DNA of 60,531 nt from Bacteroidia bacterium (GTDB lineage Bacteria; Bacteroidota; Bacteroidia; Chitinophagales; UBA2359). How positions within the stretch are numbered: the stretch's first letter is position 1; each line of letters opens with the position of its first letter. The DNA lies in assembly GCA_030427245.1 (NCBI GenBank), contig JAUHXA010000045.1:1-60531 (forward strand), in the 5' to 3' direction. Below are positions 1 to 60,531 of this stretch, in pieces. A program made the position numbers and the translations under genes. The notes under the pieces are model-generated. The model saw only the letters and a program-made list of their open reading frames with translations, was not told the DNA's origin and did not search any database.

Positions 1-710
1 AATACTAATTTTTAAAAAATGATGAAAAATGATTTAAAAATGTCGTGCTGAAATTCCTAAGGAAATCCATCACTACTCCTAGTAGACGTTTTTGAGGTTG
101 CCAATTGCAGAAAATTTGAAAAAAAAATTTGAAAAAGACAGTCAATTAATAATTCCAAATATTTTTTTTCCTTTGGTGCTTGATTATAAGGATACTAATA
201 AAAACAGAATGGTTTTGAAGAAAAGAGTTGGCATGTTGATTTTGCTTCAATTTTTCCGTTTGGGTATTTTATAAGAAAAAGTAAGTGTTTTCTTAGTAAT
301 GGAGGAATTGAAGGAAAAGGGGGTTGGTTTTGCTTGTATGAACGGAAACTTTGCCAACAGTCGAAGACTTTAGCAACAGTTGGAGTGGTGGAGTCGCTCA
401 CCTGTTGGCAAGGTTGAAAACCATTGCCACAATTTGTTTCGAAACCTCGGGAGTTTCACTACATTGGTTGCTTCGACAAATCAAGTGAAACCTTGTCAAC
501 AGTTGGACAGAACACACTCATTCCTAATTAATTCCCTTTCACTCCCAAATTATTACGTTTCATTCTAATCAACCAAAGTAAAATAGATATTTTAGTGTAT
601 TTTAGCTATGCAAATAACAATAAAAGCATAAAAACTAATGAAAGTAAAGGATTAAGCTTTTAAAGACACTACTAATGTAAAACTTATACCCTAATAGAAC
701 AATAACCCTA
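1..710. other. Intergenic region without a recognisable gene
   Basis: No convincing gene is visible. The short open frames here have no recognisable domain, are low in complexity and lack a good start. The stretch contains a cluster of REP-like inverted words (348-503, listed separately) and ends at a strong hairpin terminator (711-748). An addB gene, the usual partner of addA, is not present here. Something transcribed toward the terminator, such as a small RNA or a gene ending left of the window, is possible but not shown. Confidence 0.6.
348..503. repeat. Cluster of REP-like inverted words
   Basis: The word ACTTTGCCAACAG at 348-360 is nearly the reverse complement of CTGTTGGCAAGGTT at 402-415. 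A third copy, GAAACCTTGTCAACAG at 488-503, is again inverted relative to the second, so the region can fold in two alternative long-loop hairpins. A short palindromic GTTTCGAAAC lies between them. The pattern resembles intergenic REP-type elements, but no other copy of this word was found in the window. Confidence 0.45.
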
Positions 711-748
711 AACGCCTTGTGGAGTTTCCTTCATCAAGGCGTTTTTTT
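711..748 (+). terminator. Intrinsic terminator upstream of addA
   Basis: A 9-bp perfect stem (AACGCCTTG at 711-719 with CAAGGCGTT at 735-743) is followed directly by a T run. The loop can form a further small GGA/TCC pair. It ends a rightward transcript from the left. It also shows that the longest addA frame, which opens at 719 inside this hairpin, is not the real protein start. Confidence 0.8.
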
Positions 749-817
749 ATTACCCTACCATTGCTTTTTATCCTATTTTTGTTCTTCAAAAAATTTCTTC
801 ATCATTCAAAATCTTCA

Positions 818-3800
818 ATGCCTCTTACCATTTACAAATCCTCGGCAGGTTCAGGTAAAACCTACACACTCGTCAAAGAGTACGTCAGCTTATTGATTCG
901 TCGCCCTCACGAATTTAGGAACATATTGGCGATTACTTTCACCAACAAGGCAACCGACGAAATGAAGGGGCGAATCATTGAAGCCCTCTCCTTATTGGCA
1001 GACGAAAAGTTTGAAGGATTGGCAAAACAATTGGCGAAGGAAAATCCAAAATTGAAGTCAACAGACATTCCCAAAAATGCCCAAATTGCTCTTCAAAACA
1101 TTCTCCACAGCTATTCCGAGTTCAGTGTCAGTACGATAGACAGTTTTTTTCAGCGAGTCTTGCGGGTATTTGCCAAAGAGTTGAAGCTGCCTCTTCGATA
1201 CGAAGTTGAGATGGATAGAACCTTCGTTCTCGACCAAATTACCGCACACCTCATGCTCGATATTGGTCAAATTGAGGGATTGACCAATTGGCTCGAAAAC
1301 TTTGCATTTTCCCAAATTGAAGAGGACAAAGGCTGGAACATTGAGCGCAATATTCGGGAATTGGGTCAGCAAATTTTTAGGGAGGAAGTTTGGGAACGTT
1401 TGATGCAAGAAGATGAGAAAGCGACAAGCGAAAATAGCTTGCAAGAAAGTAAGGAAAATGAAAGTAATCTTAGAAATTTAAATGCCAAACAAAAAGAAGC
1501 TGCAAAAAACAAAAAAGCGCAGAACATTCGAGAGTTGCGCTACAAAAGATTAAAGAAAATCATTGATGAACTTTGGACTATCAAACGAGGTTTTGAGAAG
1601 ACATTGAAGGATTGGGGAAAAGAAGCGATGGACATCATTGAAGGTTACGGATTGAAACTCACAGACTTCAAGCCAGGTACTGCCAATTTTTTTGAAAACA
1701 TTCAAAAAGGAAAATACAATAGAGGAGTCACTTTAGAAAAAATCTACAACGGCAATACCGATGCTTGGCGAGCACAAAAAGCTGCAAAAAAAGCAATCAT
1801 TGACCAAGCTGTTCACAGCAGTTTGCAGGATATTTTGGTGGAAGCAATTGACTATCACGACAAAAACCTGATGATGTACACTTCTGCGAGCGAGGTATTG
1901 AAGAACATCTATGTCTATGGTATTTTGAACGACCTCAAAGACAAGTTGCGAGACTATCGGACGGACAATAATATGATGCTCATTTCGGATACCAACAATG
2001 TATTGAAGGCAGCGATTTCGGACCACGATACGCCCTTTGTATTTGAAAAAGTAGGTGTGGTTTTCAAACACATTTTGATTGACGAATTTCAAGACACCTC
2101 TGATTACCAATGGGAAAACCTCAAGCCTTTGGTCATCAATTCGCTTTCGGATGGTAATTTTTCGCTGGCAGTAGGCGACATCAAACAGAGCATTTACCGT
2201 TGGCGAGGCGGCAATATGAAACTCTTAATGTCGGGAATCAAAGAGGCTTTGTCGGGTTTTATGGAAAAAGATTCCGTTCAAAACCTCTCACACAATTGGC
2301 GAAGTCGAGAACACATCGTTGCCTTCAACAATGCCTTTTTTGCAACGGCGGCCAACGTATTGGCAAATACGCTCCAAATTCCCGAAGCTCAACAACTGAC
2401 CAACGCTTATGAAGGAGTCAAGCAGGACATCCAAAATATGGGCGGCGGATTTGTGAAAGTCGAGTTTTTGCCATCTGGAAACTGGAAAGAAGACGCAGGA
2501 GAGCGAATGTTGTCGACCATTGCAGAACTGCAAAAAGAAGGCAAGTCTTTGAGGGATATTGCCATTTTGGTGCGAACCAATTTGGAGGGCAGCGACATTG
2601 CCGAAAAACTGGCTGCTGCGGGTATCAAGGTGATTTCTTCTGAATCCTTGCTTTTGAAAAATTCACCTAAAGTGATGCTCTTAATGAGCATTTTACGCTA
2701 TTTATCCGACCACCGCAATGTAATCGCTAAAACCGAAATCTTAGTGCATTGGCTGCAAGTCAGAGGGAAAGCGGACGAAATTGACCACAGTATTTATACC
2801 GACCACCAAATCAAAGAAAGCGAAACCGAAACCGAATCGGAAAATGAAAAGGAACAGAAAGCCGAAGAAGAAGTACAGAGTCTTTTTCGCCAATTATTGC
2901 CTCCTCGTTTTCACGAAGACATTGCAGATTTGGTCAAAAAACCTTTGTACGAACTCATAGAATTACTCATTGAAGTCCTCCAACTCAACGATCATGCCGA
3001 TGCTTATATCCAGCGTTTTCAAGACTTGGTTTTGGAACACAACAGCACCAAAAGTGCGGATGTCAATCACTTTTTGGATTGGTGGAACGACCACGAAGAC
3101 AGCGATAAAACGTCTATCATCGTACCGAAGGGTGAAGATGCAGTGACAATTATCACGATTCACAAGGCCAAAGGTTTGGAGTTTCCGATTGTGTTGATGC
3201 CCTACTGCGATTGGTCTTTGACTCCCAAAATGAACTCCATTATTTGGACTTCAAGTGACCAAGCTCCTTTTGATGAAATGGGCCCTTTGCCCTTGAAATT
3301 CAGCAACAACCTGCAAAATTCTTATTTCCGAGACGACTACGAAAAGGAACTGCTACTCACCTACATTGACAACCTCAATGTGCTGTATGTAGCATTCACT
3401 CGACCTATCGAACGCCTATATATTTTCACGAAAGAGGTCAAGCGAGGGGGTAGTTTGAACAGTGTGTATCAGTTGTTAGATGCAAGCCTTCAAAGCGATG
3501 ATTTTGAATACAACCAAAATTTTGACAATTCAACGGCTTCGTTCTCGCTGCCTCAAGGCTTTGAAGAAAATCTGGCAGATGCTGACGACAAAGAAGAAGA
3601 GTCCAATCAAGTCCTCAACCTCACGACCTATCTCTGCAACGATTACCAAGACAAAATCACGATTCGCTCCGATTCCGAAAAGTTTTTCATGCTATTTGAC
3701 AATGAAAAATCGGATGCCATCAAAATGGGGCAGAAAATACACACCGTTTTGGAGAAAATGGTCTTCGCCAACGATTTGGAGAAGGTCATGCGCCAACTCC

Positions 3801-4147
3801 AAATTCAAGGCATCGTGCAAGCCGATGATTTACCTACTATCCGAACACGTATCCAAACAGCTTTTCAAAATGCCAAAGTACAAAACTGGTTTTCAAACGA
3901 GTGGGAGGTTTTGGCAGAACGCCGACTCCTCCGAAATCGTCAAATTTACATTCCCGACCGTGTGCTTGCTAAAGGCAATGAGGTAATTGTAATTGACTAC
4001 AAAACAGGTAATAAAGAAGCTAAGCACAGGAAACAGGTCAATCGTTATGCAAATATTTTGGAGGGCATGGGTTATCGGGTGATGGAGAAGTATTTGTTGT
4101 ACGTTGGAGAGAAAATGGAGATTGTGGAAGTGGGAAGCGAGATGTAG
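818..4147 (+). CDS. addA: AddA-like UvrD/RecB-family helicase-nuclease
   Basis: ATP-dependent helicase with a C-terminal nuclease, as in AddAB/RecBCD-type enzymes that process double-strand breaks for recombination. From the chosen ATG the protein has 1109 residues. Visible motifs in order are Walker A SSAGSGKT (residues 8-15), DEFQDT (motif II), IKQSIYRWRGG, TIHKAKGLEFP, LYVAFTRP (motif VI), GQKIHTVLE and, near residue 1060, VIDYKTG, the PD-(D/E)XK nuclease signature. The frame opens 33 codons earlier, but those codons lie in and just after the hairpin terminator at 711-748 and encode an unrelated hydrophobic stretch, so ATG 818 is preferred. No addB is adjacent. The last codons and the stop fall inside the first unit of a 7-bp tandem repeat. 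Confidence 0.9.
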   Translation: MPLTIYKSSAGSGKTYTLVKEYVSLLIRRPHEFRNILAITFTNKATDEMKGRIIEALSLLADEKFEGLAKQLAKENPKLKSTDIPKNAQIALQNILHSYSEFSVSTIDSFFQRVLRVFAKELKLPLRYEVEMDRTFVLDQITAHLMLDIGQIEGLTNWLENFAFSQIEEDKGWNIERNIRELGQQIFREEVWERLMQEDEKATSENSLQESKENESNLRNLNAKQKEAAKNKKAQNIRELRYKRLKKIIDELWTIKRGFEKTLKDWGKEAMDIIEGYGLKLTDFKPGTANFFENIQKGKYNRGVTLEKIYNGNTDAWRAQKAAKKAIIDQAVHSSLQDILVEAIDYHDKNLMMYTSASEVLKNIYVYGILNDLKDKLRDYRTDNNMMLISDTNNVLKAAISDHDTPFVFEKVGVVFKHILIDEFQDTSDYQWENLKPLVINSLSDGNFSLAVGDIKQSIYRWRGGNMKLLMSGIKEALSGFMEKDSVQNLSHNWRSREHIVAFNNAFFATAANVLANTLQIPEAQQLTNAYEGVKQDIQNMGGGFVKVEFLPSGNWKEDAGERMLSTIAELQKEGKSLRDIAILVRTNLEGSDIAEKLAAAGIKVISSESLLLKNSPKVMLLMSILRYLSDHRNVIAKTEILVHWLQVRGKADEIDHSIYTDHQIKESETETESENEKEQKAEEEVQSLFRQLLPPRFHEDIADLVKKPLYELIELLIEVLQLNDHADAYIQRFQDLVLEHNSTKSADVNHFLDWWNDHEDSDKTSIIVPKGEDAVTIITIHKAKGLEFPIVLMPYCDWSLTPKMNSIIWTSSDQAPFDEMGPLPLKFSNNLQNSYFRDDYEKELLLTYIDNLNVLYVAFTRPIERLYIFTKEVKRGGSLNSVYQLLDASLQSDDFEYNQNFDNSTASFSLPQGFEENLADADDKEEESNQVLNLTTYLCNDYQDKITIRSDSEKFFMLFDNEKSDAIKMGQKIHTVLEKMVFANDLEKVMRQLQIQGIVQADDLPTIRTRIQTAFQNAKVQNWFSNEWEVLAERRLLRNRQIYIPDRVLAKGNEVIVIDYKTGNKEAKHRKQVNRYANILEGMGYRVMEKYLLYVGEKMEIVEVGSEM

Positions 4148-4182
4148 GATGTAGGATGTAGGATGTAGGATGTAGGATGTAG
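4141..4182. repeat. 7-bp tandem repeat, six units
   Basis: Six perfect copies of GATGTAG. The first copy supplies the end of the addA coding region, including its TAG stop at 4145-4147. The array is followed at once by the first copy of a 70-bp module. Confidence 0.95.
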
Positions 4183-4252
4183 GGGAAAATAGTGCAGAAC
4201 TCGCCAACATCCAAGGGATTTGGCGACGTTCGGAACGGTAAATTAGGACAAA
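4183..4252. repeat. 70-bp module, copy 1
   Basis: The first of two identical 70-bp modules, starting GGGAAAATAGTGCAG and ending TTAGGACAAA. Inside are an inverted pair TCGCCAA / TTGGCGA and the palindrome CGTTCGGAACG, so the unit can fold as a REP-like structure. It separates the two heptamer arrays. Confidence 0.9.
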
Positions 4253-4420
4253 GATGTAAGATGTAAGATGTAAGATGTAGGATGTAGGATGTAAGATGTA
4301 GGATGTAGGATGTAGGATGTAAGATGTAGGATGTAAGATGTAGGATGTAGGATGTAGGATGTAAGATGTAAGATGTAAGATGTAGGATGTAGGATGTAGG
4401 ATGTAGGATGTAGGATGTAG
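4253..4420. repeat. 7-bp tandem repeat, 24 units
   Basis: Twenty-four uninterrupted heptamers, each GATGTAG or GATGTAA, with no indels. The A/G variation at the seventh position is interspersed through the array. Any protein-like reading of it (repeats of SYILHPT on the minus strand) is a by-product of the heptamer. Such arrays can change copy number by slippage. Confidence 0.95.
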
Positions 4421-4490
4421 GGGAAAATAGTGCAGAACTCGCCAACATCCAAGGGATTTGGCGACGTTCGGAACGGTAAATTAGGACAAA
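4421..4490. repeat. 70-bp module, copy 2
   Basis: An exact second copy of the module at 4183-4252, directly after the 24-unit array. The heptamer-plus-module block has therefore been duplicated in tandem. Just after it, CTCGCCAAATCC at 4495-4506 resembles part of the module in inverted orientation. Confidence 0.9.
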
Positions 4491-4560
4491 CAACCTCGCC
4501 AAATCCGATGTTCAGAATAGTGAAAAAGGCAAGAAACAGCAAAATTTGATGCTTTTTTAG

Positions 4561-4568
4561 TAAATTTG
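4561..4568 (+). promoter_or_regulatory. Candidate -7 box for the DUF6580 gene
   Basis: TAAATTTG matches the Bacteroidota TAnnTTTG box and lies about 100 bases before the start at 4669. No well-spaced TTG -33 element is visible, so only the box supports the call. Confidence 0.35.
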
Positions 4569-4668
4569 TAGTACAACAAAATTTAAACGAGTGAGAAGAA
4601 AAATAACACATTTTATTCATTATCTCTCCTCTCACTTCCTACTTCTCTCATCTAAAGAATAATTCATC

Positions 4669-5238
4669 ATGGATAAAAAAGCAACACAACGCAAGTGGTT
4701 CGTATTGGGTACATTCGTATTTTTGGCAGCATTGAGCCGCCTACTCCCCCACCCGCCCAACTTCACACCCATTGGTAGCATGGCACTCTTTGGAGCAGCC
4801 TATTTTTCTCGCAAATATTTGGCATTTTTAGTGCCTATTTTGGCGTTTTGGGTGAGTGATTTGGTTTTGAACAATGTAGTCTACTCAGCTTATTTTGACT
4901 CCTTTTCGTGGTTCAGCCCTGCATTATTGTGGAGTTGTGCAGCGATGGTTTTGATTGTCGTAATTGGTCGACATTTCCTGAAAAAAATCAATTTGACCAC
5001 TCTGATTGGTAGTAGCCTTTTAGCTTCTGTGGTGTTTTTTCTGCTCTCCAACTTTGGCACTTGGGCAAGCGGCACAATGTATCCGATGAATTTTGGAGGT
5101 TTGATGGCTTGTTTTGCAGCAGGGATTCCTTTCTTTGGCAATACAGTAGCAGGTAATTTGTTTTACACTGCTTTGTTGTTTGGAGGTTTTGAAGCCTTGA
5201 AAAGTCAATTGCCTTATTTGCAGAAGCAGGTGGCGTAG
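4669..5238 (+). CDS. DUF6580 membrane protein, putative ECF-type substrate-binding component
   Basis: A 189-residue integral membrane protein with about five hydrophobic segments. Its N-terminal part, with SRLLPHPPNFTPIGSMALFG around residues 23-42, and a C-terminal GNTVAGNLFYTALLFG segment are typical of the DUF6580 family, whose members resemble the S components of energy-coupling-factor vitamin transporters. That assignment is from family knowledge; the substrate cannot be read here. No ECF ATPase or T component is adjacent and no riboswitch is visible in the leader, which is filled by repeats. It is convergent with the TPR gene, with a bidirectional hairpin between them. Confidence 0.75.
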   Translation: MDKKATQRKWFVLGTFVFLAALSRLLPHPPNFTPIGSMALFGAAYFSRKYLAFLVPILAFWVSDLVLNNVVYSAYFDSFSWFSPALLWSCAAMVLIVVIGRHFLKKINLTTLIGSSLLASVVFFLLSNFGTWASGTMYPMNFGGLMACFAAGIPFFGNTVAGNLFYTALLFGGFEALKSQLPYLQKQVA

Positions 5239-5254
5239 TGATTTGTGATTACAT

Positions 5255-5303
5255 GATTTTTGAGGTTTGATTGGTGATATTTAAAAATCAAACCTCAAAA
5301 ATC
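5255..5303. terminator. Bidirectional terminator hairpin
   Basis: A perfect 18-bp inverted repeat (5255-5272 with 5286-5303) with a 13-base loop. It lies between the convergent DUF6580 and TPR genes and could stop transcription from both sides. The stem itself carries runs of A and T at its ends. Confidence 0.8.
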
Positions 5304-5322
5304 ACATATCGTATCAGACTTT

Positions 5323-6198
5323 CTATTCTCCTAATTCTTTCATACGCTCCATTCTTGCCTTCTCATTCGCCATCATCCACGGGTCTTTTGACAATTTTTC
5401 ATACGCCAATTTGAAGAAAGGGCGGGCTTTGTCCGTATCCTTCAAAGTCCAAAAACACTCTGCAATTTCTTCCCAAATATAGCCCGATGAATCTACCCCT
5501 TCTGCCTCTTGTAGTGCTTTTTGTTGTAGTTTCAAGGCTTCTTCTACTCTCCCTAAAGAACGGTAAGTTTTGGCGATACACCATTTAGCGATACCAATAC
5601 TTCGCTCATTGCCATGCTCTTTCTGCCATTCCAAGGCTTTTTCAAACATCTCTAAGGCTTTTTCGTACTCTTTTTTGTCGTGATAAGACCAACCCATATT
5701 GTTGTAAAGTGAGCCCAACCACAATTTTGCCCTTTTATCCTCTGATTTCTCCGCCAAAGCCACCGCCATTTCTTCCCACTTCAACTTTTCTTGGGGACGA
5801 GCCATTTCTGCGTAAGCCACCATGTGTAGAGCATCAACGGCATAGTAATCTTCACCTACCGATTCTGCCAATTGCCAAGCCTCTTTAAACAAGGGTATTG
5901 CTTTGGCTTGCTGTTGAGAAGAATTGAAGGCACGCCCTCTTTCGAGTAAATAGCGAACTTTGATTCTGTGTTCACCTGTATGATTTTGAAGCCATTCCTC
6001 CACACCATTTAGGGTTTCATGCGCTGCTTCAAAATTGCGCTGTAAACCTTGTGTACGAGCAATTTGAGTCAACAATTCAGCCTTGTAGGTTTCATTTTTT
6101 AAAGCCTCAGCTTGTGGCAACAATTCACGAAATTTTTCTTCTGTTTCTTTGGGATTACCAAAGTTCCAAAGTTTATTAAAATCAGGAAGTCCTTGCAT
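5323..6198 (-). CDS. Tetratricopeptide repeat protein, cytoplasmic
   Basis: A 291-residue protein made almost entirely of TPR-like helical hairpins. Clear units include ALEMFEKALEWQKEHGNERS and AKTYRSLGRVEEALKLQQKA in the second half. There is no signal peptide or membrane segment, so it is probably a cytoplasmic scaffold or protein-binding module. The partner and pathway are unknown. It is monocistronic as far as can be seen: a terminator hairpin follows it, and the upstream gene (6453-6821) is separated by about 250 bases containing another hairpin. Confidence 0.75.
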   Translation of the reverse strand: MQGLPDFNKLWNFGNPKETEEKFRELLPQAEALKNETYKAELLTQIARTQGLQRNFEAAHETLNGVEEWLQNHTGEHRIKVRYLLERGRAFNSSQQQAKAIPLFKEAWQLAESVGEDYYAVDALHMVAYAEMARPQEKLKWEEMAVALAEKSEDKRAKLWLGSLYNNMGWSYHDKKEYEKALEMFEKALEWQKEHGNERSIGIAKWCIAKTYRSLGRVEEALKLQQKALQEAEGVDSSGYIWEEIAECFWTLKDTDKARPFFKLAYEKLSKDPWMMANEKARMERMKELGE

Positions 6199-6334
6199 TT
6201 TTTTATTACGATTGTTTTGATGTAAGAGATTTCATTTTTCAGGAAACCTCTCTACTATGAGTTTGAAATGAAGCTTAATACTAAATAAAAGTAGTCATTT
6301 TACAAAATCATTGAAAGTTAAAGAACCTTAAAGC

Positions 6335-6373
6335 AAAAATGGCCTGCCTCCAAAATTGAAGCAAGCCATTTTT
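6335..6373. terminator. Terminator hairpin downstream of the VOC gene
   Basis: AAAAATGGC at 6335-6343 pairs with GCCATTTTT at 6365-6373, and inner TGC/GCA pairs extend the stem. On the minus strand it follows the VOC gene and ends in a T run. It is A/T-flanked on both sides and so may act in both directions. Confidence 0.6.
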
Positions 6374-6452
6374 AAGTCACGGATTGTGATGCAGTAACAT
6401 CATGAAACTAAAGACGCATTGTAGTAAAATCTTTTATGGATTATCTCTCCTG

Positions 6453-6821
6453 CTACCCTGCTGAATGAAACGCCATTTTGTTTCCTTCGCTATCCATAAA
6501 AATGGCGAAATAACCGATTTCATCAGAGATTTTAGTTTTCGGTACAACCACTTCACCTCCTGCCGCAGCGACCCTCGCCAAAGGAACAGCTAAGTCTTCA
6601 CCACCATTGAGATACACCAAAGAACCAGAACTTCCAGGCTCGTAGCCTTCAGCACAACAAACTGCACCGCCTACACCTTGACCTTCCATTGGTAGGAATG
6701 CCATTTTCGCTCCAATGATTTCTTGTTTGTGTAAAGGTGCACCCAAAACTGTGCTGTAAAATTCTATTGCTCTCTCGTAGTTGTTGGCTGGAATTTCAAA
6801 CCAATTGATTGCATTTGCCAT
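6453..6821 (-). CDS. VOC (glyoxalase/bleomycin-resistance fold) family protein
   Basis: A 122-residue single-domain protein with the beta-alpha-beta-beta-beta repeats of the vicinal oxygen chelate fold. N-terminal INWFEIPANNYERAIEFYS and C-terminal IFMDSEGNKMAFHS are typical of a small VOC subfamily. The usual first metal-binding histidine is replaced (NWFEI), as is common in this subfamily, so a metal-dependent reaction is not assured. Substrate unknown. Transcribed divergently from the IS607-disrupted gene. Confidence 0.8.
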   Translation of the reverse strand: MANAINWFEIPANNYERAIEFYSTVLGAPLHKQEIIGAKMAFLPMEGQGVGGAVCCAEGYEPGSSGSLVYLNGGEDLAVPLARVAAAGGEVVVPKTKISDEIGYFAIFMDSEGNKMAFHSAG

Positions 6822-6897
6822 TGTTAAAATAATTTTTTGTTAAAGAAAAATGTTAAAATAGATAGTTTTATTCTAACCATCGTTTTGATTTCTACTG

Positions 6898-6905
6898 CAA
6901 ATCTA
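6898..6905 (-). promoter_or_regulatory. Candidate -7 box for the VOC gene
   Basis: On the minus strand this reads TAGATTTG, a match to TAnnTTTG, about 77 bases before the VOC start at 6821. No clear -33 TTG is seen at the usual spacing. Confidence 0.3.
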
Positions 6906-7034
6906 AGCCATACTACTAAATAAATTAGCATGAAAGAAAATAAAAACGTAGTAAAAACTTGAAGCTTAAATTTTTACTTTTCGCTTATTATCAATAAATT
7001 GTAATGATTCTATAAATAAAAAACGTAGAAAACA

Positions 7035-7411
7035 ATGGCGAAGAAAGGAGGGTTATTTCAGTTGATTGCTGCAATGAGCAAAGCCGAGAAACGACATTTT
7101 CGGCAATATGCAAAGGCAAACAGTTTGTCTTCTAATTATCTGGATTTGTTTGAAGCAATTGAAGGACAGAAAAGGTATGATGAAAAAACAATCAAGCTGC
7201 AATTCAAGGGTAAAGCCTTTGTGCGTCAATTGCATGTCACCAAAAACTACCTACAAAACTTCCTCCTCAAAAGCCTTAGAGCCTTTCACCAAAAACCTTC
7301 AAAAGATGCAGAGTTGAAGGATTTACTGCGGGATGTGGAATGGATGTTTGCCAAAGGTTTACATCATCACTGTCATTACGCTTTGGAGAAGGCAGAAAAA
7401 ATAGCGAGGGT
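7035..7411 (+). pseudogene. 5' part of a conserved gene interrupted by an IS607-family element
   Basis: Encodes the first 125 codons of an alpha-helical protein beginning MAKKGGLFQLIAAMSKAEKR. Past 7411 the frame runs into the insertion and picks up 12 element-derived codons (KNNRSKNSIIL and neighbours) before a stop at 7448. Joining GGT at 7409-7411 to the base after GGT at 9271-9273 restores one uninterrupted 488-codon frame through the junction, reading ARV-YELYTG. Function is unknown. The long helical, TPR-like C-terminal part and the conserved SKAEKRHF start resemble a family of Bacteroidota hypotheticals; I do not recognise a characterised member. Confidence 0.85.
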
Positions 7412-7444
7412 AAAAAATAATCGTTCAAAAAATAGTATTATATT

Positions 7445-7466
7445 ATAAAATACAGTATTTTTGAGC
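7445..7466. repeat. Left-end subterminal palindromic motif of the IS607 element
   Basis: Contains AAAATACAGTATTTT (7447-7461), a perfect 15-bp palindrome with 7-bp arms. The same ATAAAATAC...TATTTTT motif occurs at the right end (9247-9270). It overlaps the probable tnpA promoter region and ends one base before the tnpA ATG. A recombinase-binding role is inferred from the matching copies at both ends. Confidence 0.6.
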
Positions 7467-8036
7467 ATGAAATTATCCAAATGGGCAGACCTTCAAGGCA
7501 TTACTTATCAAGCTGCATGGAAACAATTCAAGGCAGGCAAAATTTCGGGAGCTTATCAATTGGAAACAGGTACGATTATCGTTCCTAAGCAGCCCTCTAC
7601 TTTCAAGCCCGATAAAAATGTTGTCTATGTTCGGGTATCTTCCCATGGTCAAAAAACAGATTTGAAACGACAAGAAGAACGTTTATTGGCTTTCTGTGCT
7701 GCTCGTGGGTGGATTGTTCATAGAGTGGTTAGAGAAATAGCTAGTGGATTGAACGACAAACGCCCCAAACTTGAAAAAGTGCTTTTAGATGAAAGTGTAG
7801 GGCGAATTATAGTAGAACACAAAGATAGATTTGCTCGTTTTGGAACATATTACATAGAGAAGTTATTACAATTGCAAGGTAGAGAATTAGTTATCATCAA
7901 TGAAGCAACTGAAGACAAAGAAGATTTGATGCAAGATTTTGTAAGTATCATTACTTCCTTTGTTGCAAGAATATATGGACAAAGAAGAAGCAAAAGAAAA
8001 AAGGCAGCTATTTTAAAAGTGTTGGAAGAAGAATGA
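7467..8036 (+). CDS. tnpA: IS607-family serine recombinase (transposase TnpA)
   Basis: A 189-residue recombinase with an N-terminal MerR-like helix-turn-helix (residues about 1-40) followed by a resolvase catalytic domain with YVRVSSHGQ; Ser58 is the likely nucleophile and Arg56 is conserved. It cuts and exchanges strands at GG dinucleotides in this family, which matches the GGT shared by both junctions. An in-frame TTG lies two codons upstream, but ATG 7467 gives the usual MKLSKWAD start. The stop overlaps the tnpB ATG by four bases, so the two genes are probably translationally coupled. No frameshift or missing motif is seen. Confidence 0.95.
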   Translation: MKLSKWADLQGITYQAAWKQFKAGKISGAYQLETGTIIVPKQPSTFKPDKNVVYVRVSSHGQKTDLKRQEERLLAFCAARGWIVHRVVREIASGLNDKRPKLEKVLLDESVGRIIVEHKDRFARFGTYYIEKLLQLQGRELVIINEATEDKEDLMQDFVSIITSFVARIYGQRRSKRKKAAILKVLEEE

Positions 8037-9241
8037 ACTTAGTCGAAAAACATATCATCCGAAAAGGACACAAGTGGTTTAGACTGTGTGATGAAATTTG
8101 CTTTCTTTGCAAAAACCTCTACAACTTCGTTCTTTATGAAAATCGGCAACACTATATCGCCACAGGAAAAATTTACTCTATGAAGGAGTTTTTCAAAATG
8201 TTGCGAAAAACCAATCAGCCCGATTTTAGAGCGTTGCCCAGTCAAGTAGCCAAGGAAGTGGTTCGGCTTCACTACAAAAACTGGTTGTCCTTTTTTGCTG
8301 CCATGAAAAGCTACGGAAAAGACCTCTCCAAATTTACAGGCAGACCTCGACTTCCTAAATACAAAAAACGAAATAAAGACACCAAATACGGCAGATTCAT
8401 CGCTTGTTATTATTTTCCCGAAGCCATCAGCCGAAAAGCTATGCGAGCAGGAATTATCAAACTGACATCCATTGGTATTCAGATAGATAGCCGAGGCAGA
8501 AAGGTCAAGATGGTTCGTATTGTCCCTAAGTATGGTCGGTATATCATTGAAGTGGTCTATGAAGTAGAAATCCCGCCAATTCAAACAACCAATCACAAAG
8601 AAGCTGCCATTGACTTAGGTGTCAATAATTTAGCGACTGTAGTTTTCAACACAGGAGACTCTCCTATGATAGTCAATGGCAGACCCTTGAAGTCTATTAA
8701 TCAATACTTCAACAAAACAAAAGCCAAATTGATGTCTTATGTGGGGGGCAAAGCACACTCCAAAAGACTTGAAAAATTACACCACAATAGAGACAACAAA
8801 GTAAGTGATTATTTGCACAAACACAGCACTTTACTGATGAACTATCTCGCTTCAAAAGAGATTACCAAAGTCTATGTTGGTAAGAATCAAGGATGGAAGC
8901 AAAGCATCAAAATTGGCAAACGCAATAATCAAAATTTTGTAAGCATCCCTTTTGACAAATTTATTCAGATGCTCATTTACAAAGGTAAAATGAAGGGGAT
9001 TGAAGTAGTTTGTATGGAAGAAAGTTATACTTCTAAATGCAGTTGTTTGGATGGAGAATCTGTCAGAAAACATCTGTTTTACAAAGGCAAGCGCATCAAA
9101 CGAGGTTTGTTTCGGTCAAACAAAGGCATCCTTATCAATGCGGATGTAAATGCAGCTTATAATATAGGTAGAAAAAGTAATCCTGAATTTCTTGACAGGA
9201 TAGAGGCACTGCCGTTAGTGCCATGTAGGTTAGTAGCCTAA
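8033..9241 (+). CDS. tnpB: TnpB, IS607-associated RNA-guided nuclease
   Basis: A 402-residue TnpB. Proteins of this family bind an omega RNA made from the element's right end and cut DNA matching the guide. The RuvC-like Asp194 (AAIDLGVNNLA) and Asp371 (NADVNAAYNI) are present. At the usual RuvC-II glutamate position the protein has VYVGKNQGW, and the nearest acidic candidates are Glu329/Glu330 in MEESYTSK, suggesting a rearranged catalytic site. The zinc-finger region has only a single C-S-C (residues 336-338) and no second cysteine pair. Its 3' coding end overlaps three hairpins that probably belong to the omega RNA. It is full length and appears intact. Confidence 0.92.
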   Translation: MNLVEKHIIRKGHKWFRLCDEICFLCKNLYNFVLYENRQHYIATGKIYSMKEFFKMLRKTNQPDFRALPSQVAKEVVRLHYKNWLSFFAAMKSYGKDLSKFTGRPRLPKYKKRNKDTKYGRFIACYYFPEAISRKAMRAGIIKLTSIGIQIDSRGRKVKMVRIVPKYGRYIIEVVYEVEIPPIQTTNHKEAAIDLGVNNLATVVFNTGDSPMIVNGRPLKSINQYFNKTKAKLMSYVGGKAHSKRLEKLHHNRDNKVSDYLHKHSTLLMNYLASKEITKVYVGKNQGWKQSIKIGKRNNQNFVSIPFDKFIQMLIYKGKMKGIEVVCMEESYTSKCSCLDGESVRKHLFYKGKRIKRGLFRSNKGILINADVNAAYNIGRKSNPEFLDRIEALPLVPCRLVA

Positions 9242-9270
9242 CGAAAATAAAATACTATATTTTTTAGAAC
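9100..9270 (+). ncRNA. Probable omega RNA (reRNA) of TnpB
   Basis: The last 60 bases of tnpB hold three successive hairpins: TCCTG/CAGGA (9181-9185 with 9196-9200), GGCACT/AGTGCC (9205-9210 with 9217-9222) and TAGGT/GCCTA (9226-9230 with 9236-9240). They are followed by an A/T-rich tail to the element boundary. By analogy with characterised TnpB systems the transcript would continue into the host flank, so the guide would begin at about 9273 in the interrupted gene. The 5' limit given is approximate, and no expression evidence is available. Confidence 0.6.
9247..9270. repeat. Right-end motif of the IS607 element
   Basis: ATAAAATACTATATTTTTTA is close to the left-end motif at 7445-7466 (ATAAAATACAGTATTTTTGA), and its reverse complement resembles AAAAAATAGTATT at 7427-7439. 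It lies immediately left of the GGT junction. It is probably a recombinase recognition sequence and may also be the 3' scaffold boundary of the omega RNA. Confidence 0.55.
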
Positions 9271-9273
9271 GGT

Positions 9274-10363
9274 TTACGAATTGTACACAGGTTTATTAGA
9301 GGTGTTGACTTGGAAGCGAAGATTGTTGTTGGTGCGTTTGGGCAATGAAAAAAGTAAGGAGGCAGTAACGGAGATTTTGAAGGAAGAAAAGGAAGTATTG
9401 AAGCAGTTGACAGATTTAAATGAATATTGGTCTATCACCTATCATGTCATTGACCTTTTTCAAGATGAAACGAAAAGGATGGCTACGGAGAATCATCCTT
9501 TGCTGAACACACCTCCCGAACCGAATCAAATTCATGCAGTGACTTTACACTATCACATTCTGTATGTGTGGAATATATTGAATGGAAAAGGCGAGCAGGC
9601 AGCAAAATATTTGGAGCGCTTGATTGAATTGTTGGAAAAACGACCTGAAAGGATACAAGACGAACCAAATGCCTATATGACCGCTTTGGGTAATAAAATT
9701 GGGATGCTGCTGCAAACCCGTCAATTGGAGGAAGTGCCGAGTTTGATTCGCAAAATTCGGAATGTACCAACTGACTTCAATATCAAAAACAAACAAAAAA
9801 TCAGCTTAAAGCTTTTGCTGCGTACCTACAATATTGAGCTGGAACTGTACCGAGATTCGGGACAATACGAGAAGGGCGTGGCATTGATTGAAGAAGTGAA
9901 AACCCTGATTCACAGGGAATACAAAAATATTTCGGAGGAGTATATTTTGCAGTTTTACTACCAATTTGCCTACATCTATTTCATGCAAAAGGACTACTCA
10001 AAGGCTTTGGATTGGCTGAACCGTTTGGTGAACGAATCGTTTGAGGACAGTCGAATGGATTTGCAGATTTATGCTCGACTCTTGGTATTGATGATTCATT
10101 TAGAATTGGACAACATCATCGTATTGAAGTATGCAATTGCAGCGTATCGGCGTTTTTTGAAAAAAAGGCGAAAACTGGAGGTCTTTGAAAAGATACTATT
10201 GCGCTTTTTTAGCAAAATTTGCATGGCTTTATCCTATGAACATCCTGCAATGTTTCGACAACTGTATGCGGATTTGTTTGATAGTGAGGAGGAGATTTTG
10301 ACTAGGGATCATTTGGATTACTTGGATTTTCGTGCTTGGATTGAAGGGCATTTGGAGAAGTAG
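9274..10363 (+). pseudogene. 3' part of the IS607-interrupted gene
   Basis: Carries the remaining 363 codons of the gene that starts at 7035. An in-frame TTG at 9281 could at best start a truncated 360-residue protein. The product is rich in helical repeats such as YFMQKDYSKALDWLNRLV, resembling TPR units, with no membrane segment. The reading frame is undamaged from the junction to the stop, so the insertion appears recent or the gene recoverable by precise excision. An inverted repeat and then a terminator hairpin follow. Confidence 0.85.
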
Positions 10364-10376
10364 GATGAGAAATTAG

Positions 10377-10448
10377 ACTTTTGAAGTTCATTTTTGAAGT
10401 GAAGAACTATCTGAAAATCAAACACTAAAAAAGATAAACTTCAAAAGT
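10377..10448. repeat. Inverted repeat after the disrupted gene
   Basis: ACTTTTGAAGTT (10377-10388) is the perfect reverse complement of AACTTCAAAAGT (10437-10448), separated by 48 bases. It starts 13 bases past the stop codon. It may help stop transcription or stabilise the 3' end. Confidence 0.5.
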
Positions 10449-10471
10449 TTCTGATTACCATAATAAAAATG

Positions 10472-10501
10472 TCCCTTCTCTTAAAAAAATAAGAAAAGGG
10501 A
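10472..10501. terminator. Bidirectional terminator between the disrupted gene and ribB
   Basis: TCCCTTCTCTTA (10472-10483) pairs with TAAGAAAAGGGA (10490-10501) with one mismatch and a six-base A loop. It is flanked by A-rich sequence on the left (T run for minus-strand transcripts) and TATTTTT on the right. It lies between convergent genes. Confidence 0.7.
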
Positions 10502-10576
10502 TAACATATTTTTGTAATTGTTTGATAGTAAAAACCCTATGTCTCTGTGTTCAATAAAACTACCCAAATACTTGCA

Positions 10577-11776
10577 TTAAGCCACCTTAGGACTATCTCC
10601 CTTATCTCCTTCCGATTTTCCGCCCAAAGGTACATTTTCGACAATCTCCAAACCGTAGCCAATCAATCCGATTCTACGCTTAGGACTATTGGTCAAAAAG
10701 CGCATTTTGTGTATGTTCAAATCCCTAAGTATTTGTGCACCAATGCCATAATCTCGCTGCCCTAAAGCATCCTTTGAAGGAGTTTGTTTGCTCATGCCAT
10801 CTTCATCTTGGCTTTTCAAGAAATTCAAAAAATCGTCTTCCACACTTTGGTGATTCATATACAAAACCAATCCCTTACCTTCCTCAGACACTCGTTTCAT
10901 AGCTAAATGTAGCGGGCTTTCTATACCATATTGAAGCGAATCCAAGACGTTTTTACCCAAAGCCGAAGAGTGAATTCTAAGTAAAACGGCTTCATCGGAC
11001 TGCCAACTTCCTTTTACAAAAGCCAAATGAATATTGCTCGGTTCTTCTTTTTCGGTAAATACAATCAAATCAAAATCACCATAACGGGTATTGATTTTTT
11101 TGTGTACTTCTCTTTTAATCAAACGGTCTTTTACCAAACGATAGGAAATCAAATCTTCAATAGAAATGATTTTCAAGTCAAAACGTTTTGCGATTTCCTG
11201 CAATTCGGACATACGAGCCATCGTGCCATCAGGATTCATGATTTCGACCAAGACCCCTGCAGGTTCCATACCCGCCAATCTTGCCAAGTCTATCGTAGCC
11301 TCAGTATGTCCTGCCCGTCGAAGTACTCCTCCTCTTTTCGCTTTCAATGGAAAAATATGACCTGGTTTACCCAACTGTTCTGGCTTGGTATTTGGGTCTA
11401 TAAGAGCTTGAACGGTTTTGGCTCTATCCGTTGCCGAAATACCTGTGGTACAACCATTTCCAATCAAATCAATCGAAACTGTGAACGGTGTTCCATGTGA
11501 AGTTGTATTGTTCTGCACCATCATCTGCAATTGAAGCTCATCACAGCGGTCTTCCAACAAAGGCGCACAAATCAAACCCCGTCCATAAGTCGCCATGAAA
11601 TTGATGATTTCAGGCGTAACATTTTGAGCTGCCGTAATGAAATCACCTTCGTTTTCACGGTCTTCGTCATCTACTACAATGACCAGTTTTCCCGCTTTGA
11701 TATCGGCTATCGCCTCTTCAATCGTATTAAGTTGGTACGTTTTAGGTTCAGTTTCGTTTGGTAGGTTTCCAGACAT
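10577..11776 (-). CDS. ribB: 3,4-dihydroxy-2-butanone-4-phosphate synthase with a degenerate GTP cyclohydrolase II domain
   Basis: Makes 3,4-dihydroxy-2-butanone 4-phosphate from ribulose 5-phosphate for riboflavin synthesis. The N-terminal half is a complete RibB: DDEDRENEGDF at residues 36-46, the GRGLICAPL segment, HGTPFTVSID, and RAGHTEATIDL. The C-terminal half aligns with GTP cyclohydrolase II, but the zinc-binding Cys motif is replaced by HSSALGKNVLDSLQYG and the catalytic RQEGRG-type segment by YMNHQSVEDD, so it should not hydrolyse GTP. Such RibB fusions with an inactive second domain are known, and similar proteins occur in other Bacteroidota. The start overlaps the upstream glycosyltransferase gene by 29 bases, implying co-transcription. 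No FMN riboswitch is seen. Confidence 0.9.
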   Translation of the reverse strand: MSGNLPNETEPKTYQLNTIEEAIADIKAGKLVIVVDDEDRENEGDFITAAQNVTPEIINFMATYGRGLICAPLLEDRCDELQLQMMVQNNTTSHGTPFTVSIDLIGNGCTTGISATDRAKTVQALIDPNTKPEQLGKPGHIFPLKAKRGGVLRRAGHTEATIDLARLAGMEPAGVLVEIMNPDGTMARMSELQEIAKRFDLKIISIEDLISYRLVKDRLIKREVHKKINTRYGDFDLIVFTEKEEPSNIHLAFVKGSWQSDEAVLLRIHSSALGKNVLDSLQYGIESPLHLAMKRVSEEGKGLVLYMNHQSVEDDFLNFLKSQDEDGMSKQTPSKDALGQRDYGIGAQILRDLNIHKMRFLTNSPKRRIGLIGYGLEIVENVPLGGKSEGDKGDSPKVA

Positions 11777-12941
11777 TGCTATTTATTCCTTTTATATAAT
11801 TAAAAAATCCTAACAATAGTGCAATGTTCATCAATTGAAAATAGGTGATGAATCGCAGTATTTTGGAGTGAATATGTATTTTCTTCAATAGATAGTCCAA
11901 CAAAGGGATGCCACACATTGCCACTTGTAAGCATAACATCAGCGCATAGAAATGGTTTTGTAAGGACAATAACAAGCTGCTAACGAAGGCAATCAACATT
12001 AAAAAAGGGCCCAACCATCGCAGTACTTTGTGTGACCAAAAACAAAACGCAACTTTTCCTTCCCTCGGATGTGTCATTGCTGCAAAGGTCGCTAAGTTTT
12101 GAAAATTTCCCGCCGAAATGCGTTTTTTGCGTCGAAACTCTTCCAAAATATCATCCGACACATCTTCATAGCAGATTGCAGCAGGTTCTTTGATAGACAA
12201 GGTTTGTTTTTCTATAGCTTTGAGAGTGAGGTAAAAATCATCTACAATAAAATTTTCGGGTACTCGCTCAAACAAATCGGCACGCAAAGCATAAGCCGCC
12301 CCAAATGCCCCCATCATACAACCGCCCCATATTCCCTCCAAATACTTCACACTGTTCTCTCGCTGAATGTACCATTTCTCCTGAAAAGAAATACCCGCAT
12401 CCTTGACTCCCAAATTCAAAATATTGGCAGCCACAACACCCATTTTGGCATTTTTGTAATGTTTGGCAAGCTCATAAAAGGTCGTTGGAGTGAAAAATAC
12501 ATTGGCATCGGTTAAAATCAACACATCATCGGGCTGCAATTTTCCTTCAATAAAACCATACAATTGATTGACAATCCGAATCTTTCCGCTTCTTCCTTCA
12601 AAGTTGTGCCAATTCAAGTTTGTATATTTCTCTGCAAATTGGGTGAGAACTTCATTTGTTGCATCCGTGGAATTATCTGAACCTATCCAAACCTCGACTT
12701 TGTGTGAAGGATAATCACCTTCAAAAATACTTTGGAGCTTTTTTTCGATGACCTTTTCTTCATTGTAAGCCGCCATCAACACATACAGTTTCGGCCATGC
12801 TTCTTTTTCATCCTTTTCATACACCTCTTGATTGTTCTCTTCTCCTCTTGTAAACCAACGCAATAGCACAGGATACAATACATAAGAATGAAAGAGCGCA
12901 TAAACCGCCAACCAAAAAATTATTTGCAGGAATAGGGTCAT
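11748..12941 (-). CDS. Family 2 glycosyltransferase, membrane-associated
   Basis: A 397-residue processive-type GT2 enzyme. It has an N-terminal membrane segment (residues 1-25), a GT-A core with MAAYNEEKVIEKKL, GSDNSTDAT and LTDANVFF (the acidic metal-binding motif), a conserved VDDFYLTLKA / EDVSDDILEEFRRKKR region corresponding to the acceptor-site and QxxRW-like motifs, and three or four C-terminal membrane segments. It probably transfers a sugar from a nucleotide donor to a lipid or polysaccharide at the inner membrane; donor and product are unknown. It is the first gene of a two-gene unit with ribB, and its last nine codons overlap the ribB start. Confidence 0.85.
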   Translation of the reverse strand: MTLFLQIIFWLAVYALFHSYVLYPVLLRWFTRGEENNQEVYEKDEKEAWPKLYVLMAAYNEEKVIEKKLQSIFEGDYPSHKVEVWIGSDNSTDATNEVLTQFAEKYTNLNWHNFEGRSGKIRIVNQLYGFIEGKLQPDDVLILTDANVFFTPTTFYELAKHYKNAKMGVVAANILNLGVKDAGISFQEKWYIQRENSVKYLEGIWGGCMMGAFGAAYALRADLFERVPENFIVDDFYLTLKAIEKQTLSIKEPAAICYEDVSDDILEEFRRKKRISAGNFQNLATFAAMTHPREGKVAFCFWSHKVLRWLGPFLMLIAFVSSLLLSLQNHFYALMLCLQVAMCGIPLLDYLLKKIHIHSKILRFITYFQLMNIALLLGFFNYIKGINSNVWKPTKRN

Positions 12942-12965
12942 TTAGTTGATGAATATTATTTGCTG

Positions 12966-12973
12966 CAAAGGTA
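12966..12973 (-). promoter_or_regulatory. Candidate promoter box for the glycosyltransferase-ribB unit
   Basis: On the minus strand this reads TACCTTTG, matching TAnnTTTG, about 25 bases before the glycosyltransferase start. A -33 TTG is not evident at standard spacing. A rightward box lies 53 bases away. Confidence 0.4.
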
Positions 12974-13025
12974 AGTTTATTTGTTGCGAGAAAAAATGAA
13001 TACGAAAGATGTGAAGCGGTTTTTC

Positions 13026-13033
13026 TATCTTTG
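13026..13033 (+). promoter_or_regulatory. Candidate promoter box for the lipoprotein gene
   Basis: TATCTTTG fits the Bacteroidota -7 consensus and stands 22 bases before the TTG start at 13056. No -33 TTG is found at the normal spacing. Confidence 0.4.
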
Positions 13034-13055
13034 AATACAAAATATTCTACTTCAA

Positions 13056-13625
13056 TTGATACCTACTAAATCACACTTTGCAATTCTACTTTTCATTGTT
13101 GCTTTCTTCCTAACAGGTTGTATGAGCGATGTAGAGAAACTGCAAAGTACGATTACACGAAATCCACCACAAATTGGAACAGACAATCGCATCATAGAAT
13201 TCTTAGCCGACCTCAAACAAAACGATTTCACCATTTGTAGAGAGATTTATTGTATTCCACAAGAACTACAATCTCAAATATTTGAATATGAACGAAAGTG
13301 GAGGACAGATTCGCTCAACCAATCTACTATACCGTTTACTAAAGATTATTTCAGTGAAATATACACCTTCGATTACCCTGATTGGAATCCAAGTTGCATC
13401 GTATCAGAACATGAACCTTCTGGTTTGATAATTTTCGCAATTATCAGCGATAACTATATTGGATTAAGTTTTAAGCATGGTGGTTTTGTAGTTTCGGAAT
13501 TCTTCAAGGTTTTTGTCATTGAAGAAGGTTCATTAATTGACCATTGGAATTGTTGGATTGAATCTTCTAAATTGGAGGATTTGGTTTCAGAATTGATAAA
13601 AGCAGATTTAAAGGTATTGAAGTAG
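13056..13625 (+). CDS. Hypothetical lipoprotein
   Basis: A 189-residue protein with a lipoprotein signal: hydrophobic residues 8-20 followed by LTGC, so Cys22 would be lipidated and the protein anchored in an outer or inner membrane leaflet. No known domain is recognised in the mature part, which has several aromatic residues and four scattered cysteines. There is no ATG before the signal peptide; TTG 13056 is the best start, placed 22 bases after a TATCTTTG promoter box. Probably monocistronic. Confidence 0.65.
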   Translation: MIPTKSHFAILLFIVAFFLTGCMSDVEKLQSTITRNPPQIGTDNRIIEFLADLKQNDFTICREIYCIPQELQSQIFEYERKWRTDSLNQSTIPFTKDYFSEIYTFDYPDWNPSCIVSEHEPSGLIIFAIISDNYIGLSFKHGGFVVSEFFKVFVIEEGSLIDHWNCWIESSKLEDLVSELIKADLKVLK

Positions 13626-13686
13626 ATAACGATTGTATTAATTTAGTTTTAGCTATTTTTGTAACTGACTTACAAATTTTGATTAA

Positions 13687-13836
13687 AAAATCTATGATTA
13701 TAAATTTTTCGATAAAAAACCTCATCAAAAAACAGCCATAGAAAATGCCGAAAAATTAGGCGATTTTGACTTTCAAGAACCCGAATCTGCAAAAGCCGAG
13801 ATTTACAAAATATTTGAGATTCTCGACATTCAATAA
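13687..13836 (+). pseudogene. Short coding remnant without a start
   Basis: Forty-nine sense-looking codons, preceded in frame by a stop at 13684 and lacking any ATG, end in TAA at 13834-13836. The peptide (YDYKFFDKKPHQKTAIENAE followed by KLGDFDFQEPESAKAEIYKI) is hydrophilic, helix-prone and protein-like, unlike random frames in this A/T-rich DNA. It looks like the C-terminal end of a gene whose 5' part has been deleted. The parent family is not recognised. Confidence 0.45.
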
Positions 13837-13856
13837 CTCTTCAAAACCTCTAAAAC

Positions 13857-14462
13857 ATGCCCTTCAAAAGCACCGAAATACGTTGGTTCTCTTCCAATCG
13901 AGAAACATTGTGGAATATTTACAAAAGCCTCCCTGAACAAGGTGAAGGAATGAGAGAATCCGACCGAACAGACTATTACCTTCTATCTGACACCTTTCAT
14001 ACAGGTGTGAAAATACGGCAGGGAAACCACGAAATCAAGGTCAAATATCGGGAAGACGAACCTCAAAAATATGGAGTCGTCGAACATTGGCAAAAATGGA
14101 GTACCAGCGAATCACAAAACATTCTCAATTCGGTTGATTCTCAACTATTGGAGGATTGGGTAGCGATTGAAAAGAAACGCTTCAAGAAAAAATACGAAAT
14201 CCTAAGCTTCAATGAAGTACATCCGACCAACAAGGAGTTTTTGGAGGAAGGGTGTGGAGTTGAATTTACCGAACTGAAAATAGGTACAGCTCAACAAATT
14301 GTTTATACCTTTGGGATTGAAGCTTTTGGAACTGACAAAGATAGCCGAGATAATTTTTTGGCAGTGATGGATTATTTGAAATTGGATTTATCTGTTTTGA
14401 AGCAATTCGATTCTTTCGGTTATCCTGAGTTTTTGAGCAAAACAAGAAACAACAATTTATGA
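13857..14462 (+). CDS. Hypothetical protein, possibly CYTH-like
   Basis: A 201-residue cytoplasmic protein of unknown function. The pattern STEIRWF near the N terminus, RTDYYLLSD, VKIRQGNHEIKVKYRED and an alternating charged core are reminiscent of the CYTH (triphosphate tunnel) fold, but the ExExK signature is not intact, so this is only a suggestion. The TGA stop overlaps the ATG of the downstream methyltransferase by four bases, indicating translational coupling and a possible shared role. Confidence 0.6.
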   Translation: MPFKSTEIRWFSSNRETLWNIYKSLPEQGEGMRESDRTDYYLLSDTFHTGVKIRQGNHEIKVKYREDEPQKYGVVEHWQKWSTSESQNILNSVDSQLLEDWVAIEKKRFKKKYEILSFNEVHPTNKEFLEEGCGVEFTELKIGTAQQIVYTFGIEAFGTDKDSRDNFLAVMDYLKLDLSVLKQFDSFGYPEFLSKTRNNNL

Positions 14463-15640
14463 CCAATCCCCAACTTGAAGAAATACTTTCCTCTACCCTA
14501 ATGAGTCTCGTCAACAACACCTTTGTCAAACTCTCCTTAGGCAACTACAAAGGCGAAGAGTCCGACCTCAAAAACATTCGAGTCAAACGAACCCTTATCA
14601 AGCGAAAGGACAAACTGAGTTTTACTTATCGCTTCAAAACAAGGGATATGGTGAAAAACTACGATTTTGAAGAAGGAATAGAATTGATTGGTGAAGTAGT
14701 CGCCTTCAAAGGTTTTCGAGTAATGACCCTTTTCACATTAGAATTTGACTTGCAATTGACCTGCAACAACAAAGGAAAATGGGCATTGAGAAAACAAAAA
14801 CCCACTGCTTCTAGCCTGCCTTCGTTGGCTCACGACCGCCAAAAAAACCGAAAAATTGAAGCCTCTAATAAGCCTTACCTTCAAGCCCTTAGAATCACGG
14901 ATGCTTCTGGAAAAGTCTATAAAGCGGCTCAAAACAAATACAAACAAATCAATCACTATATCGAAATTTTGAGTAGTCTATTGAAGGAACTGCCTCAAAG
15001 TGAGCTGATAAACGTGGTCGACATGGGTGCAGGTAAGGGGTATTTGACTTTTGCTTTGTACGATTACCTCAACAACGTTTTGAAAAAAAAGGCAAAAGTT
15101 ACAGGCGTTGAGTTCCGCAAGGATTTGGTGGACTTGTGCAACGAGATTGCAGCGGCATCAGGCTTTGAACAACTGACCTTTGAAGAAGGAACGATTGAAG
15201 AGTATCAAACTCCCTCTATTGATGTGTTGATTGCCCTTCATGCTTGTGATACGGCTACAGACGATGCAATTATCAAAGGAATTGAAGGAGATGCGGATTT
15301 AATAGTCGTTGCGCCTTGTTGTCACAAGCAGATTCGGAGGGAAATGGAAAAAACCAAAGTCCAAAATAAGGTGGATTTTTTGACCCAATATGGCATCTTT
15401 TTGGAGCGACAAGCAGAGATGGTAACGGATGGTATTAGAGCCTTAATTCTGAATTATTTTGGTTATTCGACCAAGGTATTTGAGTTCGTTTCGGATGCTC
15501 ATACGCCTAAAAATGTGCTGGTGGTTGGGGTGAAAAAACGACAGCCCAACATTGATAAAGAGGCCATTTTGAAGAAGATTGCAGAAACAAAGGCGTTTTT
15601 TGGGATTGGAGAGCATTATTTAGAACGAGTGATAAAGTAG
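14459..15640 (+). CDS. Class I SAM-dependent methyltransferase
   Basis: A 393-residue protein with an N-terminal accessory region (residues 1-150) and a Rossmann methyltransferase domain. VVDMGAGKGYLTFAL is the SAM-binding glycine loop, VTGVEFRKDLVD the following acidic strand, and LIALHACDTATDDAI and VVAPCCHKQIRREM are typical of the GSTCD/METTL25-like branch with its conserved Pro-Cys-Cys. A nucleic-acid or protein substrate is likely but not shown. It overlaps the preceding gene by four bases (ATGA). No defects are seen. Confidence 0.8.
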   Translation: MTNPQLEEILSSTLMSLVNNTFVKLSLGNYKGEESDLKNIRVKRTLIKRKDKLSFTYRFKTRDMVKNYDFEEGIELIGEVVAFKGFRVMTLFTLEFDLQLTCNNKGKWALRKQKPTASSLPSLAHDRQKNRKIEASNKPYLQALRITDASGKVYKAAQNKYKQINHYIEILSSLLKELPQSELINVVDMGAGKGYLTFALYDYLNNVLKKKAKVTGVEFRKDLVDLCNEIAAASGFEQLTFEEGTIEEYQTPSIDVLIALHACDTATDDAIIKGIEGDADLIVVAPCCHKQIRREMEKTKVQNKVDFLTQYGIFLERQAEMVTDGIRALILNYFGYSTKVFEFVSDAHTPKNVLVVGVKKRQPNIDKEAILKKIAETKAFFGIGEHYLERVIK

Positions 15641-15672
15641 AATACCCTCAAAGCAAACTTTGATAGAGAGAA

Positions 15673-16395
15673 TCAAAAATAACTCTGACTAATAAACCTA
15701 ACCAAGGAACGTTTCGCAATTGGGAGCAGTGTTTCCTTCAGTGGAAAAGCATAGTCGCTTTTAACTAAGAAGGTTGCGGGATTGGGCAAAGCTCGATTGT
15801 TCTTAATCAAGTCCAGTTTGATAGCCTCGTAGGTATTCGTGAATTGGCGAATATACGAGCGTAAATAGTGGGTTCGAATCGCTCGGTATTTTTCGGTGGC
15901 ATTTTCAAAAATCGTCAATTGGTAGTTATAGACCTGTGTGTCGGTATCTTTTCCATTACTGAGTAGTAAATATCCTTCATCCGACTGCAAAGGAACAATC
16001 CCTATCGGTTCTATCTCCAATTTGTTTTCCACAAAATCATATAATTCACGCCCATTTTCCATTTGTACCTTGATTTTGGGAATCGCATACGCCAAAATCG
16101 TTTCTATTTCGTCCATGTATTCATCATCGTGCATGAGTTTTTCGTACTCAATTCGGAAATTGTCTAAGTCAATTTTTCGGATTCGTTGGGTAAATTGCCC
16201 GCTTACCTTTTGTTTCTGTTCCTTAAAAATGACCAAATTCTGATAATGAAAAATCAAGTCTGACAAAAAAGGGTACACTTTTTGGGCATCAAAGTTTTGA
16301 CTAACATGCTGCAAATAGGCAAGCAACAAATATTTTTTATGCTCAAAATCAATGATACCTTCTACGACCCAGTTTGTTGTTAGTTGATTACTCAT
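15673..16395 (-). CDS. Conserved hypothetical protein
   Basis: A 240-residue soluble protein without a signal peptide or membrane segment. It is rich in long amphipathic helices (residues 15-110 are helical and charged), with a C-terminal TFLVKSDYAFPLKETLLPIA segment. I do not recognise a domain; similar uncharacterised proteins may be common in the phylum. It is convergent with the methyltransferase gene (32 bases apart, no clear hairpin) and divergent from the small secreted protein at 16531. Confidence 0.65.
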   Translation of the reverse strand: MSNQLTTNWVVEGIIDFEHKKYLLLAYLQHVSQNFDAQKVYPFLSDLIFHYQNLVIFKEQKQKVSGQFTQRIRKIDLDNFRIEYEKLMHDDEYMDEIETILAYAIPKIKVQMENGRELYDFVENKLEIEPIGIVPLQSDEGYLLLSNGKDTDTQVYNYQLTIFENATEKYRAIRTHYLRSYIRQFTNTYEAIKLDLIKNNRALPNPATFLVKSDYAFPLKETLLPIAKRSLVRFISQSYF

Positions 16396-16530
16396 ATTTT
16401 AATTTTGAATGATGAATATTTAGTCTTGAATTTTCAAATACTTAAGAGTTTTATGTCAAATCAACAGATGTATTGAAATATATATCCAAAATAGAGAAAA
16501 AAAATCATTCCAAAAAATAAAAATACACAG

Positions 16531-16944
16531 ATGAAGCTGACTTTTATTCTATCCTTTCTTTTGCTAACGCTTCCATTTTCGATAAGTTATGCCCAACTTA
16601 CTCACAAAGACGATGCTAGTCGTTTGTGTGACGATGTTCTGTTTGAATTGGAGCAATCCCAAACAATGACGGCCATGAAACTTTTGCGAGAAAAAACCAC
16701 ACTTCAAGAAAGTGTGTTAACAGAAATGATTGCTTTTTTAGAAACTTCTGCCAGTAAATACGGCCACTTACAAGGCAGCAATTTGGCAAAGACTCAGGGA
16801 ATTGGTGAAGATCTTTTTCGATTTACCTATGCCTTGAGATACGAACAGCACCCTGTCTGGCTTCAATTTTATTTTTACAAGGTCAAAGATGCCTTTGTGT
16901 TGAAGAAGATAGATTGGGGAGAAGATATGGCGATGTTGTTCTAA
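16531..16944 (+). CDS. Small secreted protein of unknown function
   Basis: A 137-residue protein with a clear Sec signal peptide (residues 1-21, cleavage after SYA). The mature part has about 115 residues with a helical N-terminal half and a C-terminal half alternating strands (LFRFTYALRYEQHPVWLQFY), which fits a small alpha-plus-beta fold such as the NTF2-like or DUF3887 type, though no family motif is decisive. It lies 45 bases upstream of the phosphopantetheinyl transferase and may share a transcript. Confidence 0.6.
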   Translation: MKLTFILSFLLLTLPFSISYAQLTHKDDASRLCDDVLFELEQSQTMTAMKLLREKTTLQESVLTEMIAFLETSASKYGHLQGSNLAKTQGIGEDLFRFTYALRYEQHPVWLQFYFYKVKDAFVLKKIDWGEDMAMLF

Positions 16945-16989
16945 AAAATGCTCCTTTGAAAAGATTTTTACTTTAATTTTCAGTTCTCT

Positions 16990-17649
16990 ATGCCCTTATT
17001 CCAAACCATCCATACGCCCCAAAATGCAACCATAGGTTTGTGGCGTATTGAAGAAAGTCTGGGAGATTTGCAGCAAAGACTGCCGCCTAACACTTTACAA
17101 CAAATTCGTTTTCAAGAAATAAGCAGTGTTCGCCGACAAAAAGAATGGTTAGCAACAAGAACTTTGATTCGACAATTGTTGCCTGATAATGAACAGATGG
17201 AAATTATCTATGACGCTTATGGAAAACCTTCTCTCGACCAAAATTCTCGCCAGCTTTCTATCACTCATTCTTCGCATTTTGCAGCGGTGATTTTACATCC
17301 ACATCAAAATTTGGGCATTGACATCGAACCCATTCACCCACGAATATTGCGGATGAAGCACAAGTTTATTTCTGAAAAAGAAGCTGCTCAAATAGAAGGA
17401 GACGAACTATTTTTACTGACCTTATATTGGAGTGCCAAAGAATCACTTTACAAACTCTATGGAAAAAAAGAGCTTCGCTTCAAGGAAAATTTGCAGATTC
17501 ATGGTCACTTCAAAATTGAAGATGCGGGTATTGAAGCAGAAGGTTATTTGGAGGCGAGTATTTGTAAAGGGGATTTTCAGTTACAGACCAAAGTTTATTA
17601 CCAACAGATTGAAGGCAATATTTTGACCTATGTTTTGACAAAAACTTGA
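16990..17649 (+). CDS. 4'-phosphopantetheinyl transferase, Sfp type
   Basis: Transfers the phosphopantetheine arm from coenzyme A to a carrier-protein serine, activating acyl or peptidyl carrier proteins. The 219-residue length fits the Sfp family. The magnesium and catalytic motifs are visible: LGIDIE (Asp111, Glu113) and WSAKESLYKLYG (Trp147, Lys150, Glu151, Lys155). No polyketide or peptide synthetase gene is in the window, so the target could be the fatty-acid carrier protein. The stop codon lies within a weak hairpin (17638-17666). Confidence 0.9.
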   Translation: MPLFQTIHTPQNATIGLWRIEESLGDLQQRLPPNTLQQIRFQEISSVRRQKEWLATRTLIRQLLPDNEQMEIIYDAYGKPSLDQNSRQLSITHSSHFAAVILHPHQNLGIDIEPIHPRILRMKHKFISEKEAAQIEGDELFLLTLYWSAKESLYKLYGKKELRFKENLQIHGHFKIEDAGIEAEGYLEASICKGDFQLQTKVYYQQIEGNILTYVLTKT

Positions 17650-17666
17650 AAAAATAAGGTTTTTGT
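17638..17666 (+). terminator. Possible weak terminator overlapping the end of the transferase gene
   Basis: ACAAAAAC (17638-17645) pairs with GTTTTTGT (17659-17666). The stem is A/T-rich and includes the stop codon region in its loop, so its strength is doubtful. Confidence 0.3.
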
Positions 17667-17816
17667 GTTATATTAGTGCCATTAAAGACACACTCCTCTC
17701 CCACCTTTATTGTGAACTTCAATTTTAGGATTCACACTCGAAAATTGTAATTTTGAAGCCGAACTTTACTATACGACATCCACCTCCAAATCATGTTGAA
17801 GATTTGAACAGAAACA

Positions 17817-19529
17817 ATGTCGACCATGAAACAATTATCCATTTTAAGTATTTGTTTTGCTCTTTGTATTTGCTCTATCCAACTAGTAGCACAGAGTGAT
17901 TATCTTGTTTTTGAACGAGCTTATGAAAAGTATATACAGGAACAACATCAGGAATCTATTCAATTATTAGAAGAACACTTGCAAAAAAAAGAAACAAACG
18001 AACAAGCGATTCTTCTCAAACCTTCTTCACATTTTCTTCAATTGTCTCGAAAACCCTACAACCGAGGTTTACTGATACTTCTACAATTGAAGCAAAATCC
18101 AGACTTTTTTATCCACCCCAGACTTCTGGCCTTTTCCCCTAAAGAATGGGTGCGACAACTTGGAAGTCAATCCTATCTCAATTTGTGGCAAAAAGCACAT
18201 CAAGCTTTGACACACCAACAAAATAACCATCTTCTACAAAAACGATTGGCTGATGATATGGCTTTGGCAGGCTTTACGGCACTTCAACTGGGCAATACCT
18301 TGAATGCAGTGACTTACTTTGAAGTAGTCCTACAATTGAATAAAGACAATCAAGAAGCTCAACTTGGTTTGATTATGTGTGCTTTTGCTCAAAATCAATT
18401 CGACAAAGCTCAACAGATGTTGAGTGACTTTTCTTCAAAATTTCCCGACAATCACTTTGCAGAGTTGTGCAGTGCCGAGATTTACCTTTCATTAGAATAC
18501 TTCGATAGAGCCGCTAAATCTTTGGATATTTTTTTGGGGCATCTGCCTACTCATTCTTCTTTTTTGACCTTCCATCACTACGACTTATTATTGCAGGCTG
18601 GCAAAACCAAAATGTTCTTACAAAACTATACCGTTGCCGAGCAGTATTTTAGCGAAGCGATTGAGCATAATAGCAATGAGATTGCCCCTTTTATTGCAAG
18701 GGCAGAAGCAAGAGCTTATTTATTGAAGCTGCAAGAGGCAGAAAACGACCTTGCCATTGCTCGAAGTTTGGACAGTAAAAATTCACAAGTTTTTTTCATG
18801 TTGGGATATATCCGAATGTTGGAATGGCAGAACGAAGATGCGCTTGCTTACTTTTCCAAAGCTATTGAATTGGAAAAAGATGTAAAAGAGTTTTATATTC
18901 ATCGAAGCTCGGTCAAGTCGGTTTTGGGAGACATTGAAGGAGCGATTGAGGATTTGGATCAAGTTATACAGATGGATAAAAAAGCGGATAAATCTTTTGC
19001 TGTGCGGGCTTATTTGAAATCTCGAAAGGGAGATTTGAAGGGAGCTTTGGCAGACTACAATCAAGCGGTAACACTTGCCCCAAACAATGCGAGCCATTTT
19101 ATTGGCAGAGCAGCGGTCAAAGATGAACTTGAAATGTCGGAAAGTTATTTGGATGATTTGGATAGGGCCATCAGTCTGAATCCCCAAAATTACTATCCTT
19201 ACCACGCCAAAGGAGCTTGGTATCAACGCAATAAAGAAAATGACAAGGCTTTGGAGGCTTACACACAGGCGATTCAAATAGCTCCTGACATGGCGGATAT
19301 ATATTTGGACAGAGGGAGTATTCACCTCGCAAAAGGCAATCCGAAAGGGGCTTTGCAGGATTTGGATACGGTGATTTCGTTGGAACCCAAAAATGGTCAG
19401 GCGTATTTTTTGCAGGGAATTTTGTATTTTTTGTTGGAGAAAAATTTGAAGGCTTGTGCGAGTATGTACAAGGCCAAAAGCTTAGGTTTTGAGGAGGCAG
19501 AGGAGTCTTTGACGAGCATGTGTGAATAA
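17817..19529 (+). CDS. Secreted or periplasmic tetratricopeptide repeat protein
   Basis: A 570-residue protein with a signal peptide (hydrophobic residues about 8-24, cleavage after LVAQ-like sequence) and about a dozen TPR units from residue 150 onward, for example ALADYNQAVTLAPNNASHFI and ALEAYTQAIQIAPDMADIYL. It is probably a periplasmic or surface-associated scaffold for protein-protein contacts. ATG 17826 (three codons in) is an equally good start and gives a more typical signal peptide. Monocistronic; followed by a long purine/pyrimidine inverted repeat before a convergent gene. Confidence 0.8.
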   Translation: MSTMKQLSILSICFALCICSIQLVAQSDYLVFERAYEKYIQEQHQESIQLLEEHLQKKETNEQAILLKPSSHFLQLSRKPYNRGLLILLQLKQNPDFFIHPRLLAFSPKEWVRQLGSQSYLNLWQKAHQALTHQQNNHLLQKRLADDMALAGFTALQLGNTLNAVTYFEVVLQLNKDNQEAQLGLIMCAFAQNQFDKAQQMLSDFSSKFPDNHFAELCSAEIYLSLEYFDRAAKSLDIFLGHLPTHSSFLTFHHYDLLLQAGKTKMFLQNYTVAEQYFSEAIEHNSNEIAPFIARAEARAYLLKLQEAENDLAIARSLDSKNSQVFFMLGYIRMLEWQNEDALAYFSKAIELEKDVKEFYIHRSSVKSVLGDIEGAIEDLDQVIQMDKKADKSFAVRAYLKSRKGDLKGALADYNQAVTLAPNNASHFIGRAAVKDELEMSESYLDDLDRAISLNPQNYYPYHAKGAWYQRNKENDKALEAYTQAIQIAPDMADIYLDRGSIHLAKGNPKGALQDLDTVISLEPKNGQAYFLQGILYFLLEKNLKACASMYKAKSLGFEEAEESLTSMCE

Positions 19530-19555
19530 AACATGAAAAACTGAACTGTCTATCC

Positions 19556-19712
19556 ATTTTGGACTTTGGACGAAAGAAGCAGGATGTAAGAGGCAAGACA
19601 CAAAATATTGATAATCACAAGTTTACAGTAAGATAATATTTAAACAAAAATTGTTCATTATCAAGCATTTAAAATCTTACTTCTTGCCTCTTTGCTCCTT
19701 CGTCCAAAGTCT
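19556..19712. repeat. Long imperfect inverted repeat between convergent genes
   Basis: The left arm (TTTGGACTTTGGACGAAAGA at about 19556-19575, then an AAGAGGCAAGA tract to 19598) is matched in reverse complement by 19677-19712, which contains TCTTGCCTCTTTGCTCCTTC followed by GTCCAAAGTCTAAA. The two arms differ by small indels. The element may serve as a bidirectional terminator. Related tracts occur at 35937-35975 and 37158-37194. Confidence 0.6.
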
Positions 19713-19722
19713 AAATCCATTA

Positions 19723-20592
19723 CTAACCTCCGATTCGTTCTACTCTTTGCATCATCCCTACTCCCTCCTTCAATTCTACCAATGCAAAGTACTGAAAAGC
19801 AGTGACAATCAGGTTGGTCGCAAAGACAAAGAAATAAAAAGCAAAGAAAAGGGTCTGCATCACAATCGCATAAATATAAATACCAGTTTCAAATAAGTCA
19901 ATAAATCGAAGTGAAAAGGTCAGGAAAAATCCTGGAAGGCTGACCAATGAAAAGGTAATGCAAGAGGCTACCAAATACATCAAGAAAGTCTGCCACCAAT
20001 GTTCTCGAATAAGGTACAAACTTCGGTAAAATCCACCTATGAATCCTCGCCTTTCGACCAATCGAACCATAAAAATAAACGACAGCCCAACTGCCATATA
20101 GATCAATCCGCAAAAAGCAATGCCTCCTAATAGGAAATGAACCGTTCCCAATAATATCGAAAAGAAATATAGAGAGACCATCAACAAAGACATCATAACC
20201 GTAGTGACTGCATAGAGCCATATATCGTGAAAAACCTTGCGATAAACTGCCCTTACCGTAATCCTACCCGCGTCAGGGTAGCGAATATAGAGTAGAATAT
20301 AGGAATAAATCACACCAAAAAATACCATCACAGATAGGCCAAATAAAAGAAGATACACAAATACCAAAAAGAACAAATTGGCAGTTTGAGTGGAGTTTTG
20401 CAGCAAAAAATCGGTGGGAATAACTGCAATGGTAAGCAATACATTGATAGCCAAAGCAATCAACATAAAAGGCAGGGCAATGAGCATGACCGACTTGAAT
20501 AATCCTACAAAGTTTTTTTGCACAAATACGGCTGAAATGCTGATGACTTCTGCAAAAGTGCGAATTTTCCGAAACTCTATCTTAGCGTTCAT
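19723..20592 (-). CDS. Multi-pass membrane protein of unknown function
   Basis: A 289-residue inner-membrane protein with about six hydrophobic segments (around residues 35-60, 75-105, 135-165, 165-185, 210-235 and 245-275) and a cytoplasmic N terminus with basic residues. No catalytic motif is visible. Its ATG lies 11 bases inside the end of the upstream outer-membrane-type gene (20582-21919), so the two are probably co-transcribed and translationally coupled. It resembles uncharacterised Bacteroidota membrane proteins; no transport or enzymatic role can be assigned. Confidence 0.7.
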   Translation of the reverse strand: MNAKIEFRKIRTFAEVISISAVFVQKNFVGLFKSVMLIALPFMLIALAINVLLTIAVIPTDFLLQNSTQTANLFFLVFVYLLLFGLSVMVFFGVIYSYILLYIRYPDAGRITVRAVYRKVFHDIWLYAVTTVMMSLLMVSLYFFSILLGTVHFLLGGIAFCGLIYMAVGLSFIFMVRLVERRGFIGGFYRSLYLIREHWWQTFLMYLVASCITFSLVSLPGFFLTFSLRFIDLFETGIYIYAIVMQTLFFAFYFFVFATNLIVTAFQYFALVELKEGVGMMQRVERIGG

Positions 20593-21919
20593 TCGTGTTT
20601 AACCGCTTTCGGATGCCATATGTTCTATTGCTTACAGGAATTTCGTATTCTGTTTCGGCTGGACGAGGTTTTATCTTCATTTTGCCATTGGTCATGTATT
20701 GTTTTTCGAGGGGGCGGTAACGTTCGAGATCAGAAATGATACTGTCATTGGCTTCTGAACTTTCAAACAAATTGTAGTTTTTCCAATAATCTTCGTCAAA
20801 GGTGCGATAGCGAGGTTGGTAAAAAATACTCTTGCTTTCCATCATTTCATTCGGCAAAATAGGCTGAAAGTTATCCGTTTGAATGTCATTAACCAATAGC
20901 TCTGAAAAGAACAGCAAATCGTATTCTTCTTTCTTAGATTTGAATTTGACTTCATGACTCGCATTGATATAACTCAAATACAGTTTACCCTCATGTTGTT
21001 TGTAGGTCATGACCGTTTTTGATTTTTGTGGCAAACCATTTGAGTGCCTTCCTTTTATGCGATTGTGTGCAGTAATTTCGGCTCTCACTATCGCAAAATC
21101 TCGGGTTCGCACATAAAAACGTCCTTCGTAAGTTCCCTTTCGTTTACTTTTCATTTGATAACCAACACAGTACACAAAATCGTTTCCATAGTAGCTGATG
21201 CTGTCCATGCTCAGTGATTCCAATTCATATCTGGCACGTTTGATGTATTTTTTCCAATACGCCACATTTCGCATCACATTTCCTCGAAGCGCATAGTGTA
21301 GATCGATATACAGTACATAATCTCCTTTGTTGTAGATATCACTAACTCGCAACTGATTGATTCTGATGGTTTCTCTATCCTTTATGTCCTGAAAATTGTA
21401 ATTCTCCGCATCGTAAATACTCACTGCCGATTCTGCAAAGGCAGCATAATGTCCGTTTTCTTTGAAGTATTCTCTATAAAAACCATCCAATAGATAAGGT
21501 TTATTCACATAGTTAATGGAAATGCGACGAATCGCTATTTCCATGATTTCGTAAGCAGACAATTCACGAGGCCGTACAGTAATAGAGCTGAGTAGGTAGG
21601 CCTTGGGGTTCAATTCTATAAAGTGTTTTTGAGGAGTTCGAATAGAGGTGAGCGGAACCCGATAAGCGCCATATCCTACACAAGAAACGACCAAAACTCC
21701 ATCTCTCAAATGTTTTTTGTCGAAATGCAATTCATAAGAACCTTGATTATTGGATACCGTACCAATCGCTGTACCTTCAATTCCAATATTTGCAAAAGGA
21801 ATCGGCTCTGAGTTTTTAACATTCAAAACCATACCTGCAATGACCAATTCTTGCTGAGCATGAGCTAGGTAAGCACACAATAAAAGTGGTAGAAAGAAGA
21901 AAATGTGTCTGTGTTTCAC
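20582..21919 (-). CDS. Carboxypeptidase-regulatory-like domain protein, exported
   Basis: A 445-residue exported protein. A Sec signal peptide (residues 1-21, ending in AHA) is followed by a CarboxypepD_reg-like beta-sandwich domain (about 25-110) with the usual GMVLNVKNSEPIPFANIGIE and NNQGSYELHF features and the SCVGY strand. The remaining 330 residues are mostly beta-strand rich with a YREYFKENGHYAAFAESAVS segment, as in Bacteroidota DUF5686-like surface proteins. It probably resides at the outer membrane. It is upstream of and overlaps the membrane protein gene at 19723-20592. Confidence 0.8.
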   Translation of the reverse strand: MKHRHIFFFLPLLLCAYLAHAQQELVIAGMVLNVKNSEPIPFANIGIEGTAIGTVSNNQGSYELHFDKKHLRDGVLVVSCVGYGAYRVPLTSIRTPQKHFIELNPKAYLLSSITVRPRELSAYEIMEIAIRRISINYVNKPYLLDGFYREYFKENGHYAAFAESAVSIYDAENYNFQDIKDRETIRINQLRVSDIYNKGDYVLYIDLHYALRGNVMRNVAYWKKYIKRARYELESLSMDSISYYGNDFVYCVGYQMKSKRKGTYEGRFYVRTRDFAIVRAEITAHNRIKGRHSNGLPQKSKTVMTYKQHEGKLYLSYINASHEVKFKSKKEEYDLLFFSELLVNDIQTDNFQPILPNEMMESKSIFYQPRYRTFDEDYWKNYNLFESSEANDSIISDLERYRPLEKQYMTNGKMKIKPRPAETEYEIPVSNRTYGIRKRLNTNER

Positions 21920-22121
21920 TGGGTATAGCTTTAATCCTGAACAGCGACAACAATTATACCAAAACTCGTTTCTCCAATTTTTAACACAAATTTCGCAGAT
22001 ATTTCAGATGTCGCAGATAAACAATCATTTGAATAGTTAAAATACTAAAATTCAAAAACATAAACTTTTATTTATCAAAATTTTATGTTTAGAACTACGA
22101 AATATAGGCTTAACGCACGTT

Positions 22122-23462
22122 TTACCAATTCTCCAATTCCACCTCCGAAAACCCGTAAACCCCTTGCAGTAAATCCTTCACCTCCTCCAAATCATCCTCA
22201 TATTCACCACTCTCTTCAATGGCGTAATTCGGGTCATTACCAATTGTAGTCAAAATCGTTTGCAGAATTTCGTCTTCCAAAGGCGTATCACCCGAAGTGT
22301 TGCGGTATTGCAGCATTTGAGCAAAGCCAAGCATTGCAGACCATTCTCGATTCAACGCTTCAAAATCTTCATTTACTGTGCCCAATTTTTGCATTTCCTG
22401 CAAAGTAGAATTTATAAAATGTACCAAATTTGCCGCTACCAATTGTTCTACAACCAAATCCAAACTATCCGCAGCCACTTCAAAAAGCAAATCACTTTCA
22501 ACCCTATTTTTGTTGGTAATCGCAGTTCTCCCCTGCAATAAAAGCGAAAAAATTTGACTGGTAAAATCTCTATCCGATACACTCAAATCTCGTGCAGCAG
22601 CCGTTCTCGAAAAATCAAAAGAATACTCTGAAGTCCAATCCAACAAACCATCCGAACTCCCATTCTCATCGGCTATCTCTTTTCCTGCAAAATCATTGTT
22701 CGCCAATTCCACATCGCTGCAAAGTCCATAGTTGCGAGCCGCCCCAAAATATCCCATTGCCAAATCCCAAGCGTGTTCTCTGGATGTATAATTCGTTCCA
22801 TTCACCAAACTACTGCTACTTGCATCTAAGACTGCATTGATCTGTATGGCCAAATTGTGGTAAATCACTGCCCCCAAAAGTGTCGTATAAATCAACTCCT
22901 TCAAGTTTCGCCCGTCTGAATCTGTATAAACAGCAGAAGTTCCCAATTTTGAAGCATCTTGCGCATTTACTTCAATGGTATTCAACCAAATCACGATAGA
23001 ATCGGCTGCACCAAAACTATTATTGATGCCCCCCGCTAAGCTGGAGCTTTCATCTATTTCTGCAAAAGTAGTTTGGAGTGGTAAAAAACCATTTAAAGGT
23101 GTTAAAATCACTTGGGTCAAACCAACTGTTTGGTAATAATCCAACAGTTCATTTTCTTCAATCGAACTTGCCCCTGTTTGCCCCAAACCTTCAATGACCA
23201 AATCCAAATCACTGATTAGCAAATGCCTGACACTTGCAACTTCATAAAAAACAGAATTACTGTCTCCTCTTTCAAAAGTGTAAATACTCGGTACAGCAAG
23301 TTCGTATAAACAAGAACCATCATCTTGATCGGCAGCAGGATCGTAATTCAAAGCCGTCACATTGGTACAGCCATCTTCGTTGGTGCAAGAAGGAAAGCCT
23401 GCCATCATACAACAACCAATTATCCCCAACCAAAGCAAAGTCGAATACTTATGTTTTTTCAT
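22122..23462 (-). CDS. DUF4856 family putative lipoprotein
   Basis: A 446-residue exported protein. The frame opens at a TTG at 23480, but ATG 23462 places a normal signal sequence at the N terminus (basic MKKHKYS, hydrophobic core, then GFPSC with Cys26 as the possible lipid site; the lipobox is atypical). A short cysteine-containing stretch (CTNVTALNYDPAADQDDGSC) precedes the DUF4856 domain, which starts at YTFERG. Proteins of this type are often found near iron or imelysin-like systems; no such neighbour is present here. The role is unknown. Confidence 0.8.
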   Translation of the reverse strand: MKKHKYSTLLWLGIIGCCMMAGFPSCTNEDGCTNVTALNYDPAADQDDGSCLYELAVPSIYTFERGDSNSVFYEVASVRHLLISDLDLVIEGLGQTGASSIEENELLDYYQTVGLTQVILTPLNGFLPLQTTFAEIDESSSLAGGINNSFGAADSIVIWLNTIEVNAQDASKLGTSAVYTDSDGRNLKELIYTTLLGAVIYHNLAIQINAVLDASSSSLVNGTNYTSREHAWDLAMGYFGAARNYGLCSDVELANNDFAGKEIADENGSSDGLLDWTSEYSFDFSRTAAARDLSVSDRDFTSQIFSLLLQGRTAITNKNRVESDLLFEVAADSLDLVVEQLVAANLVHFINSTLQEMQKLGTVNEDFEALNREWSAMLGFAQMLQYRNTSGDTPLEDEILQTILTTIGNDPNYAIEESGEYEDDLEEVKDLLQGVYGFSEVELENW

Positions 23463-23488
23463 ATTTAAAAAAGTAGACAATTTTCGTT

Positions 23489-23496
23489 CAAAGATA
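23489..23496 (-). promoter_or_regulatory. Candidate -7 box for the DUF4856 gene
   Basis: Minus-strand TATCTTTG lies 27 bases before the preferred ATG at 23462. It sits back to back with a plus-strand box at 23500-23507, only three bases away. Confidence 0.45.
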
Positions 23497-23499
23497 AGT

Positions 23500-23507
23500 T
23501 ATATTTG
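23500..23507 (+). promoter_or_regulatory. Candidate -7 box for the DUF3303 gene
   Basis: TATATTTG lies nine bases before the first ATG (23517) and 24 bases before the second (23532). A start site about seven bases downstream of the box would leave almost no leader for the first ATG, favouring the second. Confidence 0.45.
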
Positions 23508-23531
23508 TCTCTTTGAATGAAATTTAAGTCT

Positions 23532-23813
23532 ATGCTCTACCTCATCATCGAAACCTACCACAATGGCAAAGTCAAGACTCTCTATCAACGTTTTGCAGAA
23601 AAAGGGCGAATGATGCCCGAAGGTGTGAACTATATCAACAGTTGGATTGATGAATCTATTGAAGTTTGTTACCAAATCATGGAGAGTGATTCTTTGGAGA
23701 AATTGCAGGAATGGGTTGGTCATTGGAATGATTTGGCTGATTTTCAAATTATCCCTGTGTTAACTTCTGCGGAGGCTAAGGAGAGGATTTTGAAGGAAGA
23801 AGGAAGGAAGTAG
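23532..23813 (+). CDS. DUF3303 family protein
   Basis: A 93-residue single-domain protein of the DUF3303 family, shown by MLYLIIETYHNG, the FAEKGRMMPEGVNYINSWID segment, a CYQIMESDSLEKLQEWVGHW motif and the FQIIPV strand. It is a small alpha-plus-beta (dimeric ferredoxin-like) protein; no activity is established. An ATG five codons upstream is possible, but family members begin at the chosen methionine and the promoter box position agrees. Its last codons run into a GGAAG-rich intergenic tract. Confidence 0.8.
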   Translation: MLYLIIETYHNGKVKTLYQRFAEKGRMMPEGVNYINSWIDESIEVCYQIMESDSLEKLQEWVGHWNDLADFQIIPVLTSAEAKERILKEEGRK

Positions 23814-23871
23814 GAAGTAGGAATAAAGTTTAAAGTTAACTCTTGCCTCTTACTTCTCGCTTCCTACTTCC
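23806..23871. terminator. Purine/pyrimidine inverted repeat between convergent genes
   Basis: GGAAGTAGGAAG (23806-23817) is the perfect reverse complement of CTTCCTACTTCC (23860-23871). An A run follows it on the plus strand, which reads as a T run ahead of the hairpin on the minus strand. It is probably a long-loop terminator and also a member of the dispersed purine-rich family. Confidence 0.5.
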
Positions 23872-23880
23872 CTAAAAAAA

Positions 23881-24921
23881 TTATTTTTCAATCCCCAACA
23901 CCCGCAAACCATTCGTTGTAGCCAAGTTCACAAGCTGGTCAATATCATAAAAGTGACAAGACTCCAAAGCCACCCGAAGTTCCGTCCACATATTTCCATC
24001 AGAATAGGGTTTGTAAACATCCGAAATATTGTCCACACCCAAACCAACCGTAATGCCTTCTGGTAGCAACTCGTCAATTGGAGTCACAGAATTATGGCTC
24101 GGAACAAGGCGCTCGGTACGATCGTGATCAATCCAAGCAGTTGGGCAAGCAATCATCATCAAATCCGCTTCTCGCATCAAGCTGTACAATTCTTTTCTGT
24201 ATGCCAGAGGATGTGCGCCAATCGAAATGCCATGCACTCCAACAACTCGACCTTGCATTCCATGTTCGATGGTTTTGCGAGCCAATAGTTCCGTTTCCTT
24301 TTCGTCAGGAGAGTTGAATTGGTCAATGTGAACATGTGCCATTTTGCCCATACTCTTTGCAGTTGTCAGCAAGATATCAAGGTGTTCTTCTTCGTGTCCG
24401 TCGTCCTTTGCAGGTAAGCCACCAATGATGTCCACAAACTGCGCTCCCAAATCGAACCACTGACGAGATTGCGGATCAATGACCCCTTTCAAAACTTGAT
24501 TCACAAATTTGATGTCAATCTCTTTGCCGTAGTTGTCTCTCAAACGAATCGCCGCTTTGATAGACTTGTCTTCCATAATGCTGTCAATGTCAATGAAAGT
24601 ACCCAAAGCCTGTACGCCCTGCTCCAAAAAATATTCGGTTGCCTTCGCCATACGTGCATAAATCTGATCCACCGTTGATTCACTTTTCATTTTGTCCACA
24701 ATGTACCATTTGTCTTTCAGATAGGCATTGGTGTAAGGGAAAGTCTCCACATTCAAAGTATAAGCACGATCTAAGTGATTGTGTGTATTGACCCAACCTC
24801 CTTTGTCCATGATTTTTTGAGTTACGATGTCTCGCAAATTCCAAGGCTCCAAAGAATCTTTTTGCATACTTTGTGTGGTTTGAACTCTTGCTGAATTCTG
24901 TGTTGCTGTTAAAGTAGTCAT
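23881..24921 (-). CDS. Amidohydrolase, cytosine deaminase-like
   Basis: A 346-residue metal-dependent hydrolase of the amidohydrolase superfamily. The metal ligands are visible in order: THNHLDRAY (HxH, near residues 46-48), HVHIDQFN, VGVHGISIG and GVDNISD (Asp). The overall spacing is like that of cytosine deaminase and related deaminases or hydrolases acting on cyclic C-N bonds; the true substrate is unknown. The first 20 residues are polar and variable. A strong terminator separates it from the argH gene upstream, so it is likely to have its own promoter. Confidence 0.8.
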   Translation of the reverse strand: MTTLTATQNSARVQTTQSMQKDSLEPWNLRDIVTQKIMDKGGWVNTHNHLDRAYTLNVETFPYTNAYLKDKWYIVDKMKSESTVDQIYARMAKATEYFLEQGVQALGTFIDIDSIMEDKSIKAAIRLRDNYGKEIDIKFVNQVLKGVIDPQSRQWFDLGAQFVDIIGGLPAKDDGHEEEHLDILLTTAKSMGKMAHVHIDQFNSPDEKETELLARKTIEHGMQGRVVGVHGISIGAHPLAYRKELYSLMREADLMMIACPTAWIDHDRTERLVPSHNSVTPIDELLPEGITVGLGVDNISDVYKPYSDGNMWTELRVALESCHFYDIDQLVNLATTNGLRVLGIEK

Positions 24922-24953
24922 AAGAGTGTTTGTTTAAAAAAGGTTCAAAAAAA

Positions 24954-24980
24954 AGGCGTTCACTGGAAAAGTGAACGCCT
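24954..24980 (-). terminator. Intrinsic terminator of argH
   Basis: An 11-bp perfect stem, AGGCGTTCACT (24954-24964) with AGTGAACGCCT (24970-24980), with a five-base loop, followed on the minus strand by eight Ts. It lies 11 bases past the argH stop and before the amidohydrolase gene. Confidence 0.92.
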
Positions 24981-24991
24981 CAATTATATTT

Positions 24992-26374
24992 TTAAGAAAT
25001 AGTATGTTTTGCATCGTGGTGAGCGTCAATAGCAGAAACATCAGTGGTCAACAAAGCCTCTAATGCTTCTCGAACTCGCTCAAACTTGAATTCCTCCAGC
25101 ACATCTTTCATCAAATGCCGTATCTGATCATTGCACAAATTACCGATACTTCCCTCATGTGTATGCTTCAATTCATAAGAGGGCTTGAAGTTCCCCTCTT
25201 CAATGTCTATACCTATTTTTTTATACGCATCTCTAAAAGGCAGTCCTTCCAATACCAATTGATTAACCACCTCTACGCTGAACATATACTTGTACATCTC
25301 ATCCTCGACCAATCCTTCTTTGACGATGATGTGCTGCAAAGCATAGTGTGCAATTCCCAAGCAATCCTTCATTTCCTTAAAGACAGGCAAAAAGCTTTCT
25401 TTGATAACCTGCAAATCTCGGTGATAACCCACTGGTAAATTGGTGGTAATCATTGCAATCTCATTCGGCAATGCTTGGATTTTGTTGCATTTGGCTCTAA
25501 TCAACTCAAATACATCGGGATTCTTCTTCTGAGGCATGATACTCGAACCTGTGGTCAAATCTTTCGGAAGGCTTACAAAGCCAAAATTTTGACTCATAAA
25601 TAAGCAAACATCTTGCGCCATTTTTGCCAAAGTCGCTGCAACAGAAGCCAAAGCCGAAGCCACAATTCTTTCCGTTTTACCCCGTCCCATTTGGGCATAG
25701 ACAACATTATAGTTAAGGGCTTCAAAACCTAATAAATCGGTGGTCATTTGACGGTTCAAAGGAAAAGAAGAACCATAACCCGCCGCAGAACCCAATGGAT
25801 TTTTGTTAGAAATTCGATAAGCAGACTGTAATAGTAGCATATCATCCACCAAACTTTCGGCATAAGCTGCAAACCACAATCCGAAAGAGGAAGGCATCGC
25901 TACTTGATAATGCGTATAGCCTGGCATCAAGACCGTTTTGTATTTTTCACTTTGCTGCAAAAGCAATTCAAAAAGCGGCTGAATGTGTTCGACTACTTCT
26001 TGTATCGCATCCCGAGTGAACAGCTTCAAATCTACCAAAACTTGGTCATTGCGAGAACGCCCACTATGGATTTTTTTGCCCATATCGCCCAATCGCTGTG
26101 TCAACATTCCCTCCACTTGTGAGTGAACGTCTTCCACACCTTCTTCTATTTCAAACTGTTCTGCTTGAATTTCACGATAAATATTTTGAAGTTCTTGGGA
26201 GAGAATTTGGTATTCATTGGAGGAAAGGAGTCCGATACTCTCTAACATTTTGATGTGAGCAAGAGAGCCTAAAACATCGTGGGGAGCAAGGAAAACATCC
26301 AATTCTTTGTCTTTTCCGACAGTAAATTTTTCGATTTCTTTGTTTACTTCAAAGCCTTTTTGCCAAAGCTTCAT
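24992..26374 (-). CDS. argH: Argininosuccinate lyase
   Basis: Cleaves argininosuccinate to arginine and fumarate, the last step of arginine synthesis. The 460-residue length and landmarks fit: VEDVHSQVEGML, HSGRSRNDQV, the catalytic-base region MPGYTHYQVAMPSSFG, and the fumarase/aspartase-superfamily signature GSSIMPQKKNPD near residue 280. No other arginine gene is adjacent. It has a good promoter (26428-26458) and its own terminator, so it is a single-gene unit. Confidence 0.95.
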   Translation of the reverse strand: MKLWQKGFEVNKEIEKFTVGKDKELDVFLAPHDVLGSLAHIKMLESIGLLSSNEYQILSQELQNIYREIQAEQFEIEEGVEDVHSQVEGMLTQRLGDMGKKIHSGRSRNDQVLVDLKLFTRDAIQEVVEHIQPLFELLLQQSEKYKTVLMPGYTHYQVAMPSSFGLWFAAYAESLVDDMLLLQSAYRISNKNPLGSAAGYGSSFPLNRQMTTDLLGFEALNYNVVYAQMGRGKTERIVASALASVAATLAKMAQDVCLFMSQNFGFVSLPKDLTTGSSIMPQKKNPDVFELIRAKCNKIQALPNEIAMITTNLPVGYHRDLQVIKESFLPVFKEMKDCLGIAHYALQHIIVKEGLVEDEMYKYMFSVEVVNQLVLEGLPFRDAYKKIGIDIEEGNFKPSYELKHTHEGSIGNLCNDQIRHLMKDVLEEFKFERVREALEALLTTDVSAIDAHHDAKHTIS

Positions 26375-26427
26375 ATAGTGTTGCTGTTTTTTTCTTAACC
26401 TTTAGATAAGGTAGGGTTAAATTTTGC

Positions 26428-26458
26428 CAAAGTTAGGACATTCTATTGAAGGAGGCAA
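26428..26458 (-). promoter_or_regulatory. Promoter of argH
   Basis: On the minus strand TTG (26458-26456) is followed after 20 bases by TAACTTTG (26435-26428), a full match to the Bacteroidota TTG / TAnnTTTG pattern. It predicts a leader of about 47 bases before the argH start. Confidence 0.55.
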
Positions 26459-26605
26459 GGTTTTTTTGAGATTTAAGTATGAATCATGGTTACTTACTTG
26501 GGTGTGACTGCTTTGCAAGATTTTTTTTGAGAAAAAACAAAACATATAAAAACATTGCATTAAGCAAATCAAGAATTGCCTACTTCTCTACTTGAAGCAT
26601 TTGTG

Positions 26606-26613
26606 TATCTTTG
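26606..26613 (+). promoter_or_regulatory. Candidate promoter box for the DUF1456 gene
   Basis: TATCTTTG lies 55 bases before the start at 26668. TTG words occur upstream but not at the standard spacing. Confidence 0.4.
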
Positions 26614-26667
26614 CATTGTAATGAAATGCCTCCTTTTCGGACTTTGTACTAAACAATAAATAACCAA

Positions 26668-27135
26668 ATGACCAACAACGACATTTTCCGCCGCCTCCGT
26701 TATATTTTCGACTTCAATGATTCCAAAATGATAGAACTATTTCGCCTTGCCGATTACGAAACAACCCGTGCAGAAGTCAGCGATTGGTTGAAGAAAGAAG
26801 ACGATGAAGCTTTTCAAGAATTGAAGGATGAGAGTTTGGCTATTTTTTTGAATGGGCTTATCAATGCCAAACGTGGTAAAAGAGAAGGTCCGCAACCCAA
26901 ACCTGAAAAAGTTTTGGACAACAACATTATCCTTAGAAAATTAAAAATTGCGTTGAACCTACGAGAAGAAGATATGTTGAAGGTATTTGAATTGGCGAAA
27001 GTCAAGATTGGGAAGCACGAATTGAGTGCTTTTTTTCGTAAACCTACACAAAAACAGTATCGAGCTTGTCAAGACCAGTATTTGCGTAATTTTTTGAAGG
27101 GATTGCAGGTCAAGTATCGGACTGATGCAGGGTAA
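26668..27135 (+). CDS. DUF1456 family protein (YehS-like)
   Basis: A 155-residue protein with two tandem DUF1456 domains, each starting with a similar pattern (NDIFRRLRYIFDFNDSKMIE at residue 4 and NNIILRKLKIALNLREEDML near residue 86) and separated by a basic linker (KRGKREGPQPKPEK). The family is related to Escherichia coli YehS, whose role is unknown. It is convergent with the DEAD-box helicase gene, with only 27 bases between the stops. Confidence 0.9.
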   Translation: MTNNDIFRRLRYIFDFNDSKMIELFRLADYETTRAEVSDWLKKEDDEAFQELKDESLAIFLNGLINAKRGKREGPQPKPEKVLDNNIILRKLKIALNLREEDMLKVFELAKVKIGKHELSAFFRKPTQKQYRACQDQYLRNFLKGLQVKYRTDAG

Positions 27136-27162
27136 TTTTTTACCATTACTGAGTGTGAATTT

Positions 27163-28500
27163 CTATCGTTTCTTCTTTTTCTGCCCCCTTGTTTGCGGCT
27201 TTCCATACTTCAAGTGCATTTTTTCGGCACGTCGAATCTTGTTGTTCGTCTTTTTGTTCTTTTCTTTTTTCTCGTGAAAAGCCTTGCCCGTAGGTTTTGC
27301 TGTTTTGATTTTGTGGTGATTGAAAGGAATGAACTCAACAGGCTTTTCGAGGTCAATCAATTCGTCAGATAAGACCAAATCAGCGGGATTAGAAAGAACA
27401 GGAATTTCCAAGGACATCAACTCTTCAATCTCTTTTTTATATGCTTCTTCGGTTTCTGACACAAACGAAATTGCTACCCCTTTTTTCTCAGCTCGTCCTG
27501 TTCGACCGATGCGGTGAATGTATTTTTCGGCAACATCTGGTAAATCAAAATTAATGATGTGTGTCACTTCTGAAACATCTAACCCCCTCGCTATAATGTC
27601 CGTAGCTATTAAAAATCGGTATGTTCCATCATCAAATTTACCAACCGTATCAAAGCGATTGTTTTGAGATTTGGAGGAGTGAATCAAACCCATGACTTCT
27701 TCAAAATTGGGCAACAGTCGCTCATATAAAACATCCGCCATCTTTTTGGTACTCGCAAACACCAACACCTTGGACATTTCGGGATGGTCTCTAAATAGTA
27801 TCTCCAAAAGGTTGGCTTTGGAATTGAAGTTGGGCACTTCGTAGGCGTATTGTTCGATGTTTTCGAGTGGTGCGCCAGAAGGAGCCGCTTCAATTTTTTC
27901 AAATAAAAGGGTAAACTCGTGAATCACCGCCTCTACTTCTTCGGTCATTGTAGCCGAAAACATCAGGTGTTGCCTTCTTCTCGGCAAAAATTCAATGATT
28001 TCTCTTAGCTGGGTTCTAAATCCCAAATTCAACATTTCATCCACCTCGTCAATAATCAACCGATTGATTTTCTTCGTCTTCAATACCCCATCTTTCATCA
28101 AATCTCCCAATCGTCCTGGAGTTCCGACCACGACATCTGCTCCTCCACTTACCGCTATTTTTTGGGTGCGAATATTCGTTCCACCATAGACTCCTACAAC
28201 TTGAAAAGTCATGTATTTGGTGAGTTTTTCGACTTCTTCGACTACTTGTGCGACCAATTCTCTGGTCGGTACAATGATGAGAATTTGAGGAGAAGGAGAG
28301 TTGGAAAATTTCCACAGCTTCAAGGTTGGCAGTAAGTAAGCATAGGTCTTTCCTGTTCCTGTTTGGGCGATTCCTACCACATCTTTTCCCGCCATGATGG
28401 GCGAAAAAACTTTGTGCTGAATGGTGGTAGGTTCGATAATTCCGAGGTCTTCTAAAGCGGAGTATAAAGGACGATTGAGATTTAAATCTTGGAAGGTCAT
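27163..28500 (-). CDS. DEAD-box RNA helicase
   Basis: A 445-residue ATP-dependent RNA helicase, probably acting in ribosome assembly or RNA turnover. The motifs in order are the Q-motif region (EPTTIQHKVF), AQTGTGKT, PTRELVAQ, DEVDEML (DEVD rather than DEAD), SATM, DIIARGLDV and HRIGRTGRAE. A short basic tail (KKEKNKKTNNKIRRAEKMHL) follows the helicase core and may bind RNA. The spacing gives no sign of an operon. Confidence 0.92.
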   Translation of the reverse strand: MTFQDLNLNRPLYSALEDLGIIEPTTIQHKVFSPIMAGKDVVGIAQTGTGKTYAYLLPTLKLWKFSNSPSPQILIIVPTRELVAQVVEEVEKLTKYMTFQVVGVYGGTNIRTQKIAVSGGADVVVGTPGRLGDLMKDGVLKTKKINRLIIDEVDEMLNLGFRTQLREIIEFLPRRRQHLMFSATMTEEVEAVIHEFTLLFEKIEAAPSGAPLENIEQYAYEVPNFNSKANLLEILFRDHPEMSKVLVFASTKKMADVLYERLLPNFEEVMGLIHSSKSQNNRFDTVGKFDDGTYRFLIATDIIARGLDVSEVTHIINFDLPDVAEKYIHRIGRTGRAEKKGVAISFVSETEEAYKKEIEELMSLEIPVLSNPADLVLSDELIDLEKPVEFIPFNHHKIKTAKPTGKAFHEKKEKNKKTNNKIRRAEKMHLKYGKPQTRGQKKKKR

Positions 28501-28533
28501 TCTTTTCGGTTATTATTTGATACCTGACTGTTT

Positions 28534-28573
28534 TGCTCTACAGCCTTGAACATAAATTTGCTACAGAAAGGAA
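28534..28573. repeat. Direct repeat copy 1
   Basis: TGCTCTACAGCCTTGAACAT and the following AAATTTGCTACAGAAAGGAA. A second, about 80 percent identical copy in the same orientation lies 135 bases to the right. Both sit in the 309-base gap between the helicase and aminopeptidase genes. Apart from these repeats I see no gene there. Confidence 0.6.
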
Positions 28574-28668
28574 TTCCGCATTGGATGAAGAATCTCCAAT
28601 ACCAAGTGAGATTCTTTTCGTAACCTATTCTTGTTGGTTATTAGTAAATTAGTTATTGGTGATGCGTT

Positions 28669-28709
28669 TGCCCTACAGCCTTGAACACGAATCTGCTATA
28701 AAAAAGAAC
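28669..28709. repeat. Direct repeat copy 2
   Basis: TGCCCTACAGCCTTGAACAC followed by GAATCTGCTATAAAAAAGAAC. The core CTACAGCCTTGAACA is identical in both copies, and an ATCTGCTA-like word follows in each. It may be a relic of a duplicated regulatory or REP-type element. Confidence 0.6.
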
Positions 28710-28809
28710 CTCGTTCAATGCAAATATGCCAAGTGCAGAAAATTCCTTTCAGTAATAGATTCCAGTTCCAAGCTCATACAATGATTAGAAATCAATCAGG
28801 AGCCTTCAA

Positions 28810-30207
28810 TCAACTAGTCACTGTCTTCCTCAACGCCTCAATTTCTTCAATGGTTTTCGGAATCGGTTTACCCAAAACCCTTCTACCCGTTGCGGTCACC
28901 AACACATTGTCTTCAATGCGAATTCCTCCAAAATTACGGTAATTTTCCAAAGCTTCATAATTAATGAACTCAGTATATCTGCCTTCTTTCTGCCATTTGT
29001 CTATCAATTCGGGAATAAAATAAATGCCAGGCTCAACGGTCACCACATGCCCTGCTTGCAGTTTTCGACCAAATCGAAGCGAACTATAACCAAACAGTTT
29101 ACTTCTTTGAATCGTGTCGTCATACCCCACAAAATCTTCGCCCAAATCTTCCATGTCATGCACATCCAAACCAATCGCATGACCCAATCCGTGAGGCATA
29201 AACAGTGCCACTGCCCCTGCTGCAACTGCTTCCTCCACACTTCCCTTCATAAGACCAACCGCTTTCAAACCTTCTGCAATGACTTCCATCGCCAAAAGAT
29301 GAATTTCTTGGTAGGAAATACGTGGGCGAATCGCTTCAATAGCAGCCATTTGAGCATCCAACACGATTTGGTAAATGGCTTTTTGTTGTTCTGTAAAGTG
29401 TGTGTCAACAGGAAAAGTACGGGTGATGTCGCTTGCATAACTCGACTCCAATTCCACTCCAAAATCCCCCAATACCAACTGCCCTTTTTGCAGCTTATTA
29501 CCATGATAATGATTGTGCAAAGTCTGTCCATTGACGGTCAAAATGATGGGGTAGGCCATCTGCCCCCCTTCTCTTACCGCAATGCCTTGAATCGCTCCTA
29601 CTATTTCACGTTCTAAAACACCTGCTTGAGTGACCTCCATCACAGTTGTATGCAAATCGGCGGTGACATTCAACGCCTTTTCCATTTCTGCAATTTCCTC
29701 ATCACTTTTGATAGAGCGCTGGTTTACAATAGCTTTAATCAAAGGAACGGACGTTTCATTTTTAATTTCTTTTACAGGGATTTGCAGCCATTCATGGAGC
29801 TTCAAAGTGTTTTTGGCTCGGTAAGGTGGCAAAAAGTGAACGGTTTGACCTTTCGATTGTGCTTTTTGAAGGGTTGATGCAATCTGGCTTCGGGGTGCAA
29901 CACAGGTAACCCCTACGTTTTTTGCTTTGTTTTTCAAAGAAATTTGACTTCCCATCCATACTACATCGTCCATCGTTGCTTCATCACCAAACAAGGCCGA
30001 TTGTTCACCTTCAATATCTATCATGCCGACCAAACCCGCTTGATTGATTCCGAAATAATACAAAAAAGTACTATCTTGTCGGAAGTGATAAATATTGTCG
30101 GCATAGTTCATACCTTCCTCCTCATTACCAAGTAGGAGTATCATACCAGAACCGACTTGTTCAGCCAATTTTTGTCGTCTTTCGACATAAGTGTTTGTAG
30201 AGAACAT
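28810..30207 (-). CDS. pepP: Aminopeptidase P (Xaa-Pro aminopeptidase), M24B family
   Basis: Removes N-terminal residues preceding proline. The 465-residue protein has an N-terminal creatinase-like domain (residues 1-170) and a C-terminal pita-bread metallopeptidase domain. The five metal ligands are in place: LGDFGVELESSYASDITR (two Asp), HGLGHAIGLDVHD (His), TVEPGIYF (Glu) and GGIRIEDNVLVT (Glu). There is no signal peptide, so it is cytoplasmic. No operon partner is evident. Confidence 0.92.
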   Translation of the reverse strand: MFSTNTYVERRQKLAEQVGSGMILLLGNEEEGMNYADNIYHFRQDSTFLYYFGINQAGLVGMIDIEGEQSALFGDEATMDDVVWMGSQISLKNKAKNVGVTCVAPRSQIASTLQKAQSKGQTVHFLPPYRAKNTLKLHEWLQIPVKEIKNETSVPLIKAIVNQRSIKSDEEIAEMEKALNVTADLHTTVMEVTQAGVLEREIVGAIQGIAVREGGQMAYPIILTVNGQTLHNHYHGNKLQKGQLVLGDFGVELESSYASDITRTFPVDTHFTEQQKAIYQIVLDAQMAAIEAIRPRISYQEIHLLAMEVIAEGLKAVGLMKGSVEEAVAAGAVALFMPHGLGHAIGLDVHDMEDLGEDFVGYDDTIQRSKLFGYSSLRFGRKLQAGHVVTVEPGIYFIPELIDKWQKEGRYTEFINYEALENYRNFGGIRIEDNVLVTATGRRVLGKPIPKTIEEIEALRKTVTS

Positions 30208-30338
30208 AGGGTTTGTTTACTTGTCATTTAAAAATGTAAATAAGTGCTATTTTTTGGAAAAAAACAAAATTGTAGGCTTTATTTTTGAACTCATCTAAAA
30301 AATGTGTGACTTGAATCTAGGGTTCAAAAGTTTTGTTC

Positions 30339-30519
30339 CTAAAACGACTCAAAACCAACCACATCTACCTCGTATCCCAAATGACTGTGCATAGGCAGCA
30401 TTCTCCGAGTATTGATAACCTGCAATTCGCTCAACCTAATGTATTCGATTGTTCAATACTGCTCGAATCAGCGTTTTGAATTCATGGTCGGTATAGTTGT
30501 TGTTAGAGATGTTGGTCAT
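30339..30519 (-). pseudogene. Frameshifted short gene remnant
   Basis: A 27-codon frame from ATG 30519 (MTNISNNNYTDHEFKTLIRA) runs into a stop at 30436. The minus-strand frame offset by one base continues as protein-like sequence (EYIRLSELQVINTRRMLPMH, then SHLGYEVDVVGFESF) to a stop at 30339. The total span is 3n+1 bases, as expected for one frameshift in a gene of about 60 codons. It begins 11 bases after the stop of the VOC gene. No family is recognised. The rest of the 322-base gap to 30208 holds nothing I can identify. Confidence 0.4.
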
Positions 30520-30529
30520 GATTCATTCA

Positions 30530-30931
30530 TTAATCAGATGCCACTAGCTCTACTTTTATTCTGTCAGGGTCTTCAAAAAAAACAGCATAGTAGTTCTTGC
30601 CGCCAGCGTAAGGGTGTTTAGCACTGTATAATATCGTAACTTTTTTTTCTTTCAACTGATTCGTAAAATCATCCACTGCTTTGCGTGATTCGACATGAAA
30701 AGCAATATGATTAAGTCCAGTTCTTTTACGATGGTATTCTATATCGAGGTATTTATCTTCTGTTTGAACAAAAACTAAGTAGCTGTCCAAAAGTTTATAA
30801 CTTATACCTTTATCCCATTCTTGATATTTGTCGTATCCTAACTTAGTCAATAGCCAATTCCAGAATTCAATGGTCTTTTCTAAATTACTGACATATATTT
30901 CAATGTGGTGGATTATTCCGTGTTTAGCCAT
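30530..30931 (-). CDS. VOC family protein (glyoxalase-like)
   Basis: A 133-residue single-domain protein of the vicinal oxygen chelate superfamily. Likely metal ligands are the His of IIHHIEIYVSNL, the His of TGLNHIAFHV and the Glu of IKVELVASD. The frame opens 15 codons earlier, but MAKHGIIHHIEIY is the normal family start and the extra N-terminal residues (CKCKNR) are atypical. The substrate is unknown; fosfomycin, glyoxal and dioxygenase functions all occur in this fold. A frameshifted remnant follows 11 bases downstream. Confidence 0.8.
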   Translation of the reverse strand: MAKHGIIHHIEIYVSNLEKTIEFWNWLLTKLGYDKYQEWDKGISYKLLDSYLVFVQTEDKYLDIEYHRKRTGLNHIAFHVESRKAVDDFTNQLKEKKVTILYSAKHPYAGGKNYYAVFFEDPDRIKVELVASD

Positions 30932-31012
30932 TCTATTTTTACATTTACAACTTTCTGAAAACACACCTAATTTCAATAAAACACAAAGATTTATGTATCA
31001 CTCAGATTACGT

Positions 31013-31432
31013 TCAAGCAGGAAACTCCACAAAATTCCTCGGCGTTTCGTACAGCCGTACCGCCAAATCTAAATGCGCTGGCAATCGGGTGCGAATGCGT
31101 TTCCATATTACCACCACAATATTTTCAGCCGTAGGATTGAGGTTTTTGAAGTCTTCGGTGTCGAGGTTGAGGTTTTTGTGGTCAAAACGGTCTTCGACTT
31201 CCTCCTTGATGATGTCCTTCAATACCTTTATATCAATCACATAACCCGTTTCTGGGTCAATCTCGCCGATTACCTTCACCTCCAATTCGTAGTTGTGTCC
31301 GTGATAATTTGGGTTGTTGCAGAGTCCAAAAATGGCTTTGTTTTTTTCGTCACTCCACTTTGGGTTGTGTAATCGGTGGGCAGCATTGAAGTGAGCTTTT
31401 CTAAAAACCGAAACTTTCATATCTTTATCCAT
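31013..31432 (-). CDS. queD: 6-pyruvoyltetrahydropterin synthase / QueD family enzyme
   Basis: A 139-residue tunnel-fold enzyme that converts dihydroneopterin triphosphate either to 6-carboxytetrahydropterin (queuosine pathway) or 6-pyruvoyltetrahydropterin. The zinc ligands are His19 (FNAAHRL), His44 and His46 (YHGHNYE); Cys38 (GLCNNPNYHGH) is the catalytic cysteine, and FDHKNLN carries the acid/histidine pair. The CNNPNxHGHNY form is closer to the pyruvoyl-synthase type than to classical QueD, so the product remains open. No other queuosine gene is nearby. It is divergent from the delta'-like gene. Confidence 0.88.
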   Translation of the reverse strand: MDKDMKVSVFRKAHFNAAHRLHNPKWSDEKNKAIFGLCNNPNYHGHNYELEVKVIGEIDPETGYVIDIKVLKDIIKEEVEDRFDHKNLNLDTEDFKNLNPTAENIVVVIWKRIRTRLPAHLDLAVRLYETPRNFVEFPA

Positions 31433-31502
31433 CCTTTTTTTTAATCCATTATTTAACAGCTAAAGAAAGGGATGGTTTAGAAAACGTTTTAAAACAGCCA
31501 AT

Positions 31503-32612
31503 TTGCAATTCAAAGGAGTTATAGGTCAACAAGATATCAAAGATTACTTGCTTAATAGTGCACAAAGTAATCAGGTGAGTCACGCCCAAATGTTTTTGGG
31601 AAGCGAAGGCAGTGGCAATTTAGCTTTGGCGATTGCTTTTGCTCAATATCTTCAATGCAGAAACAAAGGGGTAGAGGATGCTTGTGGAATATGCCGTAGC
31701 TGTATCAAAGCCAACAAATTGATGCACCCCGATATCCATTTTTCGTACCCAACCGTGGGCAGCAAAGCGAAAAGTACGGATTTTTTGACAGAGTGGCGGA
31801 CGGCAGTGGCGGAGCAGCCCTATATGAATGTGTATCAATGGTTGCAGCACATCAAAGCGGAAAATAAGCAGGGAAATATTACCAGAGAAGAATGTGAGGC
31901 AATTATCCGAAAGCTGAGTTTGCGAGCTTACGAGTCGACTTACAAAGTATTGATTATGTGGATGCCCGAATATTTGGGTAAAGAAGGGAATCGCTTGTTG
32001 AAGCTCATTGAAGAGCCTCCCGACAATACAGTTTTTCTATTCGTAGCTGAAAACTCCAATTTGATATTGAATACGATTTTATCGAGAACTCAACAATTGC
32101 GGATTTACCGACTTTCGGATGCTGAGATTGCAGAAGCATTGGTCGCCCAACATAATTTGACAGAAAACAAGGCTCGTCAGGTTGCAATCCTTGCAGAAGG
32201 AAATTATAACAAAGCGTTGGAACTCTTGTCAAACAGCGAAAATGACAATCAACAACTTCTAATTAGCTGGATTGGGGCATGTTTATCTAATCAATCGGTC
32301 ATTTTATTGCAGTGGGTGGAAGAAATTGCTAAATTGGGGCGTGAAAATCAAAAAAATTTTATTAAATATGCCTTATATTTCCTTAGGCAGTCTTTTCTAC
32401 TGCAAGTAGGGCAAATGAAAACGACTGCTTTGAGTAATCAGGAACTTCAATTGGCGAAGCAACTGATGGAAAAAATGACTTTAGAGCATTTTGAATCCGT
32501 GATACAGCTTTTGGACGAAGCTTCGTATCATGTCGAACGAAATGCCAATCCAAAGATATTGTTTCTACATTTGTCTATTCAGGTTATGGAACACTATAAG
32601 GATGTCAGATGA
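31503..32612 (+). CDS. holB: DNA polymerase III delta'-like clamp-loader subunit
   Basis: A 369-residue AAA+ protein of the clamp-loader type. FKGVIGQQDIKDYLLNSAQS is the usual N-terminal helix, followed by GSEGSGNLALA in place of a functional P-loop (the Lys is lost, as in many delta' subunits that do not hydrolyse ATP), a zinc module (CRNKGVEDACGICRSCIKAN, four Cys) and LSRTQQLRI near the SRC motif (Cys replaced by Thr). A delta' role is the best fit. There is no ATG; the TTG at 31503 is the most likely start. A 530-base gap without a gene follows. Confidence 0.85.
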   Translation: MQFKGVIGQQDIKDYLLNSAQSNQVSHAQMFLGSEGSGNLALAIAFAQYLQCRNKGVEDACGICRSCIKANKLMHPDIHFSYPTVGSKAKSTDFLTEWRTAVAEQPYMNVYQWLQHIKAENKQGNITREECEAIIRKLSLRAYESTYKVLIMWMPEYLGKEGNRLLKLIEEPPDNTVFLFVAENSNLILNTILSRTQQLRIYRLSDAEIAEALVAQHNLTENKARQVAILAEGNYNKALELLSNSENDNQQLLISWIGACLSNQSVILLQWVEEIAKLGRENQKNFIKYALYFLRQSFLLQVGQMKTTALSNQELQLAKQLMEKMTLEHFESVIQLLDEASYHVERNANPKILFLHLSIQVMEHYKDVR

Positions 32613-33142
32613 GAGAAGTGTGAAAAGAGATAACGATTAGAATCCCACTTTCCCCCTTCTCTTCCAAATAACAAAAATAATTTCCGATTTCGGAATCTAT
32701 ATATATATGAACCCTCAAACATTCAGAGGAAATGATTGTCAAGTTGAATGTACTATTTTATTAACAACAGATATCGAATAGTTGAAGAAAGTACAGTGAA
32801 TGATGCGGTAAAATTAACAGATAACTACTATTTTAATATAAAACACCAACTTAATCGTCCCTTAACACCAATATCAAACATTTGATTGTTATTGGGTTGA
32901 TTAATAAAAAATAGCTCTATTTATATTCCGTTATATGAAATGGATTGAGTGGAATTTGAAGCAGTTGAAGTCAGCTCTTTTTTTTGAGTCTTCAATGGAC
33001 ATAACTGAATAGACAAATTGAGCATTGGAAGTAGAATCCATCCATTAATTACCTGAAAAACAAAGAGGTAATTTTATCGAACCCCATCATTCCCTACCTA
33101 TATTTTCTTCAATCTTCGACTCTATTATAAACGATACGAATT
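32613..33142. other. Intergenic region between holB and ricT
   Basis: No convincing gene. The first 60 bases contain a purine-rich tract and a CCCCCTTCTCTT complement that could weakly terminate holB. A 25-codon frame (ATG near 32937, MKWIEWNLKQLKSALFFESS) is too short and lacks support. A TATATTTT word near 33100 could be a poor promoter box for ricT. Nothing else stands out. Confidence 0.5.
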
Positions 33143-34570
33143 ATGGGATGTAGTTCCTGTGGGTCGAGAACCAAAGACGGTAAACCTGCTGGCTGTGCAA
33201 GCAATGGCGATTGTAGTACAGGTGGTTGTAATAGACTCAATGTATATGATTGGCTGGTGGACTTGCCTTATAGTGCACAGCAAGACCCCTTCAAAACCGT
33301 TGAAGTAAGTTTCAAAAACGGAAGCAGAAAGAGTTTTTATAGAAATTCCAACAATGTTGATTGTTATACGGGCGACAACATAGTCGTTGAAGCCGCAACA
33401 GGTGGTTACGATATAGGTAGAATCAGTTTGAGTGGTGAATTGGTACGTTTGCAGATGAAGAAACGAAATGTGCCTATTGATGCCGAATTGCCTCGTATCA
33501 TGCGAGTAGCGACCGAGCGTGACTTGGATCGCTTTGAAGAAGTGAAAAAGAAGGAATACGAAACCATGCTGATGGCAAGAGTCATTTCTCGGCGACTCGA
33601 CCTTCAAATGAAAGTTGGAGACGTTGAATATCAAGGAGATGGAAGAAAGGCTACTTTTTATTACACTGCTGATGAACGCATTGATTTTCGTGAATTGATC
33701 AAAATGTTGGCAAGGGAATTTAGAGTGAAGATAGAAATGCGGCAAATTGGCGCACGTCAAGAGGCAAGTCGTATTGGAGGAATTGGCTCTTGTGGAAGAG
33801 AATTGTGTTGTTCTACTTGGCTGACCAAATTCAAATCGGTTTCTACTACGGCGGCTCGTTATCAAAACTTGGCAATCAATCAATCAAAACTCTCGGGACA
33901 ATGTGGACGACTCAAATGCTGTCTGAATTACGAGTTGAATATGTATATGGAAGCCTTGAAGGATTTTCCGAAAAATGCAGATTTCATTGAGACCAAACGA
34001 GGCAGGGCAAGACTCATCAAAACGGATATTTTCAAACGAAAGATGTGGTATTCTCTTATAGAAACCAATACGGTTCACTCTCTGAGTGTTGACAGAGTGA
34101 ATGAAATCATCGAAATGAATACACGTGGGGAAGCTCCTGAAACACTGGTCTCTGCTCAAACTATCACCGCTTTTATCCCCAAAATAGGTTTTGAGGATGG
34201 AGTAGGCGAAATTGAATTGGATTCTTTGGCTCCTATCGAAAAAAATAAGCGTAGGAGAAATCGAAAACGACGGTCGGGAGGAGGTAATGCCAATAAAACA
34301 ACTGCAAAAAATCGGCAACAAAATCCTTCAAACAAAACCACACAACCCAAAACCAATAAGCCCAAACCAAGACCAAAACCCAAGCGAAAACCAAACAATC
34401 CCTCTTCAAAGGATACTACAAAAAACACTTCTGAGGTTAACAAGGCAAGAAGTTCAAAACCAAACCCTAAACCGAATCCAAACCCAAATCAGGAAAACAA
34501 AGAGGGGACTGCAAAAAAGCGCAACAATCGGAGGAGAAGAAATAACAGACCCAAAAAAACAGACGAATAA
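33143..34570 (+). CDS. ricT: RicT / PSP1-domain protein (YaaT-like)
   Basis: A 475-residue homologue of the RicT/YaaT subunit of the Ric complex, which in Bacillus binds iron-sulfur clusters and affects RNA processing. An N-terminal cysteine-rich stretch (GCSSCGSRTKDGKPAGC) is followed by the PSP1 domain, with conserved cysteines in GGIGSCGRELCCSTWL and SGQCGRLKCCLNYEL. From about residue 370 the protein is a low-complexity Lys/Arg/Asn/Pro tail, probably disordered and RNA-binding. Partner subunits (RicA, RicF) are not visible. The stop overlaps the gldH start by one base (TAATG). Confidence 0.9.
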   Translation: MGCSSCGSRTKDGKPAGCASNGDCSTGGCNRLNVYDWLVDLPYSAQQDPFKTVEVSFKNGSRKSFYRNSNNVDCYTGDNIVVEAATGGYDIGRISLSGELVRLQMKKRNVPIDAELPRIMRVATERDLDRFEEVKKKEYETMLMARVISRRLDLQMKVGDVEYQGDGRKATFYYTADERIDFRELIKMLAREFRVKIEMRQIGARQEASRIGGIGSCGRELCCSTWLTKFKSVSTTAARYQNLAINQSKLSGQCGRLKCCLNYELNMYMEALKDFPKNADFIETKRGRARLIKTDIFKRKMWYSLIETNTVHSLSVDRVNEIIEMNTRGEAPETLVSAQTITAFIPKIGFEDGVGEIELDSLAPIEKNKRRRNRKRRSGGGNANKTTAKNRQQNPSNKTTQPKTNKPKPRPKPKRKPNNPSSKDTTKNTSEVNKARSSKPNPKPNPNPNQENKEGTAKKRNNRRRRNNRPKKTDE

Positions 34571-35061
34571 TGACATTGAAATCACCTATTTACGTTTTTA
34601 GGTACATAGCTATTTTGACTTTTGCGGTTTTTTTGGTGGCTTGTGATGAAAACCGCATTTTTGAAGAAAACAAAGACATAGCCAATCAAAGTTGGGATTA
34701 CGAGGATGTAATCCCTTTTGAAGCAAGTATCACCGATACCAATTTGCGATACAATGTTTATGTCAATTTGCGGCATACCAATCAATATGCCAACAGCAAT
34801 CTTTGGGTATTGCTCTACACAACTTTTCCTTCGGGTGAAAAATTGGAGAGAAGAGTGGAATTGCCTTTGGCTTCAAAGGAAGGGAAATGGTATGGGAATC
34901 ATTCAGGTAGTCTAGTGAGTCATCAAATTTTGATACAATCCAATGCCGTTTTCCCCGAAATAGGCACCTACCGATTTGAAATAGAGCAAAATATGAGGAG
35001 AAATCCATTGAAGGAGGTTTTGGATGTTGGGATTAGGGTAGAGATGGCGACTGGTGAATAG
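34570..35061 (+). CDS. gldH: Gliding motility lipoprotein GldH
   Basis: A 163-residue lipoprotein needed, by family knowledge, for the gliding machinery of Bacteroidota. The signal sequence ends in FLVAC, so Cys25 would be lipidated. The mature part is a beta-rich GldH domain with IPFEASITDTNLRYNVYVNL and the RFEIEQNMRRNPLKEVLDVG C-terminal segment. It is translationally coupled to ricT (stop/start overlap), an order seen in other Bacteroidota. Its presence supports a gliding, T9SS-bearing organism. Confidence 0.85.
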   Translation: MTLKSPIYVFRYIAILTFAVFLVACDENRIFEENKDIANQSWDYEDVIPFEASITDTNLRYNVYVNLRHTNQYANSNLWVLLYTTFPSGEKLERRVELPLASKEGKWYGNHSGSLVSHQILIQSNAVFPEIGTYRFEIEQNMRRNPLKEVLDVGIRVEMATGE

Positions 35062-35155
35062 TTTTTATTGGAGAAAGAGGTATCTCTTGAATACAAGATT
35101 CTCAAACCCAACTCTTTTGATTTTTCAAATGACGTTATTTTAATATGCGTTTAAT

Positions 35156-35812
35156 TTAAAAATCCCACTCCTCCCCCGCTTCAATGCTTTCCCATTCGCC
35201 ACTAGTCGTATCCCTAAACTTCAATTTATGGGCATGAAGTCCAATTTTTATTTTTCCAAAGTTAGGATTGAAGTCTGCACCATATTTTTCATCTCCTACA
35301 ATGGGACAACCTATTGCAGCCAATTGTCCTCGAATTTGGTGGAATTTTCCCGTTAGAGGTTGAATTTCCAATACATATCTTTTGGAGTGTTCTTGTAGAA
35401 GGCGGTAACGAAGTTGGCATTTGACCGCATTTTTTGAAGGGTTATTGTGGATGATGGCTCGTTTGTTTTTGAAGTCTTTTTCGAGCCAGTGAGTGAGCGT
35501 TGCTTTCATTTTTGAAGGAGAGTTTTCGACCAAAGCCAGGTAGGTTTTTTGGACTTGTCGGCGGCTAAATTGTTCATTGAAGGCTTTGAGTGCACTCTTT
35601 TTCTTTGCCAAAATCAATACACCGCTTGTCACTCTGTCCAAGCGGTGTATGATGCCCAAATAAGCATTGGGTTTTGAAGATTGCAGATACTCCAAAGCCA
35701 TTTCTTCAATGGTAGGACTTTCATAGGGATTTTTTTCTACAATCAACCCTGCGGGTTTATTGATGGCTAAATATTGTGGAGTTTCCTTGATAATTAAGTC
35801 TTTGAACTGCAT
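35156..35812 (-). CDS. RluA-family pseudouridine synthase
   Basis: Converts specific uridines in rRNA or tRNA to pseudouridine. The 218-residue protein has the catalytic motif HRLDRVTSGV with Asp59 as the active-site residue, the substrate-binding LTGKFHQIRGQLA segment and IVGDEKYG. There is no S4 domain at the N terminus, so it is a short-form enzyme of the RluA/TruC type; the exact target site cannot be deduced. It is convergent with gldH. Confidence 0.9.
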   Translation of the reverse strand: MQFKDLIIKETPQYLAINKPAGLIVEKNPYESPTIEEMALEYLQSSKPNAYLGIIHRLDRVTSGVLILAKKKSALKAFNEQFSRRQVQKTYLALVENSPSKMKATLTHWLEKDFKNKRAIIHNNPSKNAVKCQLRYRLLQEHSKRYVLEIQPLTGKFHQIRGQLAAIGCPIVGDEKYGADFNPNFGKIKIGLHAHKLKFRDTTSGEWESIEAGEEWDF

Positions 35813-35977
35813 ATACCGAATCTTGAAGAAATAAAAAAGTGAGAAGCAAAATTAACCTTTTAAAACTCATTCGATGAGGGCTGAAACGTAATTATTATCA
35901 ATCAAATTACTCAACGCTCTACTCAAATAAATAAGTAAATCTCGCTTCTCACTTCCTGCTTCTTGTCTCCAAAATGA

Positions 35978-37123
35978 TTAGTTCATGTCTTCTTTCTTCT
36001 CCAATTTCTCCAAAGAAGTAGTCAATCCATCTTTGTTCAACTTATCAGGCGCACGTTCCAAAGCTATTTTGCAGTGTTCGATGGCTTTATCATATTTACC
36101 CAAAGCAGAGTAGCCTCTGGCAAGTCCAACCCTCACAGGCCAAACATCACCGTTTTTTTTCATGTTATATTCAAATACCTCCAAGGCTTCTTTCTTTTTG
36201 CCTTCGCCAATCAACTGACGACCATATTGGTGTATCTGAAAAATTCCTGTCGTAGGATGTTCAATCGCTAATTTCATGGTCTTTGCCGCTTCGTCTTCTT
36301 TGCCCAACTTCCTCAAAATATTGGCTTTGGTACTAAGCGTAGTGAAGTTGGCTTGCCCTCCAAAAGGCATACTGATTGCATTTTCTGCCCAAGTCAAAGC
36401 TTCTTCCAAATTAACATCGTTTTGATAGCAATAAGCTGCGGCTGCTTGCTGCCCTTGCCAAGTAAAACCTGCCCCTGATTGTAGCTCTTTTCTAAAATTT
36501 TCAACATACATATCGTGGATATTTGGCACTTCAACTTTGAAAGGCAGCGCCAATTTTTCCCACTTCAAAGCAACAGTACAATTGGACGGTTGGCGGTCGG
36601 TGAATTCGTAGGTGAGCCATTCATGGTATTCACTTTCTTCAGGCGTTGCTTCAACTCGGAGGGCATCTTCTGATTCATCATAAAAGTAACTTCCCCAGGC
36701 AGTGGAGTTATTGGAAAAAATCAAAGTCCAAGCTCCCGTTTCTTTGGGAATCACATGAAAACCATAAGTACCTGACTTTATGGGTTTTCCTTGCACATTC
36801 ATGTCGTGCGAAAAATGGATGGTCGTGTTTTCATTGGCTCCTGCTCGCCACGGAGAAGGGTTTTCGGCGTTACTTTTACCAAAGTTGAGGTTTTGTAAGC
36901 CCCACGGAACGAGCTGTCCCCAAATTTTACCTGTTCGGTCATCGCCCTGTGGAGAGGTGACATCTGGGCTGCTGTAATTGATGGTTACATACGCCAATCC
37001 TCCAATGTGCTGTGTGACAGAACTCTTTTGGTTGGCACCGCTTGGCGGCTGTGTAACGGTCTGCCCAACGAGGACGGAGCTGCTTAGAAATAGACTGATT
37101 AGGACGTAGAAGATTGTTTTCAT
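35978..37123 (-). CDS. Exported DUF2911 protein with TPR-like C terminus
   Basis: A 381-residue exported protein. The signal peptide (residues 1-20, ending VGQ) is followed by DUF2911 (about 40-190) with the features VTINYSSPDV, GQLVPWG, WRAGANENTTIHFSHD and KSGTYGFHVIP. A helical region of TPR units follows (AAKTMKLAIEHPTTGIFQIH and later ALGKYDKAIEHCKIALERAP). Function unknown. No promoter box is visible, and a purine-rich tract lies on each side of the gene. Confidence 0.85.
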   Translation of the reverse strand: MKTIFYVLISLFLSSSVLVGQTVTQPPSGANQKSSVTQHIGGLAYVTINYSSPDVTSPQGDDRTGKIWGQLVPWGLQNLNFGKSNAENPSPWRAGANENTTIHFSHDMNVQGKPIKSGTYGFHVIPKETGAWTLIFSNNSTAWGSYFYDESEDALRVEATPEESEYHEWLTYEFTDRQPSNCTVALKWEKLALPFKVEVPNIHDMYVENFRKELQSGAGFTWQGQQAAAAYCYQNDVNLEEALTWAENAISMPFGGQANFTTLSTKANILRKLGKEDEAAKTMKLAIEHPTTGIFQIHQYGRQLIGEGKKKEALEVFEYNMKKNGDVWPVRVGLARGYSALGKYDKAIEHCKIALERAPDKLNKDGLTTSLEKLEKKEDMN

Positions 37124-37297
37124 TTCTGCAATGTGTAAGATTGGTTAAAATATTAGATTTTGGACGAGAGAGGTGAGATGCGAGAAGTGAGACTTAGGCA
37201 ATGTTCTCTTTTCCAAACTAAATATTAAATTACGCACCTTATTGCAGAAAAAATGGATTTTAGGAGAGTTTAACCTCTATTAGCATTTCTTAACACT

Positions 37298-37324
37298 TTG
37301 ACAACCTTTTGGCTTATACTTTCG
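37298..37324 (+). promoter_or_regulatory. Candidate promoter of the 37347 gene
   Basis: TTG (37298-37300) and, 16 bases later, TACTTTCG (37317-37324), one mismatch from TAnnTTTG. The position, 22 bases before the start, is suitable. Confidence 0.4.
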
Positions 37325-37346
37325 TTTTCTTTTTAAAATACATGAT

Positions 37347-37976
37347 ATGAAAACTTTAAAAGTCTTTCTTTGTTTGGTCGCATTGCAGTTTGTTTCACTT
37401 GTAGTTTTTGAGAGTTGTTGTAAAAATACTCTTGATTCTTTTACCTTTTCTAGCTTATCCATACAAAATTCAGGTTATCAAGATAGTTTAGGTCTTATTC
37501 AAGACTTGGAAGCTAAAAATATAGAAAAAATATTAGCCCTTGACTATGCTATATATGGGTTATTTGAGATGGAATTTCTGACTAAATTTGACAATTATAA
37601 AAACTGGCATCCCCTAATCTCTACTTCTGTAGCTAACTCATGTGATAATGATTTGATTACTGATTTAAAATTAAAAGCAATTCATATTAAGTCCTTAGAG
37701 GATTTTGACGAAGAGCATTTACGAGGTACTAATTTAAGTAGTTATTTCAAAGCTAATGATAGCTTTATGAGATGGGATACTACAACATACGATATGGATT
37801 TTTTTGTTGAGTATTATAATGAGCAATTAGCCCATGGTTGGTGGGGCGGTTACGATTTTTTATTCCGATTAAATCAAACCCCAACTTTAGATTCAATTTT
37901 TCGTTTTGAAGTAGCTGTGGAGTGGGAAAATGGCGATAGACTGATTGATACGACTGAGCAAATAATTCTCTATTGA
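37347..37976 (+). CDS. Hypothetical lipoprotein
   Basis: A 209-residue protein with a signal sequence ending FESCC, so Cys24 or Cys25 could be lipidated. The mature region is acidic and beta-rich with YDYKN-like aromatic patches and a C-terminal DSIFRFEVAVEWENGDRLID strand pair, somewhat like the short DUF5034-type lipoproteins of Bacteroidota, but I cannot confirm the family. Its A/T content is higher than in neighbouring genes, which may indicate separate origin. A palindrome (38093-38106) follows. Confidence 0.6.
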   Translation: MKTLKVFLCLVALQFVSLVVFESCCKNTLDSFTFSSLSIQNSGYQDSLGLIQDLEAKNIEKILALDYAIYGLFEMEFLTKFDNYKNWHPLISTSVANSCDNDLITDLKLKAIHIKSLEDFDEEHLRGTNLSSYFKANDSFMRWDTTTYDMDFFVEYYNEQLAHGWWGGYDFLFRLNQTPTLDSIFRFEVAVEWENGDRLIDTTEQIILY

Positions 37977-38092
37977 AGCTTCTATTCTCTGTTGGGGTAA
38001 TAATTGATTTTCAATATTTTCAAAAGAATCTGGCTATCAATACAATTGGTCATTATGCCACACAGGATTCTTGCAGAATGACATTGAAGAGT

Positions 38093-38106
38093 GGTGTCAG
38101 GACACC
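38093..38106. repeat. Short perfect palindromic hairpin
   Basis: GGTGT-CAGG-ACACC, with the stem extended by one C-G pair, flanked by an A run on the plus-strand right side. For minus-strand transcripts the T run comes before the hairpin, so it does not look like a normal terminator for either neighbour. It lies 20 bases past the rfbD stop and could be an operator or REP half-site. Confidence 0.4.
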
Positions 38107-38126
38107 AAAAAAATATCCTTCTGAAA

Positions 38127-38996
38127 TCACTCTATTTCTTCCATCATATACAAACAATTCTCCAAACTGTCTCTCCAATAAGGAATTTCTATCCCAAAGG
38201 TATTGCGGATTTTTTGGGTGTCCAATACACTGAAATTGGGTCTTTGGGCGGGAGTTGGATAATCTTTGGTTTCGATGGGTTGAACCTCACATTCTATTTT
38301 GGCGAGTTGCATAATCGCTACGGCAAAATCGTACCAACTCGCCACGCCTTTGTTGGAGAAGTGAAAAACCTCGCAGCCTTTCATTTTATCGGGTTGTTGG
38401 AGGACTTGCAGCAGTGTCACCGCCAAATCCTCAGCAAAGGTAGGACTTCCAATTTGGTCATAAACTACATTGAGTTTATCTCGCTCTTTGCCCAATCGAA
38501 GCATGGTTTTCACAAAGTTACTGCCCGTAGTAGAATACAACCAAGAAGTTCTGAATATCATGCACTTATTGTGGTTTTGAAGTGCCGCTTCTTCTCCTTG
38601 TAGTTTACTCTGCCCATACGCTCCTATTGGTGCGGTGAGGTCGCTTTCTTTGTAGGGAATGTTGTGTTTTCCATCAAATACGAAATCTGTGGAAATGTGG
38701 AGCAACCAAGCATCTGCTTTGGCGCAGGCTTTGGCTAAGTTTTCGACTCCTGTGATGTTGATTTGATGCGCCAAACTTTGCTCTGTTTCGGCTTTGTCGA
38801 CTTGTGTATAGGCAGCACTGTTGATGACGGCTCCGATGTCGTATTCGTCAAAATATCGCTGGACATTTTCGGGGTTGGTGATGTCTAAATCGGCTCGGTG
38901 GGTGAAGATAAAGTGGGCATTGGGCATGGTTCTACTCAATTTTTGTAGGGCTGTTCCGAGTTGCCCGCCTGCGCCTGTTACCAAGATGCTTTTCAT
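38127..38996 (-). CDS. rfbD: dTDP-4-dehydrorhamnose reductase
   Basis: Reduces dTDP-4-dehydro-rhamnose to dTDP-L-rhamnose with NAD(P)H, for surface polysaccharides. The 289-residue protein has the Rossmann motif VTGAGGQLG (residues 6-14), NSAAYTQVDKAE, STDFVFDGK, the catalytic YGQSK (Tyr, Lys) and a C-terminal SVLDTQKIRNTFG. The frame opens 18 codons earlier, but those residues (MGGARGGFECYLKTQINT) are not family-like, so ATG 38996 is chosen. rfbA, rfbB and rfbC are not in the window. Confidence 0.92.
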   Translation of the reverse strand: MKSILVTGAGGQLGTALQKLSRTMPNAHFIFTHRADLDITNPENVQRYFDEYDIGAVINSAAYTQVDKAETEQSLAHQINITGVENLAKACAKADAWLLHISTDFVFDGKHNIPYKESDLTAPIGAYGQSKLQGEEAALQNHNKCMIFRTSWLYSTTGSNFVKTMLRLGKERDKLNVVYDQIGSPTFAEDLAVTLLQVLQQPDKMKGCEVFHFSNKGVASWYDFAVAIMQLAKIECEVQPIETKDYPTPAQRPNFSVLDTQKIRNTFGIEIPYWRDSLENCLYMMEEIE

Positions 38997-39153
38997 TGTG
39001 TTTATTTGTGTTTTCAAATAACATTCGAACCCACCCCTTGCCCCTCCCAAGAAGGGATTTTTTCCGAAAAATATTTGGGTTTATTCTCTCCTCGGATAAC
39101 TTATGTCGAAACCTCGGCAGGTAGAGATGGGTTGCAAAGTATATTTTTTTGAA

Positions 39154-40824
39154 TTACTTGTTTAAAATATCTTGTCTTAAGTCCTGTTTCTTTTGTCTAT
39201 GCTTTCCTTTCCCCAAAATCATATCCGCCGCTTTTTCTGCAATCATAAAAACGGGTGCATTCGTATTGCCCGATACAATATTGGGCATGATGGAAGCATC
39301 AACGACTCGAAGTCCTTCAATACCATGCACTTGCAATTGGTCGTTTACGACTGCCATTTCATCCTTACCCATTTTGCAGGTCCCGACAGGGTGATAGACT
39401 GTTTCGACAGATTTTTTGATGTGGTCAATGATTCCCGCATCTGTGCTAAAATCTGGTGGTGCTACGATTTTGTCTCGATAGTTGTCAAATGCAGATTGCC
39501 GCATCATTTCCAATGCCAATTTCCCTCCTGCCACCAACTGCTTCAAGTCGGCTTCTTCTTGCAAAAAATTGGGTTGAATAATGGGTGCATCCAGCGGATT
39601 GCCAGAGCGCAAACCTACAAACCCTCTACTTTTGGGCTGCAATAAAGTGGGTAGAATCGTGAATCCGTCATGGCGAGGCAAGGTGAAAACGTCGTACATA
39701 TCGTAGTCGTAACCTTTTCCTGCGTGCATGGGCGAAAAATGGAATTGGAAGTTTACTCGGTCGTCTGATTGAGGATTTTCGATGTTGACAAATGCCATTG
39801 CAGCCAATGGACTGACGGTGAATACGCCTGATTTCTTGAAAAGAAAACTCCCCAACCCCTTCAGCTGATTCCAGATTTTGATGTGGTGATTGAGTCCTTC
39901 TTGTTGTTTTGAAGTGGCTGCAATGCCATAAAATAGGTGGTCTTGCAGGTTTTTGCCTACGCCTTTGAGGTTCTTTTTGCAGGGGATTCCATGTTTTATC
40001 AATTCTTTTGAATCTCCAATACCCGAAAGCATCAATATTTGGGGTGAATTGAAGCTACCTGCCGACAGAATGACTTCTTTGTTGGCATATACCTTTTCCG
40101 TTTTTTTACCATTGAAGTATTCTACTCCGATGGCTCGGTCGTTTTCTATAAGGATTTCTTTGACATGGGCTTTGGTACGGATGGTGAGATTGGAGCGTTT
40201 TAGGATGGGTTTCAAAAAAGCTACTGCGCCACTGTGTCGTTTGCCGTTTTTGATGGTGTATTGAAGGGGGCTGATTCCTTTTTGCTGAGAACCATTGAAG
40301 TCCTTTGTTTCGGGAATCCCGACTTGCTTGGCAGCTTCAATAAAAGCGGCTTCGTAAGGCGTTTTGAAGCGGGTGGCAAAGGTGACATTGAGTTCACCAT
40401 TTTTTCCATGTAGCCCCTCCTCTACTTCGTTGGGTTGTTCGTTGTGTTCGGATTTGATAAAGTAAGGCAATATTTCATCATAACTCCAACCTTCATTGCC
40501 CAGTTTTGCCCAGTCATTGTAGTCTTCTTTGTTTCCTCGTACATAAGCCATGGCATTGGTCGAACTGCATCCTCCAAGGGTTTTGCCTCGTGGAAGGTAG
40601 ATTTTTCGATTGTCAACATGGGTTTGTGGTTCTGTCCAAAAACCCCAATCGCATTTCTTTTTGAAGAGTTGAGAATAAGCATTGGGAATGTGAATGAGTG
40701 GGTCTTTGTCGGCTCCGCCTGCTTCTAACAATAATACTTTGATGGAAGGATTTGCTGAGAGGCGATTCGCCAATACGCAGCCTGCTGAACCTGCTCCTAT
40801 GATGATGTAATCGAAGTTTGCCAT
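39154..40824 (-). CDS. GMC-family FAD-dependent oxidoreductase (choline dehydrogenase-like)
   Basis: Oxidises an alcohol or related substrate with FAD. The 556-residue protein has the FAD-binding [14 protein letters not shown] at residues 11-24, the [20 protein letters not shown] signature, [16 protein letters not shown] and the active-site [11 protein letters not shown] with the catalytic His, followed by [20 protein letters not shown]. The cofactor binding is clear; the substrate (choline, glycerol, other) is not. It has no signal peptide. It is separated from rfbD by 157 bases containing a CCACCCCTTGCCCC-like intergenic word. Confidence 0.9.
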
Positions 40825-40919
40825 GTTGTTTGTTTGAAGGTCTGAACAGTTCGTTATCTTCGCTTTTTATCGCAGATAAAAACATGATTACTAATACGCA
40901 TTAAACAGGCACAATATAA

Positions 40920-42083
40920 TCATTTTTCTTTCGATTCTTTTGGTTCGATTAAAACTTCTATTTTCTTCTTCTTAAACATACTTGACCAACTATATTCTTC
41001 TCCTCTATATTTTTGAAAAAATATTTGTTCATGGTAGTGAATGTCACTACTCAATAGCTTTCCGATTGGGTTGAGAAAGGTTATGTTGTCACATATCACC
41101 TTGAAAATGGCAACAAAGGGCAATGCCATAATCACACCTGATACTCCCCACAAAGACCAACCTATGAACATGGCAAGTAAGGCGGCAAGAGGATTGATTT
41201 TGACTGAAGAACCGACTACTTTTGGAGTGATAAAGTTTCCTTCTATTTGTTGGACAGCCAAAAACATGATAACCACCATAAAAGGCTGCCATCCACCAGA
41301 AGAAGTAATGATGCTATAAATTATTGGTAAGATTGCTCCAATGAATGTACCTATGTAAGGGATGATGGTCATAAAGGCAGCAAAAAAGCCCCAAAAATAG
41401 GAATACTCCAGCCCTATTGCCCACAGCCCAAGCGTATTGAGTGTTCCGAGTATGACGATAACCAAGCCCAAACCATACAGATATTTTTGAGCGATTTCTT
41501 GTATTTGTCGCATTACCTGAAGAGCATCTTCTTTTCTGTCCCGATAGAACTGAGATAGGATATAGTTTTTGAAGGCTGTTCGGTAGAGTAGAATCAAAAA
41601 ACAATAGGTCAACACAACAATAAAATTGGCTATGAATGCTGTGGAGGAGGACAGCAACATGCCAAAATAGGCAGAAATATCGTCACCCATTGCCATGACA
41701 TTCTGTTTCAGCCAAGCCTGGGACTTCTCTCTTGGAAAATGAAAAGTTTCTTCTATCCAAAGATAAAGACCTGATAATTCATCGGTCGAAATGCGTATGT
41801 TTTCGGCATGTGCTACAATAGATGCCATTTGGGTAAACAATAAAAATACTGCTCCTATGATTACACACATCATCATCACAAAAGTCACGGCAATGGCAAG
41901 GACTCTGTTTAAGCCTCGTTTTTGCCAAAATACAACAAATGGTTGAAGCATAAAGGCTAATAATATCGCAAAACCCAATGGAATGAGTATATCTTGTGCC
42001 GCCCATACAATGTAGAAGAAAAGAGTAATTGCAAGTAGGAAATGGGCAATCCTCTGTATACTCAACCTATTAGTTTGTTCCAT
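40920..42083 (-). CDS. AI-2E family transporter
   Basis: A 387-residue membrane protein of the AI-2E (PerM) family, with about seven or eight membrane segments, an extracytoplasmic helical region between residues 85 and 140, and the conserved IGPLVGAFIGAI-like segment (here IPYIGTFIGAILPII). Members are exporters of unclear substrate or sodium/proton antiporter relatives. The C-terminal tail is charged (FKKKKIEVLIEPKESKEK). It is 19 bases downstream of the PLDc_N gene and probably co-transcribed. Confidence 0.88.
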   Translation of the reverse strand: MEQTNRLSIQRIAHFLLAITLFFYIVWAAQDILIPLGFAILLAFMLQPFVVFWQKRGLNRVLAIAVTFVMMMCVIIGAVFLLFTQMASIVAHAENIRISTDELSGLYLWIEETFHFPREKSQAWLKQNVMAMGDDISAYFGMLLSSSTAFIANFIVVLTYCFLILLYRTAFKNYILSQFYRDRKEDALQVMRQIQEIAQKYLYGLGLVIVILGTLNTLGLWAIGLEYSYFWGFFAAFMTIIPYIGTFIGAILPIIYSIITSSGGWQPFMVVIMFLAVQQIEGNFITPKVVGSSVKINPLAALLAMFIGWSLWGVSGVIMALPFVAIFKVICDNITFLNPIGKLLSSDIHYHEQIFFQKYRGEEYSWSSMFKKKKIEVLIEPKESKEK

Positions 42084-42102
42084 AATGTTTTGGTTTGTAA
42101 TT

Positions 42103-42327
42103 TTATCTACCTATTAAGTAATATAAAATCAATCCAACCAATGGTAAAAATAGAATCACCAATATCCAAAGCAACTTATTTCCTGTATCCTTACCGCTTT
42201 TCATGATTTCGACAGCAGCTATTAGCCAAAGAATTAGATGAATAATACCCAGTAGACTGTAATTCCCAAAAGCCAATGCCAACATAGTTTTAAGATTCAT
42301 ACCTTTAATGCTCAATAAATTTAACAT
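42103..42327 (-). CDS. PLDc_N domain small membrane protein
   Basis: A 74-residue protein with two membrane helices and the PLDc_N (cardiolipin synthase N-terminal) pattern: IHLILWLIAAVEIMKSG, then NKLLWILVILFLPLVGLILY. It carries only this segment and no catalytic domain. ATG 42300 (nine codons in) is an alternative start. The downstream AI-2E gene starts 19 bases after the stop. It follows the mscS terminator. Confidence 0.75.
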   Translation of the reverse strand: MLNLLSIKGMNLKTMLALAFGNYSLLGIIHLILWLIAAVEIMKSGKDTGNKLLWILVILFLPLVGLILYYLIGR

Positions 42328-42402
42328 ATTTTTTCTGATTTTTAAGTAAAAAATGATTGTAAAAAAGAAACGTCAGTATATAGCTTTTGTTGACTACCTC
42401 TC

Positions 42403-42441
42403 AAAAAAAATAACCAGCATCTCCTAAAAGATACTGGTTAT
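42403..42441 (-). terminator. Intrinsic terminator of the mscS gene
   Basis: ATAACCAGCATCT (42410-42422) pairs with AGATACTGGTTAT (42429-42441), with one mismatch and a six-base loop. On the minus strand the hairpin is followed by a T run (complement of the A run at 42403-42410). It lies about 65 bases past the mscS stop. Confidence 0.85.
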
Positions 42442-42505
42442 AACCCTATTTTTTAACTAACCCTATTATTATGTTTTTAGCTTTTTAAGGCTTTTATTAG
42501 GTGCA

Positions 42506-43465
42506 CTATACATCTATTTCTACACTATTGGATATTTGTTGTTTATCTTGCTTACCGTTCTTATTATGACTCATATTTTTTATCTCAAAAAGTTGCTTAG
42601 GCAATTGCCCTTGCGCCATACCAAAGTCCAATGTCCGAATAGGAAACGGAATGTTGAAGTTGTTTTCATCATATACAACCTTGATTTTTTTGATTGCCTC
42701 ACTTTGTGCCTTCAAATACTGTGCTTGTTTATGAAAATCAATCCAAAAACGCACAACAAAATTGATAGAACTACCTCCAAATTCTTTGTAATACAGCTCT
42801 ACTCCTCTTTCCTTTTTGACCAAATCCAATTCTCTTATGGCTTTAATCGTGACATCTTCTACTTTCTGCAAATCAGATTCATAGCCCACTCCTACTTCCA
42901 AATCTACTCGTCTGGTAGATTGTGAGTTATAGTTTTTCAAAGGTCCTTGTAATAGTTCTTTGTTTGGAATCATTACACTTGGACCTTGTGGAGTTCTAAT
43001 TATAGTAGCTCTCAAATTGATGCGCTCTACTATTCCAAAAGTGTCTTCTACTTCTACCAAATCACCCACTTTTAAGGTCTTGCGAAAAGCCATGATAATA
43101 CCAGAAATAAAATTAGTAGCAGTATCTTGAAAGGCAAAACTAAGTGCTAATCCTATAATACCTGCACCTGCTAATAGGGAGGTCACAGTTTTGTCTAAAT
43201 TTAGGATACCTAATGCAACAAAAGTTCCTGCAATACAGACTACCAAAAATATAATTGTTGCTATGAGTTTGGTAACACTTATATTATTTGATAATCTATT
43301 CAACACTCTCCCTGTCACGTTTCGTGCTACTCTTGCTAAGAAATAGAAGCCAATCAAGACGATAATGGCTACTACAAAATTAGGTAGCATAGCCAAGAAG
43401 GTTTCTATCCATAAATTAATTTTTTCTATTACGACATTGATATTTGCGCCAATATTCTCAAACAT
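42506..43465 (-). CDS. Small-conductance mechanosensitive channel (MscS family)
   Basis: A 319-residue channel protein that opens on membrane stretch to release solutes during osmotic shock. Three membrane helices are visible (about residues 25-50, 65-95 and 95-130); TM3 carries the glycine/alanine-rich LLAGAGIIGLALSFAFQDTA pore helix, followed by the beta domain (GDLVEVEDTFGIVERINLRA) and the C-terminal alpha/beta cage. It has its own terminator. Family-length and intact. Confidence 0.9.
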   Translation of the reverse strand: MFENIGANINVVIEKINLWIETFLAMLPNFVVAIIVLIGFYFLARVARNVTGRVLNRLSNNISVTKLIATIIFLVVCIAGTFVALGILNLDKTVTSLLAGAGIIGLALSFAFQDTATNFISGIIMAFRKTLKVGDLVEVEDTFGIVERINLRATIIRTPQGPSVMIPNKELLQGPLKNYNSQSTRRVDLEVGVGYESDLQKVEDVTIKAIRELDLVKKERGVELYYKEFGGSSINFVVRFWIDFHKQAQYLKAQSEAIKKIKVVYDENNFNIPFPIRTLDFGMAQGQLPKQLFEIKNMSHNKNGKQDKQQISNSVEIDV

Positions 43466-43534
43466 ATTTTAGTAAGTTGCTTTTTTTGTAAATTAATGTT
43501 GTTGGTGCTGTAGTGAGTAAATAAAATTTAGTTT

Positions 43535-44131
43535 TTATGCGATTTTGTGGCTATGTACAAAATTATTTTCCTCTACTTCATTTTCATTATAAGACTTTTT
43601 AGAAGTCTTCAATGGGCGAGTGAAATACAGAATACTTGCAATTCCTGCAATCATGCCATATATAACTACTTCAATAAAAGAAATCAAGAACATAACATAA
43701 GCTATCATCGTACGGTCTGCTCCTTCGGCAATTGCCTGACCAAACAACTCAGGTTCGAGATAGGCTGGACCACCCACTACAGTAAGAAAAACCTGTAGTA
43801 AGAGGAAACTGATTGCTGCCGAAACAGTTATTGTTCCTGCTAATCTTACACCTTGGTAAAAAGATGGGTGTTTTTTCCGTGGTTTAAACAAAATGAATCC
43901 AAGAAACATAATAGCTCCAATCACAAAAAATTTGCTGAGGTGAATAAAGATGTAGTTGTCAAAAGTGACCATTTTAAATATGAAAAAATAGAGGGCTGTA
44001 AGTACAGCTGTTAAAACACCTAGTTTTATCCCTAAGGATATGTACTGTACTTTGGACCTAAACCCCATTGCATCTTCAATTTTTTCTGCTAGGGTTTCGG
44101 GAACATTTGATTTATTTGGATACTGTTTCAT
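43535..44131 (-). CDS. DUF4199-like membrane protein
   Basis: A 198-residue protein with four membrane segments (about residues 30-55, 55-80, 95-120 and 140-170) and a charged C-terminal tail. The pattern GIKLGVLTAVLTALYFFIF, then the FYQGVRLAGTITVSAAISFL segment and an AYVMFLISFIEVVIYGMIAG helix, fits the DUF4199 type, which is widespread in Bacteroidota. The longer frame from 44215 adds 28 residues of unlikely sequence, so ATG 44131 is used. Function unknown. Confidence 0.7.
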   Translation of the reverse strand: MKQYPNKSNVPETLAEKIEDAMGFRSKVQYISLGIKLGVLTAVLTALYFFIFKMVTFDNYIFIHLSKFFVIGAIMFLGFILFKPRKKHPSFYQGVRLAGTITVSAAISFLLLQVFLTVVGGPAYLEPELFGQAIAEGADRTMIAYVMFLISFIEVVIYGMIAGIASILYFTRPLKTSKKSYNENEVEENNFVHSHKIA

Positions 44132-44305
44132 GATTGAATATTTTGGATAGTTAAAAAAAAATGGATATAGGTATACATCTGTTGAAGAAGATAGTAGCAG
44201 CGCAAAATTTGGCATTCTGCTACTATAATCTATAACAACATTAATATATTGGTTAATCAGCCGTTTAGGAGATAAAATTGTAAGCTTTCTCTTCGAAGAA
44301 TTTCT

Positions 44306-44914
44306 CTATTGGATAATGAAAGAATCCGTAATTGTTTCTCTCAAGTCTTTTATGTGCTTATTCTCAATGGGGTTTCGCATTGAACGAAATATAAGTGTAA
44401 TAAACTGCTCTTTTTCTTTATTTAGATAGGTTTTATGGTAGTAATAATTTCCATCTATTACTCCAGCTAACTCAAAGTAATCATCAAATAACACGTTGGT
44501 CTTCAGCCTCAAATCGTTTTCGTTGTTGCTTTTTAATATATCTATCCATCGGCTGTATTCATCTTTAAGGGACCAATCAAGGTTATTGGTACCATAAACT
44601 GTAAGGTGCATATTTCCATCCTCACTAACCCATGTACGTCCATCATTATTAGCAGGTTTTAGAATTGTATCAAATAAGTCATCAGGATAAGACACACAAT
44701 AATCAAACCTATTGTTACAGTACTGATTTAGGGTAAGAACATCTTCACCAATTAACACCATAGGTTTTAAAAGATTCGTGTCTTGTGAGTTGGCATTTTG
44801 GGCATTTACAACACTAAATCCCAAAAACAAGATTGATATTATACATAACAACCTTATTTTTGAAGTTTTTAGTACTGCGTTTTCATAAATATATTGAGAG
44901 ACTTTAATAGTCAT
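44306..44914 (-). CDS. Exported protein of unknown function
   Basis: A 202-residue protein with a hydrophobic segment at residues 20-38 ending NAQ, which reads as a signal peptide with a long basic leader (alternatively translation starts farther in). The mature part has a cysteine pair (YCNNRFDYC) and mixed strands and helices with a C-terminal GNYYYHKTYLNKEKEQFITL segment. No family is recognised. The flanking gaps contain no clear terminator or promoter. Confidence 0.6.
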   Translation of the reverse strand: MTIKVSQYIYENAVLKTSKIRLLCIISILFLGFSVVNAQNANSQDTNLLKPMVLIGEDVLTLNQYCNNRFDYCVSYPDDLFDTILKPANNDGRTWVSEDGNMHLTVYGTNNLDWSLKDEYSRWIDILKSNNENDLRLKTNVLFDDYFELAGVIDGNYYYHKTYLNKEKEQFITLIFRSMRNPIENKHIKDLRETITDSFIIQ

Positions 44915-45012
44915 GATAAAGTAAGAGTTTGGGTTAACAAATTAGGTGGTATAGTAGGGGTAAATCTTCTAAAATCAATAATTAGCTTATTTGCTAATTT
45001 GATAAAATTATG

Positions 45013-45384
45013 TTAATAAAGTTTTATCAAATTGGCATCTATATTGTGATCTTCTATCAATTGATTGGTAAATCTGACATGACCTCTTGGCACTAACAAA
45101 AAGAAACTACCATGTCTCACTTCTGCCAATCTGCTCATTAATTTCCATTTGTTGACCAATCTTCTTACTTGAGTAGTCTTTAATGCTATCTCAAAATAGC
45201 TTTTTCGACCCAAATGCAAAGCAGTCAAATCAGGAGTATAGACATCTTCTTCACGTTGCTGAACATATCCTGTAGGTTGTTCCAAATCCAATTCTTCTGA
45301 ATTTGCCTTGATATCTATAAAGCCTTTTTTACGAATGATATCTACTGCTTTTTGATATAACTTTTGAGTTTTTTCCTTAATCAT
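45013..45384 (-). CDS. Small protein with a possible PD-(D/E)XK nuclease-like core
   Basis: A 123-residue soluble protein. The arrangement YTPDLTALHLGRKSYFEIALK gives Pro-Asp, about a dozen residues, then Glu-x-x-x-Lys, as in restriction-endonuclease-like folds, followed by a helix (VRRLVNKWKLMSRLAE) and a FFLLVPRGH strand. The match is by pattern only, and the spacing may be coincidental. The N-terminal helix is basic. It lies between the exported protein and the giant T9SS gene; function unknown. Confidence 0.6.
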   Translation of the reverse strand: MIKEKTQKLYQKAVDIIRKKGFIDIKANSEELDLEQPTGYVQQREEDVYTPDLTALHLGRKSYFEIALKTTQVRRLVNKWKLMSRLAEVRHGSFFLLVPRGHVRFTNQLIEDHNIDANLIKLY

Positions 45385-45733
45385 GCCAATTAAAATTTAG
45401 GTAATTTATATAAAACATCACATAACAAACCAAATTTTATTTGATATAAGATGACAAACAACTTTACAAATAAAATATTAACGTATAATTAATTAGTAAG
45501 AAACCAATTATTATTGGAATGTTTTGTGTGGTATCATAAATAAAACACAATTGAGGCAAAAAAGTTTACATTCTTCCAAATAAAAAAGGAAGGCCGATGA
45601 ATTCAAGATTCATAACAACCTTCCCATACTTTCACTAACACGCCAATGTTATTGTTATAAAAGTGAGCATTATTTTTAATCAAAATTTGAATCCGACCAT
45701 TTTAATAACACTCACTTTATATTTCCGCTAAAA
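45385..45733. other. Intergenic region after the giant gene
   Basis: Holds the terminator of the giant gene (45582-45624). The remainder is A/T-rich with no recognisable gene. No clear TAnnTTTG box for the 45013-45384 gene was found. Confidence 0.6.
45582..45624 (-). terminator. Intrinsic terminator of the giant gene
   Basis: On the minus strand GGAAGG (45624-45619) and CCTTCC (45593-45588) form the outer stem and ATGAAT/ATTCAT the inner stem, followed by a six-base T run. It lies about 110 bases past the stop codon. Confidence 0.8.
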
Positions 45734-45999
45734 TTATTCTCGCATAATCTTAGCATTGATTACTTCTCGACCGTTTGCCAATTGAAGGTGATACATACCT
45801 GAAGCATATAACGAAATATCAATTGTATGCTCATTCACACCGTTCTTAGCAGAAAGGTTTTGAGAAGCTATTAATCGTCCGTCCACACTGTGAATGGTCA
45901 ATGTAACATCTTCGTCTGCCCCGTTCATGAAGGTAAGAGTAACCCAACTATCACTTGGAATAGGACGAATATTCAACAATTTGAAGCCTGTCGCTTTTC
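45734..45999 (-). other. T9SS type A C-terminal sorting domain
   Basis: The last 88 residues (starting KATGFKLLNIRPIPS) fit the type IX sorting domain: the GFKLLNIRPIPSDSWVTLTF strand pair, VDGRLIASQNLSAKNGVNEH, the SLYASGMYHLQLANG motif and a final short strand ending KIMRE. In this family the domain directs export through the outer membrane and is removed on delivery. Confidence 0.88.
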
Positions 46000-48900
46000 T
46001 AAACAATGTAATGACACTGTAAGGAGAACGTTTACCATCAAAGTCGGTTTGACTCAAACGATAATAACTCAATCCCATCGGTGCATTCTCATGCAAGAAG
46101 TCGTAAGCATGGACTTCGCTCGTTGTTCCTTGACCATCTACTTTAGTAATTGGCTCATAGTTCTCTCCGTCCAATGAATGTTCGAGTGTGAAGTAATCAT
46201 TGTTCACTTCCGAAGCTGTAATCCATTTAAGCAGATTTCCTTCCTCCAATACCTCACCCGTAAATTCAATCAATTCAACAGGCAATGTCGTACACAAATC
46301 GCCATCTCCGCTTATTAATTGGACGCAACCATTGGAATCCGTCACAACTACCGAATAAGTGGTAGAACTACTAAATGGTCCGAATCCTAAAATAGTGCCA
46401 TCTGGAACATCTTCGGTCAAAGTGCCTCCACTCATGATAGAATAAGGTCCTGTACCTCCACCTACAAATACGGCTACTTCGTAATTCTCACCTAAGTTGG
46501 CGCAAATCACTTCGTCGGATGCCAAATTAGGACAGTCATTACACTTACTTAAGAAAATCGCTTCAGCAGGAATTCCCAATTTAATACAATCATCGGCTTC
46601 ATCTACAATACTACCAAATGGAGCTTTTAGCAAAACAGAGGTAATGTAAATGATTTCATCCAATGGTACACCAGGGATAGAACCATCATTGAAGAATTGA
46701 CCAGATTGATTGAGTGCCAATATAGAACCAAATGGATCAAATTGGTCTGTGTAAAGCATGTAGCCTAACTCATAAGAAGTATCCAATAAGATTACTCCAA
46801 TAGCATCTGCTTGTGCACCTTCCAATGGACAAACCTCCAATGCTGCGGCTGCTTTTTGTATCAGACTAAGCGTACAGATACCAGCGCTGTTCAGACTACA
46901 AGCTAAGATGCCCGCACAATCAGGAGCAACATAATCAAAGGTGGTCGTACAACTTGCATTGTCAGAATCTGTAAATATAGCAGTTATATCCAACGTTTCA
47001 AAGGTAGTGATGTCACTAATGGTAAAACTCTGTAAACCTGTTCCATCGTATGTACCACTGCCGCTTGCTACTACCTCACCGTTGAAGTCCGTGAAAACAT
47101 AATTGAAGCCTTCAGAGCTACCTGTATCTTCATAGTCTAACAATACAGCCACACTGTAGTTTCCATTTTCATCACAGATAGTTGCAGGGAATAAACTCAC
47201 GTTCAAGTCACAGTTTGTTTCATCCTCACAAACCGTAGCTGTGTAGGTAGTCATTGCTGTACAAGAACCGTCACCTGCATCTGTTACGAGAACAGATACT
47301 TGTCCTGCGTTTGCAGTCAGTCCACTGATACTTACAGTTTGTTGTCCTGTGTTGTCATACGCAACTGTTCCCGCAGTATCCTCACCTATTTGGTAAGTAA
47401 ACTCGTCTCCTACTGTGTTTTCGTACGTCACTATCAATACAATGCTGTAAGTTCCATCCTCCGCACAAGTACTAGAGGCTATGACTTCTGCATCCAAAGT
47501 ACACTCTCCACAATCAGGAGCATTGAAGGCATCTACAACTTCATCATTACAAGTAGAATCATCGTTGTCCGCTACATTCAAGGTCACAGGTTGTCCATCG
47601 CCTTCCAAGGTAACATTTACCGTTGTTTGGTTACTGCTGTTGCTATAAGGCACACTCGTTGGAGTACTTCCATTGATGCTATAATTGAAGCCATTATTCC
47701 CCGTGTTATCGTTGTAACTTACCACAAAGGTAAGGTTGTATGTACCATCACTGTTGCAGCTTCCTGTGGTGAAACTGTTAATCGTAATAGCACAATCAGT
47801 AGATACGTCTGTGGGGCAATTCGGCGCATCGTAAGTGATATTGTCGAAGCATGTTGTCTCCAAATTGTCACTTACCAAAACCTGAATCGTGCTGCCATCG
47901 CCATCCAAATTAGACAAGGTGATAGTCTGCAAACCGCTGCCATCATAGGCCACTACTCCCATAGGAAGTGTCGAACCATTTGAATTACTTAGAGCATAAT
48001 TGAAGCCTGTACCAAACACGTTGTCATACGAAACGATTAAAGTAACATCATAAGTATCGTCGGTTTCACAAAGCCCAACTACTGCACTTACATCTATGCT
48101 ACAATTTGTAACATCATCGCAGTCTGGAGCAGTGTAAGTCACTTCGCTACTACAAGCAGGATTGTCTGTATCAAAAACTTCAACAGTAATCAGCTCCCCA
48201 TCTCCTACCAATTCATCTACCTTAATGGTTTGTTGTCCAGTGCCATCGTAATCAACTGTACCTTCTACCTCTCCATCTACTGTATAAGTGAAACTCGTGC
48301 CTGTGACATTTTCGTAATCAACAATTATCAAAGCACCATAAGTATTATCAACACCACAATCTTCGTCAGGAATAACGGTAACATTGATATCACATTCATC
48401 TTCTCCCACATCACAGGTTGGACGAGTCACAATAAATGATCTGTCACAGGATTGCTGCACCAAATCATAAGCGTGAATAAAAATAGCAGGGCCTTCAAGA
48501 GGTAGATCATTGATTAGTATTACCTGAACACCCGATCCATCATACATAACATGATTTGGAGAACCTCCATCTAATGTATATTCAAATCCAGCATTACCTA
48601 CATTTTGATAAGTCACTACAAGTGCCATATCAAAAGTACCATCTCCATTACAGAACCGTTGAGCAACTAATTTGATATTACATTCACCCGTACAGTCAGG
48701 GGTCAAGAAAGCGGCATCAGCACTACAATCTGGATTTGCGGAATCACTTACTTCAATGTTCATTGCAGTTCCATTTCCTACCAAATTGGGTATTGTCACT
48801 GATTGGAAACCGCTGCCATCGTACTCTACAAAAACTTTTCCGCCATTGTTCACGCTGTAATTAAAGCCCAAACCGTCAGGATTTTCGTAGGTAATTTCTA

Positions 48901-51900
48901 TGGTTACGTCAAAATTACCATCTTCACAATCACCTATCACGGTATTCATAGATAGACTACAAGGATTTGCTTCTTCTTCACAGTCAGGAGCAGTATAATT
49001 GACCGTTTCAGAACAGTCTGGGAATTGAATATCATTGACTTCAATCGTTTGGTTCAAAGAACCATCTCCTGTTAGACCTTCTACTATAATAGTTTGAGAG
49101 CCAGAGCCGTTGTACATTACGGTTGTTGGAGTACTTCCTTCAATACTGTATTCAAATCCACTGCTACCTGTTGCACCATTGTAATTTACCAAGAAACTCA
49201 AGTTATAAGTCCCATCGTCTTGACATTCTGTTGTCACATTATTGCTATTCACGATAAGGTTACACAATTCGCAGTCAGGGGCAGTAACTACTGTAGAAGA
49301 GCCACAACCGGGGTTGATTGCATCGCTTACTGCAACATTAAATGTAGAACCATTGCCAATCATTCCTTCCACCAAAATGGTTTGGAATCCACTGCCATCA
49401 TAATCTACGCTTACTGCAGAACCTCCATTAATACTATAGTTGAAACCAGAGCTACCAACCAAGTTGTTGTAAATCACATTCAACTCAAGTGTATAAGTGC
49501 CATCACCTAAACAAGTTTCCTCAGATGCAGTAGCCAAAACATTCAGTGTACAACTTTCACAAATAGCAGAAGCAAAGGCTAAACTTGCGCCATCACAATC
49601 ATCAAACTGAGCGTCTGTGACTTCAATGTTGATATCAGAACCATCCCCAATCATATTTTCAAGGACGAGTGTTTGAACTCCAATGGCGCTTGTATAAGGT
49701 ACATTGACTGCTACACCACCATTGATAACATAATTGAAGCCTAAGCTACCTACGTTGTCGTTGTAGCTGACTGAAAAAGTAATGGTGTTCGTACCGTCGG
49801 ATTGACAGTCTTGAGATACCAGTGCTATGTTGAGGTTACAAGCTGGACAGGAAGGTGCAGTATAGCTCGTGCTAGCATTACAAGAAGTATTTTCTACATC
49901 TTCAACTACCACATTAACTACGCTTCCGTCACCCTCCAAACCATTGACTTCTACAGTCTGCGAACCAGTACCATCATAAGATACATTGGTAGATGTACCA
50001 CCATTAATGGTATAATTAAAACCCTGTGCTCCTGCTGTATCATCGTACGTAACTGTCAAAGTAACACTGTAGGTATTATCTGGTTGGCAAGCAATTGCTG
50101 CCGACTCTACGTTTGCAGAAACATCTAAACCACATAAAACAGGACAATCAGATGCTGTAAAAGTTGTTGTTGCGGTACAGCTTGTATTAGCATTGTCAGT
50201 CACAACTATAGTGACATCATTGCCATCACCTACCAAGCCTTCAATGGTTACGGTTTGTGAGCCTGTTCCGTTATAGAATACATTCACTGGTGTACTTCCA
50301 TTGACACTATAAGTGAAACCTGTTGAAGTAAGTGTATTACTATAAGTCACTTCTAAGGCTACATCAAATGTTCCATTCGCTTCACAAGCCAAAGAAGTAG
50401 TTGATAAACTCAAATTACAAACACCACAAGTAGGTTTGTCGAAATCAACTGAATCTCCCGCACAACTTGTTATGCTTGCATCTTCTACTGCAATGTTTAC
50501 AGTTGCACCATCCCCTATCAATCCCGTAACCGTTACAGTTTGTTGTCCCGTACCATTATAAGCTACATTGACAGGAGCATTAGTTCCAATGGTATAATTG
50601 AAACCTCCATCACCTACAAGGTCATTGTAAGAAACTTCAAAAGTTAGGGTAAACGTACCATCGCTGTTACAATTGGTAGTGAAAGAGTCTGGAACTATCT
50701 GAACCGAACAAGTATCACAGATTGGGGCATCAAAGCTCACAAAACCTGTACTACAAGCAGGATCTCCTACATCAACTGCTTCAATACTCATCATTCCACC
50801 ATTTCCTTCTAAGCCTGTCACGACTACAGTTTGCTCACCGCTGCCGTCATAAGCCACAGTTGTTGAAGGCCCGCCATTGATGCTATAACTAAATCCCTGT
50901 GTGCCTACCAAATCATTGTAAATCAGAATGAAGGTAAGCGTATAAGTTCCATCTTCTTGACATTCGGTAGTGATATCGTTTGCTTCAATACTTAAAGTAC
51001 ACAATTCACAAACAGGGGATTGGTAATTCACGACCCCACTTGTGCAAGTAGCATCGTCTGCATCTATCACTTCAATAGTTGCCAAGCTGCCATTGCCAAT
51101 CAATCCGCCTACGGTTATGGTTTGTGAGCCAGAACCATTATAAGCTACATTGACAGGTGTTCCACCATTGAGGCTATAATTGAAGCCGTTAGTACCTACC
51201 AAATCATTGTAAGTAACAGTGAAAGTTACGTCATATGTTCCGCTTCCATTACATTCTGTAACAATATCGGGAACTGCTACGACTATACCACAAGTATCGC
51301 AAATAGGTGCAGTAAATGTGGCAACGTCTCCGTCACACTCTGTCAAGTTTGCATCGTTTACTTCAATGATAATGTCATTGCCGTCGCCCAATAAACCTGT
51401 TACGACTACTGTTTGAGAGCCTGTATCATCATAAGCGACACTTGTATTGTTTTGTCCATTGATGCTGTAAGCGAATCCATTGTTACCAACATTGACATTG
51501 TAGTTTACTGTAAATGTGAGGTCATAAGTACCGTCGTCATTACAGCTTGCAGTAATGTCACTGCCAATGTTTACATCACAAGCAGGGCAAAGAGGAGCTT
51601 CAAAACTGCTTGAAGCTGCACAGTCTGCATTATCGGCATCCGTGACTGTCACATTCAAAGGCTCTCCTGTGCCTTCAATACCATCTACCGTAATCGTCTG
51701 ACTGCCAGAACCATTGTAGGACACATTGACCGCACTACTCGTGCCAATGGTATAATTGAAGCCATTGTCACCAATATTATCACCATAGGTGACTGTAAAG
51801 GTAAGAGAGAAAGTATCATCTGCTTCACAAGTACCTACTATATCAATATCTGTATCCAAATCACAAATAACATTACATACCTGTGAAGTGTAAGTCGATG

Positions 51901-54900
51901 TTGCAGTACAGTTATTATTCAATACGTCAGTTACATCAATTGTTACTTCTGAACCATCGCCTACAAGATTTTCAATGGTCAATGTTTGCTGACCACTTCC
52001 ATTGTAATTGACTGTTGTTGGAGTTCCACCATTGACAGAATACGTGAATCCTGAAGAACCTGCTGTATTGCTGTATGTGACAACCAATGCTAAATCATAA
52101 GTGCCATCTCCTTGGCAAACTCCTTGACTTGCATTGATAGTTATATCACACAAGGGGCAGGTAGGTGCTACGAAACTCGTACTACCACTACAACTTGGAT
52201 TTTCAACATCATTGATGACGATAGAAGTCGTTGTACCGTTTCCGTTTAGATTATTTACAGTCACAGTTTGAGAACCTGAACCATCATAAGCGACAGTCGT
52301 TGCAGCACTGCCATTGATGCTGTATGTAAAGCCTTCGTCACCTACCAAATCGTTGTAATCAACTGTGAAACTCAAATTGTAGGTTCCATCGCTATTACAA
52401 TCTGCTGAAGTAGGAGAGGCACTTACAGTCACATTGCATAGTGGACAAGTTGGAGCGGGATAACTCACTGAGCCACTTCCACAAGATGGGAATTGTGCAT
52501 CTGTCACTTGTACAGTGCCGTTTCCACCATTTCCAGCCAAGCCTGTTACGGTCACTGTCTGTGAACCTGAACCATTATAGGGAACATTGACTTGTGTGCC
52601 ACCATTGACCATGTAATTGAAGCCAGCGCTACCTGTTGCGGCATTGTAATTGACTGTAAAGGTCAAATTATACGTACCATCTGATTGGCAATTGCTGTTA
52701 ATACCCGATACACTTAATGCACAAGTTGGGCAATTAGGAGCAGAATAGTTGACTGTTCCACTTGAACAACCTATTGGCATATCTGCATCATTCACCGAAA
52801 TTGTTGAAGCTGCACCATTTCCATTCAATCCTGTGACTGTGACTGTCTGTGATCCACTTCCATTGTAAGCAACGTTTACGGCTGTTCCACCATTGATGCT
52901 GTAATTGAAGCCATTGTCTCCTACAGTTGAATTGTAGTTCACTGTGAAACTGAGGTTGTAAGTGCCATCAAATTGGCAAGTACTATTGACACCAGATACA
53001 CTGATTGAACATGGTGGGCAAAGTGGAGTTGTGTAATCTGCACTTGCATTACAGATATCAGCATTTTCAGCATCCGATACTGAAACGGTTGAGTTCTCAC
53101 CATCCGAAGTCAATCCTGTTATCTGTACAACTTGCAAACCACTACCATTATATGCCTCATTGAATATTGCACCACCATCAATGCTATAATTGAAGCCTTG
53201 TGTACCTACCACATTCGGATCATAAGATACTGTCAAATTAATCGTATGGGTATCATCGGATTGACAAGCATTTCCACCTGTTTGCATCACACTAACAGAA
53301 GCATCAAAATCACATAGATTGGGGCATACTTGAGAGGTATAAGTTTGGGTTGCGGTACATCCGCTGTTTGCTTGATCGGTTACAACCACTGTTACACTGT
53401 TGCCATCACCTATCAAGTTAGGTACGCTTACTGTTTGTGAACCATTACCATTATAAGCAACGTTCACGGCTGTTCCACCATTGATACTGTATGAGAATCC
53501 ATTGGAGGAAAGTGTATTACTGTATGTTACATTCAACAACAAGTTGTACGTACCATTTCCTTGACAAGCTTGTTGGGTAGCAGTAAAGCTAATGTTACAA
53601 ATTGGGCAGTTAGGAGCAGTAAAACTATAACTGTCGCTGCAATTAGCATCGTCTGCATCTTCAATGTCAATCGTTACGCTGGTGCCATCGCCTGTTAAAT
53701 CGGGAACAGTTACCGTTTGTGAACCACTTCCATTGTAAGCTACATTGACAAATGTTCCGCCATTGATGCTGTAATTGAAGCCATTTGTACCCACCAAGTC
53801 ATTGTAATTAACGGTAAATGTCAAATCGTAGGTACCATCACTTGCACATACTGTTTCTACACTATTCGTATCTATTGTGACAGTACAGAATGGACAATCG
53901 GGTTCAGTATAGGTATCGGATGCTGTACAATCTGCATCTAAGTCTAATACACTCACTGAGCCGTTTACACCTCCACTTGAAGTCGCTGTTACGGTGATTA
54001 CTGTTGAAGTACTTGCCAAATTGTAGTCAAATGTTCCAATTATTTCGCCATTTACAGTCAATTCAAAGCCTTGACTGTCTGCACCCAAAACATCTAATAC
54101 TTCCGGATTATTCACTGTTACTTGTAAATCATAGGTATTGGTTGTTCCATCACAATCGCTCGTTGGCTCTGCGCTTACTCCAAAATTGTCACAGGATGTT
54201 CCAAAACAAACCAATGGTTCTACAAAAGTACTACTGGCGTTACAATCCCCATCTAAATCAGTAGCTTCAATCGTACCTGTTAGTCCGCCTGTTGCGTCAA
54301 ATTCTACTCCTTCAATGGTTACACTTGTTACTGCTCCTGCAATACCAGTGTAATCAAAAGTTCCTACCGAAATGCCGTTGATTAGCAATTCAAATCCTTG
54401 GGCATCACTACCTAATAAGTCCAACAAGTTTGGATTGGTCACCAACACTTCCAAATCGTAGGTATTGATGGCTGTGCCACAAGTAATCGTTCCTGCAGCT
54501 ACTGCAAACCCTGTACAATCTAAATCCAAACATGCAATTGGCTCGATATAAGTGCTATTCACGGTACATTCTTCGTCCAAATCGGTTGCCTGTACAGTGC
54601 CTGTTAAACCACCATTAGAATCATAAGGGACATCTTCGACTGTAACTGTCGTGAATGCTCCTGCATCTCCCTGATAATCAAAAGTACCATAAGAGGTGCC
54701 ATTGACAAAAATTTCAAATCCTTGTGCATTACTGCCCAATAAATCAACCAAATCTGGGTTGGTCACTACTACTTCTAAGTCGTAGCTGTTTACTGCATCG
54801 GCACAACCCGTTGAAGTAGCTGTCACTGCAAAACCTACACAATTTAGGTCTAAACAAGTAATCGGCTCTCCAAAAGTTGTTGAAGCAGTACAATCGGTAT

Positions 54901-57900
54901 TGTTTTGGTCTTGTATGCTGACAGTACCTGTCAAATCTCCAACTGTATCAAACGGTACATTGTTGATGGTAATAGCAGTAGTTATTCCTGCATCGTAGTC
55001 AAATATGCCATAAGAAGTTCCATTGATAGAGAGTTCGTATCCTGCTGCATCATCACCCAACAAGCCTAAGAATCCAGGGTTGGTAATGGTGATGTCGACA
55101 TTGTAAGTGTTGGTGACTGTTCCACACTCCGTAGCTGTTGCCACAACGTTGTAACCCGTACAGTCTAAGTCTAAACAAGAAATAGGTTCTAAGAAAGTAG
55201 AGTTTGCTACACAGTCACCATCTATATCTCTTACCTCAACTGTACCTGTCAACCCATTGACTTCATCGTAAGGTACATTCTCAACGGTAATAGTTGTTAA
55301 GGCGCCCGCAATACCTTCATAATCATAAGCTCCAACCAGTTCGCCATTCACGAATAATTCAAAGCCTTCTGCTTCACTACCCAATAAATCCAATAATGCG
55401 GGATTGGTGACAATCACATCTAAATTATAGGTATTGATTTCCGTACCACATTCGGTGGCTGTAGCTACAACGGCAAATCCAGTACAATCCAAATCAAAAC
55501 ATTCAATCGGTTCGATATAAGTATTGTCTGTAGTACATCCTACATCCAAATCTTCGGCTGATACCGTACCCGTCAATCCATCATTAGGGTCTGCGGCAAC
55601 ATTGACTGTTACTATTGTTGTTGAATTTAACAAGTCATAATCATAAGTTCCTAAAAGTGTTCCATTAACAGTCAATTCAAAACCTTGATTTGTTCCACCT
55701 AAAGCATCTAAAACGTCAGGGTTGGTTACAGTAACCGTCAAATCATAGGTATTGGTCGCATCATCACAATCGCCTGCTATGGCTGATACTGCAAAACCCG
55801 CACATGGATTACCGAAACAAACCAAAGGTTCTAGGAAAGTAGAGGAAACATTGCAGTCAGCATCTTGATCCACTACTTCAATCGTTCCTGTCAAGCCTCC
55901 TGCTGAATCAAATTCTACGCCTTGTACCAGCACATCTGTAATTAAGCCTGCAATACCATTGTACTCATATACACCATAAGAAATAGTGTTAATGAACAAC
56001 TCAAAGCCTTGACTGTCACTACCCAATTGATCCACCAAGTTGGGGTTCGTAACTAAGACATTGATGTCGTAAGTATTAACTTCTGTGCCACAGGTAATCG
56101 TACCTGCAACAGCCGCCAAACCTATACAGTCTAAGTCAATACAGGTAATGGGTTCGAGGTAGGTAGAATTGGCCACACAATCTCCGTCCAAATCCCTCAC
56201 TTCAATCGTTCCTGTCAAACCGCCATTGGAATCAAATACTACATTTTCGACTGTACCTATGGTCACAGAACCTGCTATACCATCGGAATATTGGAAAGTA
56301 TCAATCAATGCGCCATTGACATAAAGTTCAAAGCCTTGTGAAACTGCCAATGTTCCCAACAAATCGGGATGGGTTACAGTGTATTCTAAGTCATAAGAAT
56401 TGGGAATAGTACCACACTCCAAAGATGCTGCAACTACTGCAAAACCTGCACAATCCAAATCTAAGCAAACTACTGGTTCAACAAATGTGGAAGCAGCAGT
56501 ACAGCCACTGTCGCCATTGGCATCTTCTGCGCTAACTGTACCTGTCAAATCTCCTGCTTCATCAAAAGGAACATTGGTAAGGTTGATGGTCGTTGTTGCA
56601 CCATTGCCACCTGTATAATCATAAGTACCATAAGATGTTCCATTGACAAACAATTCAAAACCCTCTACATCTGGCCCCAATAGTCCCAAAAATCCAGGAT
56701 TGGTAACAGTTACATCCAAATTATAGGTATTTGTTGCAGTTCCACATTCGGTAGCTATGCCCACAACTGCGAAACCCAAACAATCTAAATCCAAACAAAC
56801 AATTGGTTCTACATAAGTAGAATTGGCAACACAATCACCGTCAATATCTCTAACTTCTACTGTGCCAGTCAATCCATTTACTTCATCATAAGGAACATCA
56901 GGAACTGTGATGGTAGTTAATAAACCAGCAGTTGTTCCATCGTAATCATATTCACCAATCAAATTGCCGTTGATATACAATTCAAAGCCTTGTGCATCAC
57001 TACCCAATAGGCCTAGTAAATTAGGATTGGTCACGACTACATCTACATTGTAACTATTCGCCACCGTACCACAAGTCGTAGCTGTAGCAACAACTGCGAA
57101 TCCTGTACAATCCAAATCGAAACAAGCAATAGGCTCTACATAACTCGCTCCCGCAGTACAATCTGCATCCAAATCAATTGCCATAACACTTCCTGTCAGA
57201 CCATTGGTTTCGTCAGCGGAAAGACCTGTCACAGTTACGATTGAAGCTGCTCCCACAAGGTTGTAATCGTAAGTACCTACCAGCGAATTGTTCACATACA
57301 ATTCAAAACCTTGAGAAGTTGCACCCAAGACATCCAAAATGTTTGGATTGGTAACTGTAACTACTAAATCGTAGGTATTCGTTACAGGGTTGCAATCCGT
57401 AGGAGCTCCTACTACTGCAAAGCTGCCGCACTGATTACCAAAACATGCCAAAGGTTCTAAGAAGGTAGAATTCACCGTACAATCTGCGTCTAAATCCACT
57501 ACCTCTATAGTTCCTGTTAATCCACCTGCGGAATCAAATTCAACTCCCTCAACTTCTATACTTGTTATCAAGCCTCCTACAAGACCATCGTATTCGTATG
57601 TGCCTACTGAATTGCCATTGATAAACAATTCAAATCCTTGGCTATCGCTGCCTAATTGATCCAATAAATTTGGGTTCGTCACCAATACTTGTAAGTCATA
57701 CGTATTGACTGCTGTTCCACAGGTTATTGATCCTGATACCGCTGCTAAGCCAACACAATCTAAGTCTATACACGATACAGGTTCTACATAGGTAGAGTTG
57801 GCGGAACAATCTCCGTCAATATCTCTGACTTCAATCGTTCCTGTTAATCCACCTGCTGGGTCATAAGCCACATTTTCTACTGTACCAATTGTCACCAATC

Positions 57901-60531
57901 CTGCTGTACCATTGGCATAAGAAAAAGTATCAATCAATGCACCATTGACATACAACTCAAAACCTTGCGCATCGCTACCCAATAAACCTAAGAGGTTAGG
58001 ATGCGTTACGGTATATTCCAAATTATATGTTCCTGGTATTGTTCCACATTCTAAAGACGCTCCTACGACTGCTAAACCAAGACAATCCAAATCCAAACAA
58101 GCAACAGGTTCTAAAAATGTTGAAGAAGCAGTGCAATCTTCATCCAAATCTATCACACTCACTGTTCCTGTCAAATCTCCTACCGCATCGTAAGGCACAT
58201 TCGGTACATTTATCATTGTCAGTTCTCCTGCTATGATTCCATCGTATTCATATTCACCTATCAATATATCATTGATATACAATTCAAAACCTTGACTCGC
58301 ACTGCCTAATACGCCCAACAAGGCTGGATTTGTCACAATGACATCTACATTATAGCTGTTTACTTCCGTACCACATTCAGTCGCAGTTGCTACCACATTG
58401 AAGCCTATACAACCTAAGTCCAAACAAGCGATTGGCTCTAAATAAGTAGAGTTGGCAACACAATCACCATCAACATCTCGTATTTCTACCGTTCCTGTCA
58501 AGCCATTTACTTGGTCATACGGTACATCTGGAACTGTAATCGTGGTCAATAAACCTCCAACTATTCCATCATAAGCAAAAGTATCTATCAATACATCGTT
58601 GATATACAATTCAAAACCTGTTGCATCGCTGCCCAACAAATTTAATAAATTCGGGTTTGTTACCACTACATCTACATTGTAGCTATTCGCAACAGTACCA
58701 CAAGTTGTAGCAGTTGCAACTACGGCAACACCTGTACAGTCTAAGTCCAAACAAGCAATGGGTTCAAGATAGGTATTGGAAGCATTGCAGTCACCATCTA
58801 AATCTATCACTTGAACCGTACCTGTTAAACCATCGGTTACATCATAAGGAACATCCAAAACAGAAACAGTCGTTACTGTTCCCGCAGTCGTTCCATTGTA
58901 TTCGTATTCTCCAATTAATACTCCATTTACATACAATTCAAAGCCTTGTGCATCGCTGCCTAATAAGCCCAACAAGTTTGGATTCACCACTGCTACCTCC
59001 AAATTATAGCTATTAGGAAGTGCGCTACAAACAGTAGAAAGTGCCGTCACGGCAAAACCTGTACAATCTAAATCAAAACACAAGATGGGTTCTACAAATG
59101 TCGTAGAGGCATTACAATCGGCATCTAAATCTATCGCTTCAACAGTTCCTGTTAGACCATCTGTTTCATCTGCCGCTAAATCTGAAATAGTCACAATTGT
59201 TGCAACGTTCAACAAATCATAATCATACGTTCCTACTGAATTATCGTTTACAAATAACTCAAAGCCTTGCGAAGTGCTTCCCAATACGTCCAAGATATTT
59301 GGGTTCGTTACCGTTATTGTCAAATCATAAGTATTGGTCGCATCATCACAATCACCAGCTAATGCCACTACTGCAAAGCTGCCACATTGATTGCCAAAAC
59401 ATACCAAAGGTTCTAAGAAAGTAGAATTCACCGTACAATCTGCGTCTAAATCTACTACTTCAATCGTTCCGGTCAAACCTCCTGCTGAGTCAAATGGTAC
59501 ACCTTCTACGGTTATATTTGTTATCAAGCCTCCCAATAGGCCATCGTATTCATACGTTCCTACAGAATTGCCATTGATGAACAATTCAAAGCCTTGACTA
59601 TCACTTCCCAATTGACCAACCAAATTCGGGTTGGTTACCAATACTTCTAAATCATAGGTATTTACAGATGTACCACAAGTTATCGTTCCTGCTTCTGCTG
59701 CCAAACCTATACAGTCCAAATCTATACAAGTAATGGGTTCTAAATAAGTAGAATTTGCTACACAATCTCCATCCAAATCTCTTGCTTCTATTGTTCCTGT
59801 CAAGCCTCCTGCAGGGTCATAAGCCACATTTTCCACTGTACCAGTTGTTATTGAACCAGCTACTCCATTGGCATATTGGAAGGTATCTATTAAAGCTCCA
59901 TTTACATACAATTCAAAGCCTTGAGATGCAGGTCCTATCAAGTCCAACAATTGAGGATGTGTGACCGTATATTCCAAATTATACGCTCCTGTTTCTGTAC
60001 CACATTCCAAAGCCAGTCCTACTACTGCAAACCCTGCACACTCTAAATCCAAACAAGCAACAGGTTCTACAAAAGTAGAAGAAGCCACACAGCCACTGTC
60101 TCCATTTGCATCTTCTACACTGACCGTACCCGACAAATCTCCCGACTCGTCAAAAGGTACATTCGTGAGGTTGATGGTTGTTGAAGCATCATTGCCACCT
60201 GTATAATCGTAAGTGCCATAAGATGTTCCATTCACAAACAATTCAAATCCTTCTATATCAGGCCCCAATAGTGCTATGAAACCAGGATTGGTAACAGTTA
60301 CATCCAGATTGTAAGTGTTTGTTGTCGTTCCACAACCATTTGCAAGTCCTACAACCGCAAAACCCAAACAATCTAAGTCTAAGCAAGAAATCGGTTCTAC
60401 ATATGTAGAGTTGGCAACACAATCTCCCGTTCCTCCTCCATCTACTTCTCGTACTTCTACGGTTCCTGTCAAGCCGTTGACCTCATCATAAGGTACATCG
60501 GGAACAGTAATCATGGTCAATTCTCCTGCCA
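45734..60531 (-). CDS. Giant modular T9SS-secreted surface protein (5' end outside the window)
   Basis: More than 4900 codons are in the window; the frame is open to the right edge, where it continues as AGELTMI, the same sequence found inside other modules, so the true start is farther right. The protein is built of about 45 four-cysteine, beta-sandwich-like modules: 20 complete class A modules (about 108 residues, DLDC ... CGT ... DCxA ... EPxxC) and 24 class B modules (about 97 residues, C ... CxxDGTYxLxFTVxY ... GFxYSINGG ... YNGSGSQTVTV ... C ... APxC). A unique region of about 300 residues and a type A sorting domain follow at the C terminus. It would cross the outer membrane by the type IX system and probably act as an adhesin or sheath-like filament; that role is inferred. 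No frameshift interrupts the frame. Its own terminator follows. Confidence 0.93.
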   Translation of the reverse strand, partial: AGELTMITVPDVPYDEVNGLTGTVEVREVDGGGTGDCVANSTYVEPISCLDLDCLGFAVVGLANGCGTTTNTYNLDVTVTNPGFIALLGPDIEGFELFVNGTSYGTYDYTGGNDASTTINLTNVPFDESGDLSGTVSVEDANGDSGCVASSTFVEPVACLDLECAGFAVVGLALECGTETGAYNLEYTVTHPQLLDLIGPASQGFELYVNGALIDTFQYANGVAGSITTGTVENVAYDPAGGLTGTIEARDLDGDCVANSTYLEPITCIDLDCIGLAAEAGTITCGTSVNTYDLEVLVTNPNLVGQLGSDSQGFELFINGNSVGTYEYDGLLGGLITNITVEGVPFDSAGGLTGTIEVVDLDADCTVNSTFLEPLVCFGNQCGSFAVVALAGDCDDATNTYDLTITVTNPNILDVLGSTSQGFELFVNDNSVGTYDYDLLNVATIVTISDLAADETDGLTGTVEAIDLDADCNASTTFVEPILCFDLDCTGFAVTALSTVCSALPNSYNLEVAVVNPNLLGLLGSDAQGFELYVNGVLIGEYEYNGTTAGTVTTVSVLDVPYDVTDGLTGTVQVIDLDGDCNASNTYLEPIACLDLDCTGVAVVATATTCGTVANSYNVDVVVTNPNLLNLLGSDATGFELYINDVLIDTFAYDGIVGGLLTTITVPDVPYDQVNGLTGTVEIRDVDGDCVANSTYLEPIACLDLGCIGFNVVATATECGTEVNSYNVDVIVTNPALLGVLGSASQGFELYINDILIGEYEYDGIIAGELTMINVPNVPYDAVGDLTGTVSVIDLDEDCTASSTFLEPVACLDLDCLGLAVVGASLECGTIPGTYNLEYTVTHPNLLGLLGSDAQGFELYVNGALIDTFSYANGTAGLVTIGTVENVAYDPAGGLTGTIEVRDIDGDCSANSTYVEPVSCIDLDCVGLAAVSGSITCGTAVNTYDLQVLVTNPNLLDQLGSDSQGFELFINGNSVGTYEYDGLVGGLITSIEVEGVEFDSAGGLTGTIEVVDLDADCTVNSTFLEPLACFGNQCGSFAVVGAPTDCNPVTNTYDLVVTVTNPNILDVLGATSQGFELYVNNSLVGTYDYNLVGAASIVTVTGLSADETNGLTGSVMAIDLDADCTAGASYVEPIACFDLDCTGFAVVATATTCGTVANSYNVDVVVTNPNLLGLLGSDAQGFELYINGNLIGEYDYDGTTAGLLTTITVPDVPYDEVNGLTGTVEVRDIDGDCVANSTYVEPIVCLDLDCLGFAVVGIATECGTATNTYNLDVTVTNPGFLGLLGPDVEGFELFVNGTSYGTYDYTGGNGATTTINLTNVPFDEAGDLTGTVSAEDANGDSGCTAASTFVEPVVCLDLDCAGFAVVAASLECGTIPNSYDLEYTVTHPDLLGTLAVSQGFELYVNGALIDTFQYSDGIAGSVTIGTVENVVFDSNGGLTGTIEVRDLDGDCVANSTYLEPITCIDLDCIGLAAVAGTITCGTEVNTYDINVLVTNPNLVDQLGSDSQGFELFINTISYGVYEYNGIAGLITDVLVQGVEFDSAGGLTGTIEVVDQDADCNVSSTFLEPLVCFGNPCAGFAVSAIAGDCDDATNTYDLTVTVTNPDVLDALGGTNQGFELTVNGTLLGTYDYDLLNSTTIVTVNVAADPNDGLTGTVSAEDLDVGCTTDNTYIEPIECFDLDCTGFAVVATATECGTEINTYNLDVIVTNPALLDLLGSEAEGFELFVNGELVGAYDYEGIAGALTTITVENVPYDEVNGLTGTVEVRDIDGDCVANSTFLEPISCLDLDCTGYNVVATATECGTVTNTYNVDITITNPGFLGLLGDDAAGYELSINGTSYGIFDYDAGITTAITINNVPFDTVGDLTGTVSIQDQNNTDCTASTTFGEPITCLDLNCVGFAVTATSTGCADAVNSYDLEVVVTNPDLVDLLGSNAQGFEIFVNGTSYGTFDYQGDAGAFTTVTVEDVPYDSNGGLTGTVQATDLDEECTVNSTYIEPIACLDLDCTGFAVAAGTITCGTAINTYDLEVLVTNPNLLDLLGSDAQGFELLINGISVGTFDYTGIAGAVTSVTIEGVEFDATGGLTGTIEATDLDGDCNASSTFVEPLVCFGTSCDNFGVSAEPTSDCDGTTNTYDLQVTVNNPEVLDVLGADSQGFELTVNGEIIGTFDYNLASTSTVITVTATSSGGVNGSVSVLDLDADCTASDTYTEPDCPFCTVTIDTNSVETVCASDGTYDLTFTVNYNDLVGTNGFNYSINGGTFVNVAYNGSGSQTVTVPDLTGDGTSVTIDIEDADDANCSDSYSFTAPNCPICNISFTATQQACQGNGTYNLLLNVTYSNTLSSNGFSYSINGGTAVNVAYNGNGSQTVSVPNLIGDGNSVTVVVTDQANSGCTATQTYTSQVCPNLCDFDASVSVMQTGGNACQSDDTHTINLTVSYDPNVVGTQGFNYSIDGGAIFNEAYNGSGLQVVQITGLTSDGENSTVSVSDAENADICNASADYTTPLCPPCSISVSGVNSTCQFDGTYNLSFTVNYNSTVGDNGFNYSINGGTAVNVAYNGSGSQTVTVTGLNGNGAASTISVNDADMPIGCSSGTVNYSAPNCPTCALSVSGINSNCQSDGTYNLTFTVNYNAATGSAGFNYMVNGGTQVNVPYNGSGSQTVTVTGLAGNGGNGTVQVTDAQFPSCGSGSVSYPAPTCPLCNVTVSASPTSADCNSDGTYNLSFTVDYNDLVGDEGFTYSINGSAATTVAYDGSGSQTVTVNNLNGNGTTTSIVINDVENPSCSGSTSFVAPTCPLCDITINASQGVCQGDGTYDLALVVTYSNTAGSSGFTYSVNGGTPTTVNYNGSGQQTLTIENLVGDGSEVTIDVTDVLNNNCTATSTYTSQVCNVICDLDTDIDIVGTCEADDTFSLTFTVTYGDNIGDNGFNYTIGTSSAVNVSYNGSGSQTITVDGIEGTGEPLNVTVTDADNADCAASSSFEAPLCPACDVNIGSDITASCNDDGTYDLTFTVNYNVNVGNNGFAYSINGQNNTSVAYDDTGSQTVVVTGLLGDGNDIIIEVNDANLTECDGDVATFTAPICDTCGIVVAVPDIVTECNGSGTYDVTFTVTYNDLVGTNGFNYSLNGGTPVNVAYNGSGSQTITVGGLIGNGSLATIEVIDADDATCTSGVVNYQSPVCELCTLSIEANDITTECQEDGTYTLTFILIYNDLVGTQGFSYSINGGPSTTVAYDGSGEQTVVVTGLEGNGGMMSIEAVDVGDPACSTGFVSFDAPICDTCSVQIVPDSFTTNCNSDGTFTLTFEVSYNDLVGDGGFNYTIGTNAPVNVAYNGTGQQTVTVTGLIGDGATVNIAVEDASITSCAGDSVDFDKPTCGVCNLSLSTTSLACEANGTFDVALEVTYSNTLTSTGFTYSVNGSTPVNVFYNGTGSQTVTIEGLVGDGNDVTIVVTDNANTSCTATTTFTASDCPVLCGLDVSANVESAAIACQPDNTYSVTLTVTYDDTAGAQGFNYTINGGTSTNVSYDGTGSQTVEVNGLEGDGSVVNVVVEDVENTSCNASTSYTAPSCPACNLNIALVSQDCQSDGTNTITFSVSYNDNVGSLGFNYVINGGVAVNVPYTSAIGVQTLVLENMIGDGSDINIEVTDAQFDDCDGASLAFASAICESCTLNVLATASEETCLGDGTYTLELNVIYNNLVGSSGFNYSINGGSAVSVDYDGSGFQTILVEGMIGNGSTFNVAVSDAINPGCGSSTVVTAPDCELCNLIVNSNNVTTECQDDGTYNLSFLVNYNGATGSSGFEYSIEGSTPTTVMYNGSGSQTIIVEGLTGDGSLNQTIEVNDIQFPDCSETVNYTAPDCEEEANPCSLSMNTVIGDCEDGNFDVTIEITYENPDGLGFNYSVNNGGKVFVEYDGSGFQSVTIPNLVGNGTAMNIEVSDSANPDCSADAAFLTPDCTGECNIKLVAQRFCNGDGTFDMALVVTYQNVGNAGFEYTLDGGSPNHVMYDGSGVQVILINDLPLEGPAIFIHAYDLVQQSCDRSFIVTRPTCDVGEDECDINVTVIPDEDCGVDNTYGALIIVDYENVTGTSFTYTVDGEVEGTVDYDGTGQQTIKVDELVGDGELITVEVFDTDNPACSSEVTYTAPDCDDVTNCSIDVSAVVGLCETDDTYDVTLIVSYDNVFGTGFNYALSNSNGSTLPMGVVAYDGSGLQTITLSNLDGDGSTIQVLVSDNLETTCFDNITYDAPNCPTDVSTDCAITINSFTTGSCNSDGTYNLTFVVSYNDNTGNNGFNYSINGSTPTSVPYSNSSNQTTVNVTLEGDGQPVTLNVADNDDSTCNDEVVDAFNAPDCGECTLDAEVIASSTCAEDGTYSIVLIVTYENTVGDEFTYQIGEDTAGTVAYDNTGQQTVSISGLTANAGQVSVLVTDAGDGSCTAMTTYTATVCEDETNCDLNVSLFPATICDENGNYSVAVLLDYEDTGSSEGFNYVFTDFNGEVVASGSGTYDGTGLQSFTISDITTFETLDITAIFTDSDNASCTTTFDYVAPDCAGILACSLNSAGICTLSLIQKAAAALEVCPLEGAQADAIGVILLDTSYELGYMLYTDQFDPFGSILALNQSGQFFNDGSIPGVPLDEIIYITSVLLKAPFGSIVDEADDCIKLGIPAEAIFLSKCNDCPNLASDEVICANLGENYEVAVFVGGGTGPYSIMSGGTLTEDVPDGTILGFGPFSSSTTYSVVVTDSNGCVQLISGDGDLCTTLPVELIEFTGEVLEEGNLLKWITASEVNNDYFTLEHSLDGENYEPITKVDGQGTTSEVHAYDFLHENAPMGLSYYRLSQTDFDGKRSPYSVITLFRKATGFKLLNIRPIPSDSWVTLTFMNGADEDVTLTIHSVDGRLIASQNLSAKNGVNEHTIDISLYASGMYHLQLANGREVINAKIMRE
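46000..46912 (-). other. Unique C-terminal region of the giant protein
   Basis: About 300 residues that do not repeat. The N-proximal half has several paired cysteines (LACSLNSAGICTLS, DDCIKLG, CNDCPNLAS) and a SprB-like strand (YSVVVTDSNGCVQLISG). The second half, starting LPVELIEFTGEVLEEGNLLK and including WITASEVNNDYFTLEHSLDG, is the linker segment commonly found before T9SS domains. Confidence 0.75.
46913..53896 (-). repeat. Class B module array, 24 units of about 290 bp
   Basis: Twenty-four head-to-tail modules of about 95-103 residues, each with cysteines at both ends and two inside. Neighbouring units differ at many positions (for example NGTYNLLLNVTYSNT against DGTYDLTFTVNYND), and the last seven units are more divergent and have insertions. 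Units ending QVC plus an NL, NVI or VL linker (about units 2, 7 and 13) recur every five or six units, suggesting block duplication here too. Confidence 0.9.
53897..60531 (-). repeat. Class A module array, 20 units plus a partial one, about 325 bp each
   Basis: Modules of 105-110 residues begin DLDC or GNxC and end EPxxC. Five types follow one another in fixed order (DLDCTGF; a GFxxLLG...SYG or GDLTGTVS type; ECGT..LEYTVTHP; ITCGT..LVTNPNL; GNxC), making a super-repeat. The Asp-rich DxDxDC segment before the third cysteine is present in nearly every unit. The array continues beyond the window. Confidence 0.92.
54477..59676 (-). repeat. Five-module super-repeat of about 1.6 kb
   Basis: The same position of the ITCGT-type module recurs at 54477, 56088, 57717 and 59673. 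The spacings are 1611, 1629 and 1956 bases (537, 543 and 652 codons). The last is longer by 327 bases (109 codons), one extra DLDC module. The GNxC-type modules repeat with the same periods. Whole five-module blocks have therefore been copied. Confidence 0.85.

What the first reader, a model, noticed from the sequence alone, without database searches (positions are those of the whole stretch)
7035..10363. IS607 element splits a gene, and joining the flanks at a shared GGT restores a perfect 488-codon frame
The 5' fragment ends at gcgagGGT and the 3' fragment starts after acGGT. Fusing them at GGT gives codons gcg-agg-gtt-tac-gaa-ttg, in frame with both halves and with no extra or missing base. 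IS607 recombinases are known to use GG dinucleotide cores, so the inferred target fits the mechanism. Both host fragments are undamaged, which points to a recent insertion or to selection for reversible disruption. The gene could be switched back on by precise excision.
Basis: partly seen in the sequence, partly recalled or inferred. Interest (0 to 1): 0.75.

Follow-up and report, generated by a model that had tools for sequence, protein, structure and literature searches.

The report
Ordinary IS607 insertion splitting a gene
A small mobile DNA element of a known kind has jumped cleanly into one of several similar bacterial genes, which is ordinary; because these elements insert without scars the gene looks mendable, but the element's own RNA-guided cutter would probably attack any mended copy.

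Summary
A 1.86-kb IS607-family element (TnpA serine recombinase, TnpB, TnpB-type RNA hairpin) interrupts a 488-codon gene of a TPR-like family with about a dozen clear paralogues in this genome. The frame argument alone is weak: 898 of 3696 joins tried near the two ends are in frame and open. Homologues make it strong. Of 515 distinct joined proteins, the GG/GGT join ties for best against a profile of 28 homologues and is the only one sharing a GG. When the halves are aligned separately, 16 of 16 informative homologues place them next to each other with no residue gained or lost. The mechanism is textbook: IS607 inserts at (G)GG without target duplication. The left flank ends in GAGGG, one of two published IS607 TnpB target motifs; the right flank would give the guide. 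A sister element in a relative sits at AAGGG inside an enoyl-CoA hydratase gene. Intact flanks therefore do not indicate selection for reversibility, and precise excision would recreate a likely TnpB target. No empty site is in the assembly; other collections could not be scanned for it. New member of a known kind.

The parts
7035..7411 (+). 5' host gene fragment, codons 1-125 plus two bases of codon 126; left flank ends ..GCGAGGGT
   Evidence: NCBIfam NF058569 profile positions 1-130
7404..7410 (+). left flank GCGAGGG; GAGGG equals one of two published IS607 TnpB target-adjacent motifs
   Evidence: TAMs from PMC11061315, GGG for ISXfa1 from PMC10711439
7411..9272 (+). IS607-family element (1862 bp, GG core counted once)
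7432..7459 (+). left-end subterminal repeats (ATAGTATT, ACAGTATT), putative TnpA sites
   Evidence: D4, I8, I9; motif read by eye
7467..8036 (+). tnpA, IS607 serine recombinase, 189 aa
   Evidence: NF033518 176.3 bits, cut-off 110; IS1535 TnpA 6dgb E 3.1e-30
8033..9241 (+). tnpB, RNA-guided nuclease family, 402 aa; RuvC D194 and D371, alternative Glu E329/E330, no CxxC zinc finger
   Evidence: NF040570 185.3 bits, cut-off 100; alignment A1; residues numbered by eye
9200..9222 (+). conserved omega/re-RNA-type hairpin (ATAGAGG + stem) inside the tnpB 3' end
   Evidence: 52 of 55 stem cells paired in 11 sequences, hand-aligned; 0 of 20000 shuffles reach it
9247..9267 (+). right-end subterminal repeat related to 7445-7465
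   Evidence: D4, 86%
9271..9272 (+). right-junction GG core
9273..10363 (+). 3' host gene fragment; its first bases (TTTACGAATTG..) are the predicted TnpB guide
   Evidence: guide role inferred

Best explanation
An IS607-family element inserted by TnpA-mediated crossover at the GG of a GAGGG site inside one member of a multi-copy TPR-like (distantly BT_2802-like) gene family, without a target duplication, so both halves of the gene remain exact. Shown here: element identity, the junction at protein level, restored homology, open tnpA and tnpB, a conserved RNA hairpin near the right end. Inferred: crossover at GG through a circle intermediate, TAM GAGGG, guide TTTACGAATTG.., and TnpB cutting of excised donor sites that favours retention. 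The insertion most likely knocks the gene out; paralogues may cushion the loss.
For: TnpA and TnpB pass curated NCBIfam cut-offs. The GG join ties for first of 515 against the homologue profile. 16 of 16 informative homologues give zero offset. The joined protein matches NF058569 in a single stretch, 1-487 to 1-494 of 502, at 143.3 bits, versus 69.3 and 86.7 for the halves. Published IS607 insertions are at GG with (G)GG preferred and no duplication (PMC6188088). GAGGG is a published IS607 TnpB TAM, found for 4 of 22 strains (PMC11061315). A sister element with TnpA 63% identical sits after AAGGG in a broken enoyl-CoA hydratase gene; the hydratase query, cut at the last codon before the junction, aligns from its first residue. 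GGG-to-first-repeat spacing is 21 nt in both (counted by eye). The RNA hairpin covaries.
Against: No empty site or close orthologue was found, so the junction is shown only at protein level. A second join (7405-7407 with 9268-9270) scores equally but shares no GG. Beyond the GGG that TnpA prefers anyway, the TAM match rests on two bases (GA), and the sister element has AA. The left end of the other relative, L032, shows no GG at the expected place, and I could not assign a GG left end in 11 viral-contig relatives. TnpB activity is untested and its canonical RuvC-II Glu is missing. The right-end region as a whole is not unusually stable (z -0.54).
Confidence: 0.92

Rival explanations
1. The element is a maintained reversible switch: the population keeps the gene off and on by precise excision under selection.
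For: The junction is exact and both halves are open; tnpA is open and full-length against its family.
Against: Exactness is the default for IS607. One TnpB copy is in the genome. No exact empty-site sequence is in the assembly: 7 hits at 2-3 mismatches, against 6 for the reversed control. TnpB would be expected to cut the empty site (inference). In the two relatives of the 60 genomes searched that carry a related element, it lies elsewhere.
Confidence: 0.04
2. The two ORFs were separate or already decayed genes, and the in-frame fusion is coincidental.
For: A quarter of nearby joins are in frame and open by chance (898 of 3696).
Against: In 28 of 28 homologues examined both halves match one and the same open frame (484-575 codons stop to stop, two of them running to the locus edge). 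The profile prefers the GG join, tied with one other. No stops in 488 codons.
Confidence: 0.02
3. TnpB is inactive as a nuclease or has been repurposed (TldR-like), so it does not enforce retention.
For: The RuvC-II canonical position reads VYVGKNQ without Glu and the CxxC zinc finger is absent.
Against: D194 and D371 are present, and an alternative Glu just upstream of the finger position (E329/E330) is kept in the four relatives whose translation I saw reach it (L032, L033, L034, L057). PMC10711439 describes Ealt TnpBs as a separate clade. The RNA hairpin is conserved, and tnpB overlaps tnpA.
Confidence: 0.2

Closest known systems
IS607 family (IS607, IS1535, ISC1926, ISXfa1)
   Same: Serine transposase with the catalytic domain after about 50 N-terminal residues, tnpA-tnpB overlap, GG core, (G)GG target, no target duplication, subterminal repeats
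   Different: No close copy found where I looked: TnpA below 60% in all 135 plasmid records matched (best of the 20 listed 48.9%), 62-63% in two relatives. ISfinder was not available
IS607 TnpB with GAGGG or GGG TAM (PMC11061315, PMC10711439)
   Same: GAGGG directly at the left junction; guide expected at the right flank
   Different: Only 29 nt lie between the tnpB stop and the right GG, and the RNA hairpin lies inside the tnpB frame, unlike the separate RAGATH-18-type reRNA; alternative-Glu TnpB; NF038280 only 33 bits against cut-off 350
BT_2802 family of NCBIfam (recalled by me to be RusR of B. thetaiotaomicron)
   Same: Joined protein aligns to profile positions 1-494 of 502
   Different: 143.3 bits against cut-off 550: a distant relative; function unknown here

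Membership tests
IS607 insertion sequences | IS607-type serine transposase | tested here: met
   NF033518 176.3 bits, cut-off 110; PDB 6dgb E 3.1e-30
IS607 insertion sequences | insertion at GG without target duplication | tested here: met
   Join at shared GG/GGT with no extra base; profile rank 1 of 515, tied with one non-GG join. Protein level only
IS607 insertion sequences | subterminal repeats rather than terminal inverted repeats | tested here: met
   D4 (86%), I8, I9 near both ends at different distances
IS607 insertion sequences | transposition activity through a circle | not testable with these tools
   bench or read data needed
TnpB RNA-guided nucleases | TnpB family profile | tested here: met
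   NF040570 185.3 bits, cut-off 100
TnpB RNA-guided nucleases | RuvC D-E-D triad | tested here: inconclusive
   D194 and D371 present; Glu only at the alternative position E329/E330; single-sequence fold unusable, pLDDT 35.3
TnpB RNA-guided nucleases | right-end RNA | tested here: met
   ATAGAGG hairpin, 52 of 55 cells paired in 11 hand-aligned sequences, 0 of 20000 shuffles; the 191-nt region as a whole is not unusually stable, z -0.54. Transcription not tested
RAGATH-18-associated IS607 TnpB | reRNA of the RAGATH-18 type, independent of the coding sequence | tested here: not met
   Only 29 nt between tnpB stop (9241) and right GG (9271); Rfam gave two sub-threshold hits of other families outside the element (whether the library holds a RAGATH-18 model was not checked)
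BT_2802 family | curated NCBIfam score | tested here: not met
   143.3 bits against 550

The most novel reading that the evidence does not exclude
A TnpB-enforced gene lock: precise excision recreates GAGGG plus the guide sequence, so restored copies are cut and repaired back to the interrupted allele, driving a scarless knockout of one regulator-like paralogue to fixation.
Probability: 0.15. Interest if true: 0.35.

Novelty: new member of a known kind. Interest (0 to 1): 0.2.

Why it matters
It is a clean natural example of scarless IS607 insertion in which the restored reading frame can be tested against homologues, with a GAGGG flank that agrees with a published TnpB target motif. It warns against reading intact flanks of IS607 insertions as evidence of a regulated switch.

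Tried and rejected
Counted in-frame joins: too common to be evidence alone. Looked for a second TnpB copy and an empty site in the own genome: none. Looked for close orthologues of the host gene in 60 genomes: matches at E <= 1e-20 are 20-30% identical; 19 of the 43 relatives' matches and 9 of the 16 other own-genome loci came as loci and were used. Looked for element relatives, own genome counted in each: TnpB E <= 1e-40, 3 of 60; TnpB E <= 1e-90, 1 of 395 of the class; TnpA E <= 1e-30, 3 of 149 and 2 of 395 of the phylum; TnpA E <= 1e-35, 4 of 396 of the order; these samples overlap. A 12-bp inverted match in L032 (AAAAAACCGTAT / ATACGGTTTTTT, seen by eye) was considered as terminal repeats and dropped as probably chance, untested. 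Upstream stretches of 11 of 13 viral-contig TnpA relatives (L041-L051) were printed; I could not assign a GG left end. The single-sequence AlphaFold model of TnpB was useless. Rfam gave nothing useful. An orthologue of the enoyl-CoA hydratase broken in G003 was sought in 20 genomes at E <= 1e-40: only itself. In the hairpin count (43 of 45, nine sequences) L057 was left out because table 11 stops its frame at codon 40; it and L040 were added. L031 is cut off by its contig end and has no 3' end to count.

Full report
What is there. The window carries two ORFs, 7035-7448 and 9281-10363, flanking tnpA (7467-8036) and tnpB (8033-9241) on the same strand. TnpA passes the NCBIfam IS607 transposase cut-off (176.3 bits, cut-off 110) and TnpB the guided_TnpB cut-off (185.3, cut-off 100). 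The best solved relative of TnpA is the IS1535 IS607-family transposase. TnpB has one match in its genome at E <= 1e-3.

Is the join real? The frame alone proves little: of 3696 pairs of end points tried, 898 give an open 5'-to-3' frame, and one search lists 53 such joins sharing at least two bases. Homologues decide it. I used 28 homologous ORFs: 9 of the 16 other own-genome loci and 19 of the 43 relatives' matches, those that came as loci; the two loci that are the window itself were dropped. The 5' and 3' fragments were aligned separately. In 17 of 28 the two alignments have exactly the spacing the join predicts: all 16 whose 3' alignment begins at residues 127-134, and L009, which begins at 161. 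The 11 that disagree begin at residue 142 or later, where gaps can accumulate. A profile HMM of these 28, scored against all 515 distinct proteins from the open joins, puts the GG/GGT join first at 407.1 bits, tied with one join (7405-7407 with 9268-9270) that shares no GG. It is the only join whose shared word contains GG. The joined protein matches NF058569 (BT_2802 family) in one stretch over profile positions 1-494 of 502 at 143.3 bits, below that family's cut-off of 550. TPR matches of the 3' half are below Pfam's cut-offs. The genome has 17 loci matching the 3' half at E <= 1e-3, the split one included: 13 at E <= 2e-15 and 4 weak ones at 3e-7 to 3e-4. Loss of one member may therefore be tolerated (inference).

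Why the ends fit. PMC6188088 (passages read) reports that IS607 insertions are at GG, prefer (G)GG, and leave no target duplication; PMC4058570 (passages) proposes a circle intermediate. PMC11061315 (passages) reports TAM AGGAG (18 of 22 strains) or GAGGG (4 of 22) for IS607 TnpBs. PMC10711439 (passages) reports GGG for ISXfa1 and a reRNA extending past the right end. Here the left flank ends GCGAGGG and the right junction is GAACGG followed by TTTACGAATTG. Since TnpA itself prefers GGG, the TAM agreement rests on two further bases. A relative's element (L031: TnpA 63%; TnpB 58% over residues 1-326) begins after AAGGG. It interrupts an enoyl-CoA hydratase gene: a query cut at the last codon before the junction aligns from its first residue to residue 93 onward of 3swx, so about the first third of that protein is missing on this side. 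In both elements 21 bases separate GGG from the first ATAG repeat (counted by eye). A second relative (L032) shows no GG at the corresponding place, and viral-contig relatives gave no assignable left end, so the rule is not shown for every relative.

TnpB and its RNA. A hairpin with the motif ATAGAGG (or close variants) lies in the tnpB 3' end of the window and ten homologues: 52 of 55 stem cells pair and none of 20000 shuffles reaches this (adding L057 and L040 to the nine). Stem arms were chosen and aligned by hand, and the first two pairs never vary, so support comes from pairs 3-5. The 191-nt right-end region as a whole folds no better than shuffles (z -0.54). The canonical RuvC-II glutamate position reads GKNQ; a conserved EESYTSK places a glutamate at the alternative position, as PMC10711439 describes for Ealt TnpBs. 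Whether this TnpB cuts was not testable; the structure prediction failed.

Meaning. Joining the flanks recreates GAGGG next to the sequence predicted as guide. By the published TnpB model (passages of the preprint PMC11870625), an excised site would be cut and repaired from an interrupted copy. This argues for retention rather than a switch, but it is inference. No read data were available, so the date of insertion and any mixed population stay open. Host gene function is unknown. RusR, which I recall to be BT2802, is described in PMC12596196 (passages) as a regulator of ribose scavenging in B. thetaiotaomicron.

Noticed in passing
G003:C223 (L031 about 340-860): A sister IS607 element interrupts an enoyl-CoA hydratase gene right after AAGGG; the contig ends inside its tnpB.
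   Followed up: partly
window:7035-10363 and 16 further loci of the own genome: The interrupted gene belongs to a family with 13 clear and 4 weak loci in this genome, distant relatives of the BT_2802 family.
   Followed up: partly
L057:1501-2706: TnpB relative of Prevotella phage Lak-A1 reads through only with TAG as glutamine (4 TAG codons inside the frame).
   Followed up: partly
G531:C1:1662156 and 1607194: Two TnpA relatives of equal score, each with one in-frame TAG.
   Followed up: no
45734-60520, minus strand: A 4928-codon ORF reaches nearly to the end of the window.
   Followed up: no
5323-6198, minus strand: Another TPR protein gene (TPR_12 E 2.6e-22) lies upstream of the interrupted gene; not compared with it.
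   Followed up: no
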